Source: Alcanivorax sp. DSM 26293 | Lineage (GTDB): Bacteria > Pseudomonadota > Gammaproteobacteria > Pseudomonadales > Alcanivoracaceae | Assembly (NCBI RefSeq): GCF_900107995.1 | Contig: NZ_FNUM01000005.1 | Coordinates: forward strand, 62,001-126,000 | Direction of reading: 5' to 3' | DNA length: 64,000 bases | In this document: positions 1 through 64,000 of the stretch, piece by piece | How the letters are laid out: each line of letters begins with the position of its first letter | How positions within the stretch are numbered: position 1 is the stretch's first letter | Translations under genes and position numbers: made by a program | Notes under the pieces: generated by a model | Database searches by the model: none | What the model was told of the DNA's origin: nothing | Seen by the model: the letters and a program-made list of their open reading frames with translations, nothing else

Positions 1-3000
1 GCCGGGACGCTGGCGGATTATTGTGGCCGCGACACGGTACGTATCCATCGGGAAAGCCATGGCCGTGCCGACAGTCATGCCGGTCTGGATCTGAGCCGCA
101 CGGTGGGCTGGTTCACCAGCCTCTACCCCCAGCGACTGGATTGTCAGGGGGATCTGGCTGCATCCATCAAATGGCAGAAAGAACAACTGCGCCAACCTGC
201 CCATGGCGGCCTGGGTTATGGCCTGTTGTGTCAGCAGGGCAAGCTGGCGGACGCGGATCACCACATGGACGTGCTGTTCAACTATCTGGGCCGGTTTCGC
301 CATGACTCCCTGCCGGGTGTCAGCGTCAGGGAGATGGGCCTGTGGCAGGCGCCGGATGCCCCGGCGGATGCGCCACTGACCATCAACGCGGATCAGCAGG
401 AGGGCGCGCTGCGTCTGCGTATCGACGTGGATGGCAAGGGTGTGTCCCGGGAGCAGGGTGAAGTGCTGGTCGCCCAATGGCTGGAACAATGCGAACGGCT
501 GGCCTGCCATTGCGAGCAGGCGCCGCCGATCCTGACCCCGGCGGATATGCCGCTGGCATCCCTGAGCCAGTCGCAACTGGATGCGTTACCGTCACGGCCG
601 GAGCAGATTCTGCCCCTGTCACCCTTGCAGTCCGGCTTGCTGTTCCATTCCCGTTTGAGTGACCGCAACAGCACCTATGTGAACCAGTTGATACTGCCAC
701 TGACGGGACTGTCGCCACAGCGGATGAAACAGGCCTGGCAGCAATTGCTGCAACGCCATGCGGTGTTGCGCACTGCGCTGCTGCCGGATTACCTGGCGGA
801 ACAGCGCCATCAGGCAATCTGGCCTGGGGATCAGGTTGTTCTGCCGTGGCAGCAGGTAGACCTGCGGTCGCAAGGTGATGCGGATCGCTACTGCCAGCAA
901 TTGCTGGAGCAGGGGTTCGATCTGGAAAATCCGCCGCTGTGGCGGGTGGACTTGCTGCGGACCGACGACCAAACCTGGCAGTGCGTCTTTACCCTGCACC
1001 ATATTCTTATGGACGGCTGGAGCACCGGGGTGTTGCTCACCGAGCTGATGGCCCTGTATCACGGCCATTCCCTGCCTGCTGCCCCGAAAGAGTACGGCGT
1101 TTACCTGCGTTGGCTGCAGCAGCAGGACCGGGATGCGACACGGGCGTTCTGGCAGGACTATCTCGCCCCCCTGCAGGCGCCCACTCGTCTGGTGGAGTCG
1201 GTAGGGTCGAAAGAGAAAGGTGCCTTCCGCCGTCATCCCATTACCTTCGACGAGGCCACCAGCCGGGCCCTGCGTCAGGCGGCTCGCGACAAGGGGCTGA
1301 CCATCAACACCCTGGTACAGGGAGCCTGGGCCCGGGTGCTGGGACAATTTACCGGACAACGTCGGGTAGTGTTCGGTAATACCGTTGCCGGTCGCCCGGC
1401 GGAACTGGCCGGCAGCGACAGCATGCTGGGCCTGTTCATCAATACCCTGCCGATGACCGTACCGCTGGATGGCGACCAGCCCGTGGATCAGTGGCTGGAG
1501 GCATTGCAGGCGGACAATGCTTCCCTGCGCGAACACGGTCATGCGCCGCTGTTCGAGGTGCAACAGGAGGCCGGCTGGGGAGGGGAAAGCCTGTTCGATA
1601 CCTTGCTGGTCTTCGAAAACTATCCGCTGGATGAAGCCCTGCTGGGCGGCGATCACAGCGGCCTGCAACTGGGCACGCCGACCAGTCATGAGTTTACCCA
1701 CTATCCGCTGACCGTGGCGGTGTTGCCTGGTGAACATCTGGAGATGCTGTTTGCCCATGACACGGGCGCCTTGCCGGTGGCATTGGTGGACCGTATGGCG
1801 ACCGCATTCAGGCAGACACTGTTGTCACTGGCAGAAAGTCAGGATGGCCCGCTTGCCGAACTGGATAGCCTCGGTGATGACCTGTTTCGTCTGCAAACCT
1901 GGGGAGAGGGCTGCGGTGAATGGGGCTCCGACAGTTTCGTGTCCCTGTTTGCCCAGCAGGCGTCAGCAAGGGGGGATGCCATTGCCCTGGTGCATGGTGA
2001 CACCCGTGTCTCCTTTGCCGAGCTGGAAGCCCGCTCCAATCAGTTGGCCCGTTATCTCATCAAACAGGGTGTCAAAGCCGATCAGGTGGTGGGTGTTTCC
2101 TTCGAGCGCGGCGTCACCATGATCGAAGCCTTCCTGGCGGTGATGAAAGCCGGCGGCGCCTTCCTGCCGCTGGACCCGGGGTACCCTGCGGATCGCTTGC
2201 GTTACATGCTGGAAGACAGTGGTGCGAGCCTGTTGCTGACCTCGTCGAACCTGATGGATGTCTTGCCGTCGGTTGCGGCCGTGCAACCTGTGGCGGTGGA
2301 CCGGTTGTTGCTGGATGGGTACGCCTATGGCCGAGTGAATAACGGTCCCCATCCGGATCAGCTTGCCTACGTGATCTACACCTCCGGCTCCACCGGCAAA
2401 CCCAAGGGAGTGGCACTGACCCACGGCGGTCTGTCCATGCACGTGCAGACCATCGGTGAGCGCTACGGCATGACCCCGGAGGATGTGGAACTGCAATTTG
2501 CCTCCATCAGTTTCGATGGGGCTGTGGAGCGCTGGACGGTGCCGCTGGCCTTTGGCTCCCGCGTGGTCATCCGTGACCAGGAACTATGGAGTGCGGAAAA
2601 ATGTTGCGAGGTGCTGGATAAAGAAAACGTCACCATCGCCTGTTTTCCTCCCAGCTATGTGGGGCCGTTACTGGATTGGATCGAGCAGGAAAAGCCTGAA
2701 CTAAAGGTTCGCTCCTGGACCCTGGGGGGCGAAGCCTTTACCCGGGAAACCTTCGAGCGCATGCAGCAGGTGCTCAAGCCGCAGCGGATTCTTAACGGCT
2801 ACGGGCCTACGGAAACCGTGGTCACGCCCATGCTGTGGGCGGCCTATCCGGGGGAGACCCTGACCAGTGCCTACGCCCCCATCGGTACCGCCGTCGGTCC
2901 ACGAAAACTCCATGTGCTGGACCAGGATCTCAAACGGGTTCCGGTTGGTGTGGCCGGTGAACTCTATATCGGTAACGAAGTGGGCCTGGCCCGCGGTTAC

Positions 3001-6000
3001 CAAGGCCGCCCGGACCTGACCGCCGAACGCTTTCTTCCTGATCCGTTCGGTGAGCCCGGCGAGCGCATGTACCGCACCGGGGACCTGGTGCAATTCCGCG
3101 ACGACGGCGTCATGGAATATCTGGGTCGGGTGGACCAGCAGGTGAAGATTCGCGGCTTCCGCATTGAGCTGGGGGAAATCGAAAGTCAGCTATTGGCGTT
3201 TGATCAAATCCGCGAGGCAGCGGTGGTGGCCCAGCCCTCACCGGCGGGTGACAGGTTGGTTGGCTATATCGTGCTACGCGATCCTGCAGGCGCGGCGCTG
3301 GAGCCGCGAACCGAGACCGAGACCATTCTGGCTTCTCTGTCCCAATCCCTGCCGGACTATATGGTCCCCAGCCAGTTAATGACGCTGGAGCAACTACCGC
3401 TGACCCCGGCGGGCAAGGTGGATCGAAAGGCCTTGCCGGAACCGCAATGGCAGGGCAGCAGTGAGGGGGACGCACCGGAAACCGACAACGAGAAAATTCT
3501 CGCGGAAATCTGGCAGCCATTGCTGGGCGTGGAAACCGTCAGCCGTGATGACCATTTCTTCAACCTCGGGGGTCATTCACTGCTGGCCGTACAGATGGTC
3601 AACCGTTTGCGCCATCAGCATCAACTGGACCTGCCGCTGAACCGCATCTTCGAGCAACCGGTTCTGAAGCACTGTGCCGCGTTGTGTCAGTCAGTTGCAG
3701 CCATGCCGGCAATCAGGCCGGTGCCGCGCAGTGGTGATCTTCCCTGTTCGGCAGCGCAGCGTCGGTTGTGGTTTGTGCAGCAACTGGAGCCGGATAACGG
3801 GGCGTACCATATGCCGCTGGGCCTGGAGGTGCGTGGTGAACTACATCGCGATGCCCTGCAACAGGCGCTGAATATTCTGGTGGCCAACCACGAAAGTTTA
3901 CGCACCCGTTTTGTGGATGCGGGTGGGGCTCCACGTCAGCGCATCCATGATGACGCCGTTATCGAGATTCAGTGGCAGGATCTGTCGCAGGAAAATGCCC
4001 CGGAAGCCGCTGCAGAAAAAGTGCAACATCAGGTGCTGAGTCAGCCGTTCGATCTGGCCGGTGACAACCTGTTGCGGGTGCTGGCCATCAAGCTGGCCGA
4101 TCAACGCTATCACCTGTTGCTGGTGCAGCATCACATCATCGGCGACGGGGTTTCCATGCAGTTGCTGCTGGCGGAGCTGAGCGAGCTGTATCGGCAAGCC
4201 CATCAGGGCGATGCCCTGACGGCATCGCCCGCAAAAATTCAGTACGCGGATTATGCCGCCTGGCAGCAACAATGGTTGGACAGCGATGAGGCCCGCGCCC
4301 AGACCCGATGGTGGGTGGAGCAGTTGGGTGATGGGGGCGAGCCCCTGGCCCTGCCCACGGATTTCCCTCGGGGCGAGAGAGCGGGAGGTGCCCGCCAGAC
4401 AATTCGGTTTACCGATGCACAATTGGCCGGGTTGAAACAGCGTGCCGGCGAACTGGGTTCCACCGTATCCACCTTGTTGCTCAGTGTCTGGCAGATATTG
4501 CTGCACCGTTACAGTGGGCAGTCACAGGTGCGTGTGGGTGTGCCGGTGGCCGGTCGACTGCAGGCGGAAACCGAAACCCTGCAGGGCTGCTTTATCAATA
4601 CGCTGGTGATTCCTGCGGACTTTGATCAGCCGCAATCGTTTGCCGAACAGGTGGCGGCGATTCAGCAATTTATCGGTGAGGCCCAGGGCCGCCAGGCGCT
4701 GCCCTTTGAAGGTCTGGTGGACGCCCTGGCTGTGGACCGAAATCTGGATCGCCATCCGCTGTTCCAGGTGGTGTTCAACCACCAGCGACTCAGCCAGAAC
4801 TTTGCTCCGCAGTGGCCGGAAGCGTTGGTGACGCCCTTTGATCCCGGTGCGGCGGGGGCGCAGTTTGAACTGGCCCTGGATATTCTTGAAGACGACCAGC
4901 AGCTACAGGGCTTTGTCGGCTACGACACCGGCCTGTTCAAGCCGGAAACCATTGCCCGTTTGCGTGAGCATTTTGGTCTTCTATTGGAGGCATTGCTGCA
5001 CGATCCACAGCAATTGCTGGCGGATATCGATCTGCTCACCGATGAAGAAATCCGCGCACAGCAGACCTTCAATGCCACCCGGAAACGCTGGGGTGATTTT
5101 ACTGCGGTTCCCAAACGGTTAAGCCTGCAGGCACAGAAAACACCGGATGCCATTGCGCTGACCATGGGCGAGCAACAGCTGTCCTATGCGCAACTGGATC
5201 GTCGGGTAAACCAGCTGGCCAATCGCCTGCGCCGCGTCGGCGTGAAAGAGGAAGTGCGGGTGGCCATCGGGCTGCCCCGTTCTCTGGAACTGGTCATCGG
5301 CATCCTTGCCATCACCCGTGCCGGTGGCGCCTATGTGCCGCTGGACCCGTCCTATCCACAGGATCGTCTGGCCTACATTCTGGATGCCGCGTCGCCGGCA
5401 TTATTGCTGACCCACAGCAGTCTGCTGGCAAGCTGGCCGCAGGCGGTGCCCATGTGGTGTCTGGACGAGCTGGATGTGAGCGACCAGCCGACCACACCCC
5501 CGGTGGTGCAATGGCACCCGGACCAGGCGATCTATGTGATCTATACCTCCGGGTCCACTGGCAAACCCAAGGGCGTGCTCAATACCCAGGCGGCCCTGGA
5601 AAATCGTTTGCTGTGGATGCAGAGCGAATATCCCCTGAATGATCGCGACTGCGTGTTACAGAAGACGCCGTTCAGTTTCGATGTGTCCGTGTGGGAATTT
5701 TTCTGGCCATTGATGGTGGGGGCGCGACTTGCCGTAGCCCCGCCGGAGGCCCATGCGGATCCGGTGTGGTTGCAACAGGTGATGGCGGATGAAGGCGTCA
5801 CCACGCTGCACTTTGTGCCCTCCATGCTCAACGCCTTCGTGAGTGCCACCGGCCTGCAGGACCTGCCGCATCTGAAGCGACTGATCTGCAGCGGCGAGGC
5901 GCTGGATAGCGAGCTGCAGAAGACGGTCTTTGCGGCACGGGATGATGTGCAGCTGCACAACCTGTATGGCCCCACGGAAGCGGCCATCGATGTGAGCTAC

Positions 6001-6897
6001 TGGCGATGCCGCTCTGAAGCGGGTCACACCGTGCCCATCGGTGCGCCGATCAGCAATATCCAGCTGCATGTGCTGGACACCGATCTCAATCCGGTGCCGA
6101 GGGGGATTCCCGGTGAACTGTACCTTGCCGGGGTGGGCCTGGCCCGGGGCTACTTCGGTCGCCCGGACCTGACGGCGGAACGATTTCTCCCCAATCCCTT
6201 CGGGGAGCCGGGAAGCAGAATGTATCGCACCGGTGATCAGGTGGTGCAGCGGGCCGACGGCATTCTCGAATACCTGGGCCGCCTGGATCATCAGGTGAAG
6301 ATTCGTGGCCTGCGCATCGAGCTGGGAGAAATCGAGCAACAGCTCAAGCAGCAGCCGGATGTGGACGACGCCGTGGTGGTGGCCCATCCCGGTGAGGCGG
6401 GGGATCAGCTGGTGGCCTATGTGGCCGGCGAATCCGATAACCGGGAGCGTTGGCAGCAGGCCCTGGCCGGTGCCTTGCCCGACTACATGGTGCCGTCACT
6501 GTTCATGGTGCTCGAAAAGATGCCCCTGTCACCCAACGGCAAGCTGGACCGCAAGGCCCTGCCGGCCCCGCAATGGCAGGCCCGGGAATATCGTGCGCCG
6601 CAGACGGAGACGGAACAGCAACTGGCGGGCCTGTGGGAAGAATTGCTCGGGCAGTCTCGCGTTGGACTGGACGATAATTTCTTCGCGTTGGGCGGACACT
6701 CCCTGCTGGCCACCCGTGTGGTGGCGGCTTTACGTGATCGTTGGGGGGTGGCTGTGCCCCTGCGTGCCCTGTTCGAGGCCGACTCCCTGCAGGCGCTGGC
6801 GGCCCTGGTGGACCAGCACAACGGTGAAGCAAAACAGCAGGAAGACGACGATCTGGCGGCCATGGCCGACCTGCTGGATGACCTGGAAGATTTATGA
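1..6897 (+). CDS. Non-ribosomal peptide synthetase, 5'-truncated by window edge (E-C-A-PCP-C-A-PCP)
   Basis: The frame is open from base 1, so the gene starts outside the window. Domains in order: the end of an epimerisation domain (motif GWFTSLYP near 106-130), a condensation domain (HHILMDG near 1000), adenylation (TSGSTGKPKG near 2380), carrier (LGGHS near 3565), a second condensation domain (HHIIGDG near 4130), a second adenylation domain and a carrier (LGGHS near 6688). Read by eye, the second A domain has a specificity code close to DVWHxSLIDK, the known serine code. The first reads about DGECTGGVTK, which I cannot assign alone. A C domain straight after an E domain should accept a D-residue. 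With the downstream acetyltransferase and N-monooxygenase, the first module probably loads N5-acetyl-N5-hydroxyornithine. The stop overlaps the next NRPS start by 4 bp (ATGA), so the two are co-translated. Confidence 0.95.
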   Translation, partial: AGTLADYCGRDTVRIHRESHGRADSHAGLDLSRTVGWFTSLYPQRLDCQGDLAASIKWQKEQLRQPAHGGLGYGLLCQQGKLADADHHMDVLFNYLGRFRHDSLPGVSVREMGLWQAPDAPADAPLTINADQQEGALRLRIDVDGKGVSREQGEVLVAQWLEQCERLACHCEQAPPILTPADMPLASLSQSQLDALPSRPEQILPLSPLQSGLLFHSRLSDRNSTYVNQLILPLTGLSPQRMKQAWQQLLQRHAVLRTALLPDYLAEQRHQAIWPGDQVVLPWQQVDLRSQGDADRYCQQLLEQGFDLENPPLWRVDLLRTDDQTWQCVFTLHHILMDGWSTGVLLTELMALYHGHSLPAAPKEYGVYLRWLQQQDRDATRAFWQDYLAPLQAPTRLVESVGSKEKGAFRRHPITFDEATSRALRQAARDKGLTINTLVQGAWARVLGQFTGQRRVVFGNTVAGRPAELAGSDSMLGLFINTLPMTVPLDGDQPVDQWLEALQADNASLREHGHAPLFEVQQEAGWGGESLFDTLLVFENYPLDEALLGGDHSGLQLGTPTSHEFTHYPLTVAVLPGEHLEMLFAHDTGALPVALVDRMATAFRQTLLSLAESQDGPLAELDSLGDDLFRLQTWGEGCGEWGSDSFVSLFAQQASARGDAIALVHGDTRVSFAELEARSNQLARYLIKQGVKADQVVGVSFERGVTMIEAFLAVMKAGGAFLPLDPGYPADRLRYMLEDSGASLLLTSSNLMDVLPSVAAVQPVAVDRLLLDGYAYGRVNNGPHPDQLAYVIYTSGSTGKPKGVALTHGGLSMHVQTIGERYGMTPEDVELQFASISFDGAVERWTVPLAFGSRVVIRDQELWSAEKCCEVLDKENVTIACFPPSYVGPLLDWIEQEKPELKVRSWTLGGEAFTRETFERMQQVLKPQRILNGYGPTETVVTPMLWAAYPGETLTSAYAPIGTAVGPRKLHVLDQDLKRVPVGVAGELYIGNEVGLARGYQGRPDLTAERFLPDPFGEPGERMYRTGDLVQFRDDGVMEYLGRVDQQVKIRGFRIELGEIESQLLAFDQIREAAVVAQPSPAGDRLVGYIVLRDPAGAALEPRTETETILASLSQSLPDYMVPSQLMTLEQLPLTPAGKVDRKALPEPQWQGSSEGDAPETDNEKILAEIWQPLLGVETVSRDDHFFNLGGHSLLAVQMVNRLRHQHQLDLPLNRIFEQPVLKHCAALCQSVAAMPAIRPVPRSGDLPCSAAQRRLWFVQQLEPDNGAYHMPLGLEVRGELHRDALQQALNILVANHESLRTRFVDAGGAPRQRIHDDAVIEIQWQDLSQENAPEAAAEKVQHQVLSQPFDLAGDNLLRVLAIKLADQRYHLLLVQHHIIGDGVSMQLLLAELSELYRQAHQGDALTASPAKIQYADYAAWQQQWLDSDEARAQTRWWVEQLGDGGEPLALPTDFPRGERAGGARQTIRFTDAQLAGLKQRAGELGSTVSTLLLSVWQILLHRYSGQSQVRVGVPVAGRLQAETETLQGCFINTLVIPADFDQPQSFAEQVAAIQQFIGEAQGRQALPFEGLVDALAVDRNLDRHPLFQVVFNHQRLSQNFAPQWPEALVTPFDPGAAGAQFELALDILEDDQQLQGFVGYDTGLFKPETIARLREHFGLLLEALLHDPQQLLADIDLLTDEEIRAQQTFNATRKRWGDFTAVPKRLSLQAQKTPDAIALTMGEQQLSYAQLDRRVNQLANRLRRVGVKEEVRVAIGLPRSLELVIGILAITRAGGAYVPLDPSYPQDRLAYILDAASPALLLTHSSLLASWPQAVPMWCLDELDVSDQPTTPPVVQWHPDQAIYVIYTSGSTGKPKGVLNTQAALENRLLWMQSEYPLNDRDCVLQKTPFSFDVSVWEFFWPLMVGARLAVAPPEAHADPVWLQQVMADEGVTTLHFVPSMLNAFVSATGLQDLPHLKRLICSGEALDSELQKTVFAARDDVQLHNLYGPTEAAIDVSYWRCRSEAGHTVPIGAPISNIQLHVLDTDLNPVPRGIPGELYLAGVGLARGYFGRPDLTAERFLPNPFGEPGSRMYRTGDQVVQRADGILEYLGRLDHQVKIRGLRIELGEIEQQLKQQPDVDDAVVVAHPGEAGDQLVAYVAGESDNRERWQQALAGALPDYMVPSLFMVLEKMPLSPNGKLDRKALPAPQWQAREYRAPQTETEQQLAGLWEELLGQSRVGLDDNFFALGGHSLLATRVVAALRDRWGVAVPLRALFEADSLQALAALVDQHNGEAKQQEDDDLAAMADLLDDLEDL
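1870..3570 (+). repeat. Long direct repeat, copy 1 (A domain of module 1)
   Basis: This stretch of the first NRPS is nearly identical to 8322-10020 in the second, with long runs of unbroken DNA identity (for example around 2110-2210 versus 8562-8662). It covers the whole A domain and the start of the carrier domain. This indicates a recent module duplication or gene conversion and also predicts that both modules use the same substrate. Confidence 0.85.
3281..3312 (+). repeat. Degenerate REP-like sequence inside NRPS coding region
   Basis: The segment encodes PAGAALEPR and matches, with several changes, the REP-like sequence at 9731-9760 in the paralogous module. It looks like an eroded copy inherited through the module duplication. 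Confidence 0.45.
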
Positions 6898-9800
6898 GTC
6901 AACTTGATAAGGCAGCACTGGCCCAGCGTTTTATGTCGCTGGATGAAAGCAAGCAGGCCGTCTTTCTGCAGAAGCTGAGTGAAAAGGGCATTCCCTTTGA
7001 GCGGTTGCCTATTGTCGCCGGGCATCGCCCGAAACGAATTCCACTGGCGCCGGCCCAGCAACGTTTGTGGACTATCCATCAACTGGAACCGGATAACACG
7101 GCCTACCATCTGACTGCCGCCTTTATGTTGTCAGGTCCGCTGGATGTGGCGCGTCTGTTGCGTGCCGTGGCAGCGGTGGCAGATCGGCACGACAGTCTGC
7201 GCACCCGTTTTGTAGAGGAAAATGGCCAGGCGCAGCAATGGATTGCAGCCGCGCCCCTGTCCGTGGAGCAGCGTGATGCCCGGGCGCTGGATGACAATGC
7301 CCGCCAGACCCTGGCGGACGAACATGCCCGTCGACCCTTTGTACTGGAGCGGGACAACCCGTTGCGCGTGCAGCTGCTGCAAGTGACCGATCAGCAATGG
7401 CGGCTACAACTGGTCATGCACCATCTGGTCTCCGATGGCTGGTCCATGGACGTGTTCTTTACCGACCTGGCCCGTGCCTATCTGTCCGATGCGCCCCTGT
7501 CTCCCTTGTCCATTCAGTACGCGGACTATGCCCTCTGGCAAAAGGCCTGGCTGGATGCCGGTGAGCGGGACCGGCAGTTGGCCTATTGGCGTGAACAACT
7601 CGGTGAGGTGCAGCCCCCGTTGTTGATTGCCCATGATCGCAACCCGGAAAAGAACGCTTTGCGTCAGGCGGCCAGTGTGCAATGGACCCTGCCGCAACAC
7701 TTGCAGGCGGCGCTGCAAAAGCTGGCCCGTGACAACGACACCACCCTGTTCACCGTGGTGCTGGCTGCCTGGCAATGGGCACTGGCTGCGGTTGGTGGTC
7801 GACGTGATATTCCGGTGGGCGTGCCGGTCGCCAATCGCGAGCGCTCGGAAGTGGAAGCGCTGGTGGGTTTCTTTGTGAACACCCTGGTGATACGCGGCAA
7901 ACCGCAAGCGGCGCTAACGGTGAATGAATGGGTGGGGAAGTTGCATCAGACCATGCTGGATGCCCAGGCTCATCAGGCGCTGCCCTTTGACCAGCTGGTG
8001 GCGTCCCTGTCTCCGCAAAGAGAGCCGGGCGAAACGCCCCTGTTCCAGGTGCTGTTCAACTATCAGCGTCGCGATGGCGGCAGCCGTCATCTGGACCAAG
8101 ATGTCACCATTACGCCCCTGTCCCAGGGCGTCCCCCATGCACTCTTTGATCTGGCGCTGGATGTGCACGAAAGCGACAACGGGGCGCTGGCACTGACGTT
8201 GACCTATGCCGCGGACCGTTTTCATGGCGAAACCGCCAGGCGTTTGCAGCAGGCCATGGAAGCTGTGCTGGATGCCTTCAGCGATGGTCAGTGTCGTCTG
8301 GGTACTATCGAGGTGGCCGGCGACGATCTGCCCCGGCTGGAACAGTGGGGGCAGGGCCGCGGTGAGTGGCAGTCGGAAAGCTTTGTGTCCCTGTTTTCCC
8401 GGCAGGCCGCCGAGCAGGGAAATGCCATTGCCCTGGTGCATGGTGGCACCCGTGTCTCCTTTGCCGAGCTGGAAGCCCGCTCCAACCAGTTGGCGCGTTA
8501 CCTGATTGAGCAGGGAGTAAAAGCGGACGATGTGGTGGGCGTTTCCTTCGAGCGCGGCGTCACCATGATCGAAGCCTTCCTGGCGGTGATGAAAGCCGGC
8601 GGCGCCTTCCTGCCGCTGGACCCGGGGTACCCTGCGGATCGTTTGCGTTACATGCTGGAAGACAGTGGCGCGAACCTGTTGCTGACCTCGTCGGATCTGG
8701 CTGAGAGCCTGCCCCGTGTTGATGGACTAACCCCGGTGCGAGTGGAGACACTGGCTCTGCAACGTTATTCCCCGACAAACCTGCATAACGAACCGCATCC
8801 CGACCAGCTTGCCTACGTCATTTACACCTCCGGTTCCACCGGTAAACCCAAGGGAGTGGCACTGACCCACGGCGGTCTGTCCATGCATGTGCAGACCATC
8901 GGCGAGCGCTACGGCATGACGCCGGAGGATGTGGAACTGCAGTTTGCCTCCATCAGTTTCGATGGCGCCGTGGAGCGCTGGACGGTGCCATTGGCCTTCG
9001 GCTCCCGCGTGGTCATCCGCGACCAGGAACTATGGAGTGCGGAACAATGTTGCGAGGCGCTGGAAAAAGAAAACGTCACCATCGCCTGTTTTCCGCCCAG
9101 CTATGTGGGGCCGTTACTGGATTGGATCGAACAAGAGCAACCTTCCCTGAAAGTGCGTTCCTGGACCCTGGGGGGCGAAGCCTTTACCCGGGAAACCTTT
9201 GAGCGCATGCAGCAGGTGCTCAAGCCGCAAAGAATCATTAACGGTTACGGCCCCACGGAAACCGTAGTCACGCCCATGCTGTGGGCGGCCTATCCGGGGG
9301 ATACGCTCACCAGTGCCTACGCGCCCATCGGTACCGCCGTCGGTCCACGAAAACTCTATGTACTGGACCAGGAACTTAATCGGGTTCCTGTTGGTGTGGC
9401 CGGTGAACTCTATATCGGCAACGAAGTGGGCCTGGCCCGGGGTTACCACGGCCGCCCGGACCTGACCGCCGAACGCTTTCTTCCCGATCCGTTCGGTGAA
9501 CCCGGCGAGCGCATGTACCGCACCGGGGACCTGGTGCAATTCCGCGACGACGGCGTCATGGAATATCTGGGTCGGGTGGACCAGCAGGTGAAGATCCGTG
9601 GCTTCCGCATTGAGCTTGGGGAAATCGAAAGCCGCCTGCTGGCCTTCGACACAATTCGCGAGGCGGCGGTGATCGCCCAACCATCCCCCACCGGCGATCG
9701 CCTGGTCGCCTACATCGTGGAACGCGCCCCTGTAGGAGCGGCGCTCGAGCCGCGAATCGACACTGATGCGATCCTGACAGAGCTGTCCCGCACTCTGCCG

Positions 9801-12350
9801 GACTACATGGTGCCCAGCCAGTTGCTGATCCTGGAGCAACTGCCCCTGACCCCGGCGGGCAAGGTGGACCGCAAAGCCTTGCCAGAACCGCAATGGCAGA
9901 CCACTGGCCAAGGCGAGCCCCCACAAACCGACAACGAAAAAATCCTCGCCGATATCTGGCAGCCATTGTTGGGCGTGGATAACGTCAGCCGTGACGACCA
10001 CTTCTTTGCCTTGGGCGGCGATTCCATCCTGGCTCTCCAGGTAGTGAGCCGCGCCAGGCAGCAGGGTCTGGCAGTCAGCCCCAAAGCACTCTTCGAGCAA
10101 CCGTTGCTCAAGGATCTGGCGGCAGCGGTGGTCAGTGCAGAGGCAACCGTTATTTCCCAGGCGCCCATGCAGGGACCGGTTTCATTGCTGCCGATCCAGC
10201 AACACTTCTTCTCCCTGAACCCGCCCAGTCCCAGTCACTGGAACCAACATTTGTGGCTGGCTCTGGACGCGCCGATGGAGCGGCAGGCTTTGGAGGCCAC
10301 GTTGCACGCCTTGTATCGCCAACACGATGCGTTGCGTTTGCGGTTCACCAATCACGCAGAGGGGTGGCAGCAGGAATGTCTGCCTGTCGACACACCGCCG
10401 GGGGAGTTGCTGTGGTGGCGTGAAGCCTCCGGTGAAGACCAGGTTGCAGCACTGTGTGAACAGACCCAGCAAAGCCTGAACATTGAAACCGGCGAGTTGC
10501 TGCGAGCGTTATATGTTTCCGCACCGGATCAGCCGGATCGCCTGTTGTTGGTGATTCATCACCTGGCTGTGGACGGGGTGTCCTGGCGAATCCTGCTGGA
10601 AGATCTGTTGAATGCTTACCAGCAGGTGCAGGGAGGCAAGGATATTGCCTTGCCGGAACGGACCCATAATCTGGCTGACTGGCATCAGGCCCTGCAGCAA
10701 TGGAGGGAAGAAAAGGGCGAGCAACGCCTGCCGTTTTGGCAGGGGCAGAAACCGGAAAAGCGCGGCGAGCCTTTGCCGGCCTATGGGGAAAAACAGATGG
10801 CTTCCTTGTCCCTGAATCATGAAGATACCCGCCGGCTTTTGCAGGAAGCGCCCACCAAATTGGGGGTAACGGTGCCAGCGTTGTTGCTGACGGCACTGAC
10901 ACGAACCTTGCAGCCATCTCCTGTAGGAGCGTCGCTGGCGGCGCGATTTTCCACAATTGCGGATCGCGCCGCGAGCGCCGCTCCTACGACAAATCGACCT
11001 CTTACCATCAACCTGGAAGGCCACGGTCGCGAAAACCGCCTGGCTCCGGGGCTGGACCTGAGCCGGACGCTCGGCTGGTTCACCAGCCTTTATCCGCTGG
11101 CCTTGCCCTACGACAGCGACCCACGCCAGAACCTGTTTGCGGTGTCACAACAACTGAAGCAAACCGAGACCGATGGCGGAGTGGGCTATGGTGTTTTGCG
11201 TTATCTCACGGAGAGTCCGCTTAATGGCAGTGCCGATGCGCCGGTGACCTTCAATTATCTGGGCCAGTACCACGACGACGCCTTGATCCAGGGCTTTACG
11301 CCGCTGCAAGGTGGCGGCAAACCACAGGCAGACAACAACCCCATGGCCGCGCCGCTGGCGATTAACGGCCAGGTAGTAGCGGGCAAACTGTCACTGGTCT
11401 GGGATTACGCCAGCAGCCACTATGATGCCCGGCGTATTCAGCACCTGTGTGGCCGGTACCGTCAGGAGTTGCTGGCATTGCTGGCCCTGGCGGAGGCGCC
11501 TCGTGAAGCCCAGGCCGACCCGGCGCTGGTCACGCCACTGAATCACAGCCCCGATGCCCCTGTGCTGTGGTGCCCGCATCCGGTCACTGGCCGCGTGACC
11601 GGTTATCAAGCCATTGCGAGCGCGCTGGATGGGCAGTGGCAGGTCAATGGCTTGCAGTCACGGAGTTTCCTGGAGGAAGGATGGTTTGATCCTTCCCTGG
11701 AAGAAATGGCCGAACGTTACTACCGCACCCTGCGTCAGGCGCAACCGCAAGGCCTCTATTATCTGCTGGGCTGGTCGCTGGGTGGGGCCCTGGCCATGGA
11801 GCTGGGTAAACGTCTGGAAGCCGCGGGGGAATCGGTGGCCTTTCTCGGCTTGCTGGATACCTATGTGCCGGGCCATGAAGTACCGGAAGATCAGTGGACG
11901 TCGCCCGAGGCCCAACAGACGCTCCGGGAGCATCTGGGCATGTTGCTGCCCACGCTTACCGGCAAGGCTCTGGATAGCTGCATCGAACGGCTGCGGGACG
12001 GTGCGCCATCACAATGGCCGGGGCTCTTCCGCCACTGGCTCCAGGAGCAGTCGGTGGAGCCCGTGATGGCTGACAGTGCGTCCCAATTGCTGCATGCCTG
12101 GGCAGTGGAACAGCACCTGCGCGCCCTGTGCTGGGGATATCAGTTGCCGCAGCTGGAGACTCCGGTTCACAGCTGGTGGGCTAGCGAACCGCGGGGCCGA
12201 GCAGACCGCTTGCGTGCAGGGTTGCAGGTATTTGCTTGCCTGGCGCATAGCGAAGTCCTGCAGGCTGATCATCTTGGCATTGTCAGGGAAGAGGGTCTGA
12301 TCAACGGCTTGCCCGACATCCTTGATACCTGTGTATCCCTGATCGATTGA
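6894..12350 (+). CDS. Terminal non-ribosomal peptide synthetase (C-A-PCP-E-TE)
   Basis: Full gene of 1818 codons. It has an N-terminal condensation domain (HHLVSDG near 7420) and an adenylation domain almost identical in sequence and code to the first A domain of the preceding NRPS, so it probably loads the same hydroxyornithine-type substrate. Next come a carrier domain with LGGDS (the form usually seen before epimerases), an epimerisation domain (HHLAVDG near 10560, LEGHGRE near 11015, GWFTSLYP near 11075) and a type I thioesterase (GWSLGG near 11770) that would release the product. It is the last module of the assembly line. The epimerase carries about 24 extra residues encoded by a REP hairpin (10922-10989). 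The gene is followed by a Fur-box-like promoter for the receptor. Confidence 0.95.
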   Translation: MSQLDKAALAQRFMSLDESKQAVFLQKLSEKGIPFERLPIVAGHRPKRIPLAPAQQRLWTIHQLEPDNTAYHLTAAFMLSGPLDVARLLRAVAAVADRHDSLRTRFVEENGQAQQWIAAAPLSVEQRDARALDDNARQTLADEHARRPFVLERDNPLRVQLLQVTDQQWRLQLVMHHLVSDGWSMDVFFTDLARAYLSDAPLSPLSIQYADYALWQKAWLDAGERDRQLAYWREQLGEVQPPLLIAHDRNPEKNALRQAASVQWTLPQHLQAALQKLARDNDTTLFTVVLAAWQWALAAVGGRRDIPVGVPVANRERSEVEALVGFFVNTLVIRGKPQAALTVNEWVGKLHQTMLDAQAHQALPFDQLVASLSPQREPGETPLFQVLFNYQRRDGGSRHLDQDVTITPLSQGVPHALFDLALDVHESDNGALALTLTYAADRFHGETARRLQQAMEAVLDAFSDGQCRLGTIEVAGDDLPRLEQWGQGRGEWQSESFVSLFSRQAAEQGNAIALVHGGTRVSFAELEARSNQLARYLIEQGVKADDVVGVSFERGVTMIEAFLAVMKAGGAFLPLDPGYPADRLRYMLEDSGANLLLTSSDLAESLPRVDGLTPVRVETLALQRYSPTNLHNEPHPDQLAYVIYTSGSTGKPKGVALTHGGLSMHVQTIGERYGMTPEDVELQFASISFDGAVERWTVPLAFGSRVVIRDQELWSAEQCCEALEKENVTIACFPPSYVGPLLDWIEQEQPSLKVRSWTLGGEAFTRETFERMQQVLKPQRIINGYGPTETVVTPMLWAAYPGDTLTSAYAPIGTAVGPRKLYVLDQELNRVPVGVAGELYIGNEVGLARGYHGRPDLTAERFLPDPFGEPGERMYRTGDLVQFRDDGVMEYLGRVDQQVKIRGFRIELGEIESRLLAFDTIREAAVIAQPSPTGDRLVAYIVERAPVGAALEPRIDTDAILTELSRTLPDYMVPSQLLILEQLPLTPAGKVDRKALPEPQWQTTGQGEPPQTDNEKILADIWQPLLGVDNVSRDDHFFALGGDSILALQVVSRARQQGLAVSPKALFEQPLLKDLAAAVVSAEATVISQAPMQGPVSLLPIQQHFFSLNPPSPSHWNQHLWLALDAPMERQALEATLHALYRQHDALRLRFTNHAEGWQQECLPVDTPPGELLWWREASGEDQVAALCEQTQQSLNIETGELLRALYVSAPDQPDRLLLVIHHLAVDGVSWRILLEDLLNAYQQVQGGKDIALPERTHNLADWHQALQQWREEKGEQRLPFWQGQKPEKRGEPLPAYGEKQMASLSLNHEDTRRLLQEAPTKLGVTVPALLLTALTRTLQPSPVGASLAARFSTIADRAASAAPTTNRPLTINLEGHGRENRLAPGLDLSRTLGWFTSLYPLALPYDSDPRQNLFAVSQQLKQTETDGGVGYGVLRYLTESPLNGSADAPVTFNYLGQYHDDALIQGFTPLQGGGKPQADNNPMAAPLAINGQVVAGKLSLVWDYASSHYDARRIQHLCGRYRQELLALLALAEAPREAQADPALVTPLNHSPDAPVLWCPHPVTGRVTGYQAIASALDGQWQVNGLQSRSFLEEGWFDPSLEEMAERYYRTLRQAQPQGLYYLLGWSLGGALAMELGKRLEAAGESVAFLGLLDTYVPGHEVPEDQWTSPEAQQTLREHLGMLLPTLTGKALDSCIERLRDGAPSQWPGLFRHWLQEQSVEPVMADSASQLLHAWAVEQHLRALCWGYQLPQLETPVHSWWASEPRGRADRLRAGLQVFACLAHSEVLQADHLGIVREEGLINGLPDILDTCVSLID
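8322..10020 (+). repeat. Long direct repeat, copy 2 (A domain of terminal module)
   Basis: Counterpart of 1870-3570. Differences cluster at about 2245-2340 versus 8695-8800 (between core motifs A2 and A3) and near the C-terminal linker, while the substrate-binding core is conserved. It is a possible substrate for homologous recombination that would delete the intervening serine module. Confidence 0.85.
9731..9760 (+). repeat. REP element inside NRPS coding region
   Basis: The sequence begins TGTAGGAGCGGCGCTCGAGC, a form very close to the intergenic REP sequences at 45063 and 54908 in this window. It is read in frame as VGAALEPRI, in a variable linker between the C-terminal A subdomain motifs. 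Confidence 0.7.
10922..10989 (+). repeat. Inverted REP pair (REPIN-like) inside the epimerisation domain
   Basis: Two inverted arms, 10922-10947 (TGTAGGAGCGTCGCTGGCGG...) and 10961-10989 (...GAGCGCCGCTCCTACGA), flank a 13-base loop. The structure is the same as the intergenic REP pairs in the window but is translated in frame as an Ala/Ser/Arg-rich insert immediately before the conserved EGHGRE motif. It would fold as a strong hairpin in the mRNA. Confidence 0.8.
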
Positions 12351-12384
12351 CCCAAGCGACAAATAAACCGAAATAAATGTGCAC

Positions 12385-12438
12385 TGGTTGTCAGCTTGGC
12401 AATCTGTATAATGCAGATGCGAATCATTCCTATTATTG
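12385..12438 (+). promoter_or_regulatory. Receptor promoter with Fur-box-like site
   Basis: A -10 hexamer TATAAT (12407-12412) lies 16 bases after TGGTTG (12385-12390). Overlapping and just downstream is ATGCGAATCATTCCTATT (about 12416-12433), which resembles gammaproteobacterial Fur boxes such as AATGAGAATCATTATT. Iron-replete Fur repression of the receptor and the genes behind it is inferred. Confidence 0.65.
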
Positions 12439-12467
12439 TGATCGTTACGAACGTTAGGAGAACCACC

Positions 12468-14744
12468 ATGGGGAATCGGACCAGTACTGGCCTGATCCGG
12501 GGGCTGCAAACCAGCCGTCATCCGTTGGCTCTGGCCATTACCATTGCCCTGGCCGCCACGCCGGCATGGGCGGAAGAGCAGGAGGCGACACAGCAAGAAG
12601 AGCTGCAAACCATCGAGGTAAATGCGGATCAGTCTGAAGACGCTTACGGCGGCGATGACTTCGGCTATGTAGGTCAACGGAGCATGACCGCGACCAAGAC
12701 CGACACGCCGGTCAGTGAAACCCCGCGCTCAATTTCCATCGTGACCCGTGAGCAAATGAATGACCGGGCTGCTGTGAGCATCAGCGATGCATTGCGTTAT
12801 ACGCCCGGTATCCAGGCCGGTTTTTATGGTGAGGACAATAAGCAGGACTGGTTTATTGTTCGAGGGTTCAAACAGGCTAACAACGGTCTGTATCGTGATG
12901 GCACCCGCACCTATTCCAACGGCTTCTACAGCTGGCAGATTGACCCTTTCCTGCTGGAGCGGGTGGAAATCCTTCGCGGCCCCTCTTCGGTCCTTTATGG
13001 CCAGACCCCTCCCGGTGGCGTCATTAACGTTATCAGCAAACGACCACAGGATTACTCCTTCGGATCTGTAGGTGTGCAGTATGGGACCTGGGATCGCAAG
13101 CAGATATCTGTGGATGCCGGTGCGCCGGTGGGTGATGGTCATGCTTTTCGAGTCGTTGCGCTGGCCAGGGAAAGTGGCACGCAGGTTGATGATGTCGAGC
13201 AGGAGCGTGTGCTGTTTGCGCCTTCACTGAAGCTGAATCTGGGTGAAAAAACCAACCTGACCTTGCTGGCGAGCTATCAGGAAGATAATTCCGATCCTTA
13301 TCTGCAGTTTCATCTTGCTGAGGGAACACTCAATAAAAGCGAGGGTGGAAACGGTTTTATTGATGACGATGTCGCCGTTGGCAACCCGGGTTTTGAGCGG
13401 TTTGATCGAACCCAATATACCTTCGGTTACCAGCTGGATCATGACTTCAGTGATCAGGTTTCATTCCAGCAAAATGTCCGCTATGGCCGCATCGAAGTGG
13501 ATTTGCGGCAAATGTACGCGCTTGCCTATGCCGATGACTTTGGTGTCCCGACCGGCCGAACCGAGGTGGTTCGTTATATCTCCACGGAAGAGGGCCATGC
13601 TGACAGCTTGAATGCCGATAACCGCTTTATCTACAACTGGGATTTCAATGGCATGGAGCATACGCTTCTTGCTGGCCTGGACTATCAGTTGCTGAAAATC
13701 GATGGCAAGGACTATGCCAATGATCCAGTGGTCGGTGAGCAGATAGCCCCTGGCGTCTACGCGCCTAATACGTTGAATGTCTACAACCCGCAGTATTCCG
13801 CTGAAAGCGATATCGTACTGTTGAATGGTCCGACCCCCGGTGTGGCACAGCCGCTGACGGAGGCGGATCTTCAACGTCGCACCACCGACAGCTATCAACT
13901 GGGTGCCTACCTGCAAGATCAGGTAAAAATCCAGGACCATCTGGTTCTTACTCTTGGTACCAGGTTCGATAAGGTCGATACCGAGTTCCGTAACAAAGCA
14001 GACGCCAGTGCCGATCTGGATGTCAGTGATGAGCAGTGGACGGCCAATGCCGGAGCTGCATGGCTGTTTGATGGCGGCGTTACTACCTATGCCAGCTATT
14101 CGCAGTTTTTCCAGCCGGTCATTCAACTGGACCAGAATGATAATGCGGCCAAGCCGGAACAGGGCGATCAGATCGAACTGGGTGTAAAGGTGCAGCCGGA
14201 TGGCTTTGATGGTTACTTCAATGCTGCTGTCTTTGATATCAGTCATGAAAATCTGACCCGCAATGACACGGTAGGTAATTTGACGCAGATCGGCGAAGTG
14301 GAAAGTCAGGGCGTTGAACTTGAGGCGGTGGCCAATATCACCCCGAGTATCAGTGTCGTGGGTAACATGACCTTCCTGGATCCTGAAATTACCGAAGATA
14401 TCCGTGGTGATGCGGTCATTGGTAACCAGCCCAATCAGGTCGCCAAACGGCTTGGCTCGTTGTGGGGCAAGTACACGGTATTGGGTGGCGTAATGAACGG
14501 GTTGTCGGTTGGCTCCGGTGTGCGTTATGTCGGAGCGACCTATGGCGATGATTTGGAAACCCGCTCATTCAAAGTGGATTCCCATATGCTTTGGGATGCC
14601 ACCGTCAGTTATCAGTGGGATAACTTCAAATTCCAGGTTGCTGCGAAAAATATCGAAGACAAGGAATATGTCGCGACCTGTAACTTTTGGTGCTGGTATG
14701 GCGATCGTCGTAGCGTGATCGGCAGCGTTAGCTATGCCTGGTAA
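12468..14744 (+). CDS. TonB-dependent siderophore receptor (FhuA/FhuE-like)
   Basis: Outer-membrane ferric-siderophore receptor of 758 residues from the ATG at 12468, chosen because AGGAG lies 7 bases upstream. An N-terminal signal segment (LALAITIALAATPAWA) is followed by a plug domain (TPRSISIVTREQMNDR, then ILRGPSSVLYGQTPPGG near residues 170-190) and a long beta-barrel ending in aromatic Trp. The late Cys pair (CNFWC) near the C-terminus is typical of FhuA-type hydroxamate receptors. It should import the siderophore made by the flanking genes. The last 11 bases overlap the next gene. Confidence 0.93.
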   Translation: MGNRTSTGLIRGLQTSRHPLALAITIALAATPAWAEEQEATQQEELQTIEVNADQSEDAYGGDDFGYVGQRSMTATKTDTPVSETPRSISIVTREQMNDRAAVSISDALRYTPGIQAGFYGEDNKQDWFIVRGFKQANNGLYRDGTRTYSNGFYSWQIDPFLLERVEILRGPSSVLYGQTPPGGVINVISKRPQDYSFGSVGVQYGTWDRKQISVDAGAPVGDGHAFRVVALARESGTQVDDVEQERVLFAPSLKLNLGEKTNLTLLASYQEDNSDPYLQFHLAEGTLNKSEGGNGFIDDDVAVGNPGFERFDRTQYTFGYQLDHDFSDQVSFQQNVRYGRIEVDLRQMYALAYADDFGVPTGRTEVVRYISTEEGHADSLNADNRFIYNWDFNGMEHTLLAGLDYQLLKIDGKDYANDPVVGEQIAPGVYAPNTLNVYNPQYSAESDIVLLNGPTPGVAQPLTEADLQRRTTDSYQLGAYLQDQVKIQDHLVLTLGTRFDKVDTEFRNKADASADLDVSDEQWTANAGAAWLFDGGVTTYASYSQFFQPVIQLDQNDNAAKPEQGDQIELGVKVQPDGFDGYFNAAVFDISHENLTRNDTVGNLTQIGEVESQGVELEAVANITPSISVVGNMTFLDPEITEDIRGDAVIGNQPNQVAKRLGSLWGKYTVLGGVMNGLSVGSGVRYVGATYGDDLETRSFKVDSHMLWDATVSYQWDNFKFQVAAKNIEDKEYVATCNFWCWYGDRRSVIGSVSYAW

Positions 14745-15714
14745 GTCCCAACATGCTTCCATTCCGCTGCCCCACGGGCAGCGGCTGGATGTGTTTGACC
14801 TCTCTGAGCACTGGCTGTGCCAGTGCAATGATCAGGACCTGTTGACCGTCCAGCTTGGTGACAAGAGTGGCATGGTTCAGCAATCCATAGACGACCCGGC
14901 GCTGTTGCGCCGGGCCGCCTATGCCTTTTTTGTGACCCATCCTGAGGTGAAATCGCTACGGTTTTCTGACCGGTTTCATGCCGGTTTCATGGTTCAGGAT
15001 GACGGTGATGGCTATGTGCTGGAGCGGGATATGCTCTGGCAGTTGCCGGATGACTGGTTGCCGACACATCTGGGCAGGCCCTATCCGGTCACCATGGTGA
15101 TGGACGCCAGTGGGCGACGCCATCCGCTCCGCCCGGCCAAGCCGACGGGTGAGGTTTACCGGCGTTATGACCAGGGCATCAATGCCTGGGTGTCATTGCG
15201 CATGCTGGATATTGATGCCGATCTGGAGCGCTTTATGCGCTGGCAGAATAGCGAACGAGTTGCCGCATTCTGGGAACAGAGCGGTACGCGGGAAGAGCAC
15301 CGCCGTTACCTGGAAAGCCAGGCAAAGGATCCGCGTGTGCTTAACCTGATCGGTTGTATTGATGATGAACCCTTCGCCTATTTCGAGGCGTACTGGACCA
15401 AGGAAGACCGTATCGCGCCCTATTACGATGCGGACGATTTTGACCGGGGTATCCACATGCTGGTGGGTGAAGAACACCACCGTGGCCCCCACAAGGTAAA
15501 AGCGTGGCTCAATGCGCTTTGCCACTATCTGTTTCTCGATGACTGCCGTACTCGGCGGATTGTGTCCGAGCCGCGCTCGGATAACGACAGGATGATTCAA
15601 CACCTTCAAGCCAGGCGTTTTGCCAAGCCAAAGGAGTTTGATTTTCCGCACAAGCGCGCAGCCCTGATGGTGCTGCATCGCGAGGCGTTTTTTGAGCGCT
15701 GCGAGCTGAGCTGA
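14734..15714 (+). CDS. Siderophore biosynthesis N-acetyltransferase (IucB/Acetyltransf_8-like)
   Basis: A 326-residue protein whose C-terminal half has the GNAT fold of siderophore acyltransferases: NSERVAAFWEQ, then CIDDEPFAYFEAYWTKEDRI, a GIHMLVGEEHHRGPH acyl-CoA-binding segment and RIVSEPRSDN. Family members transfer an acetyl group from acetyl-CoA to the hydroxylated amine of lysine or ornithine. In this cluster it should make N5-acetyl-N5-hydroxyornithine for the NRPS. It starts inside the end of the receptor gene, so the two are probably translationally coupled. Confidence 0.88.
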   Translation: MPGKSQHASIPLPHGQRLDVFDLSEHWLCQCNDQDLLTVQLGDKSGMVQQSIDDPALLRRAAYAFFVTHPEVKSLRFSDRFHAGFMVQDDGDGYVLERDMLWQLPDDWLPTHLGRPYPVTMVMDASGRRHPLRPAKPTGEVYRRYDQGINAWVSLRMLDIDADLERFMRWQNSERVAAFWEQSGTREEHRRYLESQAKDPRVLNLIGCIDDEPFAYFEAYWTKEDRIAPYYDADDFDRGIHMLVGEEHHRGPHKVKAWLNALCHYLFLDDCRTRRIVSEPRSDNDRMIQHLQARRFAKPKEFDFPHKRAALMVLHREAFFERCELS

Positions 15715-15813
15715 AAATCCCATGGCGCGCTGCCCACCACTATCCGGCAGCAGGTGGCTGGCATGAATATCATGCCGGTGATTGGATAACCCGCACATTG
15801 AGGACGACCCCCC

Positions 15814-17106
15814 ATGAGCGTTCACACTCAGGAATACGACGTTGTCGGTATTGGCTTTGGTCCAGCAAACCTGGCCATTGCCATTGCCCTGCAAGAGCAG
15901 GCAGAACTGGATGATCTGCAGTATTGTTTCCTGGAAAAACAGCCTCGCTTTGAGTGGCATGGCGGTATGCTGCTGGAAGGCACTCGCATGCAGGTGTCTT
16001 TCCTGAAAGACCTTGCCACGCTCCGCAACCCGGCCAGCCGTTTTACCTTCGTCAACTACCTGCATGATCAGCACCGGCTGGATTCCTTTATCAACATGGG
16101 CACCTTCTTTCCCACCCGTGTGGAATACAACGACTACATGCGTTGGGCCGCCGATCAATTCAGTGATCGGGTGCACTATGGCCAGGAGGTAATCGCCATC
16201 GAGCCGGTAGTGCAGGGCGGTGAGGTGGAATGGGTGCGTGTTCGATCCCGGCAAGCGGATGGTAGTGAGAAAGAAATCTTTACCCGCAATCTGGTAATCG
16301 GCATTGGCGGTTATCCACGGATACCGCCGGTGTTCGCCGGCAAGATGGGCGACAACATGGTCCATTCTTCCCGCTATAAACATGAATATGAGCGTTTCGC
16401 CCGTCATGAGGCGCCTCGCATTGCGGTGATCGGCGCTGGCCAGAGTGCGGCGGAAATCTATCTGGATCTGATGAACCAGTATCCCCATGGCAATATGGAT
16501 CTGATTTCCCGCAGCCGGGCTCTGCATCCCTCCGATGACAGTGCCTTTGTGAACGAAATCTTCGATCCGGCCTTTACTGATACCATCTACGGTCGCCCGG
16601 AAGCGGAGCGTCGGGATTTCCTGCAGCGATTCAGCCAGACCAACTATGCGGTGGTGGATATGGCCGAGATCGAGCAAATCTACGAGCGTCTCTATCTGCA
16701 GAAAATCACTGGCAAGGTACAGCACCGCTATCTGTCCAATCGGGATATTGTGGCTGTGGTCAATGATGGGAAGACGGTGCAGATGACCCTGCGCGACAAG
16801 GATACCGGTGTCGAGCAGGTGGAAGAGTACGATGGCGTGGTGTTGGCCACCGGGTACAACCGGGATGGCCATGAACGCCTGCTCGCTCCCATGGCTGACT
16901 GGCTGTCGCCGCAGGGCATTGAGCGCTGTTACCGACTGCCCATGGCGGAAGGTTGCCATGCCAATGTGTTCCTGCAGGGCTGCTGCGAGGAAACCCATGG
17001 GCTCAGCGATACCCTGTTGTCGGTGCTGGCGGTGCGTTCCCAGGAAGTGGTGGATGCCCTGCTGCGACGTGAGAAGCGACCCGCCGCCGCTGCTTGCGCC
17101 AGCTGA
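15814..17106 (+). CDS. L-ornithine/L-lysine N-monooxygenase (PvdA/IucD family)
   Basis: FAD- and NADPH-dependent amine hydroxylase of 430 residues. It shows the FAD motif GIGFGPANLAIA near residue 13, a substrate-side segment LEGTRMQVSFLKDLATLRNP, the NADPH motif GAGQSAAEIY near residue 208 and the late ATGYNRDGH motif. It supplies the N-hydroxylated side chain that the neighbouring acetyltransferase acylates to give a hydroxamate. Ornithine is preferred over lysine by context only. There is a 99-bp gap after the acetyltransferase gene and a stop-start overlap (TGATG) with the next gene. Confidence 0.93.
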   Translation: MSVHTQEYDVVGIGFGPANLAIAIALQEQAELDDLQYCFLEKQPRFEWHGGMLLEGTRMQVSFLKDLATLRNPASRFTFVNYLHDQHRLDSFINMGTFFPTRVEYNDYMRWAADQFSDRVHYGQEVIAIEPVVQGGEVEWVRVRSRQADGSEKEIFTRNLVIGIGGYPRIPPVFAGKMGDNMVHSSRYKHEYERFARHEAPRIAVIGAGQSAAEIYLDLMNQYPHGNMDLISRSRALHPSDDSAFVNEIFDPAFTDTIYGRPEAERRDFLQRFSQTNYAVVDMAEIEQIYERLYLQKITGKVQHRYLSNRDIVAVVNDGKTVQMTLRDKDTGVEQVEEYDGVVLATGYNRDGHERLLAPMADWLSPQGIERCYRLPMAEGCHANVFLQGCCEETHGLSDTLLSVLAVRSQEVVDALLRREKRPAAAACAS

Positions 17107-17870
17107 TGATCCCGTCCCTGGCCCCCTTGTTCCAGGGGGCTTTTGCTAGCTATGCCCCGATGTTGCGTCTGGCGGCAGCGGGGGAGCCGGCCCTGCCCCT
17201 TGTGGCTCTGTTTGAGCCGGATGCCCTGCGCCGGCAACTCCACCGGTTCCGCCCCGATCTCCAGGGTGAAGATGAGCGCGCCTTGCTGTCGATCTGGAGC
17301 AAGTATTACTTCCTTTACCTGGTGCCGCCGGTATTGGGCGCCAACCTGATTCTGCAGCGCAGTCTGCCGATACACCCGAGCGCCATGCACCTGGAGCTGA
17401 ATCAGGAAGGCTTGCCGTCCTGCTTTGTGCTGGAGCATGAAGGGGCCAGTGTGCCGGTCGGCGCCCATCCCCTGACCCGTTTCGAGCCCCTGATTCGGGA
17501 GAATATGGAGACAGTGATCAGCGGCTGGCAACAGGCGTTGGGTCTGTCTCCACGCGTCCTGTGGAGTAATGCCAGCCGCTATATTCGCTGGTTTCTGGGG
17601 GAGCTGGAAAAGGCCGGTCTGCCGGCAATGATGTGGCAGCCGGGCAAGGCCATTCTGGAATGTGAAACCTTTGCCGATGGCTCTGCCAACCCGTTAGCCG
17701 GTGCCTACCGGGAGCGGCTGAATCAGAACACCGGTGACGCGATGATCGTACGTAGGACCTGCTGTATTCGCTTCCGTTTACCGGATATGCCCCTTTGCGA
17801 AGATTGCCCTCGCCTCTGCAAGAAAGGGCAGATGGCGCAGGCTCCTACCGTGGCAAGGCAATCCAGCTGA
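17106..17870 (+). CDS. Ferric siderophore reductase, FhuF-like [2Fe-2S] protein
   Basis: A protein of 254 residues from the ATG at 17106, which overlaps the monooxygenase stop by one base; an upstream TTG at 17094 is less likely. The C-terminal motif CC-x10-C-x2-C (CCIRFRLPDMPLCEDC) is the unusual [2Fe-2S] ligand set of FhuF, which reduces ferric hydroxamate siderophores in the cytoplasm to release iron. Its position fits recovery of iron after import by the upstream receptor. Its last 26 bases overlap the convergent phosphopantetheinyl transferase gene. Confidence 0.88.
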   Translation: MIPSLAPLFQGAFASYAPMLRLAAAGEPALPLVALFEPDALRRQLHRFRPDLQGEDERALLSIWSKYYFLYLVPPVLGANLILQRSLPIHPSAMHLELNQEGLPSCFVLEHEGASVPVGAHPLTRFEPLIRENMETVISGWQQALGLSPRVLWSNASRYIRWFLGELEKAGLPAMMWQPGKAILECETFADGSANPLAGAYRERLNQNTGDAMIVRRTCCIRFRLPDMPLCEDCPRLCKKGQMAQAPTVARQSS

Positions 17871-18537
17871 GTACACCTTGTTGGCGTTCCCGCCAGCGAA
17901 AGGGGATCTCGGTGCCGTGTTTCCACTGCTCTGTCAGCGTCGTCAGCAAAGTGAGTGAGCGTGGGTTGCGCCGGGCGGCGTCATGGAAATAAAAACGCTT
18001 GCCGGTGAGCGGGTAGAGCGCCTTGAACAGGCTTTCCTTGGCGGAAAAGATCAGGGTGATCCGGTTGGCCCGTTGTATCGGTGTAAGTCCTCTCAGATGC
18101 TCTCTTTCCTCGCTGGTCAGCAATTCACGGCACAGGCGGTCAGCCCGTTCTGCCGTTAACCATTGCTCCGTGTCCAGACCCACCGCCAGCCAGTGCCGGG
18201 CATCGGCCACCATGACTTCTGCTGTGCCCTTGCTGTGAGTAATGCTTCCGACAGTGCCGTCTGGCCATTGGGGGGCTCTGTCGGAACCCATGCCTGGTAT
18301 GCCTTCGACGCCCAGCAGACGTAGGGCTTCCCGGGCGCACCAGCGCCCGGCAAGATATTCGGTTCTACGCTTGCCCACGGATGATGCCAGCGATGTCGGC
18401 AGGGAGATATCTGCCCGCTGAAAACTGTCATCAAGTAGCCTGTCAGTGTGATAGTGGCAACCAACACGGATCAACCCATCGGCGATTTCCTCGCGATGGA
18501 TGTTGGAAAGACACTGTGGGCGCTGATATTCCGGCAT
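17845..18537 (-). CDS. 4'-phosphopantetheinyl transferase (EntD/Sfp type)
   Basis: A 230-residue PPTase that would load the phosphopantetheine arm onto the NRPS carrier domains. It carries the family motifs KRRTEYLAGRWCAREAL, GSITHSKG, the magnesium site VGLDTEQW and FSAKESLFKALYP. It runs convergent to and overlaps the FhuF-like gene by 26 bp. Having a dedicated PPTase beside the synthetases is common in siderophore loci. Confidence 0.92.
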   Translation of the reverse strand: MPEYQRPQCLSNIHREEIADGLIRVGCHYHTDRLLDDSFQRADISLPTSLASSVGKRRTEYLAGRWCAREALRLLGVEGIPGMGSDRAPQWPDGTVGSITHSKGTAEVMVADARHWLAVGLDTEQWLTAERADRLCRELLTSEEREHLRGLTPIQRANRITLIFSAKESLFKALYPLTGKRFYFHDAARRNPRSLTLLTTLTEQWKHGTEIPFRWRERQQGVLSWIALPR

Positions 18538-18685
18538 GGTTTCTGGGCTGTTGATGGCGTTGATCGCACTATAACAAACTCGCAGGAAAAGAGGGGGCAG
18601 GTTAGCGATGCGCTGGGGAATCAGTGACGGTAGACTCGGCCACTAATGCACGTGCAAGCGTGTTACGACGACAAAGGAGATTTTC

Positions 18686-19615
18686 ATGGCCGGAACCAGC
18701 CTGCTTGCCCTGATCGATGATATTGCCACCTTGCTGGATGACGTTTCCGTTATGACCAAGGTGGCGGCCAAGAAAACCGCCGGGGTGCTGGGCGATGATC
18801 TGGCGTTGAATGCCGAGCAGGTGTCCGGCGTGAAAGCAAACAGGGAATTGCCAGTGGTGTGGGCGGTGGCCAAGGGGTCGGCTCTCAATAAGTTGATACT
18901 GGTACCTGCCGCCTTGTTGATCAGTGCCTTCCTTCCCTGGTTGATTACGCCGTTGCTGATGATAGGCGGCGCCTTCCTTTGTTACGAAGGTTGCGAAAAG
19001 CTGGTGCATAAGTTCTTTCACAAGGAAGAACAGGAACATGAGCATCGGGAAACCCTGAAAGCGGTTGCCGACCCGGCGGTGGACCTGGTGGCGTTTGAAA
19101 AGCAGAAGATCAAGGGCGCTATCCGCACCGACTTTATCCTGTCCGCCGAGATCATTGTGATTTCATTGGGGGCGGTACAGTCGGCGACTTTTGGCGTTCA
19201 GGTCGCGGCAATTTGTACCATTGCCGTGTTGATGACCATCGGCGTTTACGGTCTGGTTGCCGGTATCGTGAAGCTGGATGACGCCGGCCTGTACCTGGCA
19301 AAGACGGATCCCCAGGCATCTGGTGCCGGGGCGCGAATTGCCCTGGGCAAAGGTATCCTGTTTCTCGCCCCCTGGTTGATGAAGACTTTGTCTGTGGTTG
19401 GCACTGCTGCCATGTTTCTGGTGGGCGGTGGCATCCTGGTCCACGGCATTCCCGGTTCCCACGACTGGGTGCATCACCTGCAGGAAATGGTTGGCGCAGT
19501 GTCCTGGTTGGTGCCGTTACTGGTAAACCTGATTGGCGGGCTGGTGGCGGGCGCCATGGTGCTTGCTGTCGTCACGATGGTGGGGCGGCTGCGTTCTGCC
19601 ACTGTGGGCTCATGA
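18686..19615 (+). CDS. DUF808 (YedI-like) inner-membrane protein
   Basis: A protein of 309 residues beginning MAGTSLLALIDDIATLLDD, the conserved start of the DUF808 family, with several hydrophobic segments (about residues 70-100, 150-195, 225-260 and 270-300). GGAFLCYEGCEK and the KTAGVLGDDLALN segment are family-typical. The function is not established. It is the last chromosomal gene before the integrated element and probably not part of the siderophore pathway. Confidence 0.88.
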   Translation: MAGTSLLALIDDIATLLDDVSVMTKVAAKKTAGVLGDDLALNAEQVSGVKANRELPVVWAVAKGSALNKLILVPAALLISAFLPWLITPLLMIGGAFLCYEGCEKLVHKFFHKEEQEHEHRETLKAVADPAVDLVAFEKQKIKGAIRTDFILSAEIIVISLGAVQSATFGVQVAAICTIAVLMTIGVYGLVAGIVKLDDAGLYLAKTDPQASGAGARIALGKGILFLAPWLMKTLSVVGTAAMFLVGGGILVHGIPGSHDWVHHLQEMVGAVSWLVPLLVNLIGGLVAGAMVLAVVTMVGRLRSATVGS

Positions 19616-19725
19616 ATATAGCGCAATAGTCCACTTGCTGATGTGTGGGGAGGCCGTGGTTCAGAGGTATGCGACTGGACGCTCTTATTTCGCGAGAGCG
19701 AAATACACAGCGCGATCGAAGGTAA

Positions 19726-19771
19726 TGGTGGGCCCACCAGGACTTGAACCTGGGACCAATCGATTATGAGT
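19726..19771. repeat. Left attachment site (46-bp tRNA-Ile2 3' fragment)
   Basis: Identical over 46 bases to 38817-38862. It contains tRNA sequence from the anticodon loop to the CCA end and then diverges (TGGCAAGG instead of CGACTGCT), so this copy is not a tRNA gene. It is the junction left by site-specific integration. Confidence 0.93.
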
Positions 19772-19892
19772 TGGCAAGGTATACCGCAAAGCCAGCAAAA
19801 TCAAGAGTAGGGTGACGTAGCTGGCCGTAATGGAAAGTATTTTAATAACAGTAAGTTAGCGTAATTTTCCGAAAGCAGCCAAAACGGGTGAG

Positions 19893-19909
19893 TGTACCTG
19901 TACTGTACC
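19893..19909 (+). promoter_or_regulatory. Candidate integrase arm-type sites (left end)
   Basis: Two TGTACC hexamers start 11 bp apart (19893 and 19904) and are followed by TTTT, about 120 bp inside the left junction. The right end has the same pair with the same 11-bp period. One-turn spacing at both ends suggests integrase or accessory protein binding. Confidence 0.5.
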
Positions 19910-20031
19910 TTTTTCCATGCACTACAGTGTCTCTGGAATTCGTGCTGTGGTAGCGGCCCTGGCTGTTGCTGCCATTCTCGGATCGGGATAATAACGGTGG
20001 CAAGGGATATACTCAGGCTATAGAGAGCGGA

Positions 20032-20166
20032 ATGAGCCAATCAACATTCACCAGCGTTTGGGATGCCAGCGAGGGCGCCCCTGCAGAGCGGGAAGACCTG
20101 AAGGCCCGTAGCGATTCCATGATGCGGCTGAAAGCGCATATCGCGGCCAAGGGCTGGGATGCCTGA
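20032..20166 (+). pseudogene. Truncated HTH antitoxin-like protein
   Basis: A 44-codon reading frame (MSQSTFTSVWDA... to AAKGWDA) matches the start of small XRE-family regulators that normally run to about 90 residues with a helix-turn-helix and an RVSDL motif. Here it stops before the helix-turn-helix. It is a relic at the left edge of the element; recognition is from memory of the family. Confidence 0.5.
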
Positions 20167-20192
20167 ACTGCTGCAGCAGCAGAGCTGCAGGG

Positions 20193-20357
20193 ATCATCAA
20201 AAAGGACGTACTGACGGCTTTTGATCCGGTTGAAGGACTGGACAGTGAGGAAGCGCTAGCAGAATTCATCGAGGCGGCGAAGGAAACCGGGGACGAAGAA
20301 TTCATTTCCCGGGCACGGCGCCTGGCTGACCAGGCAAGGCGTAAACTCCTCCGCTGA
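20193..20357 (+). pseudogene. Fragment of addiction-module antidote-like protein
   Basis: An open frame without a clear start reads IIKKDVLTAFDPVEGLDSEE, then ALAEFIEAAKETGDEEFIS, and stops at 20357. The pattern (FDP-x-E-x-LDSEEA-x-A-x-F) resembles HigA-like addiction module antidotes, but the C-terminal half (RALGxVARARG and the helix-turn-helix) is missing or altered. It lies directly behind another broken antitoxin. Confidence 0.45.
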
Positions 20358-20439
20358 CACGGATTTGAGCACACGAACGTTATTTTCTGCCTAGTTCTGT
20401 GGTAGCGAGATGGTAACCGTCCGGTGATTCCACCTTGAG

Positions 20440-20595
20440 CCAAATCGCCTGCCGACCAAAAGGCTCGAAGCTTACCACCCGGTCGATTCCGGTCAGATCC
20501 AGAAACGCCTCGTCGATGGAGTAGACATCCACTCTCGATGCCAGAGCTTCCAGGGTCGTCATCACCCGCCGGCTTATATCGCCATTTGTGTGGAA
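20440..20595 (-). pseudogene. umuC (DNA polymerase V) internal fragment
   Basis: The minus strand reads GDISRRVMTTLEALASRVD followed by VYSIDEAFLDLTGIDRVV, the highly conserved UmuC palm segment with catalytic SIDEAF. After about FGRQ the similarity ends, and no start, little-finger domain or umuD is present. A short remnant of a lost SOS polymerase gene. Confidence 0.65.
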
Positions 20596-20649
20596 TAGAG
20601 AATCAATTGGAACGGGGGCTTTGCTCGCCCCCCCTTGAACTTCTCATAC

Positions 20650-21128
20650 CCAACCTGTTTGGCTATAGCTACTGAGGAGATCGCGGTGGCCCACCAAATC
20701 TTCCGGTCATCCTGTTCAATTACACCGCTAGCCGTACCCAGGAGGTGCCGCAGCGCCTCCTGGAGGCAGAAAGGCGTCGAGCGTATAGGTTGCTGGGCAT
20801 GCGCGGCGCAAGTTCATCAGAAAACTCAATCCAAGGGCAAGATCGGCCGAGCGGAGATGGCACTGACTCTTATCAACAAGCTCTACGGCATCGAGCGCGA
20901 CATGGAAGAGGCGGGCGATGCCCAGCGATACCAGACGCGCCAGTCGCAAAGCCAGGCTTTCCTGGAGCAACTGAAAGCTAGGCTGGACAAAACCCCTCCC
21001 CAGGTCACGTCGTCAAAGTGCCTTGGGCAAGCAATCAATTGCCTTGCGAGCAACTGGTTAAAGCTGATCCGCTACATCGAAAGGGGGACACCTGCCCATC
21101 GACAACAACCCTGCCGAGCGGGCGAGCC
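20650..21128 (+). pseudogene. IS66-family transposase (TnpC) relic, frameshifted
   Basis: Pieces of an IS66 transposase appear in different frames: SRTQEVPQRLLEAERRR, ERIGCWACAAQ, GRAEMALTLINKLYGIERD and SNWLKLIRYIERG, then after a frame change HLPIDNNPAERAS. It belongs to a different IS66 subgroup from the intact element at 22.5-24.9 kb. Non-functional by frameshift and internal deletion. Confidence 0.7.
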
Positions 21129-21313
21129 ACCTTCTCATGTACATATGACCAAAGCGTCGCCCGTCTCCTCCCGTTATGTCATGCCTACCCACGACGGAGT
21201 ATTGACGGTCTCTGTGCGCCAGAGCATAGTTTTCCCGAAGGGCGCTTAGGTACATATCTTCATGTGCTGTCCAGGCGCAGTTGCGTTTAGAGTACGTGTC
21301 CAATCAGTTTTAA

Positions 21314-21688
21314 ATGGGTGTGAACATGAGAGCAGAAACTGAATCGCGGATTTTTTCGGTGGATGAATATGTTCGTCCGTCTAACGGCGAACCGATTCGT
21401 TCGGTTGTTCTGGAAACCAATGACTCTGTCGTCGTTGTTTGGCACGCCCACCCTGGGCAGGAAATAGCTTCCCATGTACATCCTCACGGCCAAGATACTT
21501 GGACGGTTATCTCAGGTGAAGCCGAATATCATCAAGGTAACGGCATAGTCACTCATCTTAAAGCTGGAGATATTGCGATCGCAAAACCTGGGCAGGTACA
21601 TGGTGCAATGAACTCTGGCCCCGAACCTTTTATATTTGTTTCAGTGGTTGCGCCGGGCAATGCCGGTTTTGCGTTGGCTGAGAAATAG
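21314..21688 (+). CDS. Small cupin-domain protein
   Basis: A 124-residue single cupin. The metal-binding pattern is visible: VWHAHPGQEIASHVHPHGQD (motif 1, G-x5-HxH-x3-4) and later GDIAIAKPGQVHGAMNSG (motif 2). An alternative ATG at 21326 has a better ribosome site (GGGTGTG) and would shorten it by four residues. The substrate is unknown; cupins act as metalloenzymes or ligand sensors. It sits 23 bp before a chlorite-dismutase-like gene, so the two are probably co-transcribed. Confidence 0.75.
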   Translation: MGVNMRAETESRIFSVDEYVRPSNGEPIRSVVLETNDSVVVVWHAHPGQEIASHVHPHGQDTWTVISGEAEYHQGNGIVTHLKAGDIAIAKPGQVHGAMNSGPEPFIFVSVVAPGNAGFALAEK

Positions 21689-21711
21689 GCGAAAGGCCTG
21701 AGAGGAAACTG

Positions 21712-22275
21712 ATGAATACACGATTATTTACGTTCGCTGGTGGAGAAACGGGTGTTTGGCGCGTTGTTCGGATGGATGCCGTGGCGGGAGCCCCTCTCCC
21801 TGGAATCCCCCGGCTCGACGTAGCCGCTGGCTCTGTTTCGCCGCAGCCTTTGGGCACCAAATGGCTTCTTCGCGGGATAACGAGTAACGAGCGTTATGTC
21901 GTGCGTGAAGAGAAGGATCGTCTCGTGGCGAAGCAGCCAAGTTTGGGTCGAGCAGAGGCCACCTGTGCCGCCCTGATCCCTATCCGGAAAAACCCCTCAT
22001 GGTGGGGACTGGCTCAAGACGAACGCCGGAAGATTTTTGAGGAGCAGTCCCGTCACATTCACATTGGGCTCCAATATCTCCCTGCTGTGGCCCGTCGTCT
22101 CCACCATTGTCGGGACCTGGGCGAGAGCGAACCCTTCGACTTCTTGACGTGGTTCGAATATTCCCCGTCTGATGAGCCGGGCTTTAACAGGCTTTTGGCC
22201 GAACTCCGGGCCTCGGTGGAGTGGAAGTATGTCGACAGAGAAATCGACATCCGGCTAGTGCATGAGCCGGCCTAG
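21712..22275 (+). CDS. Chlorite dismutase-like haem protein (short-chain type)
   Basis: A 187-residue protein preceded by a clear ribosome site (GAGGAAACTG then ATG). It shows WLLRGITSNERYV, AALIPIRKNPSWWGLAQDER, then RHIHIGLQYLPAVARRLHHC and DLGESEPFDFLTWFEYSP. These match the short, dimeric clade of chlorite dismutases: a proximal His in the HIHIGLQYLP segment and a candidate distal Arg in RRLHHCRDLG. Family members convert chlorite to chloride and oxygen. The role here (oxychlorine detoxification) is inferred and unproven. The pair with the cupin gene lies between IS66 relics, so it is mobile cargo. Confidence 0.75.
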   Translation: MNTRLFTFAGGETGVWRVVRMDAVAGAPLPGIPRLDVAAGSVSPQPLGTKWLLRGITSNERYVVREEKDRLVAKQPSLGRAEATCAALIPIRKNPSWWGLAQDERRKIFEEQSRHIHIGLQYLPAVARRLHHCRDLGESEPFDFLTWFEYSPSDEPGFNRLLAELRASVEWKYVDREIDIRLVHEPA

Positions 22276-22512
22276 TATCAGGTTTAACTGCGATCTCCGT
22301 GCGGCATACACCTGCGACACCCGCAGCCCAGCAAAGCCCGGAAAATCTAGTGTGTCTAATAACTTAGGAGTAACACGACACGTATGCCTAGCGAGCCACC
22401 AGTCGCTTGGGAAATTTTCTACTTATGGCCTCCTCTTTCTCTCATCGATCTCCCAGGGCATATCCTGCCGTCTAGAGTTGGCACCTTGTCCAGCTTTCGA
22501 AGAAGGCTCTCC
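22276..22512. other. Intergenic spacer between chlorite-dismutase-like gene and IS66
   Basis: I see no convincing gene, RNA or repeat in these 237 bases. It includes a T/C-rich stretch (22425-22450) and ends at the left IS66 boundary. Confidence 0.4.
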
Positions 22513-22525
22513 ATACACGTCCGGC

Positions 22526-24070
22526 CTACACCTTGTTAGGTATGGCCGGTTTCCAGTTGTGGGGCAATAGCTCGTCGATGGCGTTGTTCTTCTGTGTCGG
22601 CAGGCGAGTCAGCACATCCTTCAGGTAGGCATAGGGATCATGCCGATTCAGCTTCGCTGACTGTATTAGGGTCATGACCGCAGCCGCACGTTGACCACTG
22701 CGCAGTGAACCCGCAAACAGCCAATTGCTGCGCCCCAGCGCCCAGGGTCGGATCTGGTTTTCCACCCAGTTGTTGTCGATGGGCACAGCGCCATCGTCCA
22801 GGTAGCGCGTCAGCGCTTCCCAACGTTTGAGGCTGTAATCCAGGGCTTTGGCCGTGCCGGAGCCATCCGGCACTTTCTGGCGATGGGCCAGCATCCACTG
22901 ATGCAGCGCATCGGCAAGGGGTTTGGCTTTGGTTTGCCGGATTTCCCGCCGCATATCCGGTGGCAGATCTTTGGTTTCCCGCTCGATCTCGTAGAGTCCA
23001 CCGATGTATTCCAAGGCCTTGGCCGCCAATTCGCTCTTGTTGGCCTCGTGCAGGTCATAGAACTTGCGCCGGGCGTGGGCCATACAGCCGATTTCGGTAA
23101 TGCCGTTGCCGAACCCGGCCTTGTAGCCAGCGTAATCATCACAGACCAGCTTGCCCCGCCAGTCACCCAGGAAGGTTCGGGCGTGTTCGCCTGCACGGCT
23201 GGGTGCGAAGTCGTAAATAGCTGCCTTCAGGTCGGCAAACGGTGTGGTGCAGTAGGCCCAGACGTAGGCCTTGTGGGTTTTCTTCTTGCCCGGGGCCAGC
23301 ATGCTGACCGGGGTTTCATCGGCATGCAGAACACTGTGTTCCAGCAGAGTATTTCTCAACGCATCCACCAGCGGCTGCAACTGCACACCACAGGCACCCA
23401 CCCATTCGGCCAGGGTGGAGCGCGGGATTTCCAGGCCGGCACGGCCGAACATGCGTTCCTGACGGTACAGCGGCAGATGGTCGGCATACTTGGCCACCAG
23501 CACCTGGGCCAGCAGGCCAGCGGTGGGGATGCCTTTGTCGATCACCTGCGGTGGCACCGGTGCCTGGATCAACGTCTCGCAGCTGTCGCAGGCCCATTTG
23601 CCCCGGATGTGACGTTCAACGGTGAACTCACCCGGGACATAATCCAGCTTCTCGCTGACGTCTTCGCCAATGCGCTTGAGCTGGCAGCCACACTGGCATT
23701 GAGTATTTTCTGGCTCGTGGTGGATCAGGGTGCGGGGCAGTTCCGGTGGCAGCGGTGTGCGTTTGGGTTGCTGCTTTGGCCGAGCGGCTTTCTGCTCCTC
23801 GGTCATCGCCTGTTCCAGTTCGACCTCGATGGAGGCCAGGTCGCTGTCGATCAGTTCGTCCAGCAGTTTTCCCTGAACCGCGTCCAGCTGCTCGCTACGC
23901 CGGGCGTACTTATGGCGCTTGAGAATGGCCACTTCGTGGGTCAGCTTCTCGATGACCGCATCACGGTGCACCAGAGCCCGCTCTTTGTTATCAACACGAT
24001 CAAACAGTTCCGTAGCGAGAGCACGGAGCTGACCGGCAGAGAGTTGGTTGATGTCGGGGCGCTGAGTCAT
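22526..24070 (-). CDS. tnpC: IS66 transposase TnpC
   Basis: Full-length 514-residue DDE transposase. It has the N-terminal coiled-coil/leucine-rich segment, a zinc-finger-like CQCGCQLKR, then VLHADETPVSM, KLVCDDYAGYKAGFG and the C-terminal acidic site PIDNNWVENQIRPWALGRSN. No frameshift is seen, so it may still be active. Confidence 0.93.
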   Translation of the reverse strand: MTQRPDINQLSAGQLRALATELFDRVDNKERALVHRDAVIEKLTHEVAILKRHKYARRSEQLDAVQGKLLDELIDSDLASIEVELEQAMTEEQKAARPKQQPKRTPLPPELPRTLIHHEPENTQCQCGCQLKRIGEDVSEKLDYVPGEFTVERHIRGKWACDSCETLIQAPVPPQVIDKGIPTAGLLAQVLVAKYADHLPLYRQERMFGRAGLEIPRSTLAEWVGACGVQLQPLVDALRNTLLEHSVLHADETPVSMLAPGKKKTHKAYVWAYCTTPFADLKAAIYDFAPSRAGEHARTFLGDWRGKLVCDDYAGYKAGFGNGITEIGCMAHARRKFYDLHEANKSELAAKALEYIGGLYEIERETKDLPPDMRREIRQTKAKPLADALHQWMLAHRQKVPDGSGTAKALDYSLKRWEALTRYLDDGAVPIDNNWVENQIRPWALGRSNWLFAGSLRSGQRAAAVMTLIQSAKLNRHDPYAYLKDVLTRLPTQKNNAIDELLPHNWKPAIPNKV

Positions 24071-24145
24071 GCCCCTTAGTATGCCAAGCCCTTGTACTGC
24101 AAGCGATTCGCAGTTCTGGCTATGGCGGTATTGCTCAGCTTGTGG

Positions 24146-24481
24146 TTACAGGATTGAGATGACGCCATCGGCCCCAATACGTTGCCATGGCAGGCCCTGA
24201 ACGAGGGCGGATAACTGTTCTTCGGTCAGACATAACTGTTTGCCTCGCCAGGATTCGCCCCAGTGGAACTTGCCCCGGTTTAGACGACGGGCACACAGCC
24301 AGATGCCGAGGCCATCATGGATCAGCACCTTCATCCGGTTGCCTCGCTTGTTGGCAAACAGGTAGGCGCAATGGGGTCTGGCCGAACCGAAGACCTGAAC
24401 GACTCGTGCCAGAGCTTTATCCGGTCCCGCCCGCATGTCCAGCGGTTCGGTGGCCAGCCAGATCTCATCAATGCGGATCAT
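24146..24481 (-). CDS. tnpB: IS66 accessory protein TnpB (Orf2)
   Basis: A protein of 111 residues starting MIRIDEIWLATEPLDMRAGP, the family's conserved start. CAYLFANKRGNRMKVL and the W-x-R/L-N-R-G-KFHW segment are typical. The start at 24481 overlaps the tnpA stop (ATGA), as usual in IS66 elements; a longer upstream frame to 24535 is less likely. It is required for transposition of IS66 elements, though its exact role is unclear. Confidence 0.9.
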   Translation of the reverse strand: MIRIDEIWLATEPLDMRAGPDKALARVVQVFGSARPHCAYLFANKRGNRMKVLIHDGLGIWLCARRLNRGKFHWGESWRGKQLCLTEEQLSALVQGLPWQRIGADGVISIL

Positions 24482-24855
24482 CCCAACAGATCCCGCAACA
24501 AGGCGGCACACTGGTGGGCCTGCTCCGCAGGCCACTCCACGACAACCGCGCCACTGGCGCGGGGAATCTCGATGCGGATGGTGCTACGCTTGTCCGAGAC
24601 CGAGTGGTGGCTCCGTGCTGAAGTTGCTGCTGGCAGATTGACCGGCACGAACTCCGGCGTTGTCGCTGGTGCTTTAGGCACTCGTCGCGCCTCCTTGATC
24701 CAGCGTCGGACCATGTTGGCGTTGAGGCCATTACACAGAGCGATCCGGGAGACGGATGCGCCCGGATCTCGGCACTGGGCGACAATCCCGGCTTTGAATT
24801 CCCGGGAAAACCGGCGACGGCGTTGGCAGGGTTTGGTTACGCTTAATTCGTTCAT
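24478..24855 (-). CDS. tnpA: IS66 accessory protein TnpA (Orf1)
   Basis: A 125-residue protein with an N-terminal helix-turn-helix of the IS3/IS66 OrfA type (RRFSREFKAGIVAQC, then ALCNGLNANMVRRWIKEAR). First gene of the element, followed by tnpB with a 4-bp overlap. A palindrome just upstream may regulate it. Confidence 0.88.
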   Translation of the reverse strand: MNELSVTKPCQRRRRFSREFKAGIVAQCRDPGASVSRIALCNGLNANMVRRWIKEARRVPKAPATTPEFVPVNLPAATSARSHHSVSDKRSTIRIEIPRASGAVVVEWPAEQAHQCAALLRDLLG

Positions 24856-24859
24856 GTTA

Positions 24860-24887
24860 AGTGTCCACTAGAAAATAAGTGGACACT
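24860..24887. promoter_or_regulatory. Palindrome upstream of IS66 tnpA
   Basis: Perfect 10-bp arms AGTGTCCACT (24860-24869) and AGTGGACACT (24878-24887) with an 8-base loop, 5 bases before the tnpA start. Either an operator or an mRNA hairpin that would affect tnpA expression. Confidence 0.6.
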
Positions 24888-25003
24888 ATCCTGACGACGG
24901 CAGCGCCAGGCTCAAGATGGGATCACCGGACGCTTACGCGAGATGTATCTCGACTTTATCTCGGCAGGGTTTCGGACGTGCTCGGAGCTCGAGCAGCATA
25001 ACT

Positions 25004-25591
25004 TTATTTGCTAGTGGGATAGAGCTTGTGATGTCGTTCCCACCAAACAAGAAAAAAATGGGATTGAACGATGTAACCCCAGGCTCGCTTGGTTCCACCT
25101 AGCCTAAATCTAAATGCGGTTTCGAACTCCTCTAATCCCAATTTCTTCCACCGACGCCTAGCTTCTTTTATTAAAGTGGAAATTTCTTGTTCATGGTGCA
25201 TTTTATGCCCACTACCGGACCCACGGGAGTCAACATCAGCCCAAGTCATTTGAGTGAACTCAATGAATGGGGGCTCTATATCGACTGCCCATTCTTGGTC
25301 AGTCCAAGCGCGGAGTTCGTGCCAACTCCACTTTCCTTCTTTGTCCGCTTGAGAAATACACCAAGTTACGCGATTACCAAAGCGTGAGCCATCCTTGGTC
25401 GCTTTAGGTGTCTTAATGGTGTCGGAGTTGACGCTGGGGGATATTTGGGGTTGTTTCGTGTCGTTAACGGTGACTATGTACTTGGGCTGGTCAACACCGC
25501 TCACTGAGTCAATTAGTTTCTTTTTGGATTCCTCAAACCTTTTTTGTCTACTTGCTTTTCGTGCAGCTCGAGCCTCACTCTTGTTCCCCAT
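25004..25591 (-). CDS. Putative toxin partner of the Panacea antitoxin
   Basis: A 195-residue protein with a basic N-terminus (KSEARAARKASRQKRF) and a conserved-looking C-terminal half: HEQEISTLIKEARRRWKK, then TAFRFRLGGTKRAWGYIV and HHKLYPTSK. I recognise no catalytic motif. It begins 10 bp after the SocA-like gene on the same strand, the standard antitoxin-then-toxin layout. The toxin role is inferred from this pairing; such partners of Panacea antitoxins are highly diverse. Confidence 0.6.
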   Translation of the reverse strand: MGNKSEARAARKASRQKRFEESKKKLIDSVSGVDQPKYIVTVNDTKQPQISPSVNSDTIKTPKATKDGSRFGNRVTWCISQADKEGKWSWHELRAWTDQEWAVDIEPPFIEFTQMTWADVDSRGSGSGHKMHHEQEISTLIKEARRRWKKLGLEEFETAFRFRLGGTKRAWGYIVQSHFFLVWWERHHKLYPTSK

Positions 25592-25601
25592 AAGTGTAGG
25601 C

Positions 25602-26039
25602 TCACAGAGAGGAATAGTATTCGTGAATAGCGCTAAGGGTAATTGGCTCGTTTGAGTAAGCTCCTACAGGGGTGTCGCCTCTGGCGTCAAGCCAAGGAGC
25701 TTCTTGATGAGTAAGATTACTCAGCCATTGAGCTGTTTTGTCACCATAGAACCCAAGCACTTTCTGAATATTTTCTTTCTCGATATCGGACAGGTTTGTA
25801 GAGTCGCCTTCCTTAAAGAAAGATTGGTCAACTTTGAATTGCCCACGATGTTTATCGTAGATTGAAGGTAACACCGGGCCGTTGGCCCAAGCTTGGAAGT
25901 CGTCATCAGTAAAAAGGGGTTCTTCTTCCCAAACCATATGCCAAGCTTGTGCATAGTACATAAGCTTTTGTAGTTTCATGGCGGACATCACTCCATGTGC
26001 TTCCGTGATGTATCTTGCGACGTCATATACCGTTGCCAT
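25602..26039 (-). CDS. Panacea-domain (SocA-like, DUF4065) antitoxin
   Basis: A 145-residue protein. The N-terminal half shows the Panacea pattern: ARYITEAHGVMSAMKLQKLM, YYAQAWHMVWEEEPLF, then FQAWANGPVLPSIYDKHRG; LTHQEAPWLDARG follows near the end. Proteins of this family are antitoxins (SocA of Caulobacter is a proteolytic adaptor for its toxin) and neutralise many unrelated toxin types. It is the promoter-proximal gene of the pair with the downstream 195-residue protein. Confidence 0.82.
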   Translation of the reverse strand: MATVYDVARYITEAHGVMSAMKLQKLMYYAQAWHMVWEEEPLFTDDDFQAWANGPVLPSIYDKHRGQFKVDQSFFKEGDSTNLSDIEKENIQKVLGFYGDKTAQWLSNLTHQEAPWLDARGDTPVGAYSNEPITLSAIHEYYSSL

Positions 26040-26373
26040 GAGTGATCCCCTTGAATTTATTTAGAGAAGGCGGTTGGACTCCTTGCCTACTATAGTAAAG
26101 CACAGGAAATTATACTCTAGGGCTTGGGAAATCAAGAGAAAAGCAGGAAAAGAAGCAAAAAATCCAATATTATCAATGTGTTATGGGGTGTTGTTATGTG
26201 CGGAACAGCTCCTATCATTTTCCTCTTGTATGATCTGCCTCTCAAGATCAGGGCGCTATGTTAGTATGTGCTTATTCATTTGAGCGGGTGCAGAGCAATA
26301 CTGAGCGCTAAAGGAGTGAGCGCTAACATCCACGAAATACAATAAAATCAATGGATTGGACTATATTCTAAGT
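26040..26373. other. Divergent intergenic region between TA pair and ABC-3C operon
   Basis: A+T-rich 334 bases that must hold the promoters of both divergent operons. Near its right end GAGCGCTAA occurs twice (about 26304 and 26318) around AAGGAGT, a small tandem repeat that could be an operator. I see no gene. Confidence 0.45.
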
Positions 26374-27339
26374 ATGCCTATGAAATATGCCTATGAAGAT
26401 CTAAGCGACGATCAATTTGAAGAATTGATCGTTTTTTTATGTCATGAGCTACTTGGGATTTCTACCCAGGCCTTTGCTAAGGGGCCAGATGGAGGCCGAG
26501 ATGCAAAGTTTGTTGGGACTGCTGAACTCTACCCTAGCCAGCGTGCCCCCTGGAAGGGAGTGACTATAGTTCAGGCTAAGCATACTAATGGGTATAACAA
26601 GCACTTTTCTGATCCCGATTTTTACAGCAAAAATAATGAATCAACCGTCCTCGGTAAAGAGATAAATAGAATCAAGAAGCTTCGTGAAAATAAGCAGCTT
26701 GATCACTATATGCTATTTTCTAATAGACGGTTGGCGGCTAATGCTGAGAGTGAAATCCGGGCATGTTTGTCGAGTGAATGTGACATCCCTGAATCCTCAA
26801 TCTGCCTCTGTGGTGTCGAGGTTATAGAGATGTGGTTGAAGACCTTTCCAAAAGTAGCAGAAAGAGCCGGGCTGGATATGGTGGACTCTCCACTTATTGT
26901 TAGCCCTGATGATCTGTCAGATGTGGTTTATGCCTTGGCAAAGCATAAAAAGGATACGGTCGAGGTAGAGACGGACCCTCCTGTTCCGAGAACTCCTTAT
27001 GAAAAAAAGAATAAAATCAATAATATGTCTGATGAGTATGCTGCTGTGACTAGGGGGCGATATTTGAAAGAAACCGCGCAAGTTCAAAAGTTTCTTTCCG
27101 CTCCGGAAAACTACGAAATATTAAAGCTTTATGAAGATGTGGTAGATGAGTTTCAGCTCAAAATAGTAGCGAAAAGGAAAGATTATCAAACCTTCGACGA
27201 CGTGATGAACTATTTAGTGGATCTGCTTTTTGCTAGAGACCCCGTTTTGAGAAGAAACAAGCGACTAACTAGGGTCATGCTTTTTTATATGTACTGGAAT
27301 TGTGATATAGGGAGCGACGGAAATGTTAAGACCCACTAA
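26374..27339 (+). CDS. ABC-3C system effector with PD-(D/E)XK nuclease-like N-terminus
   Basis: A protein of 321 residues from the ATG at 26374; a TTG at 26356 or ATG at 26380 are alternatives and none has a clear ribosome site. The N-terminal part reads DLSDDQFEELIVFLCHELLG, then FAKGPDGGRDAKF and VTIVQAKHTN, the G-G-R-D ... Q-x-K pattern of Mrr-like restriction endonucleases. The C-terminal ~110 residues (KIVAKRKDYQTFDDVMNYLV ...) match the adaptor region seen in ABC-three-component proteins. It is probably held inactive until triggered and then cuts nucleic acid; this mode of action is inferred. It overlaps the next gene by 17 bp. Confidence 0.78.
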   Translation: MPMKYAYEDLSDDQFEELIVFLCHELLGISTQAFAKGPDGGRDAKFVGTAELYPSQRAPWKGVTIVQAKHTNGYNKHFSDPDFYSKNNESTVLGKEINRIKKLRENKQLDHYMLFSNRRLAANAESEIRACLSSECDIPESSICLCGVEVIEMWLKTFPKVAERAGLDMVDSPLIVSPDDLSDVVYALAKHKKDTVEVETDPPVPRTPYEKKNKINNMSDEYAAVTRGRYLKETAQVQKFLSAPENYEILKLYEDVVDEFQLKIVAKRKDYQTFDDVMNYLVDLLFARDPVLRRNKRLTRVMLFYMYWNCDIGSDGNVKTH

Positions 27340-27571
27340 ACATTCGCACCCTGATCGTACAGTGGTTAATGTTTCCTTGGTTCTTCTAATGAGGCTTAGA
27401 GACTCCAGGATTGAGGGTTACGGTGAGCTTTTTAAGCATTCCAAGAAGAGCGTTGTTGGCGGAGATGTTCTTTTTCTTCCTGCGCTGAATTTTTTATTTC
27501 TTCTTGGGTTGATTGAATATCATCCAAAAACTGATGCTATTGAGTATGTAAACAGCAATGAGACTGTCTAA
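27323..27571 (+). CDS. ABC-3C middle component (MC6-like)
   Basis: A small 82-residue protein starting MLRPTKHSHPDRTVVNVS, the characteristic start of ABC-three-component 'middle component' proteins, and ending in a winged-helix-like segment (LFLPALNFLFLLGLIEY). It is thought to bridge the ATPase and the effector. It overlaps the effector by 17 bp and the ATPase by 14 bp, so the three are tightly coupled. GGGAGCG upstream is the ribosome site. Confidence 0.75.
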   Translation: MLRPTKHSHPDRTVVNVSLVLLMRLRDSRIEGYGELFKHSKKSVVGGDVLFLPALNFLFLLGLIEYHPKTDAIEYVNSNETV

Positions 27572-29354
27572 GCTTTACACAAATAACCATGATTTGTTTG
27601 AGCCTATCTTTTTTAAAGATGGGCTGAATGTGGTATATGGCGAGATAAGGCTTCCCCAAAATAAAGGGAAGGATACCCATAATCTAGGTAAGAGTACCTT
27701 GGGGAGAGTGATTGATTTTGCTCTCCTCTCTAAAAGAGATCCTCGGTTCTTTCTTTTTAAGCACGAAGATGTTTTCGCAGCGTTTGTGTTTTTTATCGAG
27801 ATTGAGCTGGAGTCGGGAGGCTATCTTACTGTTCGTCGTAGTGTTAATAAGCCGTCAAGAGTGAGCTTTAAAAGGCACAACGATAAGTACCAGGACTTTA
27901 CTCAACTTGTAGATGAAAACTGGGATCATGTGGATGTTCCATTTTCCAAATCAAAAGAGCTTCTTGATGGAATTCTGGGGCTTTCGGCTATAAAACCATG
28001 GGGATATAGGAATGGCTTGGGCTATTTAGTTAGGTCTCAAGAAGACTATAGTGATGTGTTTAAGCTGAAGAAGTTTGGGTCGCGAGATGTTCACTGGAAG
28101 CCCTACTTGTCGCATGTGCTAGGGTTTAATGCTCGTTTGATTGTAAAGCATTACGATAAGGAAGATGAACTTAAAAAGAAAGAGGATGCTGAAAGTATAG
28201 TAAGAAAAGAGCTTGGTGGCTCCGTTCAGGATGTTAGTAAAATAGAAGGGATTCTCTTAATTAAGAGAAAGGATGCGGAAAAGAAGCAAGAGTTGCTCGA
28301 CGCGTTTGATTTTAGGCAGCAAGATAAAGATAAAACGAAATACATTGTCGATGATATTGATGAGACGATAGCTCGTCTGAATGGTGAGCGATATTCGCTT
28401 AGCCAAAACCTAAATAAAATAGATAAGGCTATTAACGAAGACAAAATTGTCTTTAGTACGGAGGAAGCTGCGAAGATATTTGATGAAGCCGGAGTGTTTT
28501 TTGCTGGACAGATAAAAAAAGATTTTGATCAGCTTGTGGCTTTCAATAAAGCTATAACAGAGGAGAGAATAGGGTATCTGGTTGGTGAAAAAGAATATGT
28601 TTCTGCCGAGATTTCGAGAATTACGAAAGAACTGAATGTTCTTGGTAAAAAACGTTCAGATGCTCTTGCTTTTTTGAGTGATACAGAAGTTTTTGCAAAA
28701 TATAAGACGTTATCTAACGAGCTTGTGACGCTTAGGGCTGATATAGAAGCGCTTGAGAGGCAGAAAGAGCACCTTCACCGGCTTCAAGAATTAAGAGCAG
28801 AAATTCGGCAGCTGAATGAACAGTGTGGCCATCTTCAGACTGAAATTGAAAATGATGTTGAGTATCAAAACTCGGATCAGGAAAGCCTGTTTTCGAACAT
28901 TAGGGTTTATTTTAGCGAAATAGTGGACGATGTAATAAATAGGAAAGCTCTTTTAAGCGTTTCTCCTAACAGTGAAGGGCATTTACAGTTCAAAGCTGAG
29001 ATTCTTGATGAATCGGGGAATTCAACTAGTGCTGATATGGGGCATACTTATAAAAAGCTACTGTGCATCGCATTTGATCTGGCTGTTCTGAGAGCTCATT
29101 TGAATGACAAGTTTCCGCATTTTGTTTTTCACGATGGAGTTTTTGAGTCATTAGATAAACGCAAGAAAGAGAACCTATTGTCTACTCTTCGTCAGTATTC
29201 TGAGATGGGCATTCAGTCTATAATTACGCTGATTGATTCCGACCTTCCTGAAAGGGGGGATGAGGAAGAGCCTGTTTTTAATGAGGATGAGGTTGTTTTA
29301 AGGCTTCATGATGAAGGAGATCAGGGGCGCCTATTTAGAATGAAAGGCTGGTGA
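27558..29354 (+). CDS. ABC-3C ATPase (DUF2326 / SMC-like coiled-coil ATPase)
   Basis: A 598-residue ABC-type ATPase. The unusual Walker A is HNLGKST (residues 41-47) inside a GEIRLPQ...-type loop. Long helical coiled-coil segments span about residues 190-460, with a signature region SADMGHTYKKLLCIAFDLAV and Walker B FVFHDGVFESLD near residues 522-533. This is the architecture of DUF2326 proteins in ABC-three-component systems, predicted to sense invading DNA or another signal and release the effector. It is the last gene of the operon. Confidence 0.85.
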   Translation: MRLSKLYTNNHDLFEPIFFKDGLNVVYGEIRLPQNKGKDTHNLGKSTLGRVIDFALLSKRDPRFFLFKHEDVFAAFVFFIEIELESGGYLTVRRSVNKPSRVSFKRHNDKYQDFTQLVDENWDHVDVPFSKSKELLDGILGLSAIKPWGYRNGLGYLVRSQEDYSDVFKLKKFGSRDVHWKPYLSHVLGFNARLIVKHYDKEDELKKKEDAESIVRKELGGSVQDVSKIEGILLIKRKDAEKKQELLDAFDFRQQDKDKTKYIVDDIDETIARLNGERYSLSQNLNKIDKAINEDKIVFSTEEAAKIFDEAGVFFAGQIKKDFDQLVAFNKAITEERIGYLVGEKEYVSAEISRITKELNVLGKKRSDALAFLSDTEVFAKYKTLSNELVTLRADIEALERQKEHLHRLQELRAEIRQLNEQCGHLQTEIENDVEYQNSDQESLFSNIRVYFSEIVDDVINRKALLSVSPNSEGHLQFKAEILDESGNSTSADMGHTYKKLLCIAFDLAVLRAHLNDKFPHFVFHDGVFESLDKRKKENLLSTLRQYSEMGIQSIITLIDSDLPERGDEEEPVFNEDEVVLRLHDEGDQGRLFRMKGW

Positions 29355-29405
29355 ATGCTCTGTATCCTGACGAGAGTTCGGAAGACAAAACATTCATGCC
29401 CTGGT

Positions 29406-30782
29406 TTATAATTTATTAATGAAGTCGTTCACTTCATCGTGCTTGGAATCGGGAACGTCTGAACCGGCATCACTGCTGCCGGTATCGGTCTGGGCTTCAC
29501 TGGTGTTCTGTGAGGCCCCTTGTTCCCGGATAGCCGAGGCGATCTTGCCGCCTGCGGTGTTGGACAGGGATTCACGCGCACCCTCCATGCGGTTGCTAAC
29601 CCCTTCTTTCGCGGCCTTGGCGGTGCCTTTACCCAGGTTGGCCGCAACATCGCTCATATAGTTGGCTCCGGTGTTCATAGCCGCAGCAAAGCTAGATGTC
29701 TTGCTGCCGCCGCTTCCAGCACCAACAGGGGCGTTTTTGAAGGCTCCTTGTCCTGATGACATGTTGGTATTTGCTTGCTTGAAGGCCGCATTCAGGGCTG
29801 AAGCACCGCCAAAGGCCTGTTTTGCACCGGCCATTGCTGCCGCGCCGCCTGTTGCAACGGCAGCCCCACCAAGTGCCACGGCGCCCATGGCAGCGCCGGC
29901 ACCGAAGCCTCCCGGTCCACTGATGCTGGAGCCATTGATGATGCCGGCCACCATCTGGGGGACTTTGCTGACCAATAGCATCAAGATGGCTGAAACGACG
30001 GCAACGACAGTAAGCTCTTTTAAATGGATTCCGTCAGAAAGATTTTGGTAGTAATCATTTAGGATGCTGTTTCCTATACCAATGATTAGGACCATGGTCA
30101 TGATGCTGGCTGCGACACCTAAGACAGTTTTGAAGTAGTTGATGGCAATATCGCTTGTCCACTTCGAGCCTCCAAAGCCCAGGAAGAAGACGCCGGCATA
30201 CAGGAGAATCCAGGAGCTGCAGAGCAAGATAATCATGTTGGCCGCAATAAGGCACATCATCGCAATGATCACCAGGCCCAGTATCAGTGCGCAGAGGGTT
30301 TCCCCCATACTCCAGATGCTACTGTCGTCTATAATCCGAAAAAATATCTCAAAGCCGATATCCATTACGTTTCCGGGCCTGAATTCTGGGCCTAATCCGC
30401 TAGCAGTGCCTCCCACTTGTTGAAGGCTGAGGATAATATCACCCGCCATATCCGGGCCGTTGAGAAGTAACCAGTAGTAGAAGCCAACATAGACAGTGAA
30501 CCGAATAAATTCAGCGAAGAATTCCCCTATGTCTGCCTGGCGTAAGGCCATAAATCCGAAGGTGAAGATCATGGAGATGGCGACCAGACACCAGAAAAGC
30601 CAGCTTGCCCGATCCGTGATAACGGAGGCCCAAGTGCCAGCGTTGTCACGGAAGGCCCTCATTATCTGCTCCGACACATCGGAGTTGTCGATTGCAGCTT
30701 GAGCCACGCTACTGGCCATGAGAAGCATGGTGGATGCCATGATTCGCAGTTGCCAGCCGTTAATCCTTTCCCAAATGCTCAT
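29406..30782 (-). CDS. trbL: TrbL (VirB6-like) mating-pore membrane protein
   Basis: A 458-residue polytopic inner-membrane protein with a signal-like start (MASTMLLMASSVAQA), about six hydrophobic segments to residue 275, and then a long Gly/Ala-rich tail (GGFGAGAAMGAVALGGAAVA ...) typical of TrbL. In RP4, TrbL is an inner-membrane component of the Trb mating-pair apparatus. Here it follows trbJ and trbK in the same order as on IncP plasmids, yet no other trb core genes are present. RP4 TrbL is somewhat longer (about 528). Confidence 0.85.
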   Translation of the reverse strand: MSIWERINGWQLRIMASTMLLMASSVAQAAIDNSDVSEQIMRAFRDNAGTWASVITDRASWLFWCLVAISMIFTFGFMALRQADIGEFFAEFIRFTVYVGFYYWLLLNGPDMAGDIILSLQQVGGTASGLGPEFRPGNVMDIGFEIFFRIIDDSSIWSMGETLCALILGLVIIAMMCLIAANMIILLCSSWILLYAGVFFLGFGGSKWTSDIAINYFKTVLGVAASIMTMVLIIGIGNSILNDYYQNLSDGIHLKELTVVAVVSAILMLLVSKVPQMVAGIINGSSISGPGGFGAGAAMGAVALGGAAVATGGAAAMAGAKQAFGGASALNAAFKQANTNMSSGQGAFKNAPVGAGSGGSKTSSFAAAMNTGANYMSDVAANLGKGTAKAAKEGVSNRMEGARESLSNTAGGKIASAIREQGASQNTSEAQTDTGSSDAGSDVPDSKHDEVNDFINKL

Positions 30783-30805
30783 GGTCGCCTTATTCCTATT
30801 GCTGC

Positions 30806-31027
30806 TTACTTAACGGTGAATCCTTCGCCGGAGCTTTTCTTAAAGGTGCCTCGACGCAGGCATTTGCTAGAAAACTCTTGTTGCATTGCTCTGCTTTCCA
30901 GCTTTTTTATGTTTTCCAGCTTGCAATTCGTGTCGTTCACTTCGGGCATCTTTTCCTCGAAACATCCAGAGAGAAAGATGGCCAAAGAGGCTGTCGTCAC
31001 CAGAGGTAAGATTTTGGCTGATTTCAT
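30806..31027 (-). CDS. trbK: TrbK-like entry-exclusion lipoprotein
   Basis: A 73-residue lipoprotein with signal and lipobox FLSGC (Cys22), then MPEVNDTNCKLENIKKLE and CLRRGTFKKSS, which resembles TrbK of IncP plasmids (about 69 residues). TrbK in RP4 blocks entry of related plasmids into the host. It sits between trbJ and trbL exactly as in RP4. The last nine residues (SSGEGFTVK) are identical to the end of the upstream TrbJ. Confidence 0.8.
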   Translation of the reverse strand: MKSAKILPLVTTASLAIFLSGCFEEKMPEVNDTNCKLENIKKLESRAMQQEFSSKCLRRGTFKKSSGEGFTVK

Positions 31028-31059
31028 TGTTGCTCCTTAATGTTGGTTTTCTTACGGCT

Positions 31060-31803
31060 TCATTTGACGGTGAATCCTTCACCGCTACTTTCTTTGAACT
31101 CGCCTTTTCTGAGGTTTTCTGAGCTGGCTTTCTGCAGGGCTTCCCGACTGTTCTCGGCCTGCATCCTAGCCACCAGGGCTTGGTTCTGCTGGGCCATCAG
31201 AGAGCGAATTTGCAGGAGTTGGGCTGACTGCTGGCTGGCAAACTGATTGGCATATTCCAGGGCAGCCAAACGGCCCGCCGGATTTTGCGCCTGGTTCTGG
31301 AGCTGACGCAGCCGCTGGGCATCCTGCTCTAGCTGATCCTGCTGCATTTGAACGCCCACCAGGGCCTTGTCATTGGCCGCTTTCTGGGTGGTGGTGCCGG
31401 CGGCGTACAGATCGTCATAGGTGCCCCGGCACCCGTCTTCCTGGAAGCAATTGATGTTGCGGTACTCGCCCAGGTCGCCGCCGAACTTGTCCAGCCAGGC
31501 ATTCAAACTGCCGGCCTGCTGGGAATACACCTTGATGGCATCGGTCGCGTTAATGAGCTGAGTAATGGTGGAATCGGTCTGATCCCAGAGATACCCATTC
31601 ACGCCCGTGGTGTTCTTGATCTGGTCTTCAAGTTGCAGCAACTGCGTCCGGTACTCCTCGATCTGCTTTGACGTCTGAGCCATATTCTCAATCGAGGACA
31701 ACGTGGTCTGGATGATGTTGGTCACGTCAATGGTGGCGATTCCAGCATTGGCAGAATTGAATGAGAGCAATATGAGAAGAGATGCAATAAAGGTTTTATT
31801 CAT
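31060..31803 (-). CDS. trbJ: TrbJ (VirB5-like) pilus-tip/periplasmic transfer protein
   Basis: A 247-residue exported protein with signal peptide (LLILLSFNSANA) followed by a helical region (IIQTTLSSIENMAQTSKQIE), the pattern YRTQLLQLEDQIKNTTG, and a central INCFQEDGCRG segment, all typical of P-type TrbJ. RP4 TrbJ is about 258 residues. It heads a trbJ-trbK-trbL mini-operon with a KorB-type operator 102 bp upstream. The C-terminal 20 residues are 15/20 identical to those of TrbK. Confidence 0.87.
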   Translation of the reverse strand: MNKTFIASLLILLSFNSANAGIATIDVTNIIQTTLSSIENMAQTSKQIEEYRTQLLQLEDQIKNTTGVNGYLWDQTDSTITQLINATDAIKVYSQQAGSLNAWLDKFGGDLGEYRNINCFQEDGCRGTYDDLYAAGTTTQKAANDKALVGVQMQQDQLEQDAQRLRQLQNQAQNPAGRLAALEYANQFASQQSAQLLQIRSLMAQQNQALVARMQAENSREALQKASSENLRKGEFKESSGEGFTVK

Positions 31804-31904
31804 AGTGCACCGATTTTAATCAGAGTGTCTGGATGCTATCAGAAATGGTGGTGATATTTCTTTGAGGTTATGCACGATATTAGAATTATTCCGAAATGGT
31901 TAAT

Positions 31905-31917
31905 TTTAGCCGCTAAA
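31905..31917. promoter_or_regulatory. KorB-type operator 1 (before trbJ)
   Basis: TTTAGCCGCTAAA, inside a 17-bp palindrome (31903-31919), in the 116-bp traI-trbJ gap. It exactly fits the known IncP KorB operator consensus TTTAGCSGCTAAA. Confidence 0.85.
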
Positions 31918-31919
31918 AT

Positions 31920-33494
31920 TTAGCGTAGGGTTATTCGCTTTTGTTTAGCTTTATGACGCCTATTCGGATCGGAATTCAGCATGACCTTTTGTGAATGGAC
32001 GTCGGTGAAGTTTACATCCATGGAATTTTCGCCTGCTATTTTTTCTATTCGAGAACGAAATGCAGGGTCACCTGATAATTCGAGCTTATTTCCATACTTG
32101 GTCTTGGCTAGAGAAAGCGTCGCAATAAGCGTTTCCTCCTTTGGCTGCGACGGCAATATCAACTTCTCGCCATCGTCACGCACAGCTTGTTCATGAAGCT
32201 GGTAAATAATGGTGCCCTTCCTAGTGACGCCGTCAGCTCTGATTCCTGACGTCTGGTTGTCTTTTTTGTGCTGAGGCTGGCCGATACTATTACCCTTAGA
32301 TGGCTTGGATCGATGTGACCTCAGTACTCGCAGAGCCTTATCGTTACCCTGTTTTGCCTGCTTTCTTAGCCAGTCATTCCAGCCTGGAAGGAGGTGTTGG
32401 TTATTGATTTTATTCCGCTCTCTAGCGTATTCCTCACGGATGCGCTTGATCTCGTTTTGAAGGGAGCGGTTGATCCGCATATAGACCAGGCGTTTTGCTG
32501 TTCGCCCTCTAGCCAAAGTTCTGAGCGCTTGGCGCCTCAAGTTGGCAGAACGTCTGGCAGCGGTAATTAACTTTTCCCTTTTGTTAATGGCCCCTTTGAT
32601 GGCTTGGCTTTGTAAGGCTCGACCTTCCGATTTGGCTTTAGTGTATTCGGCGAACAATTCTGCTGAATGTAGGTTCCGATGGACTGGCTCGCCTCGATAC
32701 TTAACCTCTGGTTCCGGGGCTTGTCCTTCAATGGCGCGGTAGCAGCCAAGCCTTTTCTCAAGCTTTGCTTTTGAGAAATCACGATTGACGGTGCTGGCTT
32801 TCAGAGCTATCCCTGATCCCGATTTAAATACCAGGCCCGCCCCTTGCGGTACTAGCTTTATATCGTATTTCGCTATGGCTTCATGGAGCTGCTGCCAGGT
32901 TTCTGCATCCTTCACCGCTTCCGCACAGTACTTGCAAACCCAGCTCAAGAGGCTTTCCCGACCGCTCATGTTCTCTATATCTTGTGCTCGTCCCTCAGCC
33001 ATCGTGCGCTTTTTTTTGTGATTATCGCGCTGCAGGTTGTGTTTTTTCTCTAGCTCCAAGCATAGGTTGTCCCGAGTCCTGTAGTCGCGATATGGCTCAT
33101 GCATGGTCAGGCGAACGGGATGAATTTTGTTGATCGCAAGGTGGATATGAAAATTATCTGTGTCTTGGTGGGTGACACTGATGCGCTGGTGCTCACCATA
33201 GCCCAGTGCGTTACACATATCGGTTTCTATGTTCTTCAAGACCTCTGCTTTTGGAGACTCTCCCTCGGGGAAGGAAATAATCAGGTGGTAGGTTTTATCA
33301 CCTGTAGCTCTTTGGTTAAGGCTCTGAGTGGTCTCAATCTCCAGGGCTGCCCACTCCGGGGTTTCTGAGCGGCAGTTAGTGATCGAGATGGAGCCGACCC
33401 TGAATTCCTTGCCCTGGGAATTGAGCAAATAGTTGGTTAGCCTGCTGAAGCTGCTCTTGCCGCCGTGGTTCATGGTGACCCGTTTGCTGATCAT
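31920..33494 (-). CDS. traI: TraI relaxase, MOBP (RP4-like)
   Basis: A 524-residue relaxase. The first 280 residues follow RP4 TraI closely: MISKRVTMNHGGKSSFSRL, catalytic Tyr22 (LTNYLLN), motif III HxHxxxNKIHP with His116 and His118 (DNFHIHLAINKIHP), then HEPYRDYRTRDNLCLELE and NLQRDNH. These residue numbers equal those I recall for RP4. It would nick oriT and lead the strand into the recipient. At 524 residues it is shorter than RP4 TraI (about 732), so the C-terminal region is reduced. It lies directly after traJ and oriT as on IncP plasmids. Confidence 0.93.
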   Translation of the reverse strand: MISKRVTMNHGGKSSFSRLTNYLLNSQGKEFRVGSISITNCRSETPEWAALEIETTQSLNQRATGDKTYHLIISFPEGESPKAEVLKNIETDMCNALGYGEHQRISVTHQDTDNFHIHLAINKIHPVRLTMHEPYRDYRTRDNLCLELEKKHNLQRDNHKKKRTMAEGRAQDIENMSGRESLLSWVCKYCAEAVKDAETWQQLHEAIAKYDIKLVPQGAGLVFKSGSGIALKASTVNRDFSKAKLEKRLGCYRAIEGQAPEPEVKYRGEPVHRNLHSAELFAEYTKAKSEGRALQSQAIKGAINKREKLITAARRSANLRRQALRTLARGRTAKRLVYMRINRSLQNEIKRIREEYARERNKINNQHLLPGWNDWLRKQAKQGNDKALRVLRSHRSKPSKGNSIGQPQHKKDNQTSGIRADGVTRKGTIIYQLHEQAVRDDGEKLILPSQPKEETLIATLSLAKTKYGNKLELSGDPAFRSRIEKIAGENSMDVNFTDVHSQKVMLNSDPNRRHKAKQKRITLR

Positions 33495-33500
33495 GAGAAC

Positions 33501-33513
33501 TTTAGCCGCTAAA
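33501..33513. promoter_or_regulatory. KorB-type operator 2 (traJ-traI junction)
   Basis: TTTAGCCGCTAAA overlaps the traJ stop codon and lies 7 bp upstream of the traI start. A repressor bound here would block readthrough from traJ into traI. Confidence 0.82.
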
Positions 33514-33880
33514 ATTTTAGGGCGGAGGCTTTTTGATAGAGCAGGGCCTGAATGGCTTTCGTATCCCTAAGAGCAGCCAGAATGACGCTTTCGAGTCTGG
33601 CTGAGCTGTGCCCCTCTAGTTCCAGCTTCTCGTCATTGGTGAGCCACATTTTCAGCAAGCCGCCAATTCGGCCTAAATCGGCATTGATCTTCACCAGCTC
33701 CATTACTGCTTCCTTGTCAGCTATGCCTGTTACTGGCGTACCCATTCCGACATTTCGTAAATAGGCGGAAGCGCTAAGGCCAGCGGACTTTGCCTTATTC
33801 ACAATGTCACCTTTTTCATCAGGCAATACCCATACCTTAATGGGGGTGGTGCCTTTTCGAGTTGGCGATCCAGTCATCAT
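33509..33880 (-). CDS. traJ: TraJ oriT-recognition protein
   Basis: A protein of 123 residues from the ATG at 33880, the same length as RP4 TraJ; a longer frame to 33931 would run towards oriT and is unlikely. It starts PTRKGTTPIKVWVLPDE, followed by AKSAGLSASAYLRNVGMG and VKINADLGRIGGLLKMWL, matching RP4 TraJ. TraJ binds the inverted repeat beside nic and recruits TraI. It lies between traI and oriT and reads away from oriT. Confidence 0.9.
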   Translation of the reverse strand: MMTGSPTRKGTTPIKVWVLPDEKGDIVNKAKSAGLSASAYLRNVGMGTPVTGIADKEAVMELVKINADLGRIGGLLKMWLTNDEKLELEGHSSARLESVILAALRDTKAIQALLYQKASALKF

Positions 33881-33934
33881 TATCTCTTTCGGCGGTAGCC
33901 TTTGCCTCGCAGAGCAGGACCCGTTGAGCACTTG

Positions 33935-34005
33935 TGCGAATAAGGATTTTGAAGTGGTTCGCCGGGCTTGTCCCGGTGGGCCTACTTCACCTGTCCTGCC
34001 CTAAT
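33935..34005 (+). other. oriT: Origin of transfer (oriT), RP4/IncP type
   Basis: The plus strand has GTGCGAATAAGG, the inverted repeat TGAAGT...ACTTCA with inner CCGGG...CCCGG, then GGGCCTACTTCACC (33978-33991) and the nic region TGTCCTG|CCC. RP4 oriT reads GGGCCTACTTCACC then TATCCTG|CCC at the same place. The predicted nick is between 33998 and 33999. It sits upstream of traJ, as in RP4. No traK homologue follows on the other side. Confidence 0.92.
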
Positions 34006-34229
34006 AAAAAACACTTTTAAAACGATTTATAGTGCGATCCTATCGCTTTTTATTTGCTGTTTTAAAGCAAAAACAAGAGATTTTTTATTGGCTTAGTAAT
34101 TTGGCGAAAGTGGGAGTAATTAATGATGCTGAAAATCACTGTAAAAGCATGTGGAAGGATAAGAGCAGTGTTCTAAAAGCAGAATAAAAGCGTTGTGGCA
34201 GCGTTTCTGGCGAGGTCATCCTTATAGCC
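34006..34229. other. A+T-rich region beside oriT
   Basis: Where RP4 has traK, this element has about 220 A+T-rich bases with short T and A runs and no supported gene. It could contain transfer-related bends or promoters; nothing specific is visible. Confidence 0.4.
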
Positions 34230-34382
34230 TTATTTGAGTTTGGCTCTTCTTTCACGCTGTTTTCGCAGCTTGTTCTTGGCCCAAAGCCCGTCCCTTTGCA
34301 TCTCTCGTCGCAGATCTTCAATTTCTTCTTGTGTCAGTTTTCTGGGGCCTTGATCTGATCCTGATACTGAATTTGACGTCAT
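34230..34382 (-). CDS. Tiny basic protein 1 of a three-member paralogous set
   Basis: 50 residues with a ribosome site AAAGGAAC before the ATG. It contains DQGPRKLTQEEIEDLRREMQ and a basic end (RKQRERRAKLK). The core GPR[RK]LT-x-x-x[IV]-x-x-LR is shared with the next two small genes. No known function; a single charged helix is likely. A KorB-type operator lies 33 bp upstream of its start. Confidence 0.7.
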   Translation of the reverse strand: MTSNSVSGSDQGPRKLTQEEIEDLRREMQRDGLWAKNKLRKQRERRAKLK

Positions 34383-34414
34383 GTCTTGTTCCTTTCGTCC
34401 AGTGTTCAAAAACC

Positions 34415-34427
34415 TTTAGCCGCTAAA
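34415..34427. promoter_or_regulatory. KorB-type operator 3
   Basis: TTTAGCCGCTAAA within the 17-bp palindrome 34413-34429, 33 bp upstream of tiny gene 1. Confidence 0.85.
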
Positions 34428-34472
34428 GGCTCCCCGTGCGATCAGTATCGCTCTGTATTCATGCTAGAAGGG

Positions 34473-34619
34473 CTATTTGTCTTTGTTGGCTTTCCGAAGC
34501 CGCAGCCTTTCTTGCATCCTTTTGAGGTCGTGTTTTGCCTCTTCTCGAAGTGCTTCGATTTCCTGCTCGGTGAGCCGCCTTGGCCCAAGATCAGAGTGGG
34601 GTGGTGATCTGTCACTCAT
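34473..34619 (-). CDS. Tiny basic protein 2 of a three-member paralogous set
   Basis: 48 residues starting MSDRSPPHSDLGPRRLTEQE, then IEALREEAKHDLKRMQERLR and a Lys-rich end. Ribosome site AGAGGGAAT. It is clearly paralogous to its neighbours and has its own KorB-type operator 34 bp upstream. Function unknown. Confidence 0.72.
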   Translation of the reverse strand: MSDRSPPHSDLGPRRLTEQEIEALREEAKHDLKRMQERLRLRKANKDK

Positions 34620-34652
34620 ATTCCCTCTGTTGTCACTTATGGATGATTATAC

Positions 34653-34665
34653 TTTAGCCGCTAAA
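34653..34665. promoter_or_regulatory. KorB-type operator 4
   Basis: TTTAGCCGCTAAA, 34 bp upstream of tiny gene 2. Confidence 0.85.
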
Positions 34666-34692
34666 TTGGCAGCCATCATCATGGGGAAGTGA

Positions 34693-34908
34693 TTAAGACT
34701 GTTTGGTCCTCTCTTTTTCCTGCAGCCAGGCTCTGACTTTTTCCCCATCCTGCTGCATCTCCTGCTGTAGTGATTCTATCTCTGATTGCGTCAACGGATT
34801 GAGCATTCTTGAGGTGTCCCGCTTGGCCTCTTGCCGAAGTTCTTGGACTTTCTGCTCGGTAAGCCGTCTAGGTCCATGCTCAGAACGGTATGGTGATCTG
34901 TCGTTCAT
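34693..34908 (-). CDS. Tiny protein 3 of a three-member paralogous set (duplicated helix)
   Basis: 71 residues: MNDRSPYRSEHGPRRLTEQK, then VQELRQEAKRDTSRM, then a second related helix PLTQSEIESLQQEMQQDGEK. The second half resembles the core of tiny protein 1 (LTQEEIEDLRREMQRDG), so this gene may be a fusion of two repeat units. Ribosome site GGGGAAG. A KorB-type operator lies 37 bp upstream. Function unknown. Confidence 0.75.
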   Translation of the reverse strand: MNDRSPYRSEHGPRRLTEQKVQELRQEAKRDTSRMLNPLTQSEIESLQQEMQQDGEKVRAWLQEKERTKQS

Positions 34909-34944
34909 TGTTCTTCCCCGTATGCAGTATCTGATATTACTAAT

Positions 34945-34957
34945 TTTAGCCGCTAAA
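34945..34957. promoter_or_regulatory. KorB-type operator 5
   Basis: TTTAGCCGCTAAA within the 17-bp palindrome 34943-34959, 37 bp upstream of tiny gene 3. Confidence 0.85.
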
Positions 34958-35069
34958 ATTGCGAATATGTCAGCTGCGCTGACGGTTTAACGCCAAGATT
35001 GGAGCATATTCAGCATGCCCTTGGCTGCTTTTCACGCATTCCGAACGTTAAATAATATATTTAAGTTAA

Positions 35070-35330
35070 ATTGCGCGCGCGCGTTACGGCACGAAAGTGC
35101 CCTGCAACCTATTGTTATTGTTGTGATTTAGGCGCAATGGGGGCTCTAAACGTACGAAAGGGAGTGTCCCTAAGGGTACGTGTCAATTCACAGGCTTGGC
35201 GTACCTAAACGTACGTGTCAATTCACAGGGCTATGGGCGTAAAACAATGGGTTGTGGCAAGCTAGACGCATGTACCTCGGGTATTGACGATCAGGAAAGT
35301 AATCAGGGGAAACCCTGCTTGGGCTCGTAC
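35070..35330. other. Candidate replication origin region with repeats, downstream of repA
   Basis: No gene in 34960-35332. It contains an alternating GCGCGCGCGCG tract (35073-35083), two copies of the 19-mer GTACGTGTCAATTCACAGG (35176-35194 and 35211-35229, 35 bp apart), and repeated AAACGTACG (about 35149 and 35208). Such iterated sequences beside a Rep gene could be iterons or an incompatibility determinant. Confidence 0.5.
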
Positions 35331-35332
35331 CT

Positions 35333-36244
35333 TTAGGGACGCTTACGTTTGGCTTGCTTGCGTTTGTGCTGGGTGTGGTGGGCGTTTACTGGAACATGTG
35401 GCCGCCCAGCTAGCATGTCCTTGAGCTCAGCTCGTTTTCCTTCAGGGCCGTCCGCGTAGAACGTCACCTGGTCACGTTTGGCATCATAGGCCATGAGGTA
35501 ATCAGGCAGAGCACCATTTTCAGCCAACTTTATGATTTCCCCTCGAAACTTACGCAATGTGGTCGTGCTGCCGCTTTTTTCTAGGAGTGTGGCAAGTTGT
35601 ACCCGCCAATGTGGCTGCTTCCCACAGTGTTTTCGAGCCAGCTCATACATTCGACGGTATAGGGGTTTGCGGATACGGAAATAATCGCGGTTTAAGGTTA
35701 GCACATGCATGGATTCGATACTGCGGAACAGCCAGTCAGGTAGTGTCACCTCCACCGCTTTCATGCGATTATTTGTAGGCGATCTCTCCACGACTCGCCA
35801 AGAATCGATTAGGCCAAACCCCTGCCGTTCGCGCTGTCCATTCGTTTCTATGTTGGTTTCAATACGCGTACCGCTGAGCCGGCGGAGCATGCCCGCAGCC
35901 CGTTCGTATCCGACCCCGCTTGTTGGTCGGCTAGTCGCTTTAAGAAAGTCGTGCATGGTGAAGTGAACCGTGCTCGACAATTCTCGTCCCCTGTTCTTCG
36001 CCTCTACGATTTGACTGATGCAATATATCCACAGGTCCTTGTCGTGGATAGATGCGAGCCCGGTTGCTCCAGGAAGAATAGTGACTCTTCTGCCGTTTCG
36101 TTCGTAAGTGCGAATGCGCTTGTCGCCGGCCCTCAATGCGAACAACGGGTGCTCCATGCTGGCCATGTCATCTTTAGGGGCGGCATCCAGTATATCGGCT
36201 ACAAAGAAATCGCCTTGCCGATTGTGATCCGGCAATAGAGCCAT
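35333..36244 (-). CDS. repA: Plasmid replication initiator protein (RPA/RepA family)
   Basis: A 303-residue protein beginning LLPDHNRQGDFFVADILDAA, then MASMEHPLFALRAGDKRIR, IHDKDLWIYCISQIVEAKNR, TRIETNIETNGQRERQGFG, VTLPDWLFRSIESM and RRMYELARKHCG, characteristic of the replication initiator protein A family. It is not TrfA-like, so the replication module is not the IncP one. It suggests the element can replicate after excision or derives from a plasmid. The tail is very basic (KRKQAKRKRP). Confidence 0.88.
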   Translation of the reverse strand: MALLPDHNRQGDFFVADILDAAPKDDMASMEHPLFALRAGDKRIRTYERNGRRVTILPGATGLASIHDKDLWIYCISQIVEAKNRGRELSSTVHFTMHDFLKATSRPTSGVGYERAAGMLRRLSGTRIETNIETNGQRERQGFGLIDSWRVVERSPTNNRMKAVEVTLPDWLFRSIESMHVLTLNRDYFRIRKPLYRRMYELARKHCGKQPHWRVQLATLLEKSGSTTTLRKFRGEIIKLAENGALPDYLMAYDAKRDQVTFYADGPEGKRAELKDMLAGRPHVPVNAHHTQHKRKQAKRKRP

Positions 36245-36329
36245 CAGATTATCTCTCTAAGATCTGCCTGGTTGTCTGCTTCGATCGAGTATCAATTTCG
36301 ATATTTTTAAGTAGGGCGTTATTTTTTAT

Positions 36330-36542
36330 TCATGATTCGTCTATGAGCTCTGCCACATCGCTGGCTTTAAAGTAGACGCGACGGCCAAGCTTCCTTTTTG
36401 CGGAGTTCCATTTGTTTGCAAATTCTGATTGACTGCGTAACGAAATTCTTAGTCCGTCAGGGCTTCGCTTTAGCAGATCTGATAAGTCGGTAAGTGATAG
36501 AAGTGGCCCGTAACGTTTTAAAAGCTGCTCTTCTGTGGTCAT
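36330..36542 (-). CDS. Small helix-turn-helix DNA-binding protein
   Basis: 70 residues: LKRYGPLLSLTDLSDLLKRS, then RISLRSQSEFANKWN and KRKLGRRVYFKASDVAELID. The final R-x-VYFK-x-x-DVAELID pattern is the wing/end of MerR/AlpA-like DNA-binding proteins found beside replication or integration genes of mobile elements. It could regulate repA, which starts 86 bp further on, or act as an excision factor. Confidence 0.65.
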   Translation of the reverse strand: MTTEEQLLKRYGPLLSLTDLSDLLKRSPDGLRISLRSQSEFANKWNSAKRKLGRRVYFKASDVAELIDES

Positions 36543-36623
36543 ATTTGCTCCCTTGGTTGTTTCGCCAAAAACGTGATAATTTCGCTTGGCTTATCTACGC
36601 ATCATTAAAACCAGGGATAGGAA

Positions 36624-37436
36624 ATGCACAAAGACGCAAAAAATATGGATTACGTGTCAATTGATATTCAAGCAGACAAGAGAGTGGGGCGGCCTTCCAG
36701 GAGCGATGCAGATAGAATGAAAACCATCGCCTGGTATCACGCCTTGGCTAATGGGCGTAGGCCTGTTGAGATGATCAATTGGCTTCCATTCAGTGATGTT
36801 GATCCGAGAACAATATATCGGTACCGGAAAGGTGAAGTCCCGCCCCGTAGGGATTTTTTGAACTCTCGTTCCGAGGAGTTTGTCTACGCCAAGTCTGTTT
36901 ATGAAGTAGGGCCTTTGCAGGTCCCACTTTGGGATGCTTTGTGGGGAGCTATTAGCTCAAAAGATATTTCTTTGGCTAATCAGCTTATGCCTAGTGCTCA
37001 GTGGCCGTCCGATATGTTGAGTGAGTTTTTCTTTGATGATGGCGACCTAGCAAAAATTTCTGATTTCAGGGCTATGTATCGATTAGGGAAAGAAAGATCA
37101 TCCGCGTCTGATTTTGAATGTTTTGTCGGTGCTATTCGAGTAACCCGGGCATGGGGAGAGATGGCGTCTAAGAACAAATCAATCTTTTACTTGCTCCTAA
37201 GCGGTACTATGGCTTTTCCTGGTGCTGTAGCTGTTATAGAGCAGTTCGGTTTGCGCGAACCTATTAGGAAATGGATTTCAGACTATTTGGGAGTTGGAGA
37301 CTCAGCTGAGCGGGGAAGCCAAAGTGATTGCCCCTCTTTCAGTAATGAAAGAGAGTTGGCTTATCAATGTGAGAAAGCTGAAGGGCAGAGAATTCAAGTC
37401 GGTGATGGTCTGCGCAGGGCTCTTTTTACGTTCTAG
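36624..37436 (+). CDS. Element-encoded protein of unknown function
   Basis: 270 residues; I do not recognise the family. The N-terminal part (KRVGRPSRSDADRMKTIAWY, then DPRTIYRYRKGEVPPRRDF) looks like a DNA-binding helix-turn-helix similar to those that choose a promoter, followed by an all-helical region. It is the only rightward gene in this part of the element, divergent from the small HTH gene and convergent with the integrase. ATAGGAAATG gives a ribosome site. Confidence 0.6.
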   Translation: MHKDAKNMDYVSIDIQADKRVGRPSRSDADRMKTIAWYHALANGRRPVEMINWLPFSDVDPRTIYRYRKGEVPPRRDFLNSRSEEFVYAKSVYEVGPLQVPLWDALWGAISSKDISLANQLMPSAQWPSDMLSEFFFDDGDLAKISDFRAMYRLGKERSSASDFECFVGAIRVTRAWGEMASKNKSIFYLLLSGTMAFPGAVAVIEQFGLREPIRKWISDYLGVGDSAERGSQSDCPSFSNERELAYQCEKAEGQRIQVGDGLRRALFTF

Positions 37437-37549
37437 CTGATGAAAGAAGAACGAGGTTCAGCTTTATAAGGGCGGCCTGGACTTTGCTTTAATGTCTCGG
37501 CTTTTCGCTTAAGCGTCATCGTGTTGGTTCCTGATAGAGGCAAGCATCT

Positions 37550-38656
37550 CTACTTTTTGCTCCGCTGAATATTTCTGCGGCTTTCGATGAAATCCAGCTC
37601 ATCAACCAGATCTTCGGCCCTCAGGTGAGTGTAGCGCTTCAGCATCTGCATGGATTTGTGCCCGCTTATAGCGGCCACCTGCTGGTCGCTGAGCCCACCT
37701 TCTACTAGCCGGCTTACTGCTTCATGGCGTAGATCATGGAAGTGTAGCTCTTTCAATCCGGCGCTTTCCTTCGCCTTTAGCCAGGGTTTGTTGAAGTTAT
37801 AGGGTCTGCGTTGTCCGTCCCTGCCTGGTTCACCAAAGAACACCAGGTCTGTATCTATGGGACGGATAGGGTTGTCCTGGGCCTCCTGCAGTATCGCTGC
37901 CGCTTTACTGGAAAGTGGGACGGTTCGCGGTGCGGTGTTCTTGGTCTCAAGGAGACGCACAACCCGTCGTTTCAGGTCGATCTGGTTGCGTCGTAGTGTG
38001 GTGATCTCTGCCGAACGCATACCGGTTTCCAGGGCCAGCCGTACGATCCAGCCAAGCATGGGGTTGGAGTGGCTATCGACTGCTGCCAACAGGCGCTCTT
38101 CTTCCGCCTGGCTTAGCCGGCGCTCACGGCCGGGAGGTGGGGCAGGGCGACGGATATTTTGCACTGGGTTGGCCGGCAGGCCGATTCCCCATTCTCTGAT
38201 AGCGGTATTGAACATATGACCGAGCAATGCCAGGTCGAGCCTTACCGTGTTGGGGGATCGAGGTTTGGGATCAGGATTACCCTTGGCGTCTTTGCGGTCC
38301 AGGCCTGCAAGGCGTTCATCGCGATACTTGGCGATGATCTCAGGTGACAGGGCGGCAAGAGAGTATTTGCCCAGGCCTTTGATTAGCGGTTTGGAGTGCC
38401 GGGCGTCACACGCCGCAGAGGCAGGACGCTTGGTTGGGGAAACTTCCGCAAGGTAACGCTTGAGTGCGTCCGCCACGGTCATTCGTTCAGCTGGTGCGCG
38501 TTGGATGTAGATGCCACGCACCATTTCATCTTCGGTCCGTCGCGACCAATCTTCCGCATCGCGTTTGGTGCGAAAGGTCTTTGAGGTGGTGGGAAACCCC
38601 GTTTTGCGAATGACGGCTTTCCATGTGCCAGACGGGGTTTTGACGAGTGTTGCCAT
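37550..38656 (-). CDS. int: Tyrosine-type site-specific integrase
   Basis: A 368-residue integrase. The N-terminal arm-binding domain (TWKAVIRKTGFPTTSKTFRT) is followed by a SAM-like core-binding domain and a catalytic domain with Arg in ALETGMRSAEITTLRR, HDLRHEAVSRL (His-x-x-Arg), GHKSM and the nucleophile Tyr in LKRYTHLRAEDL. It lies next to the intact tRNA-Ile2 gene and should catalyse integration and excision at the 46-bp att core. A C-terminal tail follows the tyrosine. Confidence 0.95.
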   Translation of the reverse strand: MATLVKTPSGTWKAVIRKTGFPTTSKTFRTKRDAEDWSRRTEDEMVRGIYIQRAPAERMTVADALKRYLAEVSPTKRPASAACDARHSKPLIKGLGKYSLAALSPEIIAKYRDERLAGLDRKDAKGNPDPKPRSPNTVRLDLALLGHMFNTAIREWGIGLPANPVQNIRRPAPPPGRERRLSQAEEERLLAAVDSHSNPMLGWIVRLALETGMRSAEITTLRRNQIDLKRRVVRLLETKNTAPRTVPLSSKAAAILQEAQDNPIRPIDTDLVFFGEPGRDGQRRPYNFNKPWLKAKESAGLKELHFHDLRHEAVSRLVEGGLSDQQVAAISGHKSMQMLKRYTHLRAEDLVDELDFIESRRNIQRSKK

Positions 38657-38687
38657 AGCCTTATCGATCCCTGCTGTATTCGGCCAC

Positions 38688-38704
38688 TGTACCGAAATTG
38701 TACC
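38688..38704 (+). promoter_or_regulatory. Candidate integrase arm-type sites (right end)
   Basis: Two TGTACC hexamers 11 bp apart (38688 and 38699) followed by TTT, matching the left-end pair in spacing and orientation. They also lie just upstream of the integrase start, so they could be autoregulatory. Confidence 0.5.
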
Positions 38705-38816
38705 TTTGAGAGAAATCGATTGGTGCCAGGCTAAATGGCTGAGAGGGGAATTACCGCTGTGACTTTATTATCCTTCTGATTTAAAAGGAAAAAATAAAGT
38801 GTTTGGCGTAAGGAGT

Positions 38817-38862
38817 TGGTGGGCCCACCAGGACTTGAACCTGGGACCAATCGATTATGAGT
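38817..38862. repeat. Right attachment site (within tRNA-Ile2)
   Basis: The 46-bp copy within the intact tRNA, identical to 19726-19771. It runs from the 3' CCA to the 5' side of the anticodon loop (bases 31-76), so the crossover may be in the anticodon loop. Confidence 0.93.
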
Positions 38863-38893
38863 CGACTGCTCTAACCAGCTGAGCTATAGGCCC
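38817..38893 (-). tRNA. tRNA-Ile2 (CAU anticodon, lysidine-modified)
   Basis: 77 nt including CCA. It folds as a cloverleaf with anticodon loop CTCATAA. CAU could mean Met or Ile2. C4-G69, C5-G68 and the G27-U43 pair agree with known identity elements for TilS, which makes lysidine in Ile2, so Ile2 is favoured. Position next to rpoD is as for ileX in E. coli. It is the target of the integrated element. Confidence 0.9.
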
Positions 38894-38913
38894 GAAAAAC
38901 GGAAGGACAATAA

Positions 38914-38952
38914 AATGCCGGCCGCCGATTATTCGGGGGCCGGCATTTTTTT
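38914..38952. terminator. Rho-independent terminator of rpoD (bidirectional form)
   Basis: Stem ATGCCGGCC / GGCCGGCAT (38915-38923, 38938-38946) flanked by A and T runs, in the gap between the rpoD stop and the tRNA. On the minus strand the stem is followed by TTTTA. Confidence 0.85.
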
Positions 38953-38959
38953 GCAAGTG

Positions 38960-40864
38960 TTACAGGTCGCCGTCCAGGAAGCTGCGCAGGTGTTCGCTGC
39001 GGCTGGGGTGGCGCAGCTTGCGCAGTGCCTTGGCTTCTATCTGACGGATACGCTCACGGGTCACGTCGAACTGCTTGCCCACTTCCTCGAGGGTGTGGTC
39101 CGTGTTCATGTCGATACCGAAACGCATGCGCAGTACCTTGGCTTCCCGGGCGGTCAGGTTGGCCAGTACTTCGCGGGTGGCTTCTTCCAGGCCCAGGGAC
39201 GTGGCGGAATCCACCGGGGACTCCATGTTACCGTCCTCGATAAAGTCGCCCAGGCTGGAATCTTCATCGTCACCGATGGGGGTTTCCATGGAGATCGGCT
39301 CTTTGGCGATCTTCAGTACCTTGCGGACCTTGTCTTCCGGCATTTCCAGGCGCACGCCCAGTTCTTCCGGGGTCGGTTCGCGGCCCATTTCCTGCAGCAT
39401 CTGGCGCTGTACCCGGTTGATCTTGTTGATCGTCTCTATCATGTGCACCGGGATACGGATGGTGCGCGCCTGGTCGGCGATGGAGCGGGTAATGGCCTGA
39501 CGGATCCACCAGGTGGCATAGGTGGAGAACTTGTAGCCACGGCGGTATTCGAACTTGTCCACGGCCTTCATCAAGCCGATGTTGCCTTCCTGGATCAGGT
39601 CGAGGAACTGCAGACCGCGGTTGGTATATTTCTTGGCGATGGAAATTACCAGACGCAGGTTGGCTTCCACCATTTCTTTCTTGGCGCGGCGGGCCTTGGC
39701 TTCACCGATGGAAATGCGGCGGTTGATTTCCTTGATGTCAGCCACCGGCAAACCAATGATTTCCTCGACGGTGGTGATCTTGCGCTGGGCGCGCTGGATA
39801 TCTTCCTTGACCACGCTCAGCTTGTCGGCAATGGTTTTGCCTTTCTTGGTCTTCAGCTGCTGGTCAACCCAGTCCATGTTGGTTTCGTTACCGGGGAACA
39901 GCTTGATGAAATCCTTGCGGTCCATGCCGCCGCGGCGGATGGCAGAGGACATGATCTGACGCTCGAATTTGCGCACCAGGTCCAGATTGTTGCGGGCGCC
40001 GACCAGCATCTCGTCGTAGATGCGCGGCACCAGCTTGAACAGGGTGAAGTGCTCGGCCAGGGCTTCCATGGCTTTGGCGGTGCTGGCATGGTCACGACCG
40101 TTGCGCTTGAGCGCGCGTTCGGCCTTCTCGTGCAGTTTCTTCAGCTCGGCAAAACGCTCGGCCGCCAGTACCGGATCCAGACCGCCCTCGTCCTCATCGC
40201 TGTCGTCGTCGCTGTCCTTGTCGTCAGCGTCGTCGTCATCATCGTCGTTTTCCTTGGCTTTTTCTTTCGCTTCAGCGGCTTTTTTGGCCTTCTCCGCGAA
40301 AGTCGGTTCCTTGTTGGCATTGGTGGCGGCCGCGCCGTCATCATTGGGGTCAAGGTAACCGGCGATGATATCGGTGAGCTTGCGCTCTTCGTTTTCCACG
40401 CGGGCGTATTCGTCGATCAGCATGTCCACGGCACCGGGCCAGAAGGCCAGGGCGTGCAGAACTTCCCGGGTGCCTTCCTCGATACGCTTGGCGATCTCGA
40501 TTTCGCCTTCACGGGTCAGCAGTTCCACCGTGCCCATTTCGCGCATGTACATACGCACCGGGTCGGTGGTGCGGCCGGGCTCGCTCTCTACGGAGGCGAG
40601 AACAGCGGCAGCTTCTTCGGCGGCAACTTCATCAGTGCTGTCAGCACTTTCATCGATCATCAGCTGATCGGCATCGGCGGCTTTTTCCACCACGGTGATG
40701 CCCATGTCGTTGATCATCTGAATGATGTCTTCCACCTGGTCCGTGTCGGTGATGGACTCCGGCAAGTGGTCATTCACTTCGGCGTAGGTCAGGTAACCCT
40801 GTTCCTTGCCGAGTGCGATCAACTGCTTCAGCTGGGATTGTTGCTGCTGCTTTTGAGTCGTCAT
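38960..40864 (-). CDS. rpoD: RNA polymerase primary sigma factor RpoD (sigma-70)
   Basis: A 634-residue housekeeping sigma factor. Region 1.1 is at the N-terminus, followed by an acidic non-conserved insert near residues 190-225 ([20 protein letters not shown]). Then come region 2 ([20 protein letters not shown], including the -10-binding helix), region 3 and the -35-binding helix-turn-helix ([17 protein letters not shown]). Start [16 protein letters not shown]. Last gene of the rpsU-yqeY-dnaG-rpoD block; the 184-bp gap before it may hold its own promoter. Confidence 0.97.
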
Positions 40865-41048
40865 GCAATAAAGCCCGTAACGTCGTGCTAGCTTGCCGTG
40901 GCTGACTAGCGGATTGTGGCGTGGGAAAACGGCGTATTATACCGGTATGTGGGGATTTCGGCCAGTAATTGCAAGACTACGGGCCGGATGGGGGTGAATT
41001 GTTTTTGTTGTTACTTATCTTTGAAAATCATGGAGTTACAGGTTTTTT

Positions 41049-42950
41049 CTAGTTGAAGGGCTGGCGGGCGTGCTGGCGAGCTTCGGCAAGGGCCCGGTGC
41101 AGTTCCTGCCATTGGGCCGTGTCCGGGATGCCGGCTTGCTCCATTTCATGGAGAGCCGCCTCCAGGCGAGTGACTTCCAGCTGGGAGAGAGCATCCTGCC
41201 AGAGCCGGGTCGCCATCTCTTTTTGCATGGGCGGCTTGAGACTGGCCTTGAGCAGGCGGGACAGGGTTTCCCCCTGCTCCAGTGCCATCAGGGCGCCGAG
41301 CAGGGCGGCGGGGCTGTGGTTCTGTCGGCACAGGCCGGCTACCTGTATCAGCAGATCAATGTGCGGCATGGGGAGCCGCTCAACGCCGTCAGGTAGTGGA
41401 TGCTCGCTGACCAGGTCCGGGTAATCCAGCAGCACCAGGACCAGCCGTTCTGACAGGGTCATCGGGCCCTTGCGGCTGCCTCCCGGGTGGCGCGGTGGCC
41501 GGCTGTAAGAGTCGGCCGGATCGCTGTTGTCCGCCGGGTAGAAATCGTCCGGTGGCGGCATGGCGTCGCCATATTCCTCGGGCATGAACTGGTCATGGGA
41601 GTGCGGTGCCGGTTCGGCGCGAGGAGCGGGGGCAGGCTCCGCCCTGGGAGCCGGTTTAAGCTGTGCCAGAGATTCCTTGTCCAGGCGTGTCAGTTGTGAC
41701 AGTTCCTGGGTCAGCAACGCCCGGTAGACCGGCCCGGCGGGCTTGTCCAGATAGGGCAGGGCAAGCCGGGCCAGGCGGGCGCGGCCGTCCACGGTGGACA
41801 GGTCCAGCCCGTCTGACAGATGCCGGAAAAGATAGGTGGAAAGGGCGTCGGCCTTTTCGGTGAGCGCGCGCAGGGCTTCAGGGCCCTGCTGACGTACCAG
41901 GGTGTCCGGGTCTTCCCCGTCGGGCAGAAACAGGAAGCGCACCTGTTTGCCGTCGTCCAGCGCGGGGAGCAGGGATTCCAGTGCTCGCCAGGCGGCCCGC
42001 ACACCGGCCTGGTCACCATCAAAGCAGAGCACCACTTCGTTGACCTGGCGGAACAGCTTGCGGGCGTGGTCTTCGGTGGTGGCGGTGCCCAGGGTGGCGA
42101 CCACATTGGGTACCCCGTGCTGGGCCAGGGCGATCACGTCCATGTAACCCTCCACCACATAAAGGCGGTCGCTGCGGTCGCGGCTTTGCCGCCATTCCCA
42201 CAGACCGTAGAGCTCCTGGCCCTTGTGGAAGACCGGGGTTTCCGGGCTGTTCAGGTATTTGGGTTTGCCGTCGCCCAGCACCCGACCCCCAAAGCCGATG
42301 GTGCGTCCGCGGGTGTCGCGGATCGGGAAAATAATACGATCCCGAAATTTGTCATAGGTGCGGCCGGTGTCTTCCCGGCGCACCAGCAACCCGGCGGTCA
42401 GGGCCTGCTCAAGCCCTGCTTCAGTGAGTGACAGGCCGGTGATCAGGTTGTCGTAGCCCGGCGGGGCAAAACCGACGCCGAAGCGTTTGGCGATTTCCCC
42501 GCTGAGCCCGCGTCCCTTCAGGTAGGTCACCGCTTTTTGTCGCTCCGGGGCCTGGCGCAATTGCTGGCAGTAGAATTTTTCGGCCCGGCTGAGCAGGTCA
42601 TAGAGGGACTGCAGGCGGTCCTTTTTCTGTCGGTCAGCGGGGGTTTCCGGGCGGCTTTCCGGAACTTCCATGCCGGCACGGCTGGCCAGTTGCTTGACCG
42701 CTTCCGGGAAGCTCTGATGCTCGTATTCCATCAGGAAACCCACCGCATTGCCGGAGGCGCCACAGCCAAAGCAGTAGTAGAACTGCTTGTCCGGCGCCAC
42801 GGTGAAGGACGGGGTCTTTTCCTGATGGAAGGGGCAGCAGGCGCTGTAATTGCGGCCGGTTTTTTTCAGGGGCACGCGGGAGTCGATCAGCTCCACCAGA
42901 TCGGTGCGGGCCAATAGATCCTGTATGAAATTTTCCGGAATGCGTGCCAT
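41049..42950 (-). CDS. dnaG: DNA primase DnaG
   Basis: A 633-residue primase that makes RNA primers for replication. The CHC2 zinc finger is at the N-terminus (Cys39, His42, Cys60, Cys63: CPFHQEKTPSF...CFGCGASG), the TOPRIM core has LYVVEGYMDVIAL and CFDGDQAG, and a C-terminal DnaB-binding helical domain follows a Pro/Ala-rich linker (residues about 430-490). Middle gene of the macromolecular synthesis block. Confidence 0.97.
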   Translation of the reverse strand: MARIPENFIQDLLARTDLVELIDSRVPLKKTGRNYSACCPFHQEKTPSFTVAPDKQFYYCFGCGASGNAVGFLMEYEHQSFPEAVKQLASRAGMEVPESRPETPADRQKKDRLQSLYDLLSRAEKFYCQQLRQAPERQKAVTYLKGRGLSGEIAKRFGVGFAPPGYDNLITGLSLTEAGLEQALTAGLLVRREDTGRTYDKFRDRIIFPIRDTRGRTIGFGGRVLGDGKPKYLNSPETPVFHKGQELYGLWEWRQSRDRSDRLYVVEGYMDVIALAQHGVPNVVATLGTATTEDHARKLFRQVNEVVLCFDGDQAGVRAAWRALESLLPALDDGKQVRFLFLPDGEDPDTLVRQQGPEALRALTEKADALSTYLFRHLSDGLDLSTVDGRARLARLALPYLDKPAGPVYRALLTQELSQLTRLDKESLAQLKPAPRAEPAPAPRAEPAPHSHDQFMPEEYGDAMPPPDDFYPADNSDPADSYSRPPRHPGGSRKGPMTLSERLVLVLLDYPDLVSEHPLPDGVERLPMPHIDLLIQVAGLCRQNHSPAALLGALMALEQGETLSRLLKASLKPPMQKEMATRLWQDALSQLEVTRLEAALHEMEQAGIPDTAQWQELHRALAEARQHARQPFN

Positions 42951-43179
42951 GGGTCTGATTTTGCCAGAATGGGAGTTGGGGCCGCTAAGTATGCAGGGCG
43001 ATATACCAAGGCTTCTTATTCAAACAGAAACCGCAGGGTGGCGGTAGCAGCGCTTTGAAACCCGGTGTCGGTTTCTCACGGTTTACGGTCAGAAAAAGCC
43101 GGAAAACGGTGGGCAGCACGAACCGCTGAAGTTGCAGATAGGGTTATTCAGAGTCGCCGGATACAGCAAAGCGGCTCAA

Positions 43180-43626
43180 TCAGTTGAGCTTGGCGCGAAC
43201 CTTGCCACTGGCGGCGCCCATGTCGGCACGGCCCTGGAGTTGCGGCTTGAGAATGCCCATCACCTTGCCCATATCCTGCATGCCAGCGGCACCGGTCTGG
43301 GAAATGGCATCATCAATCAGAGCATCGATCTCGTCGTCGCTCAGTTGGGCGGGGAGAAACTCCTGGAGTACCAGGATTTCCGCTTCTTCGGTTTCCGCCA
43401 GTTCCGGGCGGCCCGCGTCGCGGTATTGGGTGGCGGAATCCTTGCGCTGCTTGATCAGCTTGTCGAGCAATGCCAGTACGCGGGCGTCATCGGGCTCGAT
43501 GCGCTCGTCCACTTCGATTTGCTTGATCGCTGACAGCGCCATACGAAAAACGCCAAGACGTGCCTTTTCTTTGGCACGCATGGCGTCTTTCATGGCTGCA
43601 GTGAGCTGCTCTTTGAGCGCACTCAT
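43180..43626 (-). CDS. GatB/YqeY domain protein
   Basis: A 148-residue protein: MSALKEQLTAAMKDAMRAKE, then ILVLQEFLPAQLSDDEIDAL, MGKVMGILKPQLQGRADMG. The YqeY family is related to the tRNA-binding tail of GatB and is often found between rpsU and dnaG, as here; its role is unproven. It starts 14 bp after rpsU on the same strand. The 229 bp downstream to dnaG contain no visible gene. Confidence 0.93.
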   Translation of the reverse strand: MSALKEQLTAAMKDAMRAKEKARLGVFRMALSAIKQIEVDERIEPDDARVLALLDKLIKQRKDSATQYRDAGRPELAETEEAEILVLQEFLPAQLSDDEIDALIDDAISQTGAAGMQDMGKVMGILKPQLQGRADMGAASGKVRAKLN

Positions 43627-43640
43627 CAGACGTCTAAACC

Positions 43641-43856
43641 TTAGTAGAGACGTTTGCGTGCGAGTTGCTCACGCTGCAGTTTCTTAAGGTGACGCTTGAC
43701 GGCTGCGGCACGCTTGCGCTTACGCTCTTGAGTGGGCTTCTCATACTGTTCGCGACGACGCACTTCAGAGAGAATGCCCGCTTTTTCACAGCCACGCTTG
43801 AAACGGCGCAGGGCCACATCAAACGGTTCGCCTTCTTTCACCTTCACCTGAGGCAT
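43641..43856 (-). CDS. rpsU: 30S ribosomal protein S21
   Basis: 71 residues with the S21 signature [20 protein letters not shown] and a very basic C-terminus ([15 protein letters not shown]). First gene of the rpsU-yqeY-dnaG-rpoD block and divergent from tsaD, the classic gammaproteobacterial arrangement. Confidence 0.97.
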
Positions 43857-44016
43857 GAAGAATCACCTTCCTAAAAGTCTTTGGGTTATATGGATTCGCC
43901 GCGGGCTCAGGTGGTCCCGGGTGCGGCGAGGGCGGGGATTCTACCTGAGTCGGGAAGAAATGCAAATCCGGGCGTCTGGCGCTATCATGGCGCCCGGATT
44001 TCAAGGGGTGAGCAAC

Positions 44017-45042
44017 ATGCGTGTATTGGGTATCGAATCAAGCTGCGACGAGACTGGGGTGGCGATTTACGACTCCGACGCCGGTCTGCTGGGGCAGGCC
44101 CTGTACAGCCAGGTGGAGATGCATGCCCGTTTTGGTGGCGTGGTCCCGGAGCTGGCCAGCCGCGATCATGTGCAGCGGGTACTGCCCCTGGTAAAACAGG
44201 TCATGGCGGAAGCCGCTACCACCCCGGATCAGCTTGATGGCATCGCCTATACGGCCGGTCCCGGCCTGGCTGGAGCCCTGCTGGTAGGGGCCGGCGTGGC
44301 CCGGTCGCTGGCCTTTGGCTGGGGTGTCCCCGCCGTGGAAGTCCACCATATGGAAGGCCATTTGCTGGCCCCCCTGCTGGAGCCGGATGCCCCGTCGTTT
44401 CCCTTTGTGGCACTGCTGGTCAGTGGCGGGCATAGCCTGTTGCTGGAAGCGCGCTCCCTGGGGGATTACGCCATTCTGGGCGAATCCGTGGATGATGCCG
44501 CCGGCGAAGCCTTCGACAAGGCCGCCAAGATGATGGGATTGGGCTACCCCGGCGGCCCGCGTATTGCTGCCCTGGCGGAGAAAGGGACGCCGGGCCGGTT
44601 CCGTTTCCCGCGGCCCATGACTGACCGCCCCGGCCTGGACATGAGCTTTTCCGGCCTGAAAACGTTTACGCTCAACACCATCAACGATCTGGGCGGCAGG
44701 GACGCTCTCAGCGAGCAGGACCAGGCAGATATCGCCCTGGCGTTCGAAGAGGCCGCGGTGGATACCCTGGTGATCAAGTGCCGCCGGGCGGTGGAGCAGA
44801 CCGGTGACAAGCGCTTGGTGATGGCCGGCGGAGTGAGCGCCAATCGGGCATTACGTGCCAAGCTGGCAGAGCAGATGGAAAAGCGAGGGGTACGTGTGTT
44901 TTATCCCGCGCCCCAGTACTGCACCGATAACGGCGCCATGATCGCTTTTGCCGGCGCCCTGCGCCTGCAGGCCGGGGAGAGTGCGGAGCTGCCCATCAAG
45001 GTCCGCCCCCGCTGGCCGTTGACGGAACTGGCCTCACTCTAA
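44017..45042 (+). CDS. tsaD: tRNA N6-threonylcarbamoyladenosine transferase TsaD
   Basis: A 341-residue ASKHA-fold enzyme that transfers the threonylcarbamoyl group to A37 of ANN-decoding tRNAs. Start ATG at 44017 ([19 protein letters not shown]) with GGGGTGAG upstream; the frame is open further left but that part is not conserved. The metal-binding motif HHMEGH, SGGHSLL and NGAMIAFAG are present. Divergent from rpsU. Confidence 0.96.
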
Positions 45043-45062
45043 GCGGCCAGCAACCACCTTGC

Positions 45063-45237
45063 CGTAGGAGCGTCGCTCGCGGCGCGATAAAAGAACAGGT
45101 TCAAAAGCGCTCCTCACCACAGAGGGCACAGAGCACTGAGAGAAAAACCTGTCTTTCCCTCAGTGATCTCTGTGCCCTCTGTGGTAAGTCCGCCTTTCAG
45201 ATGTTGGGGAATCGCGCCGCCAGCGACGCTCCTGCGG
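45063..45237. repeat. REP pair enclosing a long inverted repeat (tsaD/plsY terminator region)
   Basis: Outer REP arms GTAGGAGCGTCGCTCGCGGC (from 45064) and its inverted form at 45212-45237 enclose an inner hairpin with imperfect 25- to 27-nt arms (45116-45140 CCACAGAGGGCACAGAG..., 45159-45185). The whole spacer between the convergent tsaD and plsY genes is one nested palindrome and probably terminates both. Confidence 0.8.
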
Positions 45238-45246
45238 TTGAGGGGG

Positions 45247-45861
45247 CTAGTCTTTCTTCCTGAACCCCAGCTCTTCCCCGCGCAGCAGTTTTTGCAGGTT
45301 GCTGCGATGGCGCAGGATCATTACCAGGGACAGTGCCAGCATGGGCCAGAAGGCCTGGGGTAGCCAGGCGAAGATACAGGCCGGGGCCACCACGAAGGCG
45401 CTTAACGAGGCCAGGGAAGAGATGCGGGTCAGAGCGAACACCAGCAGCCAGACGACGCCAGCCACCAGGCCGCTGGGCCAGTGCAGGGCAAACAACAGCC
45501 CGAAGGCCGTGGCCACGCCCTTGCCGCCCTGGAAGTGGAAAAACACCGGGAACAGATGTCCGAGAAAGGCGAAGGTGCCCACCAGCGCGGCCACGAAGGG
45601 TCCCATGTCCAGATAGCGGGCCAGCACCACCGGGATCACCCCTTTCAGCACATCGCCCAGTAACGTGAGCGCCGCGGCGGGCTTACCGCCAATACGCAGC
45701 ACATTGGTGGCACCGGGGTTGTTGGAGCCCAGGGTGCGCGGGTCCGGGTAGCCGAACAGTCGGCACACCAGAATCGCGCTGGAAATGGAGCCCATCAAAT
45801 AGCCGGCTGCACACAATGGCAGCAGCCAAAACCACACGTCCTGTAATGTCCCTGCTTGCAC
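45247..45861 (-). CDS. plsY: Acyl-phosphate glycerol-3-phosphate acyltransferase PlsY
   Basis: A 204-residue inner-membrane enzyme with several membrane helices that acylates glycerol-3-phosphate using acyl-phosphate, the first step of phospholipid synthesis. Conserved loops: TLGSNNPGATNVLRIGGK, GHLFPVFFHFQGGKGVATAF. Frequently next to tsaD and folB, as here. Start at 45861 is the first Met of the conserved frame. Confidence 0.95.
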   Translation of the reverse strand: MQAGTLQDVWFWLLPLCAAGYLMGSISSAILVCRLFGYPDPRTLGSNNPGATNVLRIGGKPAAALTLLGDVLKGVIPVVLARYLDMGPFVAALVGTFAFLGHLFPVFFHFQGGKGVATAFGLLFALHWPSGLVAGVVWLLVFALTRISSLASLSAFVVAPACIFAWLPQAFWPMLALSLVMILRHRSNLQKLLRGEELGFRKKD

Positions 45862-46039
45862 CGGCTATAATCTCCCTTCACATCGCCGGGGTGGCGACTT
45901 CTGCATGCTTGGCAGGCATTTATTGTACACATGGCGACACGCCTGCCTGCGTTGCAAGCGTAACATCTGATTACCCAAAGTGGGATTCACGCAGATGGAA
46001 AGTCGCTTTCCCGTGAAACCTGCGCCAATGAGGGCGAGT

Positions 46040-46402
46040 ATGGACATTGTTTATATCAATGATTTGAAAGTGGATACCGTGATTGGGATTTTCGACTGGG
46101 AGCGGCGTATCCGCCAGACTGTCAGTCTGGATCTGGAAATGGCAGCGGATATCCGCAAGGGCGCAGCGTCTGATCACATTGACGATGCGCTGGATTACAA
46201 GGCTATTGGCAAGCGTGTGATCGCGTTTATCGAAGGCAGTGAATTCCAGCTGGTGGAAACCCTGGCGGAAAACGTGGCCCAGTTGGTGATCGGCGAATTC
46301 AATGTGCCCTGGTTGAAACTGCGGCTGAGCAAGCCTGGAGCTCTGCGTGGGTCGCGGGATGTGGGTGTGATTATCGAAAGGGGTCAAAAACCCAATGGGT
46401 AA
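46040..46402 (+). CDS. folB: Dihydroneopterin aldolase FolB
   Basis: A protein of 120 residues from the ATG at 46040 (MDIVYINDLKVDTVIGIFDW), the usual start; an upstream ATG at 45980 would add a non-conserved segment. The family motif GIFDWERRIRQTVSLDLEM and the C-terminal KPGALRGSRDVGV are present. Folate pathway: 7,8-dihydroneopterin to 6-hydroxymethyl-dihydropterin. Overlaps folK by 8 bp. Confidence 0.94.
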   Translation: MDIVYINDLKVDTVIGIFDWERRIRQTVSLDLEMAADIRKGAASDHIDDALDYKAIGKRVIAFIEGSEFQLVETLAENVAQLVIGEFNVPWLKLRLSKPGALRGSRDVGVIIERGQKPNG

Positions 46403-46901
46403 TAAGGATCAAACCGCCCGGGTGTATCTGAGCCTGGGCTCCAATATCGACCGGGCGCACAATATTCGTTCCGGCCTGCAGGCACTGGCTGCTGCCTTCG
46501 GCAGGTTGGCGATCAGCCCGGTCTATGAAAGCGAGGCGGTGGGCTTTTCCGGCGATGCCTTCTACAACCTGGTGGTGGGTATTGATACCACCCTACCGGT
46601 GGGCGAGCTTGCCGCCCTGTTGCGGGATATCGAGAAAGACCATGGCCGGGTGCGTGGGGAGAAGAAATTTTCCAGCCGAACACTGGATATCGACATCCTC
46701 ACTTATAACGATCTCACCGGCGAGATCGACGGGGTGCAACTGCCCCGTGACGAAATCCTCAAACACGCCTTCGTTCTCAAACCCCTGGTGGACCTGGCTC
46801 CCGATGCATTTCACCCGGAAATCGGCAAGCCCTACCGGCAGTTGCTGGAAGAGTCGGATTTTGCCGGGCAGGCATTGTGGGTGGTGGAGTTGGAAGCGTA
46901 G
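46395..46901 (+). CDS. folK: 6-hydroxymethyl-dihydropterin pyrophosphokinase FolK
   Basis: A 168-residue HPPK, the step after FolB. Motifs: YLSLGSNIDRAHNIRSGLQAL, SPVYESEAVGF, FYNLVVGIDT, SSRTLDIDILTYNDL (ATP and magnesium site) and LPRDEILKHAFVLKPLVDLA. Its start overlaps the end of folB, so the two are translationally coupled. Confidence 0.95.
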   Translation: MGNKDQTARVYLSLGSNIDRAHNIRSGLQALAAAFGRLAISPVYESEAVGFSGDAFYNLVVGIDTTLPVGELAALLRDIEKDHGRVRGEKKFSSRTLDIDILTYNDLTGEIDGVQLPRDEILKHAFVLKPLVDLAPDAFHPEIGKPYRQLLEESDFAGQALWVVELEA

Positions 46902-47314
46902 TTGCGAGCTACGAGCTACGCTCGATTGGAGAGGGGAAGACTGGAAAGTTCCTCAAGTTCCGAGATACCTACGAAGCCGCCTGTAGGAGTACCTCTTGAG
47001 GTGCGAACCGCGCTTGCGCGGAAATCGCCCGCAGGGTGATCAGGAATCTCAGAGCTCGACAGGTTTCAGAAAAGAATGGCTGGCACCAGGATCTCTGTCG
47101 CCTCGCCCTGGCTCGGATTCGTCCCTCAAGAGGTATTATTCGCTGCGCTCACCCTTCGGGCCGCACTGCACTAAGTGCGTTACTCCGCTGCGCTCCGTTC
47201 CTACAGTGGCTTTGTAGCCAGTTTTGTGGGGCGCCGAACCTGTGTTCGCGGGGCTGGGCGGGAATCGTTTTACTGAATCTCTCTCGCGTTGCAGTGTGCA
47301 GCGTGTCACTTCTT
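46902..47314. repeat. 413-bp intergenic region of mixed repeats
   Basis: Between folK and the convergent DUF4124-peptidase gene. It includes GTTGCGAGCTACGAGCTACG (46904-46923), related to the inverted repeat at 50851-50938. A degenerate REP at 46982 (TGTAGGAGTACCTCTTGAGG) has an inverted partner at 47122-47136 (CCCTCAAGAGGTA), and another REP tail, TCCTACA, is at 47199-47205. No gene seen. Confidence 0.6.
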
Positions 47315-48259
47315 TCAATACCAGTGCGGAGTCATGTCGCTCTGTGCCCAGCGGAAAAAGTCATATTCCAGCCGCGTCAGTCCCCCCGGATAGATCTGGT
47401 CGATTCGTTGCAGGGTGGGGCGGCGGTCGGTTTTTTCCAGTTCCTGTAACAGTTTGCGCAAGGTGCTGCGGCCTACCGGCTTGGACATCAGGAAAGCGGT
47501 GGTGGCCCAGGCCACGGTATAGGGAACGGCATCAAGTTGATGGGCCATGCGTCGCCACTGCCTGTCATCCAGAGACAGATACTGGCGCAGGGTAATCAGC
47601 CGCCCTTCATCCATCCATTGACGAATGCGGGCCTGGGCATCGGCCAGCGCTTCCACTTTCAGGCGCCCATCGGGCTGCACCTGCAGGGTCTGAAAATATT
47701 GGGCGAGCCCCTCATGGAGCCAGACCGGTGACGCCGGAGAGAGCTGGTAGAGCAGCACGTGACTGCTTTCATGGAGAATTGTCTGTGCGACTTGCTGATC
47801 GTTTCCCCAGCGCCAGACCGCCACTTCATTACTGGCAGGTATGAAGACGCCGGCATAGTGGGCGTTGCTGGAGCCGATACGATCCTCCATCCATTGACGG
47901 AAATCCGCCTGATGTTCGAACAGATACAGGTTCACCTGGGCGGTGCCGTGCAAGTCCAGTCCGAAATCGTTGCGGTAGCGCCGGTAGATGAAGCGAATCG
48001 CCTCCAGGGTCCTGTCGTGAAGTTCCCCGGGCAGGGTGAAGTCCTTGCGTAGCTGGGAGACTTCCAGTTCCTGGATAACCGGCGAGGTCCTGGGGGTAAC
48101 CTTCTGGCTCTCCAGTTGCTCCGGCGGCCGATCGCCAAAGTGCAGTTTGCCGTTCTCGTCTCGCCACTGGAAGATGTCCCCGTGGGCTGCCAGTGAGGTG
48201 ATCAGGACCGCGGCGCTGAAACCGGTGCGGATCAGGAATTGCAGTTTCTTTGAATCCAC
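47315..48259 (-). CDS. DUF4124 protein fused to a peptidase MA-like gluzincin domain
   Basis: 314 residues: signal-like start (SAAVLITSLAAHG), then a DUF4124 domain (FQWRDENGKLHFGDRPPE) and, from about residue 90, a zinc-metallopeptidase-like domain. The zinc motif HESSH (in QTILHESSHVLLYQL) is followed by the third ligand Glu in WLHEGLAQYFQTL, the HExxH...HEGLAEY pattern of the MA clan. Predicted exported; the substrate is unknown. It overlaps the preceding DUF4124 gene by 28 bp. Confidence 0.85.
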   Translation of the reverse strand: MDSKKLQFLIRTGFSAAVLITSLAAHGDIFQWRDENGKLHFGDRPPEQLESQKVTPRTSPVIQELEVSQLRKDFTLPGELHDRTLEAIRFIYRRYRNDFGLDLHGTAQVNLYLFEHQADFRQWMEDRIGSSNAHYAGVFIPASNEVAVWRWGNDQQVAQTILHESSHVLLYQLSPASPVWLHEGLAQYFQTLQVQPDGRLKVEALADAQARIRQWMDEGRLITLRQYLSLDDRQWRRMAHQLDAVPYTVAWATTAFLMSKPVGRSTLRKLLQELEKTDRRPTLQRIDQIYPGGLTRLEYDFFRWAQSDMTPHWY

Positions 48260-48657
48260 TGACGTACCTCTTCCTTGTCCTTTTCAACCTGATCCAGCGT
48301 GGGGTGGGTGACCTTGCCGTCCTCATCCTGATAGACGAAACGGCCGTGCAGTCGTTTCAATTTTGCCCTGGCTTCCTTGCATTGTCTGGCGATAGCGTCC
48401 TGCTGTTCCCGTTGTTCGGATGCCTGTTCGCGCTGTTCTGCTTTCTCACTCTGGCGAAGCCGCAGGGCGCGCTCGTTGATTTCCCTGACGCGATCACCCT
48501 GGCCGATTTTGGGGGGTGCCTTGATATCCATTTTCTCGTGCTGCTCCTGGGGGGGCTGATCACCAAAGTGCCAGTTGCCCTCTGCGTCCTGCCAGCGATA
48601 TACCTCCGCGTTGGCGAGAAGCGGCAGTACGAGCAGTAGTGTCATGATTCCCTTCAT
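48232..48657 (-). CDS. DUF4124 domain secreted protein
   Basis: 141 residues with signal peptide (MTLLLVLPLLANA) and a short DUF4124 motif (VYRWQDAEGNWHFGDQPPQ), followed by a charged coiled-coil region (RLRQSEKAEQREQASEQREQ). The function of the family is unknown. It is upstream of and overlaps the DUF4124-peptidase gene, so they may act together in the periplasm. Confidence 0.85.
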   Translation of the reverse strand: MKGIMTLLLVLPLLANAEVYRWQDAEGNWHFGDQPPQEQHEKMDIKAPPKIGQGDRVREINERALRLRQSEKAEQREQASEQREQQDAIARQCKEARAKLKRLHGRFVYQDEDGKVTHPTLDQVEKDKEEVRQWIQRNCNS

Positions 48658-48679
48658 GGTTTCCCCTAATCAGTGGTAG

Positions 48680-49417
48680 TTAGCTTCCTTGCAGTGTCAG
48701 TGAGCGCCCGCCGTCCACCGCCAGAATCTGGCCAGTGACGAACGGCGCCTGGGTGCCGAGCCACCATACCGTCTCAGCGATGTCCTGGGGTGTGCCGCAA
48801 CGTTTCAGTGCGGTGGCATCCTGGATGTCCTGCTGATTCATCTGCCCGGCCTCCGGCCACAGGATGGGGCCGGGGGACACGCCGTTGACGCGAATATCCG
48901 GGCCCAGTTCCCGGGCCAGGCTGCGTGTCATCATGGCAAGGCCGGCCTTGGCCATGCAATACAGAGTATGGTGTTGCAGCGGTTTTTCCGCGTACACATC
49001 CACAATATTCACAATGCTGCCATGTCGTTCGCTCAATGCCGGTGCCAGCTTCTGGCTCAGGATAAACGGCGCACGCAGGTTGCTGTGAACCAGCCTGTCC
49101 CAGTCGGCATCATCGGCCTGATCGACGGGGGTCGGGTAAAAGCTGGAGGCATTGTTAACCAGCAGGTCCATACGGCCGAAGCAAGCCAGGGCATCGGCTG
49201 CCAGCTGGCGCACCTGATCAGGCTGGTCCAGATCCGCCTGCAGCAGGGCGGCGCTGTCCGCCCGTTCCGCGTTCAGGCTGTCAGTCAGTGCGCGAGCGTC
49301 ATCGGCACTGTTGCGATAATGAATGATGACCCGCATGCCGTTGCGGTGCAGAGTGCGAACGATTTCTGCGCCAATGCGACGGGCGCTGCCGGTGATCAGG
49401 GCGACGGAATCTGCCAT
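48680..49417 (-). CDS. Short-chain dehydrogenase, pteridine reductase-like (FolM family)
   Basis: A 245-residue SDR. NADPH motif TGSARRIG with the Arg typical of pteridine reductases, NNASSFYPT, catalytic YxxxK (YCMAKAG), and [14 protein letters not shown]. This signature matches FolM/PTR1-like enzymes that reduce dihydropterins. Near folB and folK, it may belong to the pterin/folate pathway. Overlaps the cca stop by 22 bp. Confidence 0.85.
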
Positions 49418-50646
49418 GTCTTTTTAAACTCACTTTTGTAGTGGGAGAGTGCGTGAATGCGGGCCTTCTCAATGGCCTCGCCCAGTGCCGGCCCCTCATT
49501 GCCCTCCTTGCGCAGCGCTGCCACATCAATATTCCTGACGGCCTGTGCCGCGCCGCGCAGGTAATCCACCTGGGGATAGGGGCGGTCTTCCAGTCCGGTA
49601 CGACCGCGGGCATCCGCTTCGCAGGCGAGCAGAAACTCCTCCAGCCGTTCCGGGCGACGGACCACATCCAGCGTCTTCAGCAGCTTCCAGACCGTGGCGG
49701 GCTTGAGCTCCAGCGCCCGGTGACAGTGGGTATGGTATTCCGCCACCAGAGCCGCCAGGGTGGCGGCGTCTTTGGGGACGCGCCAGCGCTTTGACACGGT
49801 TTTCGCCAGCCGCGCGCTGCGGATTTCGTGGGCGATATGTCGGGGCCATTCTTCCTTGGGCGTCTTGCCCTTACCCAGATCGTGGCAGAGGACCGCGTAA
49901 CGTGCCGTCAACGGCAGGTTCAGTCGACTGGCCTGTTCCAGACACAGCCATTGGTGCACCAGGGTGTCCACTTCCGGATGGTGTTGTTCCGGTTGCGGCA
50001 CGCCATCCAGAGCCGCCAGTTCCGGTAGCAGCACTTTCAGTGCGCCGCAGGCATGCAATACCTGAAAAAAGACCTGCGGGTCCCGTTCCATCAGCGCCCG
50101 GCTGGTTTCCTTCCAGACCCGTTCCGGCACCAGGTAATCCAGCTCGCCGCTGTCAGCCAGTTGTCGCATCAAGGCCAGGGTGTCATCGGCCACCCGGAAT
50201 CCCAGCCAGTGGTAGCGCGCGGCAAACCGGGCCACCCGCAATACACGCAAGGGATCTTCGGCAAAGGCCGGTGAGACATGGCGTAACAGGCGCGCTTTGA
50301 GATCAATGCGACCGTTGAAAGGATCAACCACCCGGCCCCCTTCTTCCCGGGCCATGGCATTGATGGTCAGATCACGACGCACCAGATCATCCTCGAGACT
50401 GACGTCCGGTGCCGCGTGAAAGGTGAAACCGCCATAACCGTGGCCAGACTTGCGCTCGGTCCGTGCCAGGGCGTATTCCTCCTGGGTTTTCGGATGCAGA
50501 AAGACGGGGAAGTCCTGACCCACCGGGCGGAACCCCCTGGCCTGCATATCGTCGGGAGTCGCGCCGACGACAACCCAGTCTCTTTCGGTTACCGGGAGTC
50601 CCAGTAACGCATCCCGCACGGCGCCACCCACCAGATAAATTTTCAT
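49396..50646 (-). CDS. cca: Multifunctional CCA tRNA nucleotidyltransferase
   Basis: A 416-residue enzyme that adds or repairs the tRNA 3' CCA. Class II nucleotidyltransferase motifs [20 protein letters not shown] at the N-terminus, [26 protein letters not shown], and a C-terminal HD phosphohydrolase domain ([10 protein letters not shown]) as in the E. coli type. First gene of a pair with the SDR. Confidence 0.95.
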
Positions 50647-50690
50647 CTTGTGCGCTCTCGTTATCTTGGACAGAATGGTCGCATGCTTTC

Positions 50691-50824
50691 TATCGTACTG
50701 AAACTACACATGCTGGTCGCAGACCGCTGTGCACGCAAATGGCGTGCGCAGGGACCGCGGCTGTGTGACTGATAGTTTCAGTTCTGCAAAAGGCCGCAGT
50801 GTCCCTGACCTGCGGCCTTTTTTC
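50691..50824 (+). ncRNA. Candidate small RNA with intrinsic terminator
   Basis: Between the divergent cca and EamA genes there is a strong rightward terminator (AGGCCGCAG 50791-50799, CTGCGGCCT 50810-50818, then T6) with no rightward gene ahead of it. Upstream, TGAAACTA (50699-50706) pairs with TAGTTTCA (50773-50780), and an inner hairpin GCACGC/GCGTGC (50731-50747) lies between. A 29-codon frame (ATG at 50682) overlaps. No promoter is obvious. Confidence 0.45.
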
Positions 50825-50850
50825 GTTTTGGGGGTTGCAGGTCGGTCTTT

Positions 50851-50938
50851 AGTTGCGAGGCACGAGTTTCGAGTTGCGAAAATCTTTAAACATGCGCGTT
50901 TTTAGGTTTTCGAAACTCGATTCTCGGGACTCGCGACT
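50851..50938. repeat. Long imperfect inverted repeat upstream of EamA gene
   Basis: 35-nt arms (50851-50885 and 50904-50938), 28 of 35 positions pairing, with the GTTGCGAG...ACGAGTTTCGAG motif. A related half-copy is at 46904. It ends 20 bp before the EamA start, within its leader. Confidence 0.75.
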
Positions 50939-50957
50939 CTTAATCAAGGAGAACGAC

Positions 50958-51875
50958 ATGCCTACCCTGGCAGCATATTTGATCGTGGTAGCGGTGTGGG
51001 CGACGACACCGCTGGGGATTAAATGGAGTGGTGACGCCATGGCGCCGCTGGCGGCGGCCGGGGTGCGTATGGCAATTGCTGCGCTGCTGGGGCTGTTGTG
51101 GTTGAGCTGGAAACGTCAGACATTGCCCCTGCATGGCCGCGCCCTGCTGAGTTATACCGTTGCCTTGCCGGGCATATTTGGAGCCATGGCATGCAGTTAC
51201 ATGGCGGCGACCTCTTTGCCCTCCGGGCTGATTTCCGTGATTTTTGGCCTGGCACCATTGATCTCCGGTCTGATGATGCAGAGCCTGCCGGGCAGCGTTC
51301 GCCTGAACGGCTGGCACTGGAGCGCTTGTCTGCTCGGCCTGTTGGGGCTGGCACTGGTGTTTGATGAGAGCCTGGCCGGGCTGTTGGGAGGGGCAGCGCT
51401 GGGTGAGCGGGGCAATGGACTCGTGTGGATGTTGTCCGCGGTAACCCTGTTTGCCGGTAGCGGTATTGCCGTCCAGCGGGTCGCCGCCGGTTTGCAGCCC
51501 ATGCAGCAAACCGTGGGTGGGCTAATTCTGTCATTGCCCTGCTATGGGGTCGCCATGTTGATTGCCGGTCAGACCTTTGCGTATAGCGGTGATCTGCGCG
51601 GGCTTTCCGCGATTATTTATCTGGCAGTGTTCGGGTCCCTGCTGGGCTTCTACTGCTATTTTCAGATTCTGTCGCGGCTGCCTGCTGCCACGGTGGCCCT
51701 GGTGACCCTGATTACGCCGGTGTTGGCGCTGACGCTGGGTAATCTGCTCAATGGTGAAAAGCTGGGGAGCATGGTCCTGATCGGCGCGGGGGTGATTGTG
51801 CTGGCGTTATCCCTGTTTGTGCTGGGGGATCATCAGGTGCGGCGACAGATAAAGCAGTTTCAAGTGGAAAGTTGA
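50958..51875 (+). CDS. EamA/DMT-family transporter
   Basis: A protein of 305 residues from the ATG at 50958 with AAGGAG 7 bases upstream. Ten hydrophobic segments in two EamA repeats; typical motifs are VWATTPLGIKWSG at the first helix and FGSLLGFYCYFQILSRLPAA, LITPVLALTLG in the second half. Inner-membrane metabolite exporter of unknown substrate. Confidence 0.9.
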   Translation: MPTLAAYLIVVAVWATTPLGIKWSGDAMAPLAAAGVRMAIAALLGLLWLSWKRQTLPLHGRALLSYTVALPGIFGAMACSYMAATSLPSGLISVIFGLAPLISGLMMQSLPGSVRLNGWHWSACLLGLLGLALVFDESLAGLLGGAALGERGNGLVWMLSAVTLFAGSGIAVQRVAAGLQPMQQTVGGLILSLPCYGVAMLIAGQTFAYSGDLRGLSAIIYLAVFGSLLGFYCYFQILSRLPAATVALVTLITPVLALTLGNLLNGEKLGSMVLIGAGVIVLALSLFVLGDHQVRRQIKQFQVES

Positions 51876-51927
51876 AAGTGCCAACGCGGCTCGAACGATT
51901 TTGGATGTTTTGAGTAAGCGGCACTTT

Positions 51928-52005
51928 CAGGGTGCACTGAGCGCAAGCGAACGGCACCGCTGCGGCCCTGGGTTGGTGCAGTTCGCTTGGGCTCAGTGCA
52001 CCCTG
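51928..52005. terminator. Long hairpin between convergent EamA and ycgB genes
   Basis: 25-nt arms with a single mismatch: CAGGGTGCACTGAGCGCAAG... (51928-51952) and ...GGCTCAGTGCACCCTG (51981-52005), loop 28 nt. No T-run follows, so it may be a repeat element rather than a simple intrinsic terminator. Confidence 0.6.
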
Positions 52006-52078
52006 CACATTCTGGTTGTTACGGGGTTTCCTGATGGCCGCGACCTTTGCCGTTTCGTCTCGCGGCACAGGCTATGGG

Positions 52079-53599
52079 TTACGAAGAAACGGCAGGAGCC
52101 GGCTCTGGCGGCATGCTGTGATGGCTGACTACGGTGCCGTTCTCAACGCTTTCCAGGTGCACGTCGAATTTCCACAGGCGATGCAGGTGGCGGAGGACTT
52201 CCCGGGCGCTGTCGTCATCCAGGGGGCGGCCGCTGCTGCGCTGGTGGCGCAGGGTCAGGGCCCGGTCACCATGGACGTTGGCGCGGACGATCTGGATGTT
52301 GGGTTCCTGAATGCTCAGGTTGTACTGCTCGGCCAGGGCGTCGCGGACTTTGCGGTAGCCCTGTTCATTGTGAATGGCGGCCACCTCTACGTAATCGTTG
52401 CGGTCGTCATCGTCGATCTGGAAGAACTTGAAGTATCGGATCAACCGTGGGGACAGAAACTGCTGAATAAAGCTTTCGTCCTTGAAGCTCTCCATGGCGA
52501 ACTTGACCGTTTCCACCCAATTTGAGCCGGCAATTTCGGGGAACCATTCCCGGTCCTCGTCATCCGGAGTTTCGCAGATGCGTCGGATATCCTGGAACAT
52601 GTTGAAGCCCAGCGCATAGGGGTTCATGCCGCTGTAGAAGGGCGCCGTGAACGGGGGCTGATAGATCACCTGGCTGTGATTCTGCAGAAACTCCAGCATG
52701 AAACCATCGGTGACCAGACCCTTGTCGTAGAGATCATTGAGCAGGGTGTAGTGCCACAGGCAGGCCCAGCCCTCGTTCATGACCTTGGTCTGGCGTTGGG
52801 GATAGAAATACTGGGCCATCTTGCGCACGATGCGGATGATCTCCCGCTGCCAGGGTTTTAGCAGTGGGGCATTTTTCTCCAGAAAATAGAGCAGATTTTC
52901 CTGCGGTTCCGCGGGAAAGGTATCGCTCTGCTCGCGCAGCTGAGTGGCGGGCTGCAACTGGGGGAAGGTACGCCATAATTCAGATACCTGTTTCTGCAGG
53001 GACTCTTCCCGTTCGCGCTGGCGCCGCTTTTCTTCGATGGCAGAAATCGGAGAAGGGCGTTTGTAGCGGTCCACGCCGTAGTTCATCAGGGCATGACAGG
53101 AGTCCAGAGTCTCTTCCACGGCGGTAACACCGTGGCGCATTTCGCAATCTGCGATATAGTTTCGTGCGAATACCAGGTAATCAATGATGGACGAGGCATC
53201 GGTCCAGGTCTTGAACAGGTAATTGTTCTTGAAAAAAGAGTTGTGTCCGTAGCTGGCATGAGCAATCACCAGGGCCTGCATGGCGATACTGTTTTCTTCC
53301 ATCAGGTAAGCAATGCAGGGGTCGGAGTTGATGACGATCTCATAGGCCAGCCCCATCTGCCCTCGCCGATAGCGGCCTTCCACCTCCACGAATTGCTTGC
53401 CGAAGGACCAGTGGTTGTAACCCACCGGCATGCCCACCGAGGAGTAGGCGTCCATCATCTGCTCGGAGGAAATGACCTCGATCTGATTGGGGTAAGTATC
53501 CAGGCCATATTTATTGTGGGCGATATCGGCGATAGCCTCGTCATAGCGTGCCAGCAGTTCGAAATCCCAGTCGGACCCTTCGGAGAGATAGCGGCTCAT
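52079..53599 (-). CDS. ycgB: SpoVR family protein (YcgB-like)
   Basis: 506 residues: [78 protein letters not shown], all conserved in SpoVR/YcgB. The molecular role is not well known. It is the third gene of the prkA-yeaH-ycgB stress/stationary-phase operon and overlaps yeaH by 4 bp. Confidence 0.95.
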
Positions 53600-54879
53600 G
53601 CATCCTCCATGCGTTTCTTGAAAAGGTGCCGGAAGACCGGGTAGATCTCACCGGGCTCATCAATCTGTGCCATGGAGAAGGCGGCGGGGTGCTTTGCCAT
53701 GATGTTCTGGTAATGATCCCAGAGGGCCTGGTGAGCCCGTGGCATCACTTCCACGTAGGAGAAGTACTGCAGTTTGGGGAGCAGTTCTTCCTCAATCAGT
53801 TTGGCGCAGGCGGGGGAGTCGTCGTTCCAGTTGTCGCCGTCGGAGGCCTGGGCCGCATAGATATTCCATTCCGTCACCGGGTAACGGTCATTGATGATAT
53901 CGCGGGTGAGTTTCAGGGCACTGGAGACAATGGTGCCGCCGGTCTCCCGGGAATAGAAAAACTCTTCTTCATCCACTTCCTTGGCGCTGGTGTGGTGGCG
54001 GATAAACACCACCTCGATCTTTTCGTAATTGCGTTGCAGAAACAGATACAGCAGCAGGAAGAAGCGTTTGGCCAGATCTTTCATGTCCTGATTCATGGAA
54101 CCGGACACATCCATGATGCAGAACATGACGGCGCGACTCACCGGCACCGGCACTTTGACATGATGGTTGAAGCGAAGGTCCACGGTATCCAGAAACGGGA
54201 TGCGTTCCACCCGCCGCTCCAGTTTGGCAATCTGCTCGTCCAGTTCCTGCAGGCGTGCCTGGCGTTGTGGTGACTGGTCCTGTTGCAAAAGCGCCTCGCG
54301 CTCTGCTTTCAGGTCCCGGATACGGCGGCGCGTGGCGGCGGTGAGCGCCCGGCGTCGCATGGATGCCTGGCGCATGGAGCGGACAATATTGATCTTGGCG
54401 GGCATGCCCTGGCTGACAATGCCACCATGTTTGGTCTGGAAGGTCTGGGCACCTTCCATATGGCGTTTTACCAGATTGGGCAGCTCCAGATCTTCAAACA
54501 GGAAGTTGAGAAACTCCTGTTTGTCGATTTCAAAGGCGAAGGCGTCCTCGCCGTCCCCCTGATTGCTGGCCTGGCCATCGCCGGAACCCTGGCCGCCTCC
54601 GCCTTCCGGGCGAGCAATCCGGTCACCCTGATGAAATTCCTTGTTGCCGGGATGAACAATGCTGCGCTGGCCGCCAGGGCCATGGTGGAAGATGGGCTCG
54701 GACAGGTCCTTGCGAGGGATGCTGATGCGCTCGCCCTGTTCCATGTCCTTGATGGAACGACGGTTGACGGCATCGTTGACCGCTTCACGGATATGCTTGC
54801 GATAACGACGCAAAAAGCGCTGGCGATTGACGGTGCTCTTGCGCTTGTCGTTCAGGCGGCGATCAATGATGTAGCTCAT
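53596..54879 (-). CDS. yeaH: YeaH/YhbH family protein (DUF444)
   Basis: 427 residues: [20 protein letters not shown] at the N-terminus, an [20 protein letters not shown] segment, and a VWA-like domain with a MIDAS-like [20 protein letters not shown]. It is always found with PrkA kinase and SpoVR. In E. coli the equivalent gene belongs to a general stress operon. Separated from prkA by a REP hairpin. Confidence 0.95.
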
Positions 54880-54907
54880 TCGCTTCTCCCGACTTCACCG
54901 GCGGCAT

Positions 54908-54972
54908 TGTAGGAGCGCCGCTTGAGGCGCGAATTGGCACAGCTGGTTTGCGCCTCAAGCGGCGCTCCTACA
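54908..54972. repeat. REPIN hairpin between prkA and yeaH
   Basis: Nearly perfect arms (TGTAGGAGCGCCGCTTGAGG... from 54908 and its inverse ending at 54972) with a short loop, filling most of the 98-bp gap inside the operon. Confidence 0.9.
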
Positions 54973-54977
54973 GCGTT

Positions 54978-56900
54978 CTACTGCGCCTTGCGTACCCGCA
55001 GATACCATTCCGACAGCAGGCGTACCTGCTTTTCCGTGTAGCCGCGGGAGACCATGCGTTGCACGAAATTGTTGTGCTTGCGCTGGTCGTCTTCGCTGCC
55101 CTTGGCATTGAAGGAAATCACCGGCAGCAGGTCCTCCGTGTTGGAGAACATTTTCTTCTCGATCACGTCGCGGAGCTTTTGGTAGCTGAGCCAGCTCGGG
55201 TTCTTGCCGTGATTGTTGGCGCGGGCGCGGAGTACGAAGTTGACCACCTCGTTGCGGAAGTCCTTGGGGTTGGAAATGCCCGCCGGTTTTTCGATCTTTT
55301 CCAGGTCTTCGTTGAGAGCCTGGCGATCGAAAATTTCTCCCGTGTCCGGGTCGCGGAATTCCTGGTCCTGAATCCAGAAATCGGCATAGGTCACGTAGCG
55401 GTCGAAGATGTTCTGGCCATATTCGGAGTAGGACTCCAGGTAAGCGGTCTGGATTTCCTTGCCGATAAATTCCACGTAGCGGGGTACCAGGTATTCCTTG
55501 ATGAATCTCCGGTATTGCTCCTGACGGTCCTGGGGGAATTGCTCCTGATCGATGCGTTGTTCCAGTACATGAATCAGGTGTACCGGGTTGGCGGCCACCT
55601 CGGAGTGATCGTAGTTGAATACCTTGGACAGAATCTTGAACGCGAAGCGGGTGGAGAGGCCGTTCATGCCTTCATCCACACCGGCCATGTCGTGGTATTC
55701 CTGAATCGACTTGGCGTGGGGATCCACATCCTTCAGGTTCTCACCATCATAGACCCGCATCTTGGAGTAGATGCTGGAATTCTCCGGTTCCTTGAGGCGA
55801 GTCAGGGTCGAGAACTGGGCCAGCATGTGCAGGGTATCCGGTGCGCAATGGGCGTCGCGCAGACTGGAATTGCGCAGCAGCTTTTCGTAAATCTGCATTT
55901 CTTCGGTGACACGCAGGCAGTAAGGCACCTTGACGATATAGACCCGGTCGATAAAGGCCTCGTTGTTCTTGTTGTTCTTGAAGGTATGCCACTCTGCTTC
56001 ATTGGAGTGGGCCAGAACGATCCCGTCGAAGGGAATCGCGCCCATGTGTTCCGTGCCGTTGTAATTGCCTTCCTGGGTTGCTGTCAGCAATGGATGCAGC
56101 ACCTTGATCGGTGCCTTGAACATCTCCACGAATTCCAGAATACCCTGATTGGCCCGGCACAGCCCGCCGGAGAAGGAGTAGGCATCCGGATCATCCTGGG
56201 AGAAGTCTTCCAGCTTGCGGATGTCCACCTTGCCCACCAGGGCCGAAATGTCCTGGTTGTTCTCGTCGCCCGGCTCGGTCTTGGCCACGCCCACCTGATC
56301 CAGAATCGAAGGATAGCGTTTGACCACCCGGAACTGGCTGATATCGCCGCCGAATTCATGTAACCGTTTTACCGCCCAGGGAGACATGATGGTGCGGATA
56401 TAGCGGCGTGGGATGCCGTATTCCTCTTCCAGGATGGGAGCATCTTCCTCCGGATCAAACAGGGACAGGGGAGAGTCGTTCACCGGGGAGCCCTTGATGG
56501 CGTAGAAGGGCACTTTCTGCATCAGCGCCTTGAGCTTTTCCGCCAGGGAAGATTTGCCGCCCCCCACCGGGCCCAGCAGATACAGAATCTGTTTCTTTTC
56601 TTCCAGCCCCTGGGCCGCATGGCGGAAGTAGCTGACGATATTCTCGATGACCTCTTCCAGGCCGTAGAACTCGTCGAAGGCAGGGTAACGACGGATGACC
56701 TTGTTGGAGAAGATGCGTGACAGGCGGGGGTCCTTGGCAGTGTCGACCATCTCCGGCTCGCCGATGGCCATGAGCATGCGTTCGGGGGCGGTGGCGTAGG
56801 CGCTGGGATCGCGCTTGCACAGCTCCAGGTATTCTTCCAGCGACATCTCTTCCTGCTGGGTGCTCTCAAACCGGGCCTGGTAGTGGCTGATAATGCTCAT
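54978..56900 (-). CDS. prkA: PrkA serine protein kinase (YeaG-like)
   Basis: 640 residues: AAA-like N-terminal domain with Walker A LLGPVGGGKSSLAEKLK (near residue 108), and a C-terminal kinase-like domain. Typical: NKVIRRYPAFDEFYGLEEVI, LAHSNEAEWHTFKNNKNNEA. Excellent ribosome site AGGAGGAAGCAGGC before the ATG at 56900. First gene of the prkA-yeaH-ycgB operon. Confidence 0.96.
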   Translation of the reverse strand: MSIISHYQARFESTQQEEMSLEEYLELCKRDPSAYATAPERMLMAIGEPEMVDTAKDPRLSRIFSNKVIRRYPAFDEFYGLEEVIENIVSYFRHAAQGLEEKKQILYLLGPVGGGKSSLAEKLKALMQKVPFYAIKGSPVNDSPLSLFDPEEDAPILEEEYGIPRRYIRTIMSPWAVKRLHEFGGDISQFRVVKRYPSILDQVGVAKTEPGDENNQDISALVGKVDIRKLEDFSQDDPDAYSFSGGLCRANQGILEFVEMFKAPIKVLHPLLTATQEGNYNGTEHMGAIPFDGIVLAHSNEAEWHTFKNNKNNEAFIDRVYIVKVPYCLRVTEEMQIYEKLLRNSSLRDAHCAPDTLHMLAQFSTLTRLKEPENSSIYSKMRVYDGENLKDVDPHAKSIQEYHDMAGVDEGMNGLSTRFAFKILSKVFNYDHSEVAANPVHLIHVLEQRIDQEQFPQDRQEQYRRFIKEYLVPRYVEFIGKEIQTAYLESYSEYGQNIFDRYVTYADFWIQDQEFRDPDTGEIFDRQALNEDLEKIEKPAGISNPKDFRNEVVNFVLRARANNHGKNPSWLSYQKLRDVIEKKMFSNTEDLLPVISFNAKGSEDDQRKHNNFVQRMVSRGYTEKQVRLLSEWYLRVRKAQ

Positions 56901-57233
56901 GCCTGCTTCCTCCTGGCGGAACCAACAATGGTCACAACAAAACTACATGGGGTACGTGTCCTTGGTAGATGCCTTGATCACTTTTCTCATTAATAAAAAA
57001 AGTCGTGTAAATAAAAAATGAAAATGGGGATTCGTGTGCGCAGGGCTGACCGTGCAGTCACGTCTTTAGCATGTAGCCAAACGGCCGATGAAGTCAAAGC
57101 GGAAGGAAATTTTTTTTTGCAGAAAAAGGACGAAGTGTGGCGAATGTCTGACAGGCCGGGAGGCGGTCGGTCACAAGGGGGAAACGGAAGGACGGAATGC
57201 AGCCGGCAGGGCCTTGCCTGCCGGTGCCGGGGA
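56901..57233. other. Intergenic region upstream of prkA
   Basis: 333 bases holding the prkA promoter region (A+T-rich near 56985-57020 with TTAATAAAAAAAG). At 57203-57222 GCCGGCAGG/CCTGCCGG forms a hairpin near the apaH end. No gene seen. Confidence 0.5.
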
Positions 57234-58040
57234 TCAGCAGTGACAGGCGAAGCGGGTCAGGTCGTCCAGGCGCAAGGCGGTGAGGCTGCCACCCCAGACA
57301 CAGCCGGTATCCAGGGCGTCGACGCCGGCCACGTGGGTATTGCCTTCCAGTGCCGCCCAGTGGCCAAACAGGATACGGGTATCCGTCACCTGACGATCCG
57401 GGTGCTGGAACCAGGGCATAAAGCCCGCTGGGGGGGCATCGGCTTCCCCCTTGGTGGCCAGATCCAGTTCGCCGGCCAGGTTCACAAAACGCATGCGGGT
57501 AAAGTGATTGGTGATGACGCGCCAGCGCTCCGGGCCTTGCAGCGCGTCGTCCCAGCCGGCCGGCTGGTTGCCGTACATGTGGGCAAAATATTCGCCTACC
57601 TGTGGCCCACGCAGTACCTGCTCCACTTCCCGGGCCCGCTCCCGGGCTTGCGACAGTGTCCACAGTGGCGGAATGCCCGCATGGGTCATCACTGCCTGGT
57701 GTTCCGGGATATCAATCAGTAACGGACAATCCTGCAGCCAGCCCAGCAGGGCGTTGCGGTCAGGGGCCTCGAGGATATCCGTGAGAGTGTCCTTGCGACG
57801 GCTGTCGGTGCTCCCCTGGGCCACGGCCAGCAGATGCAGGTCGTGATTGCCCAATACCGTATGCACATTATCGCGTAGCGCGTAAACACGGCGCAGGGTC
57901 CCCAGGGAGTCCGGCCCCCGATTGACCAGATCGCCGGCCAGGAACAGCCGGTCACGATCGGCATTAAATCCGATCCGCTCCAGCAGGCAGTCGAACGGCG
58001 CCAGGCAGCCCTGCAGATCGCCGATGGCGTAATCGCTCAA
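57234..58040 (-). CDS. apaH: Diadenosine tetraphosphatase ApaH
   Basis: A 268-residue metallophosphatase that splits Ap4A. Motifs YAIGDLQGCLAPFD, LAGDLVNRGPDSLGTLR, TVLGNHDLHLLAVAQG, and VMTHAGIPP. Last gene of the lptD-surA-pdxA-rsmA-apaG-apaH series, the canonical gammaproteobacterial order. 27 bp after apaG. Confidence 0.96.
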   Translation of the reverse strand: MSDYAIGDLQGCLAPFDCLLERIGFNADRDRLFLAGDLVNRGPDSLGTLRRVYALRDNVHTVLGNHDLHLLAVAQGSTDSRRKDTLTDILEAPDRNALLGWLQDCPLLIDIPEHQAVMTHAGIPPLWTLSQARERAREVEQVLRGPQVGEYFAHMYGNQPAGWDDALQGPERWRVITNHFTRMRFVNLAGELDLATKGEADAPPAGFMPWFQHPDRQVTDTRILFGHWAALEGNTHVAGVDALDTGCVWGGSLTALRLDDLTRFACHC

Positions 58041-58067
58041 GAGTTGCCTCCGCCTTGGATGCCGGGG

Positions 58068-58445
58068 TTAATGCAGTGCATGGGGCACCGCCAGGGTGAA
58101 CATGGGGATTTCTGCATCGAAGTGAGTGCCATCTTCTCCAATCATCTGGTAACTGCCGCGCATGCTGCCAACCTCGGTTTCCAGGATGGCGCCGCTGGTA
58201 TAGGAAAATGTCTGGCCCGGCGCGATATGGGGCTGTTCGCCGATAACGCCTTCGCCGTGGACTTCCTGGACACGGTCCTCGCCGTCGGTGATCACCCAGT
58301 GGCGGGTGAGCAGGCGGGCACTGACGGTGCCTTCATTGCGAATGGTGATGTGATAGGCAAACACCCAGCGCTGGCTGTCCGGATCGCTCTGATCGGCAAG
58401 GAATTCGGTTTCCACCGAGACCTGAATATTGTGGCGCGGGCTCAT
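58068..58445 (-). CDS. apaG: ApaG protein
   Basis: 125 residues (same length as E. coli ApaG) from the ATG at 58445 with GGAG upstream; an in-frame ATG at 58487 is less likely. Conserved VETEFLADQSDPDSQRWVFA, IRNEGTVSARLLTRHWVIT, QPHIAPGQTFSYTSG. FnIII-like fold of unknown biochemical role, between rsmA and apaH. Confidence 0.93.
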   Translation of the reverse strand: MSPRHNIQVSVETEFLADQSDPDSQRWVFAYHITIRNEGTVSARLLTRHWVITDGEDRVQEVHGEGVIGEQPHIAPGQTFSYTSGAILETEVGSMRGSYQMIGEDGTHFDAEIPMFTLAVPHALH

Positions 58446-58532
58446 GATTGCTCCGTTGATGTGATTCTCGCTGAAGGGTGATGCCACCCGATGCCGGTTA
58501 CCCGGCGGGCGCTGACGTGACAGAGTGGCCCG

Positions 58533-59327
58533 TTAGGCGTTGCCTGCCCCGGGGCAGGTGAGATTGGCCAGGGTCACATAGTCCGCCACGGTGAGCTGGT
58601 CCGGGCGCAGACCGGCGTCGATGCCTGCCTGTTCGAACTGCTCCAGCGTTACCTGGGATTTTAGACTATTGCGGATGGCCTTGCGTCGTTGAGTGAAGGC
58701 CTGGGCCACCAGTCGGCGCAGGTGCTCTTCATCGTTTGCCGGATGGGGCGGGCTGGCGTGGGGAATCAGGCGCACCACGGCGGAATCCACCTTGGGCGGC
58801 GGGCTGAAGGCGCCCGGTGGCACAAAGAACAGATAGTCCGCCTGACAATGGTACTGGACCATGATCGACAGGCGCCCCCAGTCCCGGGTGCCGGGGCTGG
58901 CGGTGAGCCGGTCCACCACTTCCTTCTGCAACATGAAGGTCATGTCGCTGATGGCGTCCGCCTGGCTGAGCAGGTGGAAGATCAGCGGGGTGGAAATGTT
59001 GTAGGGCAGGTTGCCGATGACCCGCAGCGGCTTGTCCGCCGGTTTCAGGGTGCGGAAGTCGAAGCGCAGGGCATCGCTTTCATGGATGGTCAGGCGTTCC
59101 GGGCTGTTTTCCTGGCGCAGCAGGGCAATCAGGTCCCGGTCCAGTTCCACCACGTGCAGGTGAGGTATCTCTTCCAGCAGCGGGTAGGTAAGCGCGCCAC
59201 GGCCAGGGCCGATTTCCACCAGGGTGTCGTCCTGCTGCAGCCCCAGGGTGCGCACCATGCGGTCCACCAGGTTGCGGTCATGCAGGAAGTGCTGGCCGAA
59301 ACGTTTGCGGGTGCGATGTTCTGTCAT
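58533..59327 (-). CDS. rsmA: 16S rRNA dimethyladenosine transferase RsmA (KsgA)
   Basis: A 264-residue rRNA methylase that dimethylates the two adenines in the 3' hairpin of 16S rRNA. RKRFGQHFLHDRNLVDRMV, SAM motif VEIGPGRGALTYPL, NLPYNIST catalytic motif. The start overlaps pdxA by 4 bp. Confidence 0.97.
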   Translation of the reverse strand: MTEHRTRKRFGQHFLHDRNLVDRMVRTLGLQQDDTLVEIGPGRGALTYPLLEEIPHLHVVELDRDLIALLRQENSPERLTIHESDALRFDFRTLKPADKPLRVIGNLPYNISTPLIFHLLSQADAISDMTFMLQKEVVDRLTASPGTRDWGRLSIMVQYHCQADYLFFVPPGAFSPPPKVDSAVVRLIPHASPPHPANDEEHLRRLVAQAFTQRRKAIRNSLKSQVTLEQFEQAGIDAGLRPDQLTVADYVTLANLTCPGAGNA

Positions 59328-60328
59328 GTGGCGGCAAGCTCCAGAGCGAGTCGGGTGGCGGCGATCAGGCTGCCGGCCTTGGCCGTGCCGGTGCCAGCCA
59401 GGTCGAAAGCGGTGCCATGATCCACCGAGGTGCGGATAAAGGGCAGCCCCAGGGTAATGTTGATGGCTTCGCCAAAGCCGGCGTACTTGAGGACGGGCAA
59501 ACCCTGATCGTGGTACATGGCCAGCACCGCATCATGTTTTGCCAGCAGGTCCGGCTGGAAGGCGGTATCCGCCGGCAGTGGGCCGGTGAGGGCCATGCCC
59601 TGGCCGCGCAGGGCTTCCAGGGTGGGAATGATCACGTCCAGTTCCTCGCGGCCCAGGTGACCCCCTTCGCCGGCATGGGGGTTGAGCCCGAGCACCAGAA
59701 TACGGGGTTCATCAATGCGGTACTTGCCGATCAGGTCGTTGCGCAGAATGGTCAACGTGCGGGTCAGGCTGTCTGCGGTGATTGCCCGGGGCACCTGACT
59801 GAGTGGCAGATGGGTGGTGACCAGGGCCACGCGCAGTTCGCGGGCGGTGAGCATCATGACTACCTGGTCCACCCCGGCCTGCTCGGCGAGAAACTCGGTA
59901 TGGCCGGTGAAGGCCGGGTCGGCCCCTTCGCAAATCACGTTCTTGGCCACCGGGGCGGTCACCATGGCCGCAAAGGTGTTGTCCAGGCAGCCCTGGGCGG
60001 CGCGGGTCAGCAGGGTGAGCGTGCCGCTGGCGGTGGCCGGGTCCGGCTGGCCGGCAGTGACCGGCGCCCCAGCCGGGGTGTGCCATACCGGCAGGGTGCC
60101 GGGCGCCAATGGTTGCCCGGGTTGCCAGTCGGAGAGGGTGACCGTCAGGCCGAGCCGGGAGGCTCGGTCTTTCAGGACGTCACGGTCACCGATGGCAACC
60201 AGCGGGGCATCCGGGAAGGAGGCCGGCAGGGTCAGCACCAGGTCGGGGCCGATGCCTGCCGGGTCTCCGCAGGTGATGGCGATGGGACGCTCTGGCGTCA
60301 GACGTCCGGCGTCAGACGCCAGACTCAT
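59324..60328 (-). CDS. pdxA: 4-hydroxythreonine-4-phosphate dehydrogenase PdxA
   Basis: A 334-residue enzyme of vitamin B6 synthesis. ITCGDPAGIGPDLVL, MVTAPVAKNVI, HTEFLAEQAGV (metal His), LNPHAGEGGHLG, AMYHDQGLPVLKYAGFGEAI, SVDHGTAFDLAG. Coupled to surA (4-bp overlap) and rsmA (4-bp overlap). Confidence 0.97.
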   Translation of the reverse strand: MSLASDAGRLTPERPIAITCGDPAGIGPDLVLTLPASFPDAPLVAIGDRDVLKDRASRLGLTVTLSDWQPGQPLAPGTLPVWHTPAGAPVTAGQPDPATASGTLTLLTRAAQGCLDNTFAAMVTAPVAKNVICEGADPAFTGHTEFLAEQAGVDQVVMMLTARELRVALVTTHLPLSQVPRAITADSLTRTLTILRNDLIGKYRIDEPRILVLGLNPHAGEGGHLGREELDVIIPTLEALRGQGMALTGPLPADTAFQPDLLAKHDAVLAMYHDQGLPVLKYAGFGEAINITLGLPFIRTSVDHGTAFDLAGTGTAKAGSLIAATRLALELAAT

Positions 60329-61632
60329 AAGCGGATATCCACGTAGGACTCGCTGCGCTGCTCCTGCAGCCAGGTTTCCAGCTCTTCTTCGAAGCGTCGT
60401 TTCTGCAGGGCCTGGGTGGCCTGCATACGGCGGAATTCCTCGCTCATGTCCGCATCGCGGGTAGCGTCCACGCGCAGGAAGTGCCAGCCGAACTGGCTTT
60501 CAAAGACCGGCGACAGTTCCCCCATCGGGGTATTGAGCATCATGTCCTCGAATTCCGGCACCATCTCGCCCTGGGTGATCCAGCCCAGTTCGCCGCCGTT
60601 GCGGGCGCTGCCCGGATCATCGGAATGTTCTGCGGCCACCGTGGCAAAGTCCTGCTTGCCCTCGGCAATGCTGTCATGCAGGCGAATGGCCTTGTCGCGG
60701 GCCTCCTCGGCACTGATCAGGGCGTCGGGTTTGATCAGAATGTGGCGAACCTGATACTGGGTGACTACTTTCTCGACACCGCCCTTGCGGTCCATCAGCT
60801 TGAGAATGTGGAAGCCGGCGCCGGAGCGCAGGGGCGGGGAAATCTCGCCCTTGTCCATGTCGATGGCGGTTTCCGCAAACAGGCTGGGCCACTGGGCCGC
60901 CGGGCGCCAGCCCAGGTCGCCCCCTTCCAGCGCCTTGGGGCCATCGGATTCAGCGGTGGCCAGCTGCTGGAAATCGCTACCCTTGTTCAGCCGTTCCACA
61001 ATGCCTTCGGCCTTCTGGCGGGCGGCCTGCACCACCTCCGGGCTGGCACCGGCAGGGACGCGTACCAGGATGTGCCCCAGACGAAAATCGGCTTCGAACA
61101 TTTGCTTGCCCATTTCCGAACTCAGGAAACGGTCCACTTCCCGGTCGGTAATGCGGATGCGCGACGCCACGCTGCGCTGTTGCAGACGGGAAATCAGCAT
61201 GTCCTCACGGATCTGTTCACGGAACTGGGCCCAGTTGTAGCCATCCTGGCGCAGGGCGCCGGCGAAATCTTCCAGGGTCATGCCGTTCTGGCGGGCAATG
61301 CCGGCCAGGGCCTGGTTGAGGGTGGCGTCATCCACCTTGATACCGGCCCGGTCGGCGAGCTGCAGTTGCAGGCGCTCCAGGATCATACGGTCGAGGACCT
61401 GCTCGCGCATCACCGCCGGGGGTGGCAATGGCTGGCCCTTTTCCTGGAACTGCAGGGCAATAGTGCTGATGCGTTCATCCAGCTCGCTGGCCATGATGGC
61501 GCCGTCGTTGACCACGGCCACAATGCGATCGAGCATCTGCACCTTGGCATGGGACCAGACCGGCACCATCAGCGCGACCATGGTCAGCAGGCCAAGCAGA
61601 GTGTGTCTGGCGTGCAGGGTTGTCTTAATCAT
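60325..61632 (-). CDS. surA: Periplasmic chaperone/peptidyl-prolyl isomerase SurA
   Basis: A protein of 435 residues from the ATG at 61632 (MIKTTLHARHTLLGLLTMVA), giving a signal peptide ending near SHA; longer upstream frames are not conserved. N-terminal SurA domain (DRIVAVVNDGAIMASELDER) and two parvulin domains (RLGHILVRVPAGASPEVV and QVRHILIKPDALISAEEA). Helps fold outer-membrane proteins including LptD, encoded just upstream. Confidence 0.95.
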   Translation of the reverse strand: MIKTTLHARHTLLGLLTMVALMVPVWSHAKVQMLDRIVAVVNDGAIMASELDERISTIALQFQEKGQPLPPPAVMREQVLDRMILERLQLQLADRAGIKVDDATLNQALAGIARQNGMTLEDFAGALRQDGYNWAQFREQIREDMLISRLQQRSVASRIRITDREVDRFLSSEMGKQMFEADFRLGHILVRVPAGASPEVVQAARQKAEGIVERLNKGSDFQQLATAESDGPKALEGGDLGWRPAAQWPSLFAETAIDMDKGEISPPLRSGAGFHILKLMDRKGGVEKVVTQYQVRHILIKPDALISAEEARDKAIRLHDSIAEGKQDFATVAAEHSDDPGSARNGGELGWITQGEMVPEFEDMMLNTPMGELSPVFESQFGWHFLRVDATRDADMSEEFRRMQATQALQKRRFEEELETWLQEQRSESYVDIRL

Positions 61633-63907
61633 ACTGTCTCCTGTATCCCGGAATACTGCGCTCCAGCAGGGCATCCACCTGGCCGCCGAAGCCACCCAGG
61701 CCGACCATCTGGATCTGTAACCAGATGGTGCTGTCCGCCTCCAGATCGCCGTCGCCGTCATCGTCCACCAGCTCCCGCTGACTCAGCAGGCGCAGTTTCC
61801 AGCAGCAATTGCGGTATTCGGCCCCGGCGATGGTTTCCAGAGTGCGCTTGTTTTCCAGGTCGTACATCCAGCGGCCCACCATGCGCCAGTGGCGATGTAT
61901 TGGCAGGATGCCGCTGATTTCCGATTCGCGGATGTCGTCTTCGGGGCGGTCGTGATAACCCAGATTGACCACCCGGCGTTCCCGGTCGTTGTAACCGATC
62001 TGGAAGCTGGAGCGTTCCCGCTCGTTTTCTTCCAGATCCCATTGGGCTTCAGTGTAGAGGTACCAGTCGCGGGCAAAGTTCCATCGGGCGTCGCCCACCA
62101 GTGGTGTCTGGTCATCGGTGGGGTCTTCCACGGTCTGTTCGGTGGTTACCTTGCGATCTTCGAAGTAGAACCCCTGGGCCACCCGCAGCCGCAGCTGTTC
62201 CCGGCCGGTGGCATCATGGAGGAAACGGCTGGTCAGGCCCAGCGCCAGTTTTTCCTCATCGCCGATGCGGTCATAGCCGATAAAACGGTTTTCCCGGAAC
62301 AGGGAGTTGTAGGAAAAGGTGAGCTCGCGGCTGTCAAAGTTGGGCAGGAAGTCCTGATTCTTGTAGGCCACCTTGTTGACGAACAGACGCGGTTCCAGGG
62401 TCTGGGTGTAATCCTCGCCGAGCCAGCGGCTGGGGCGCTCGAAGAACAGACCGGAGTCCAGGCTGGCGCCCCAGGTAGTGATATCCGGATTGTCCTCGGC
62501 GTTGGCGTCCACGCTGTCCAGCTCATAACGGGTGTGATATAGCCGGGCGCGGGGTTCCAGATAGCCCCAGGGCTTCTGCAGGCGCAGGTTCAGGGCCGGG
62601 GCCGCGTGGGCGCGCAGGCCGGTGGCCTTGCCGCTGTCATCGGAACCGCTGCGCTCGAAGGAGGTGATGTCCGACAGCCACAGACCCTTGAGAGGGCCAT
62701 ACAGGGTGGGATCGCCGGTGAGCTGCAGCTGGGGCAGACGGCGGTAGGGCAGGTCCTGATCCTCCAGGGTCGGGTCGATGGTCTGCCAGGACTGCATGCG
62801 CCCCAGTACCTGCCAGGTGCGACCGTAATAGCGGGCTTCCGCCAGTCGGGGCAGGTGCGTCTGGGAGCTGATCTCCAGACCGGTATCCAGATCCTTGAAG
62901 TAGAAGTCGTCCGACACATAGTTGAAGTCGGTCTTCAGGTTCCAGCGGTTGATATTGCCCCGGTGGCTCCAGCGGGCCACCTGGCGGTCTTCATCGTCAA
63001 ACTTGCGGTCGTTGAACAGCACCCCGTAGCTGATGTCGCCTTCGCCCCAGGGCGTCAGATAGCGGAATTCGGAGTCCACCCCTTCGCCGCGGCCATCAAT
63101 AAAGCGGGGCCCGATGGTGGCATCCAGCTGTGGGTGGATGTTCACGTAGATCGGTTGGGTAATATCCAGGCCGCCGCTGCTGTCGCCGATGGCGATGGTG
63201 GGGAACAGCAGGCCGGTCTTGCGCCGGTCATCAATGGGGAAGGTCAGCCAGGGCAGCCAGAAAATCGGCATGCTTTTGACTTTCAGCACCACATTGTTGG
63301 CTTCGCCCCAGCCCTTTTCCCGGTCCAGGAAAATCCGCTCCCCTTCCAGTGACCAGCCATTGGAGCCTGGCGCACAGGTGGTATAGGAGCCACGGGTAAT
63401 GGTGGTGGTGGTCTCATTGAGGAAGATGTAGTCGGCGCTGCCCCGTGCGGCGGTGTTGAACAGGGAATAGCGCACCCCCAGCAGGCTGCCTTCCTTGCGG
63501 CGGGTCTGGCCGCTCATGCTGGAGGCAATAAAGGTGGCCTGGTCGCTTTCCAGACGCATGCCGTTTTCCAGCTGGAACTTGCCCGTGGCCTGGTCCAGTT
63601 GGGCGCTGTCGGTGGTAATGCGGCTGCCGGGCTGTTCGATCAGCACGTCGCCATCCAGCTCGATCAGGCCATTCTGCGACATGGTGGAGTGGTCAGCGGT
63701 GACCACGGTGTCGCTGCCTTCCACAGGAATGCCCACGGCGGGGTTATAGTAGATGCCGCCACACCATTCCGGAATGCTGCGCTGTTGCACGGCGGGGAAC
63801 GTGGCCATTTCTTCGCGGTCAACCCAGTTGAGGTCGTTGTCCGCGGTACTGGTGCCTGCCAGAAGCAGCAGGCCAGGGATCAGAATTCGTTGTACGGGCA
63901 GTGGCAT
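61625..63907 (-). CDS. lptD: LPS-assembly outer-membrane protein LptD
   Basis: A 760-residue outer-membrane barrel that inserts LPS. Start ATG at 63907 chosen because it gives a signal peptide (ILIPGLLLLAGTSTA); an upstream ATG at 63997 extends it without similarity. N-terminal CGGIYYNP, the OstA domain (SDTVVTADHSTMSQNGLIEL), and the C-terminal NCCW Cys pair for the disulfides. The stop overlaps surA by 8 bp. Confidence 0.95.
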   Translation of the reverse strand: MPLPVQRILIPGLLLLAGTSTADNDLNWVDREEMATFPAVQQRSIPEWCGGIYYNPAVGIPVEGSDTVVTADHSTMSQNGLIELDGDVLIEQPGSRITTDSAQLDQATGKFQLENGMRLESDQATFIASSMSGQTRRKEGSLLGVRYSLFNTAARGSADYIFLNETTTTITRGSYTTCAPGSNGWSLEGERIFLDREKGWGEANNVVLKVKSMPIFWLPWLTFPIDDRRKTGLLFPTIAIGDSSGGLDITQPIYVNIHPQLDATIGPRFIDGRGEGVDSEFRYLTPWGEGDISYGVLFNDRKFDDEDRQVARWSHRGNINRWNLKTDFNYVSDDFYFKDLDTGLEISSQTHLPRLAEARYYGRTWQVLGRMQSWQTIDPTLEDQDLPYRRLPQLQLTGDPTLYGPLKGLWLSDITSFERSGSDDSGKATGLRAHAAPALNLRLQKPWGYLEPRARLYHTRYELDSVDANAEDNPDITTWGASLDSGLFFERPSRWLGEDYTQTLEPRLFVNKVAYKNQDFLPNFDSRELTFSYNSLFRENRFIGYDRIGDEEKLALGLTSRFLHDATGREQLRLRVAQGFYFEDRKVTTEQTVEDPTDDQTPLVGDARWNFARDWYLYTEAQWDLEENERERSSFQIGYNDRERRVVNLGYHDRPEDDIRESEISGILPIHRHWRMVGRWMYDLENKRTLETIAGAEYRNCCWKLRLLSQRELVDDDGDGDLEADSTIWLQIQMVGLGGFGGQVDALLERSIPGYRRQYD

Positions 63908-64000
63908 CGGCTGCTCAGAACAGGTAAAAAGGCCGTTTTGCACCGCGCGGATAACTGGCGCGGTAAAAGCGGCAGTGTAATGGAACAAGGAAGGCAATGC

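Follow-up and report, generated by a model that had tools for sequence, protein, structure and literature searches.

Exact KorB operators of the IncP type occur in all 17 of the integrative satellites examined here (45 sites in total), among them a 19-kb element that carries five operators but encodes no KorB and lies in the window, by which we mean the whole 64-kb stretch of DNA analysed. We consider it probable, though well short of certain, from the distribution of these sites, that the KorB of a helper plasmid binds them and that they are kept for KorB. KorB is a ParB-type clamp that silences genes and, together with IncC, sorts IncP plasmids; TTTAGCSGCTAAA is what we take to be its 13-bp palindromic operator (OB). 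The KorB operator is likewise given as a 13-bp palindrome in the accessible part of PMC10954446.

Operators in the window

The sequence TTTAGCCGCTAAA occurs at positions 31905, 33501, 34415, 34653 and 34945, always with the same central base, exactly as the preliminary description had it. No other site with up to two mismatches exists in the 64 kb, where 0.82 would be expected, and none of 100 shuffles reached five. Outside 31-35 kb the window is thus devoid of sites, and only two more exact operators, seven altogether, are present in the 22 contigs (3.7 Mb) of the genome, both on contig C5 within a second, related satellite-like element. A chance origin was rejected on the shuffles, the genome count and the satellite count.

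Operator 1 (34945..34957) lies 36 bp upstream of tiny gene 1 and operator 2 (34653..34665) 33 bp upstream of tiny gene 2, with a TATAAT one base away on the minus strand, at which the consensus promoter scan lists nothing. Operator 3 (34415..34427) is upstream of tiny gene 3. Operator 4 (33501..33513) is 6 bp from the traI start, a place common to four IncP plasmids, and operator 5 (31905..31917) is 101 bp upstream of trbJ. The earlier statement that each site stands upstream of a leftward gene is correct for these five, with the qualification that operator 4 overlaps the traJ stop and operator 5 is 2 bp from the traI stop; it does not extend to the family, in which many sites fall within trbJ or at the ends of genes. 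Around the tiny genes, promoter-like sequence was not above chance, and no KorA operator (with what we take to be the RP4 letters, up to two mismatches) was found in the window. KorA-operator matches are scattered outside it, the nearest to a KorB operator being a one-mismatch copy at position 7495 of locus L029, about 50 bp from an operator at 7431.

The element carrying the operators

The element is bordered by identical 46-bp direct repeats (19726..19771 and 38817..38862), corresponding to the 3' part of a tRNA-Met gene (38817-38893, minus strand) that contains the right copy. Its minus strand encodes a tyrosine integrase (37550..38656; PF00589, 2.7e-32), a small HTH_17 (AlpA/excisionase-like) protein (36330..36542; PF12728, below its cut-off), an RPA-type replication initiator (35333..36244; PF10134, 3.2e-87), a TraJ-like relaxosome protein resembling NikA (33509..33931; PF21983, 7e-21), a MOBP relaxase, TraI (31920..33494; PF03432, PF22863), with about 40-42% identity to plasmid TraI among the best matches listed, VirB5-like TrbJ (31060..31803), up to 48% identical to plasmid TrbJ, and VirB6-like TrbL (29406..30782; PF04610, 6.1e-35). 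Between trbJ and trbL lies a gene for a TrbK-like lipoprotein (30806..31027, minus strand), a candidate for entry exclusion, without a Pfam match and assigned by its position and a lipobox seen by eye. The cargo (25004..29354) consists of ABC-three-component defence-type genes and a SocA/Panacea gene (PF20279, PF20295, PF10088, PF13274). A sequence resembling the nic site of an oriT, TTCACCTGTCCTGC (33986..33999, plus strand), adjoins an inverted repeat; sequences of this type presumably function as nic, and the pattern, with A or G allowed at one place, was present in 10 of the 17 loci scanned (7 satellites and 3 plasmids).

As had been claimed, the element has no KorB: tblastn with KorB, IncC, KorA, TraG and TrbE of plasmid pHP-42 returned nothing in the window at 1e-4. 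Nor does the genome contain a match to the KorB family (PF08535), and the best hit for pHP-42 KorB was partial, 38% over about 145 residues, as for chromosomal ParB. TrbE of the pHP-42 type had no match in the genome at 1e-20. TraK of pHP-42 was not found in the window at 1e-4, a threshold at which a diverged TraK could escape. Transfer of the element on its own is probably impossible. Because TrbE is unmatched while an IncP-like nic sequence, relaxase, TrbJ and TrbL are present, it looks like a satellite needing an IncP-type helper. With regard to the use of a helper's ParB sites, operators are present and, judged by sequence, the element has no parAB of its own.

The second element, on contig C5, has an integrase beside guaA, an HTH protein, TraJ, TrbJ and TrbL, an RPA initiator and an operator in trbJ; no relaxase was found in it.

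Conservation across satellites and control loci

The first 13 satellites contain 31 exact sites, against 0.01 expected, and no other 13-mer palindrome is as common in them: counted with any centre, the operator has 33 copies, spread over all 13 elements, whereas the runner-up has 3. Four further satellites, found by TrbJ protein search, all have it. Only one satellite (L020) owes its discovery solely to the pattern search, and leaving out both it and the window element gives 15 of 15. Decayed copies are few: in the first 13 satellites two one-mismatch copies stand against the 31 exact ones, slightly over chance (0.15 expected), a point against the sites being kept for KorB, while two-mismatch (3 vs 3.25 expected) and three-mismatch copies (34 vs 30) are at chance level.

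The operator is situated inside trbJ, at its 5' end, in 14 of the 17 satellites. The uncharacterised gene orf332, which tblastn finds in 10 elements, has an operator no more than 95 bp from its end in 8 of them; the traJ stop is another recurrent place. Sought as protein, the motif LAAK near the TrbJ start appeared in 14/17 satellites and 7/7 IncP-type loci, rows which are not independent, as L046 and L067 have identical TrbJ and L025-L027 and G002 represent one plasmid type. All 21 cases use the operator's four codons, and LAAK was found in 0 of 8 other trbJ. A second LAAK within one gene (L083) is written with different codons. The codons of AGIPV are variable, which together with LAAK was counted in favour of the KorB reading. 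In a TrbJ tree of 27 rows including the first 13 satellites, the latter are not a single group, and the tree requires at least two changes; the window's place is unsure because of long branches. Conservation over 17 satellites argues, at the level of sequence, for selection; it is silent on which role is selected.

Eight trb loci not of the pHP-42 plasmid type (L042, L044, L045, L047, L048, L062, L063 and the 3-kb L053) had no site in the stretches read (0/8). Other observations count against the proposal that helper KorB binds the sites and that they are kept for it. The trb genes of L062 are up to 82% identical to those of pHP-42, yet lack a site; L044 and L045 (genome G737) possess KorB-like genes (59% and 49%) and have no exact site in the stretches read; and in a cluster of the pattern in genome G183 (L032) no reference gene was matched. 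The loci around four lone sites (L021-L024) and L064 likewise matched no reference gene. At least one operator is present in 78 of 390 genomes of the host order. In the host family the pattern occurs in 8 of 46 genomes and its reversed control in 4 of 46, so lone sites are near background, and single genomic sites were rejected as evidence. The KorB search covered 17 named handles, with G712, G253, G917, G946, G968, G1065 and G1071 outside it.

Candidate helper plasmids

Each of the four plasmids read whole has 10 exact operators, in support of the earlier identification of the sequence as the IncP KorB operator, and in each of these four either korB or a ParB-family gene beside korA/incC is annotated. 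Both the traJ/traI junction and trbJ bear an operator in 4/4, and pHP-42 has one just upstream of korA. The plasmids of the pHP-42 type (from Marinobacter, Nitrincola and Cycloclasticus, and contig C27 of genome G002) thus share with the satellites the operator and its traJ/traI and trbJ places, but unlike the window element they have a full transfer system with korA, incC and korB and are predicted to be conjugative. Contig C27 is an IncP plasmid contig of 41,854 bp with 10 sites and korB, from the same genus as the window's host. Hence, an IncP-type helper with korB exists in this genus.

The tiny genes

The three tiny genes are on the minus strand and encode 71 aa with two motif copies (tiny gene 1, 34693..34908), 48 aa predicted to form a single helix (tiny gene 2, 34473..34619) and 50 aa counted from ATG (tiny gene 3, 34230..34382). 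The proteins resemble an unannotated +1 frame inside kfrC of IncP/IncU plasmids, tiny gene 1 being a relative of the ORF in that frame. KfrC in its own frame was rejected as the relative, the match being unconvincing. The +1-frame comparison comprised 10 plasmids with the motif, 6 after removal of near-copies, and left out two kfrC-relative plasmids without it (L075, L078). Pfam and PHROGs searches with the tiny proteins gave a best E of 0.0059, under the Pfam cut-off. Comparison of the window with L009 did not show coding pressure (tiny gene 2, no synonymous and four non-synonymous codon changes; tiny gene 3, none and two). Between these two elements the operators are identical (13/13), while the flanks are only 73% (tiny gene 1) and 79% (tiny gene 2) identical.

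Discussion

As the best explanation of these findings we propose that, in a cell containing both elements, KorB from an IncP-type helper would load onto the satellite at the five operators and cover its transfer region. Expression of traJ/traI, trbJKL and the tiny genes would then be held at the low level of the helper and would surge in cells lacking KorB. Once excised, the RPA-replicating circle would be sorted by IncC/KorB of the helper, for which satellite and helper would compete. KorB binding, silencing, partition and competition are all inferred here. Since no helper is seen in this genome, the operators may have nothing to do in this strain. Repression by KorB alone is only moderate, which, together with the lack of a KorA operator in the window and of above-chance promoters around the tiny genes, counts against the proposed role of KorB; for RK2, the accessible text of PMC11790492 gives 4-5 fold repression by KorB alone, whether the site is 4 bp or 1.5 kb distant.

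Two roles are nested in this explanation. That the sites act mainly as parS mimics, by which the satellite is sorted through the helper's IncC/KorB and pushes the helper out, control of transcription being incidental, is a serious candidate, if somewhat short of an even chance. It would be the IncP counterpart of the parS sites of SGI1 and of Sci. Such a use suits the position of most satellite sites off recognised promoters (inside trbJ in 14/17, at the orf332 end in 8/10, at gene stops) and the replication initiator of the window element. It also suits the relation of the tiny genes to a frame in kfrC, as KfrC interacts with KorB of RA3 in a two-hybrid assay according to the part of PMC7783346 available to us, and it has a precedent in SGI1, where helper ParB sites serve the island's own sorting and expel IncC (PMC10954446, in part). 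Against it, the modules may simply have brought the trbJ and traJ/traI sites with them, three window sites are just upstream of small genes, and only one exact site is present in GIsul2 of E. coli.

The other role is that of a helper sensor, as proposed in the preliminary description, according to which KorB from a resident or incoming IncP-like plasmid keeps the element quiet or switches it on. In this form KorB would mainly keep the mobilisation and tiny genes repressed for as long as the helper is resident and release them upon entry into a KorB-free cell, and we regard it as rather unlikely to be the principal function. It accords with operators 1 and 2, which lie 33-36 bp in front of their tiny genes and are preserved in L009, and with the zygotic induction that RP4 genes undergo when repression is lost, reported in the accessible portion of PMC7314908. 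It is at odds with the absence of a KorA site (up to two mismatches) from the window, with promoters at chance level around the tiny genes and with satellite sites mostly off recognised promoters, although off-promoter sites do not exclude silencing because KorB can silence from a distance. What stands of the helper-KorB model is a satellite with IncP operators, no KorB and an IncP-type helper in the genus; in its sensor or switch part the model is still a proposal. The centromere-like role, in print for SGI1/IncC, fits at least as well.

That the sites were brought in with the tra/trb modules of an IncP plasmid and are of no use today is improbable. Two site places do match those in IncP plasmids, but TrbJ and TraI of the window share only about 40-48% identity with the plasmid proteins, yet the sites are 13/13; decayed sites are few and the operator codons are kept in 21/21. 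Moreover, the tiny-gene and orf332-end sites are outside these modules, and orf332 has no match in plasmids L025 and L028 at 1e-4. Still more improbable is that a protein of the satellite itself, rather than KorB, targets the palindrome found in all 17 satellites, given that four korB plasmids have 10 copies each, one of them just upstream of korA in pHP-42, and that the satellite integrase, RPA and AlpA-type proteins are unmatched in L025 and L028 at 1e-4.

A bolder proposal, which we hold as doubtful, is that IncP-dependent satellites, both IncP-island-like and GIsul2-like, took over the helper's centromere independently of SGI1, loading helper KorB at their KorB sites for sorting and helper expulsion, and that, in this branch, three small KorB-controlled proteins, derived from a gene concealed in another kfrC frame, tune the helper's segregation complex.

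Comparison with known systems

IncP islands and GIsul2 are already published as putative pirates of IncP plasmids. The IncP island of Burkholderia glumae, Acidovorax and relatives is described as a putative IME for which an IncP helper was proposed, and the accessible part of that review makes no mention of KorB (PMC5704250). As far as its published description goes, the island shares with the window element a MobP relaxase, TraJ, TrbJ, a TrbK-sized gene, TrbL and a replication gene. The window element shows the corresponding features of such an IME, an integrase and 46-bp repeats at tRNA-Met, with MobP relaxase, TraJ and TrbJ-(K)-TrbL and no TrbE/TraG match. It differs in its three tiny genes; TraK, named for the island in the accessible text (PMC5704250), was not found in the window element at 1e-4, though a diverged copy could escape this search. 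In the literature searched, which was covered in part, we came across no description of KorB sites on islands of this kind; the exact operator in 17/17 satellites, often at fixed places, is apparently new.

The C5 element is GIsul2-like, with an integrase like that of GIsul2 beside guaA and an operator in trbJ, where GIsul2 in E. coli has its one exact operator; it has an RPA initiator in contrast to RepA/RepC of GIsul2. The window element differs from GIsul2 in its own relaxase, another integrase and the tRNA-Met site. This satellite group includes a carrier of sulfonamide resistance, GIsul2. The similarity to kfrC also points to a candidate hidden gene within kfrC of IncP/IncU plasmids.

The SGI1 family has its own integration site. 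The window element does not belong to it, having the tRNA-Met site, IncP-type TrbJ/TrbL, another T4SS class and another ParB site; the T4SS subunits of the SGI1 family are TraN/TraH/TraG of MPF_F (PMC5704250, in part). The likeness to SGI1, as far as the accessible parts of PMC10954446 and PMC5704250 describe it, lies in a satellite with spare T4SS subunits, a replication gene, helper-ParB sites and a small helical protein. If the proposed explanation is true, the helper of a satellite could be guessed cheaply from its copies of helper ParB sites, and the theft of IncC parS sites by SGI1, a well-studied oddity, would be one instance of a wider strategy that a different group of satellites also follows.

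KorB operators in the window element and the source genome

An earlier reading of the window had proposed five perfect IncP KorB operators in an element encoding no KorB, and both statements were borne out. All five copies of the 13-bp palindrome TTTAGCCGCTAAA match exactly, and a scan of the window that tolerated two mismatches added no others. The source genome (3.7 Mb, 22 contigs) holds seven exact sites in total, and the two outside 31–35 kb of the window are both on contig C5, which carries a second, related element. A family search of the whole genome gave no KorB match; with the KorB of the Marinobacter IncP plasmid pHP-42 as query, the best match was partial and at ParB level, and TrbE gave no match at 1e-20. 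Judged from sequence, it is well supported that the palindromes are KorB operators and that the 19-kb element is a satellite, with TrbJ and TrbL but no full transfer system.

The window element is bounded by a 46-bp repeat (19726–19771 and 38817–38862), the second copy lying within a tRNA-Met gene. Its genes code for an integrase, a small HTH protein and an RPA replication initiator, for three tiny proteins, and for TraJ, the relaxase TraI, TrbJ, a lipoprotein of TrbK size and TrbL. The cargo at 25004–29354 comprises ABC-three-component defence-type genes and a SocA/Panacea gene; relatives of two cargo genes (59% and 23%) adjoin trbL in satellite L059. An IncP-like nic sequence was matched at 33986. 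Its variant TTCACCTGTCCTGC is common to the window element, the C5 element (17599 in locus L006) and satellite L009, and variant TTCACCTATCCTGC was found in four other satellites and three plasmids. The C5 element adjoins guaA, has a different integrase, and matches the window in RPA (78%) and TraJ (77%), with TrbJ and TrbL also present. Because it gave no relaxase match at 1e-4, the window TraI might serve it.

Survey of satellites and plasmids

The window TrbJ (1e-8) had matches in 7 of 369 genomes of a class sample and 11 of 390 of an order sample, and a plasmid TrbJ (1e-15) in 9 of 398 of a phylum sample. Satellites were called by gene content, with TrbJ and TrbL present and TrbB–TrbI and KorB absent from the stretch. 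Thirteen elements from these searches qualified, and four came from others: L009 (relaxase), L020 (pattern), L067 and L069 (integrase). Genomes G101, G275 and G395 were first noticed through the pattern and later all recovered by the TrbJ search. At least one exact operator occurs in every one of the 17 satellites, with 45 sites altogether. In the ten satellite genomes tested, KorB queries gave only partial, ParB-level matches; a TrbE query gave none in eight and matches of about 38–40% in G250 and G406.

Operators were also present in plasmid-type loci, namely those of G002, L043 and L080 and four reference plasmids; among the genomes of such loci, KorB was demonstrated at the sequence level for G002 and G664. 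Contig C27 of G002, from the same genus (41,854 bp), is a candidate helper: it is 87–92% identical to pHP-42 over long stretches and has ten operators, and its KorB and TrbE matches are 93% and 99% identical. pHP-42 and plasmids of Nitrincola, Cycloclasticus and Xanthomonas likewise have ten operators each, which include a copy at the traJ/traI junction and another within trbJ. The stretches read of L042, L044, L045, L047, L048, L062, L063 and the short L053 contained no operator. L044 and L045 are two IncP-like transfer regions of G737, a genome with KorB-like genes, and in one of them trbE is interrupted by several stops. The trb genes of L062 are rather IncP-like, yet the stretch read lacks the operator. 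None of these three loci obeys a simple rule. Separately, L032 (contig C178 of G183) has two exact operators 5.7 kb apart and no match to satellite or IncP reference genes.

Evidence for selection on the operators

Across the 144 kb of the first 13 satellites, no 13-mer palindrome comes near the operator in frequency: it has 33 copies at any centre, the next commonest three. Exact copies numbered 31 against 0.01 expected, and those off by one, two or three bases numbered 2, 3 and 34 against 0.15, 3.25 and 30. We sought LAAK near the TrbJ start, the residues encoded under the trbJ operator, as protein and then compared codons. Fourteen of 17 satellites, seven of seven plasmid-type loci and none of eight other trbJ genes have the motif, and in these 21 carriers it is always written TTA GCS GCT AAA. 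A second LAAK in L083 uses CTG GCG GCT AAA, and the codons of the nearby AGIPV are variable. Kinship reduces the independent number in these counts, as L046 equals L067 in TrbJ, and L025–L027 and G002 are near-copies. The five operators common to the window and L009 are identical, with flanks 73, 79, 98, 98 and 92% identical.

Operator placement

Fourteen of the 17 satellites have the operator within the first 11–35 nt of trbJ; in the other three (the window, L009 and L060) it lies about 100–112 bp upstream of that gene. Four satellites (window, L009, L060, L079) have one at the traJ stop. The uncharacterised satellite gene orf332 was detected by tblastn in ten elements, and in eight of them an operator lies no more than 95 bp from its end, L059 and L079 being the exceptions. 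Operators upstream of the tiny genes occur, among the 17 satellites, only in the window and L009. Since operators lie mostly in trbJ, at the traJ stop or at the orf332 end, control of nearby promoters probably explains them only in part.

The end of orf332 is HTH-like by eye, and the protein has no Pfam match. A near-identical leader (TGTCAACC...CATTGCTGGGCACCATAAAGC) precedes both an AlpA-like gene and trbJ (L006, 15418 and 18222), and such pairs also occur in L020, L030, L031 and L060. Among the 13 satellites scanned, these five carriers are the elements whose orf332 has at least 54% identity; at up to five mismatches the leader was not found in the other eight or in two plasmids. It is a candidate target of orf332.

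Tiny genes and a second frame in kfrC

A profile of the window tiny proteins, run against 14,670 open frames, ranked the L009 and C5 copies first; next came four plasmids, in a frame lying within kfrC (E 2e-9 to 5e-7), and weaker matches followed in L059 and L031. Relative to KfrC, the plasmid frame was +1 in all seven genes of the initial check. In 10 of 12 kfrC-type genes read it has a conserved ATG start, GGAG upstream and about 52–65 codons. These unannotated ORFs, which are related to the satellite tiny genes, lie in the plasmids L025 (about 11800–11969, plus strand) and L028 (17834–18028, minus strand), and in kfrC of L027, L070, L071, L072, L073, L074, L076 and L077. For six non-redundant kfrC genes, none of 2000 synonymous re-draws equalled the real sequences in openness or in similarity, a figure that takes no account of common ancestry and is hence overstated. 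The ORF is a candidate overlapping gene of IncP/IncU-type plasmids; the parts of PMC7414963 and PMC7783346 available to us do not mention a second frame. The tiny genes probably derive from kfrC DNA, because the other frame of one tiny gene 1 repeat still resembles KfrC, and C5 contains a stretch similar to KfrC (44% over 79 residues). On the negative side, codon changes between the window and L009 tiny genes showed no purifying selection. The AlphaFold model of tiny protein 2 predicts a single helix (residues 18–47, mean pLDDT 83.8). KfrC of RA3 is described as interacting with KorB (PMC7783346).

Proposed role and comparison with known systems

According to the sections of PMC11790492 available, KorB forms a CTP-dependent clamp, which slides along DNA after loading at its operator; by itself it represses 4–5 fold, at a distance of 4 bp as well as 1.5 kb. 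RP4 KorB reportedly binds a chromosomal operator of P. putida (cited in PMC7314908). We consider it most likely that helper KorB would have a double role at the satellite operators, silencing and sorting the satellite, and sorting would fit the off-promoter operators better than silencing. In the sensor model of the earlier reading, KorB from an IncP-like plasmid would keep the element quiet or turn it on. SGI1, as presented in the accessible text of PMC10954446, carries two IncC parS mimics and a small helical protein, Sci; helper ParAB sorts SGI1, which destabilises the helper, and comparable Par systems in IMEs were stated to be previously unidentified.

The window element is of an already known kind; its KorB operators are the feature for which, on such satellites, the literature searched gave no report. 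The 'IncP island' and GIsul2 have been reviewed as putative IMEs subverting IncP plasmids (PMC5704250), in a text whose available portion does not contain the word KorB. TraK is named for the published IncP island, whereas the window gave no match with one plasmid TraK as query. The window element resembles the IncP island and the C5 element resembles GIsul2.
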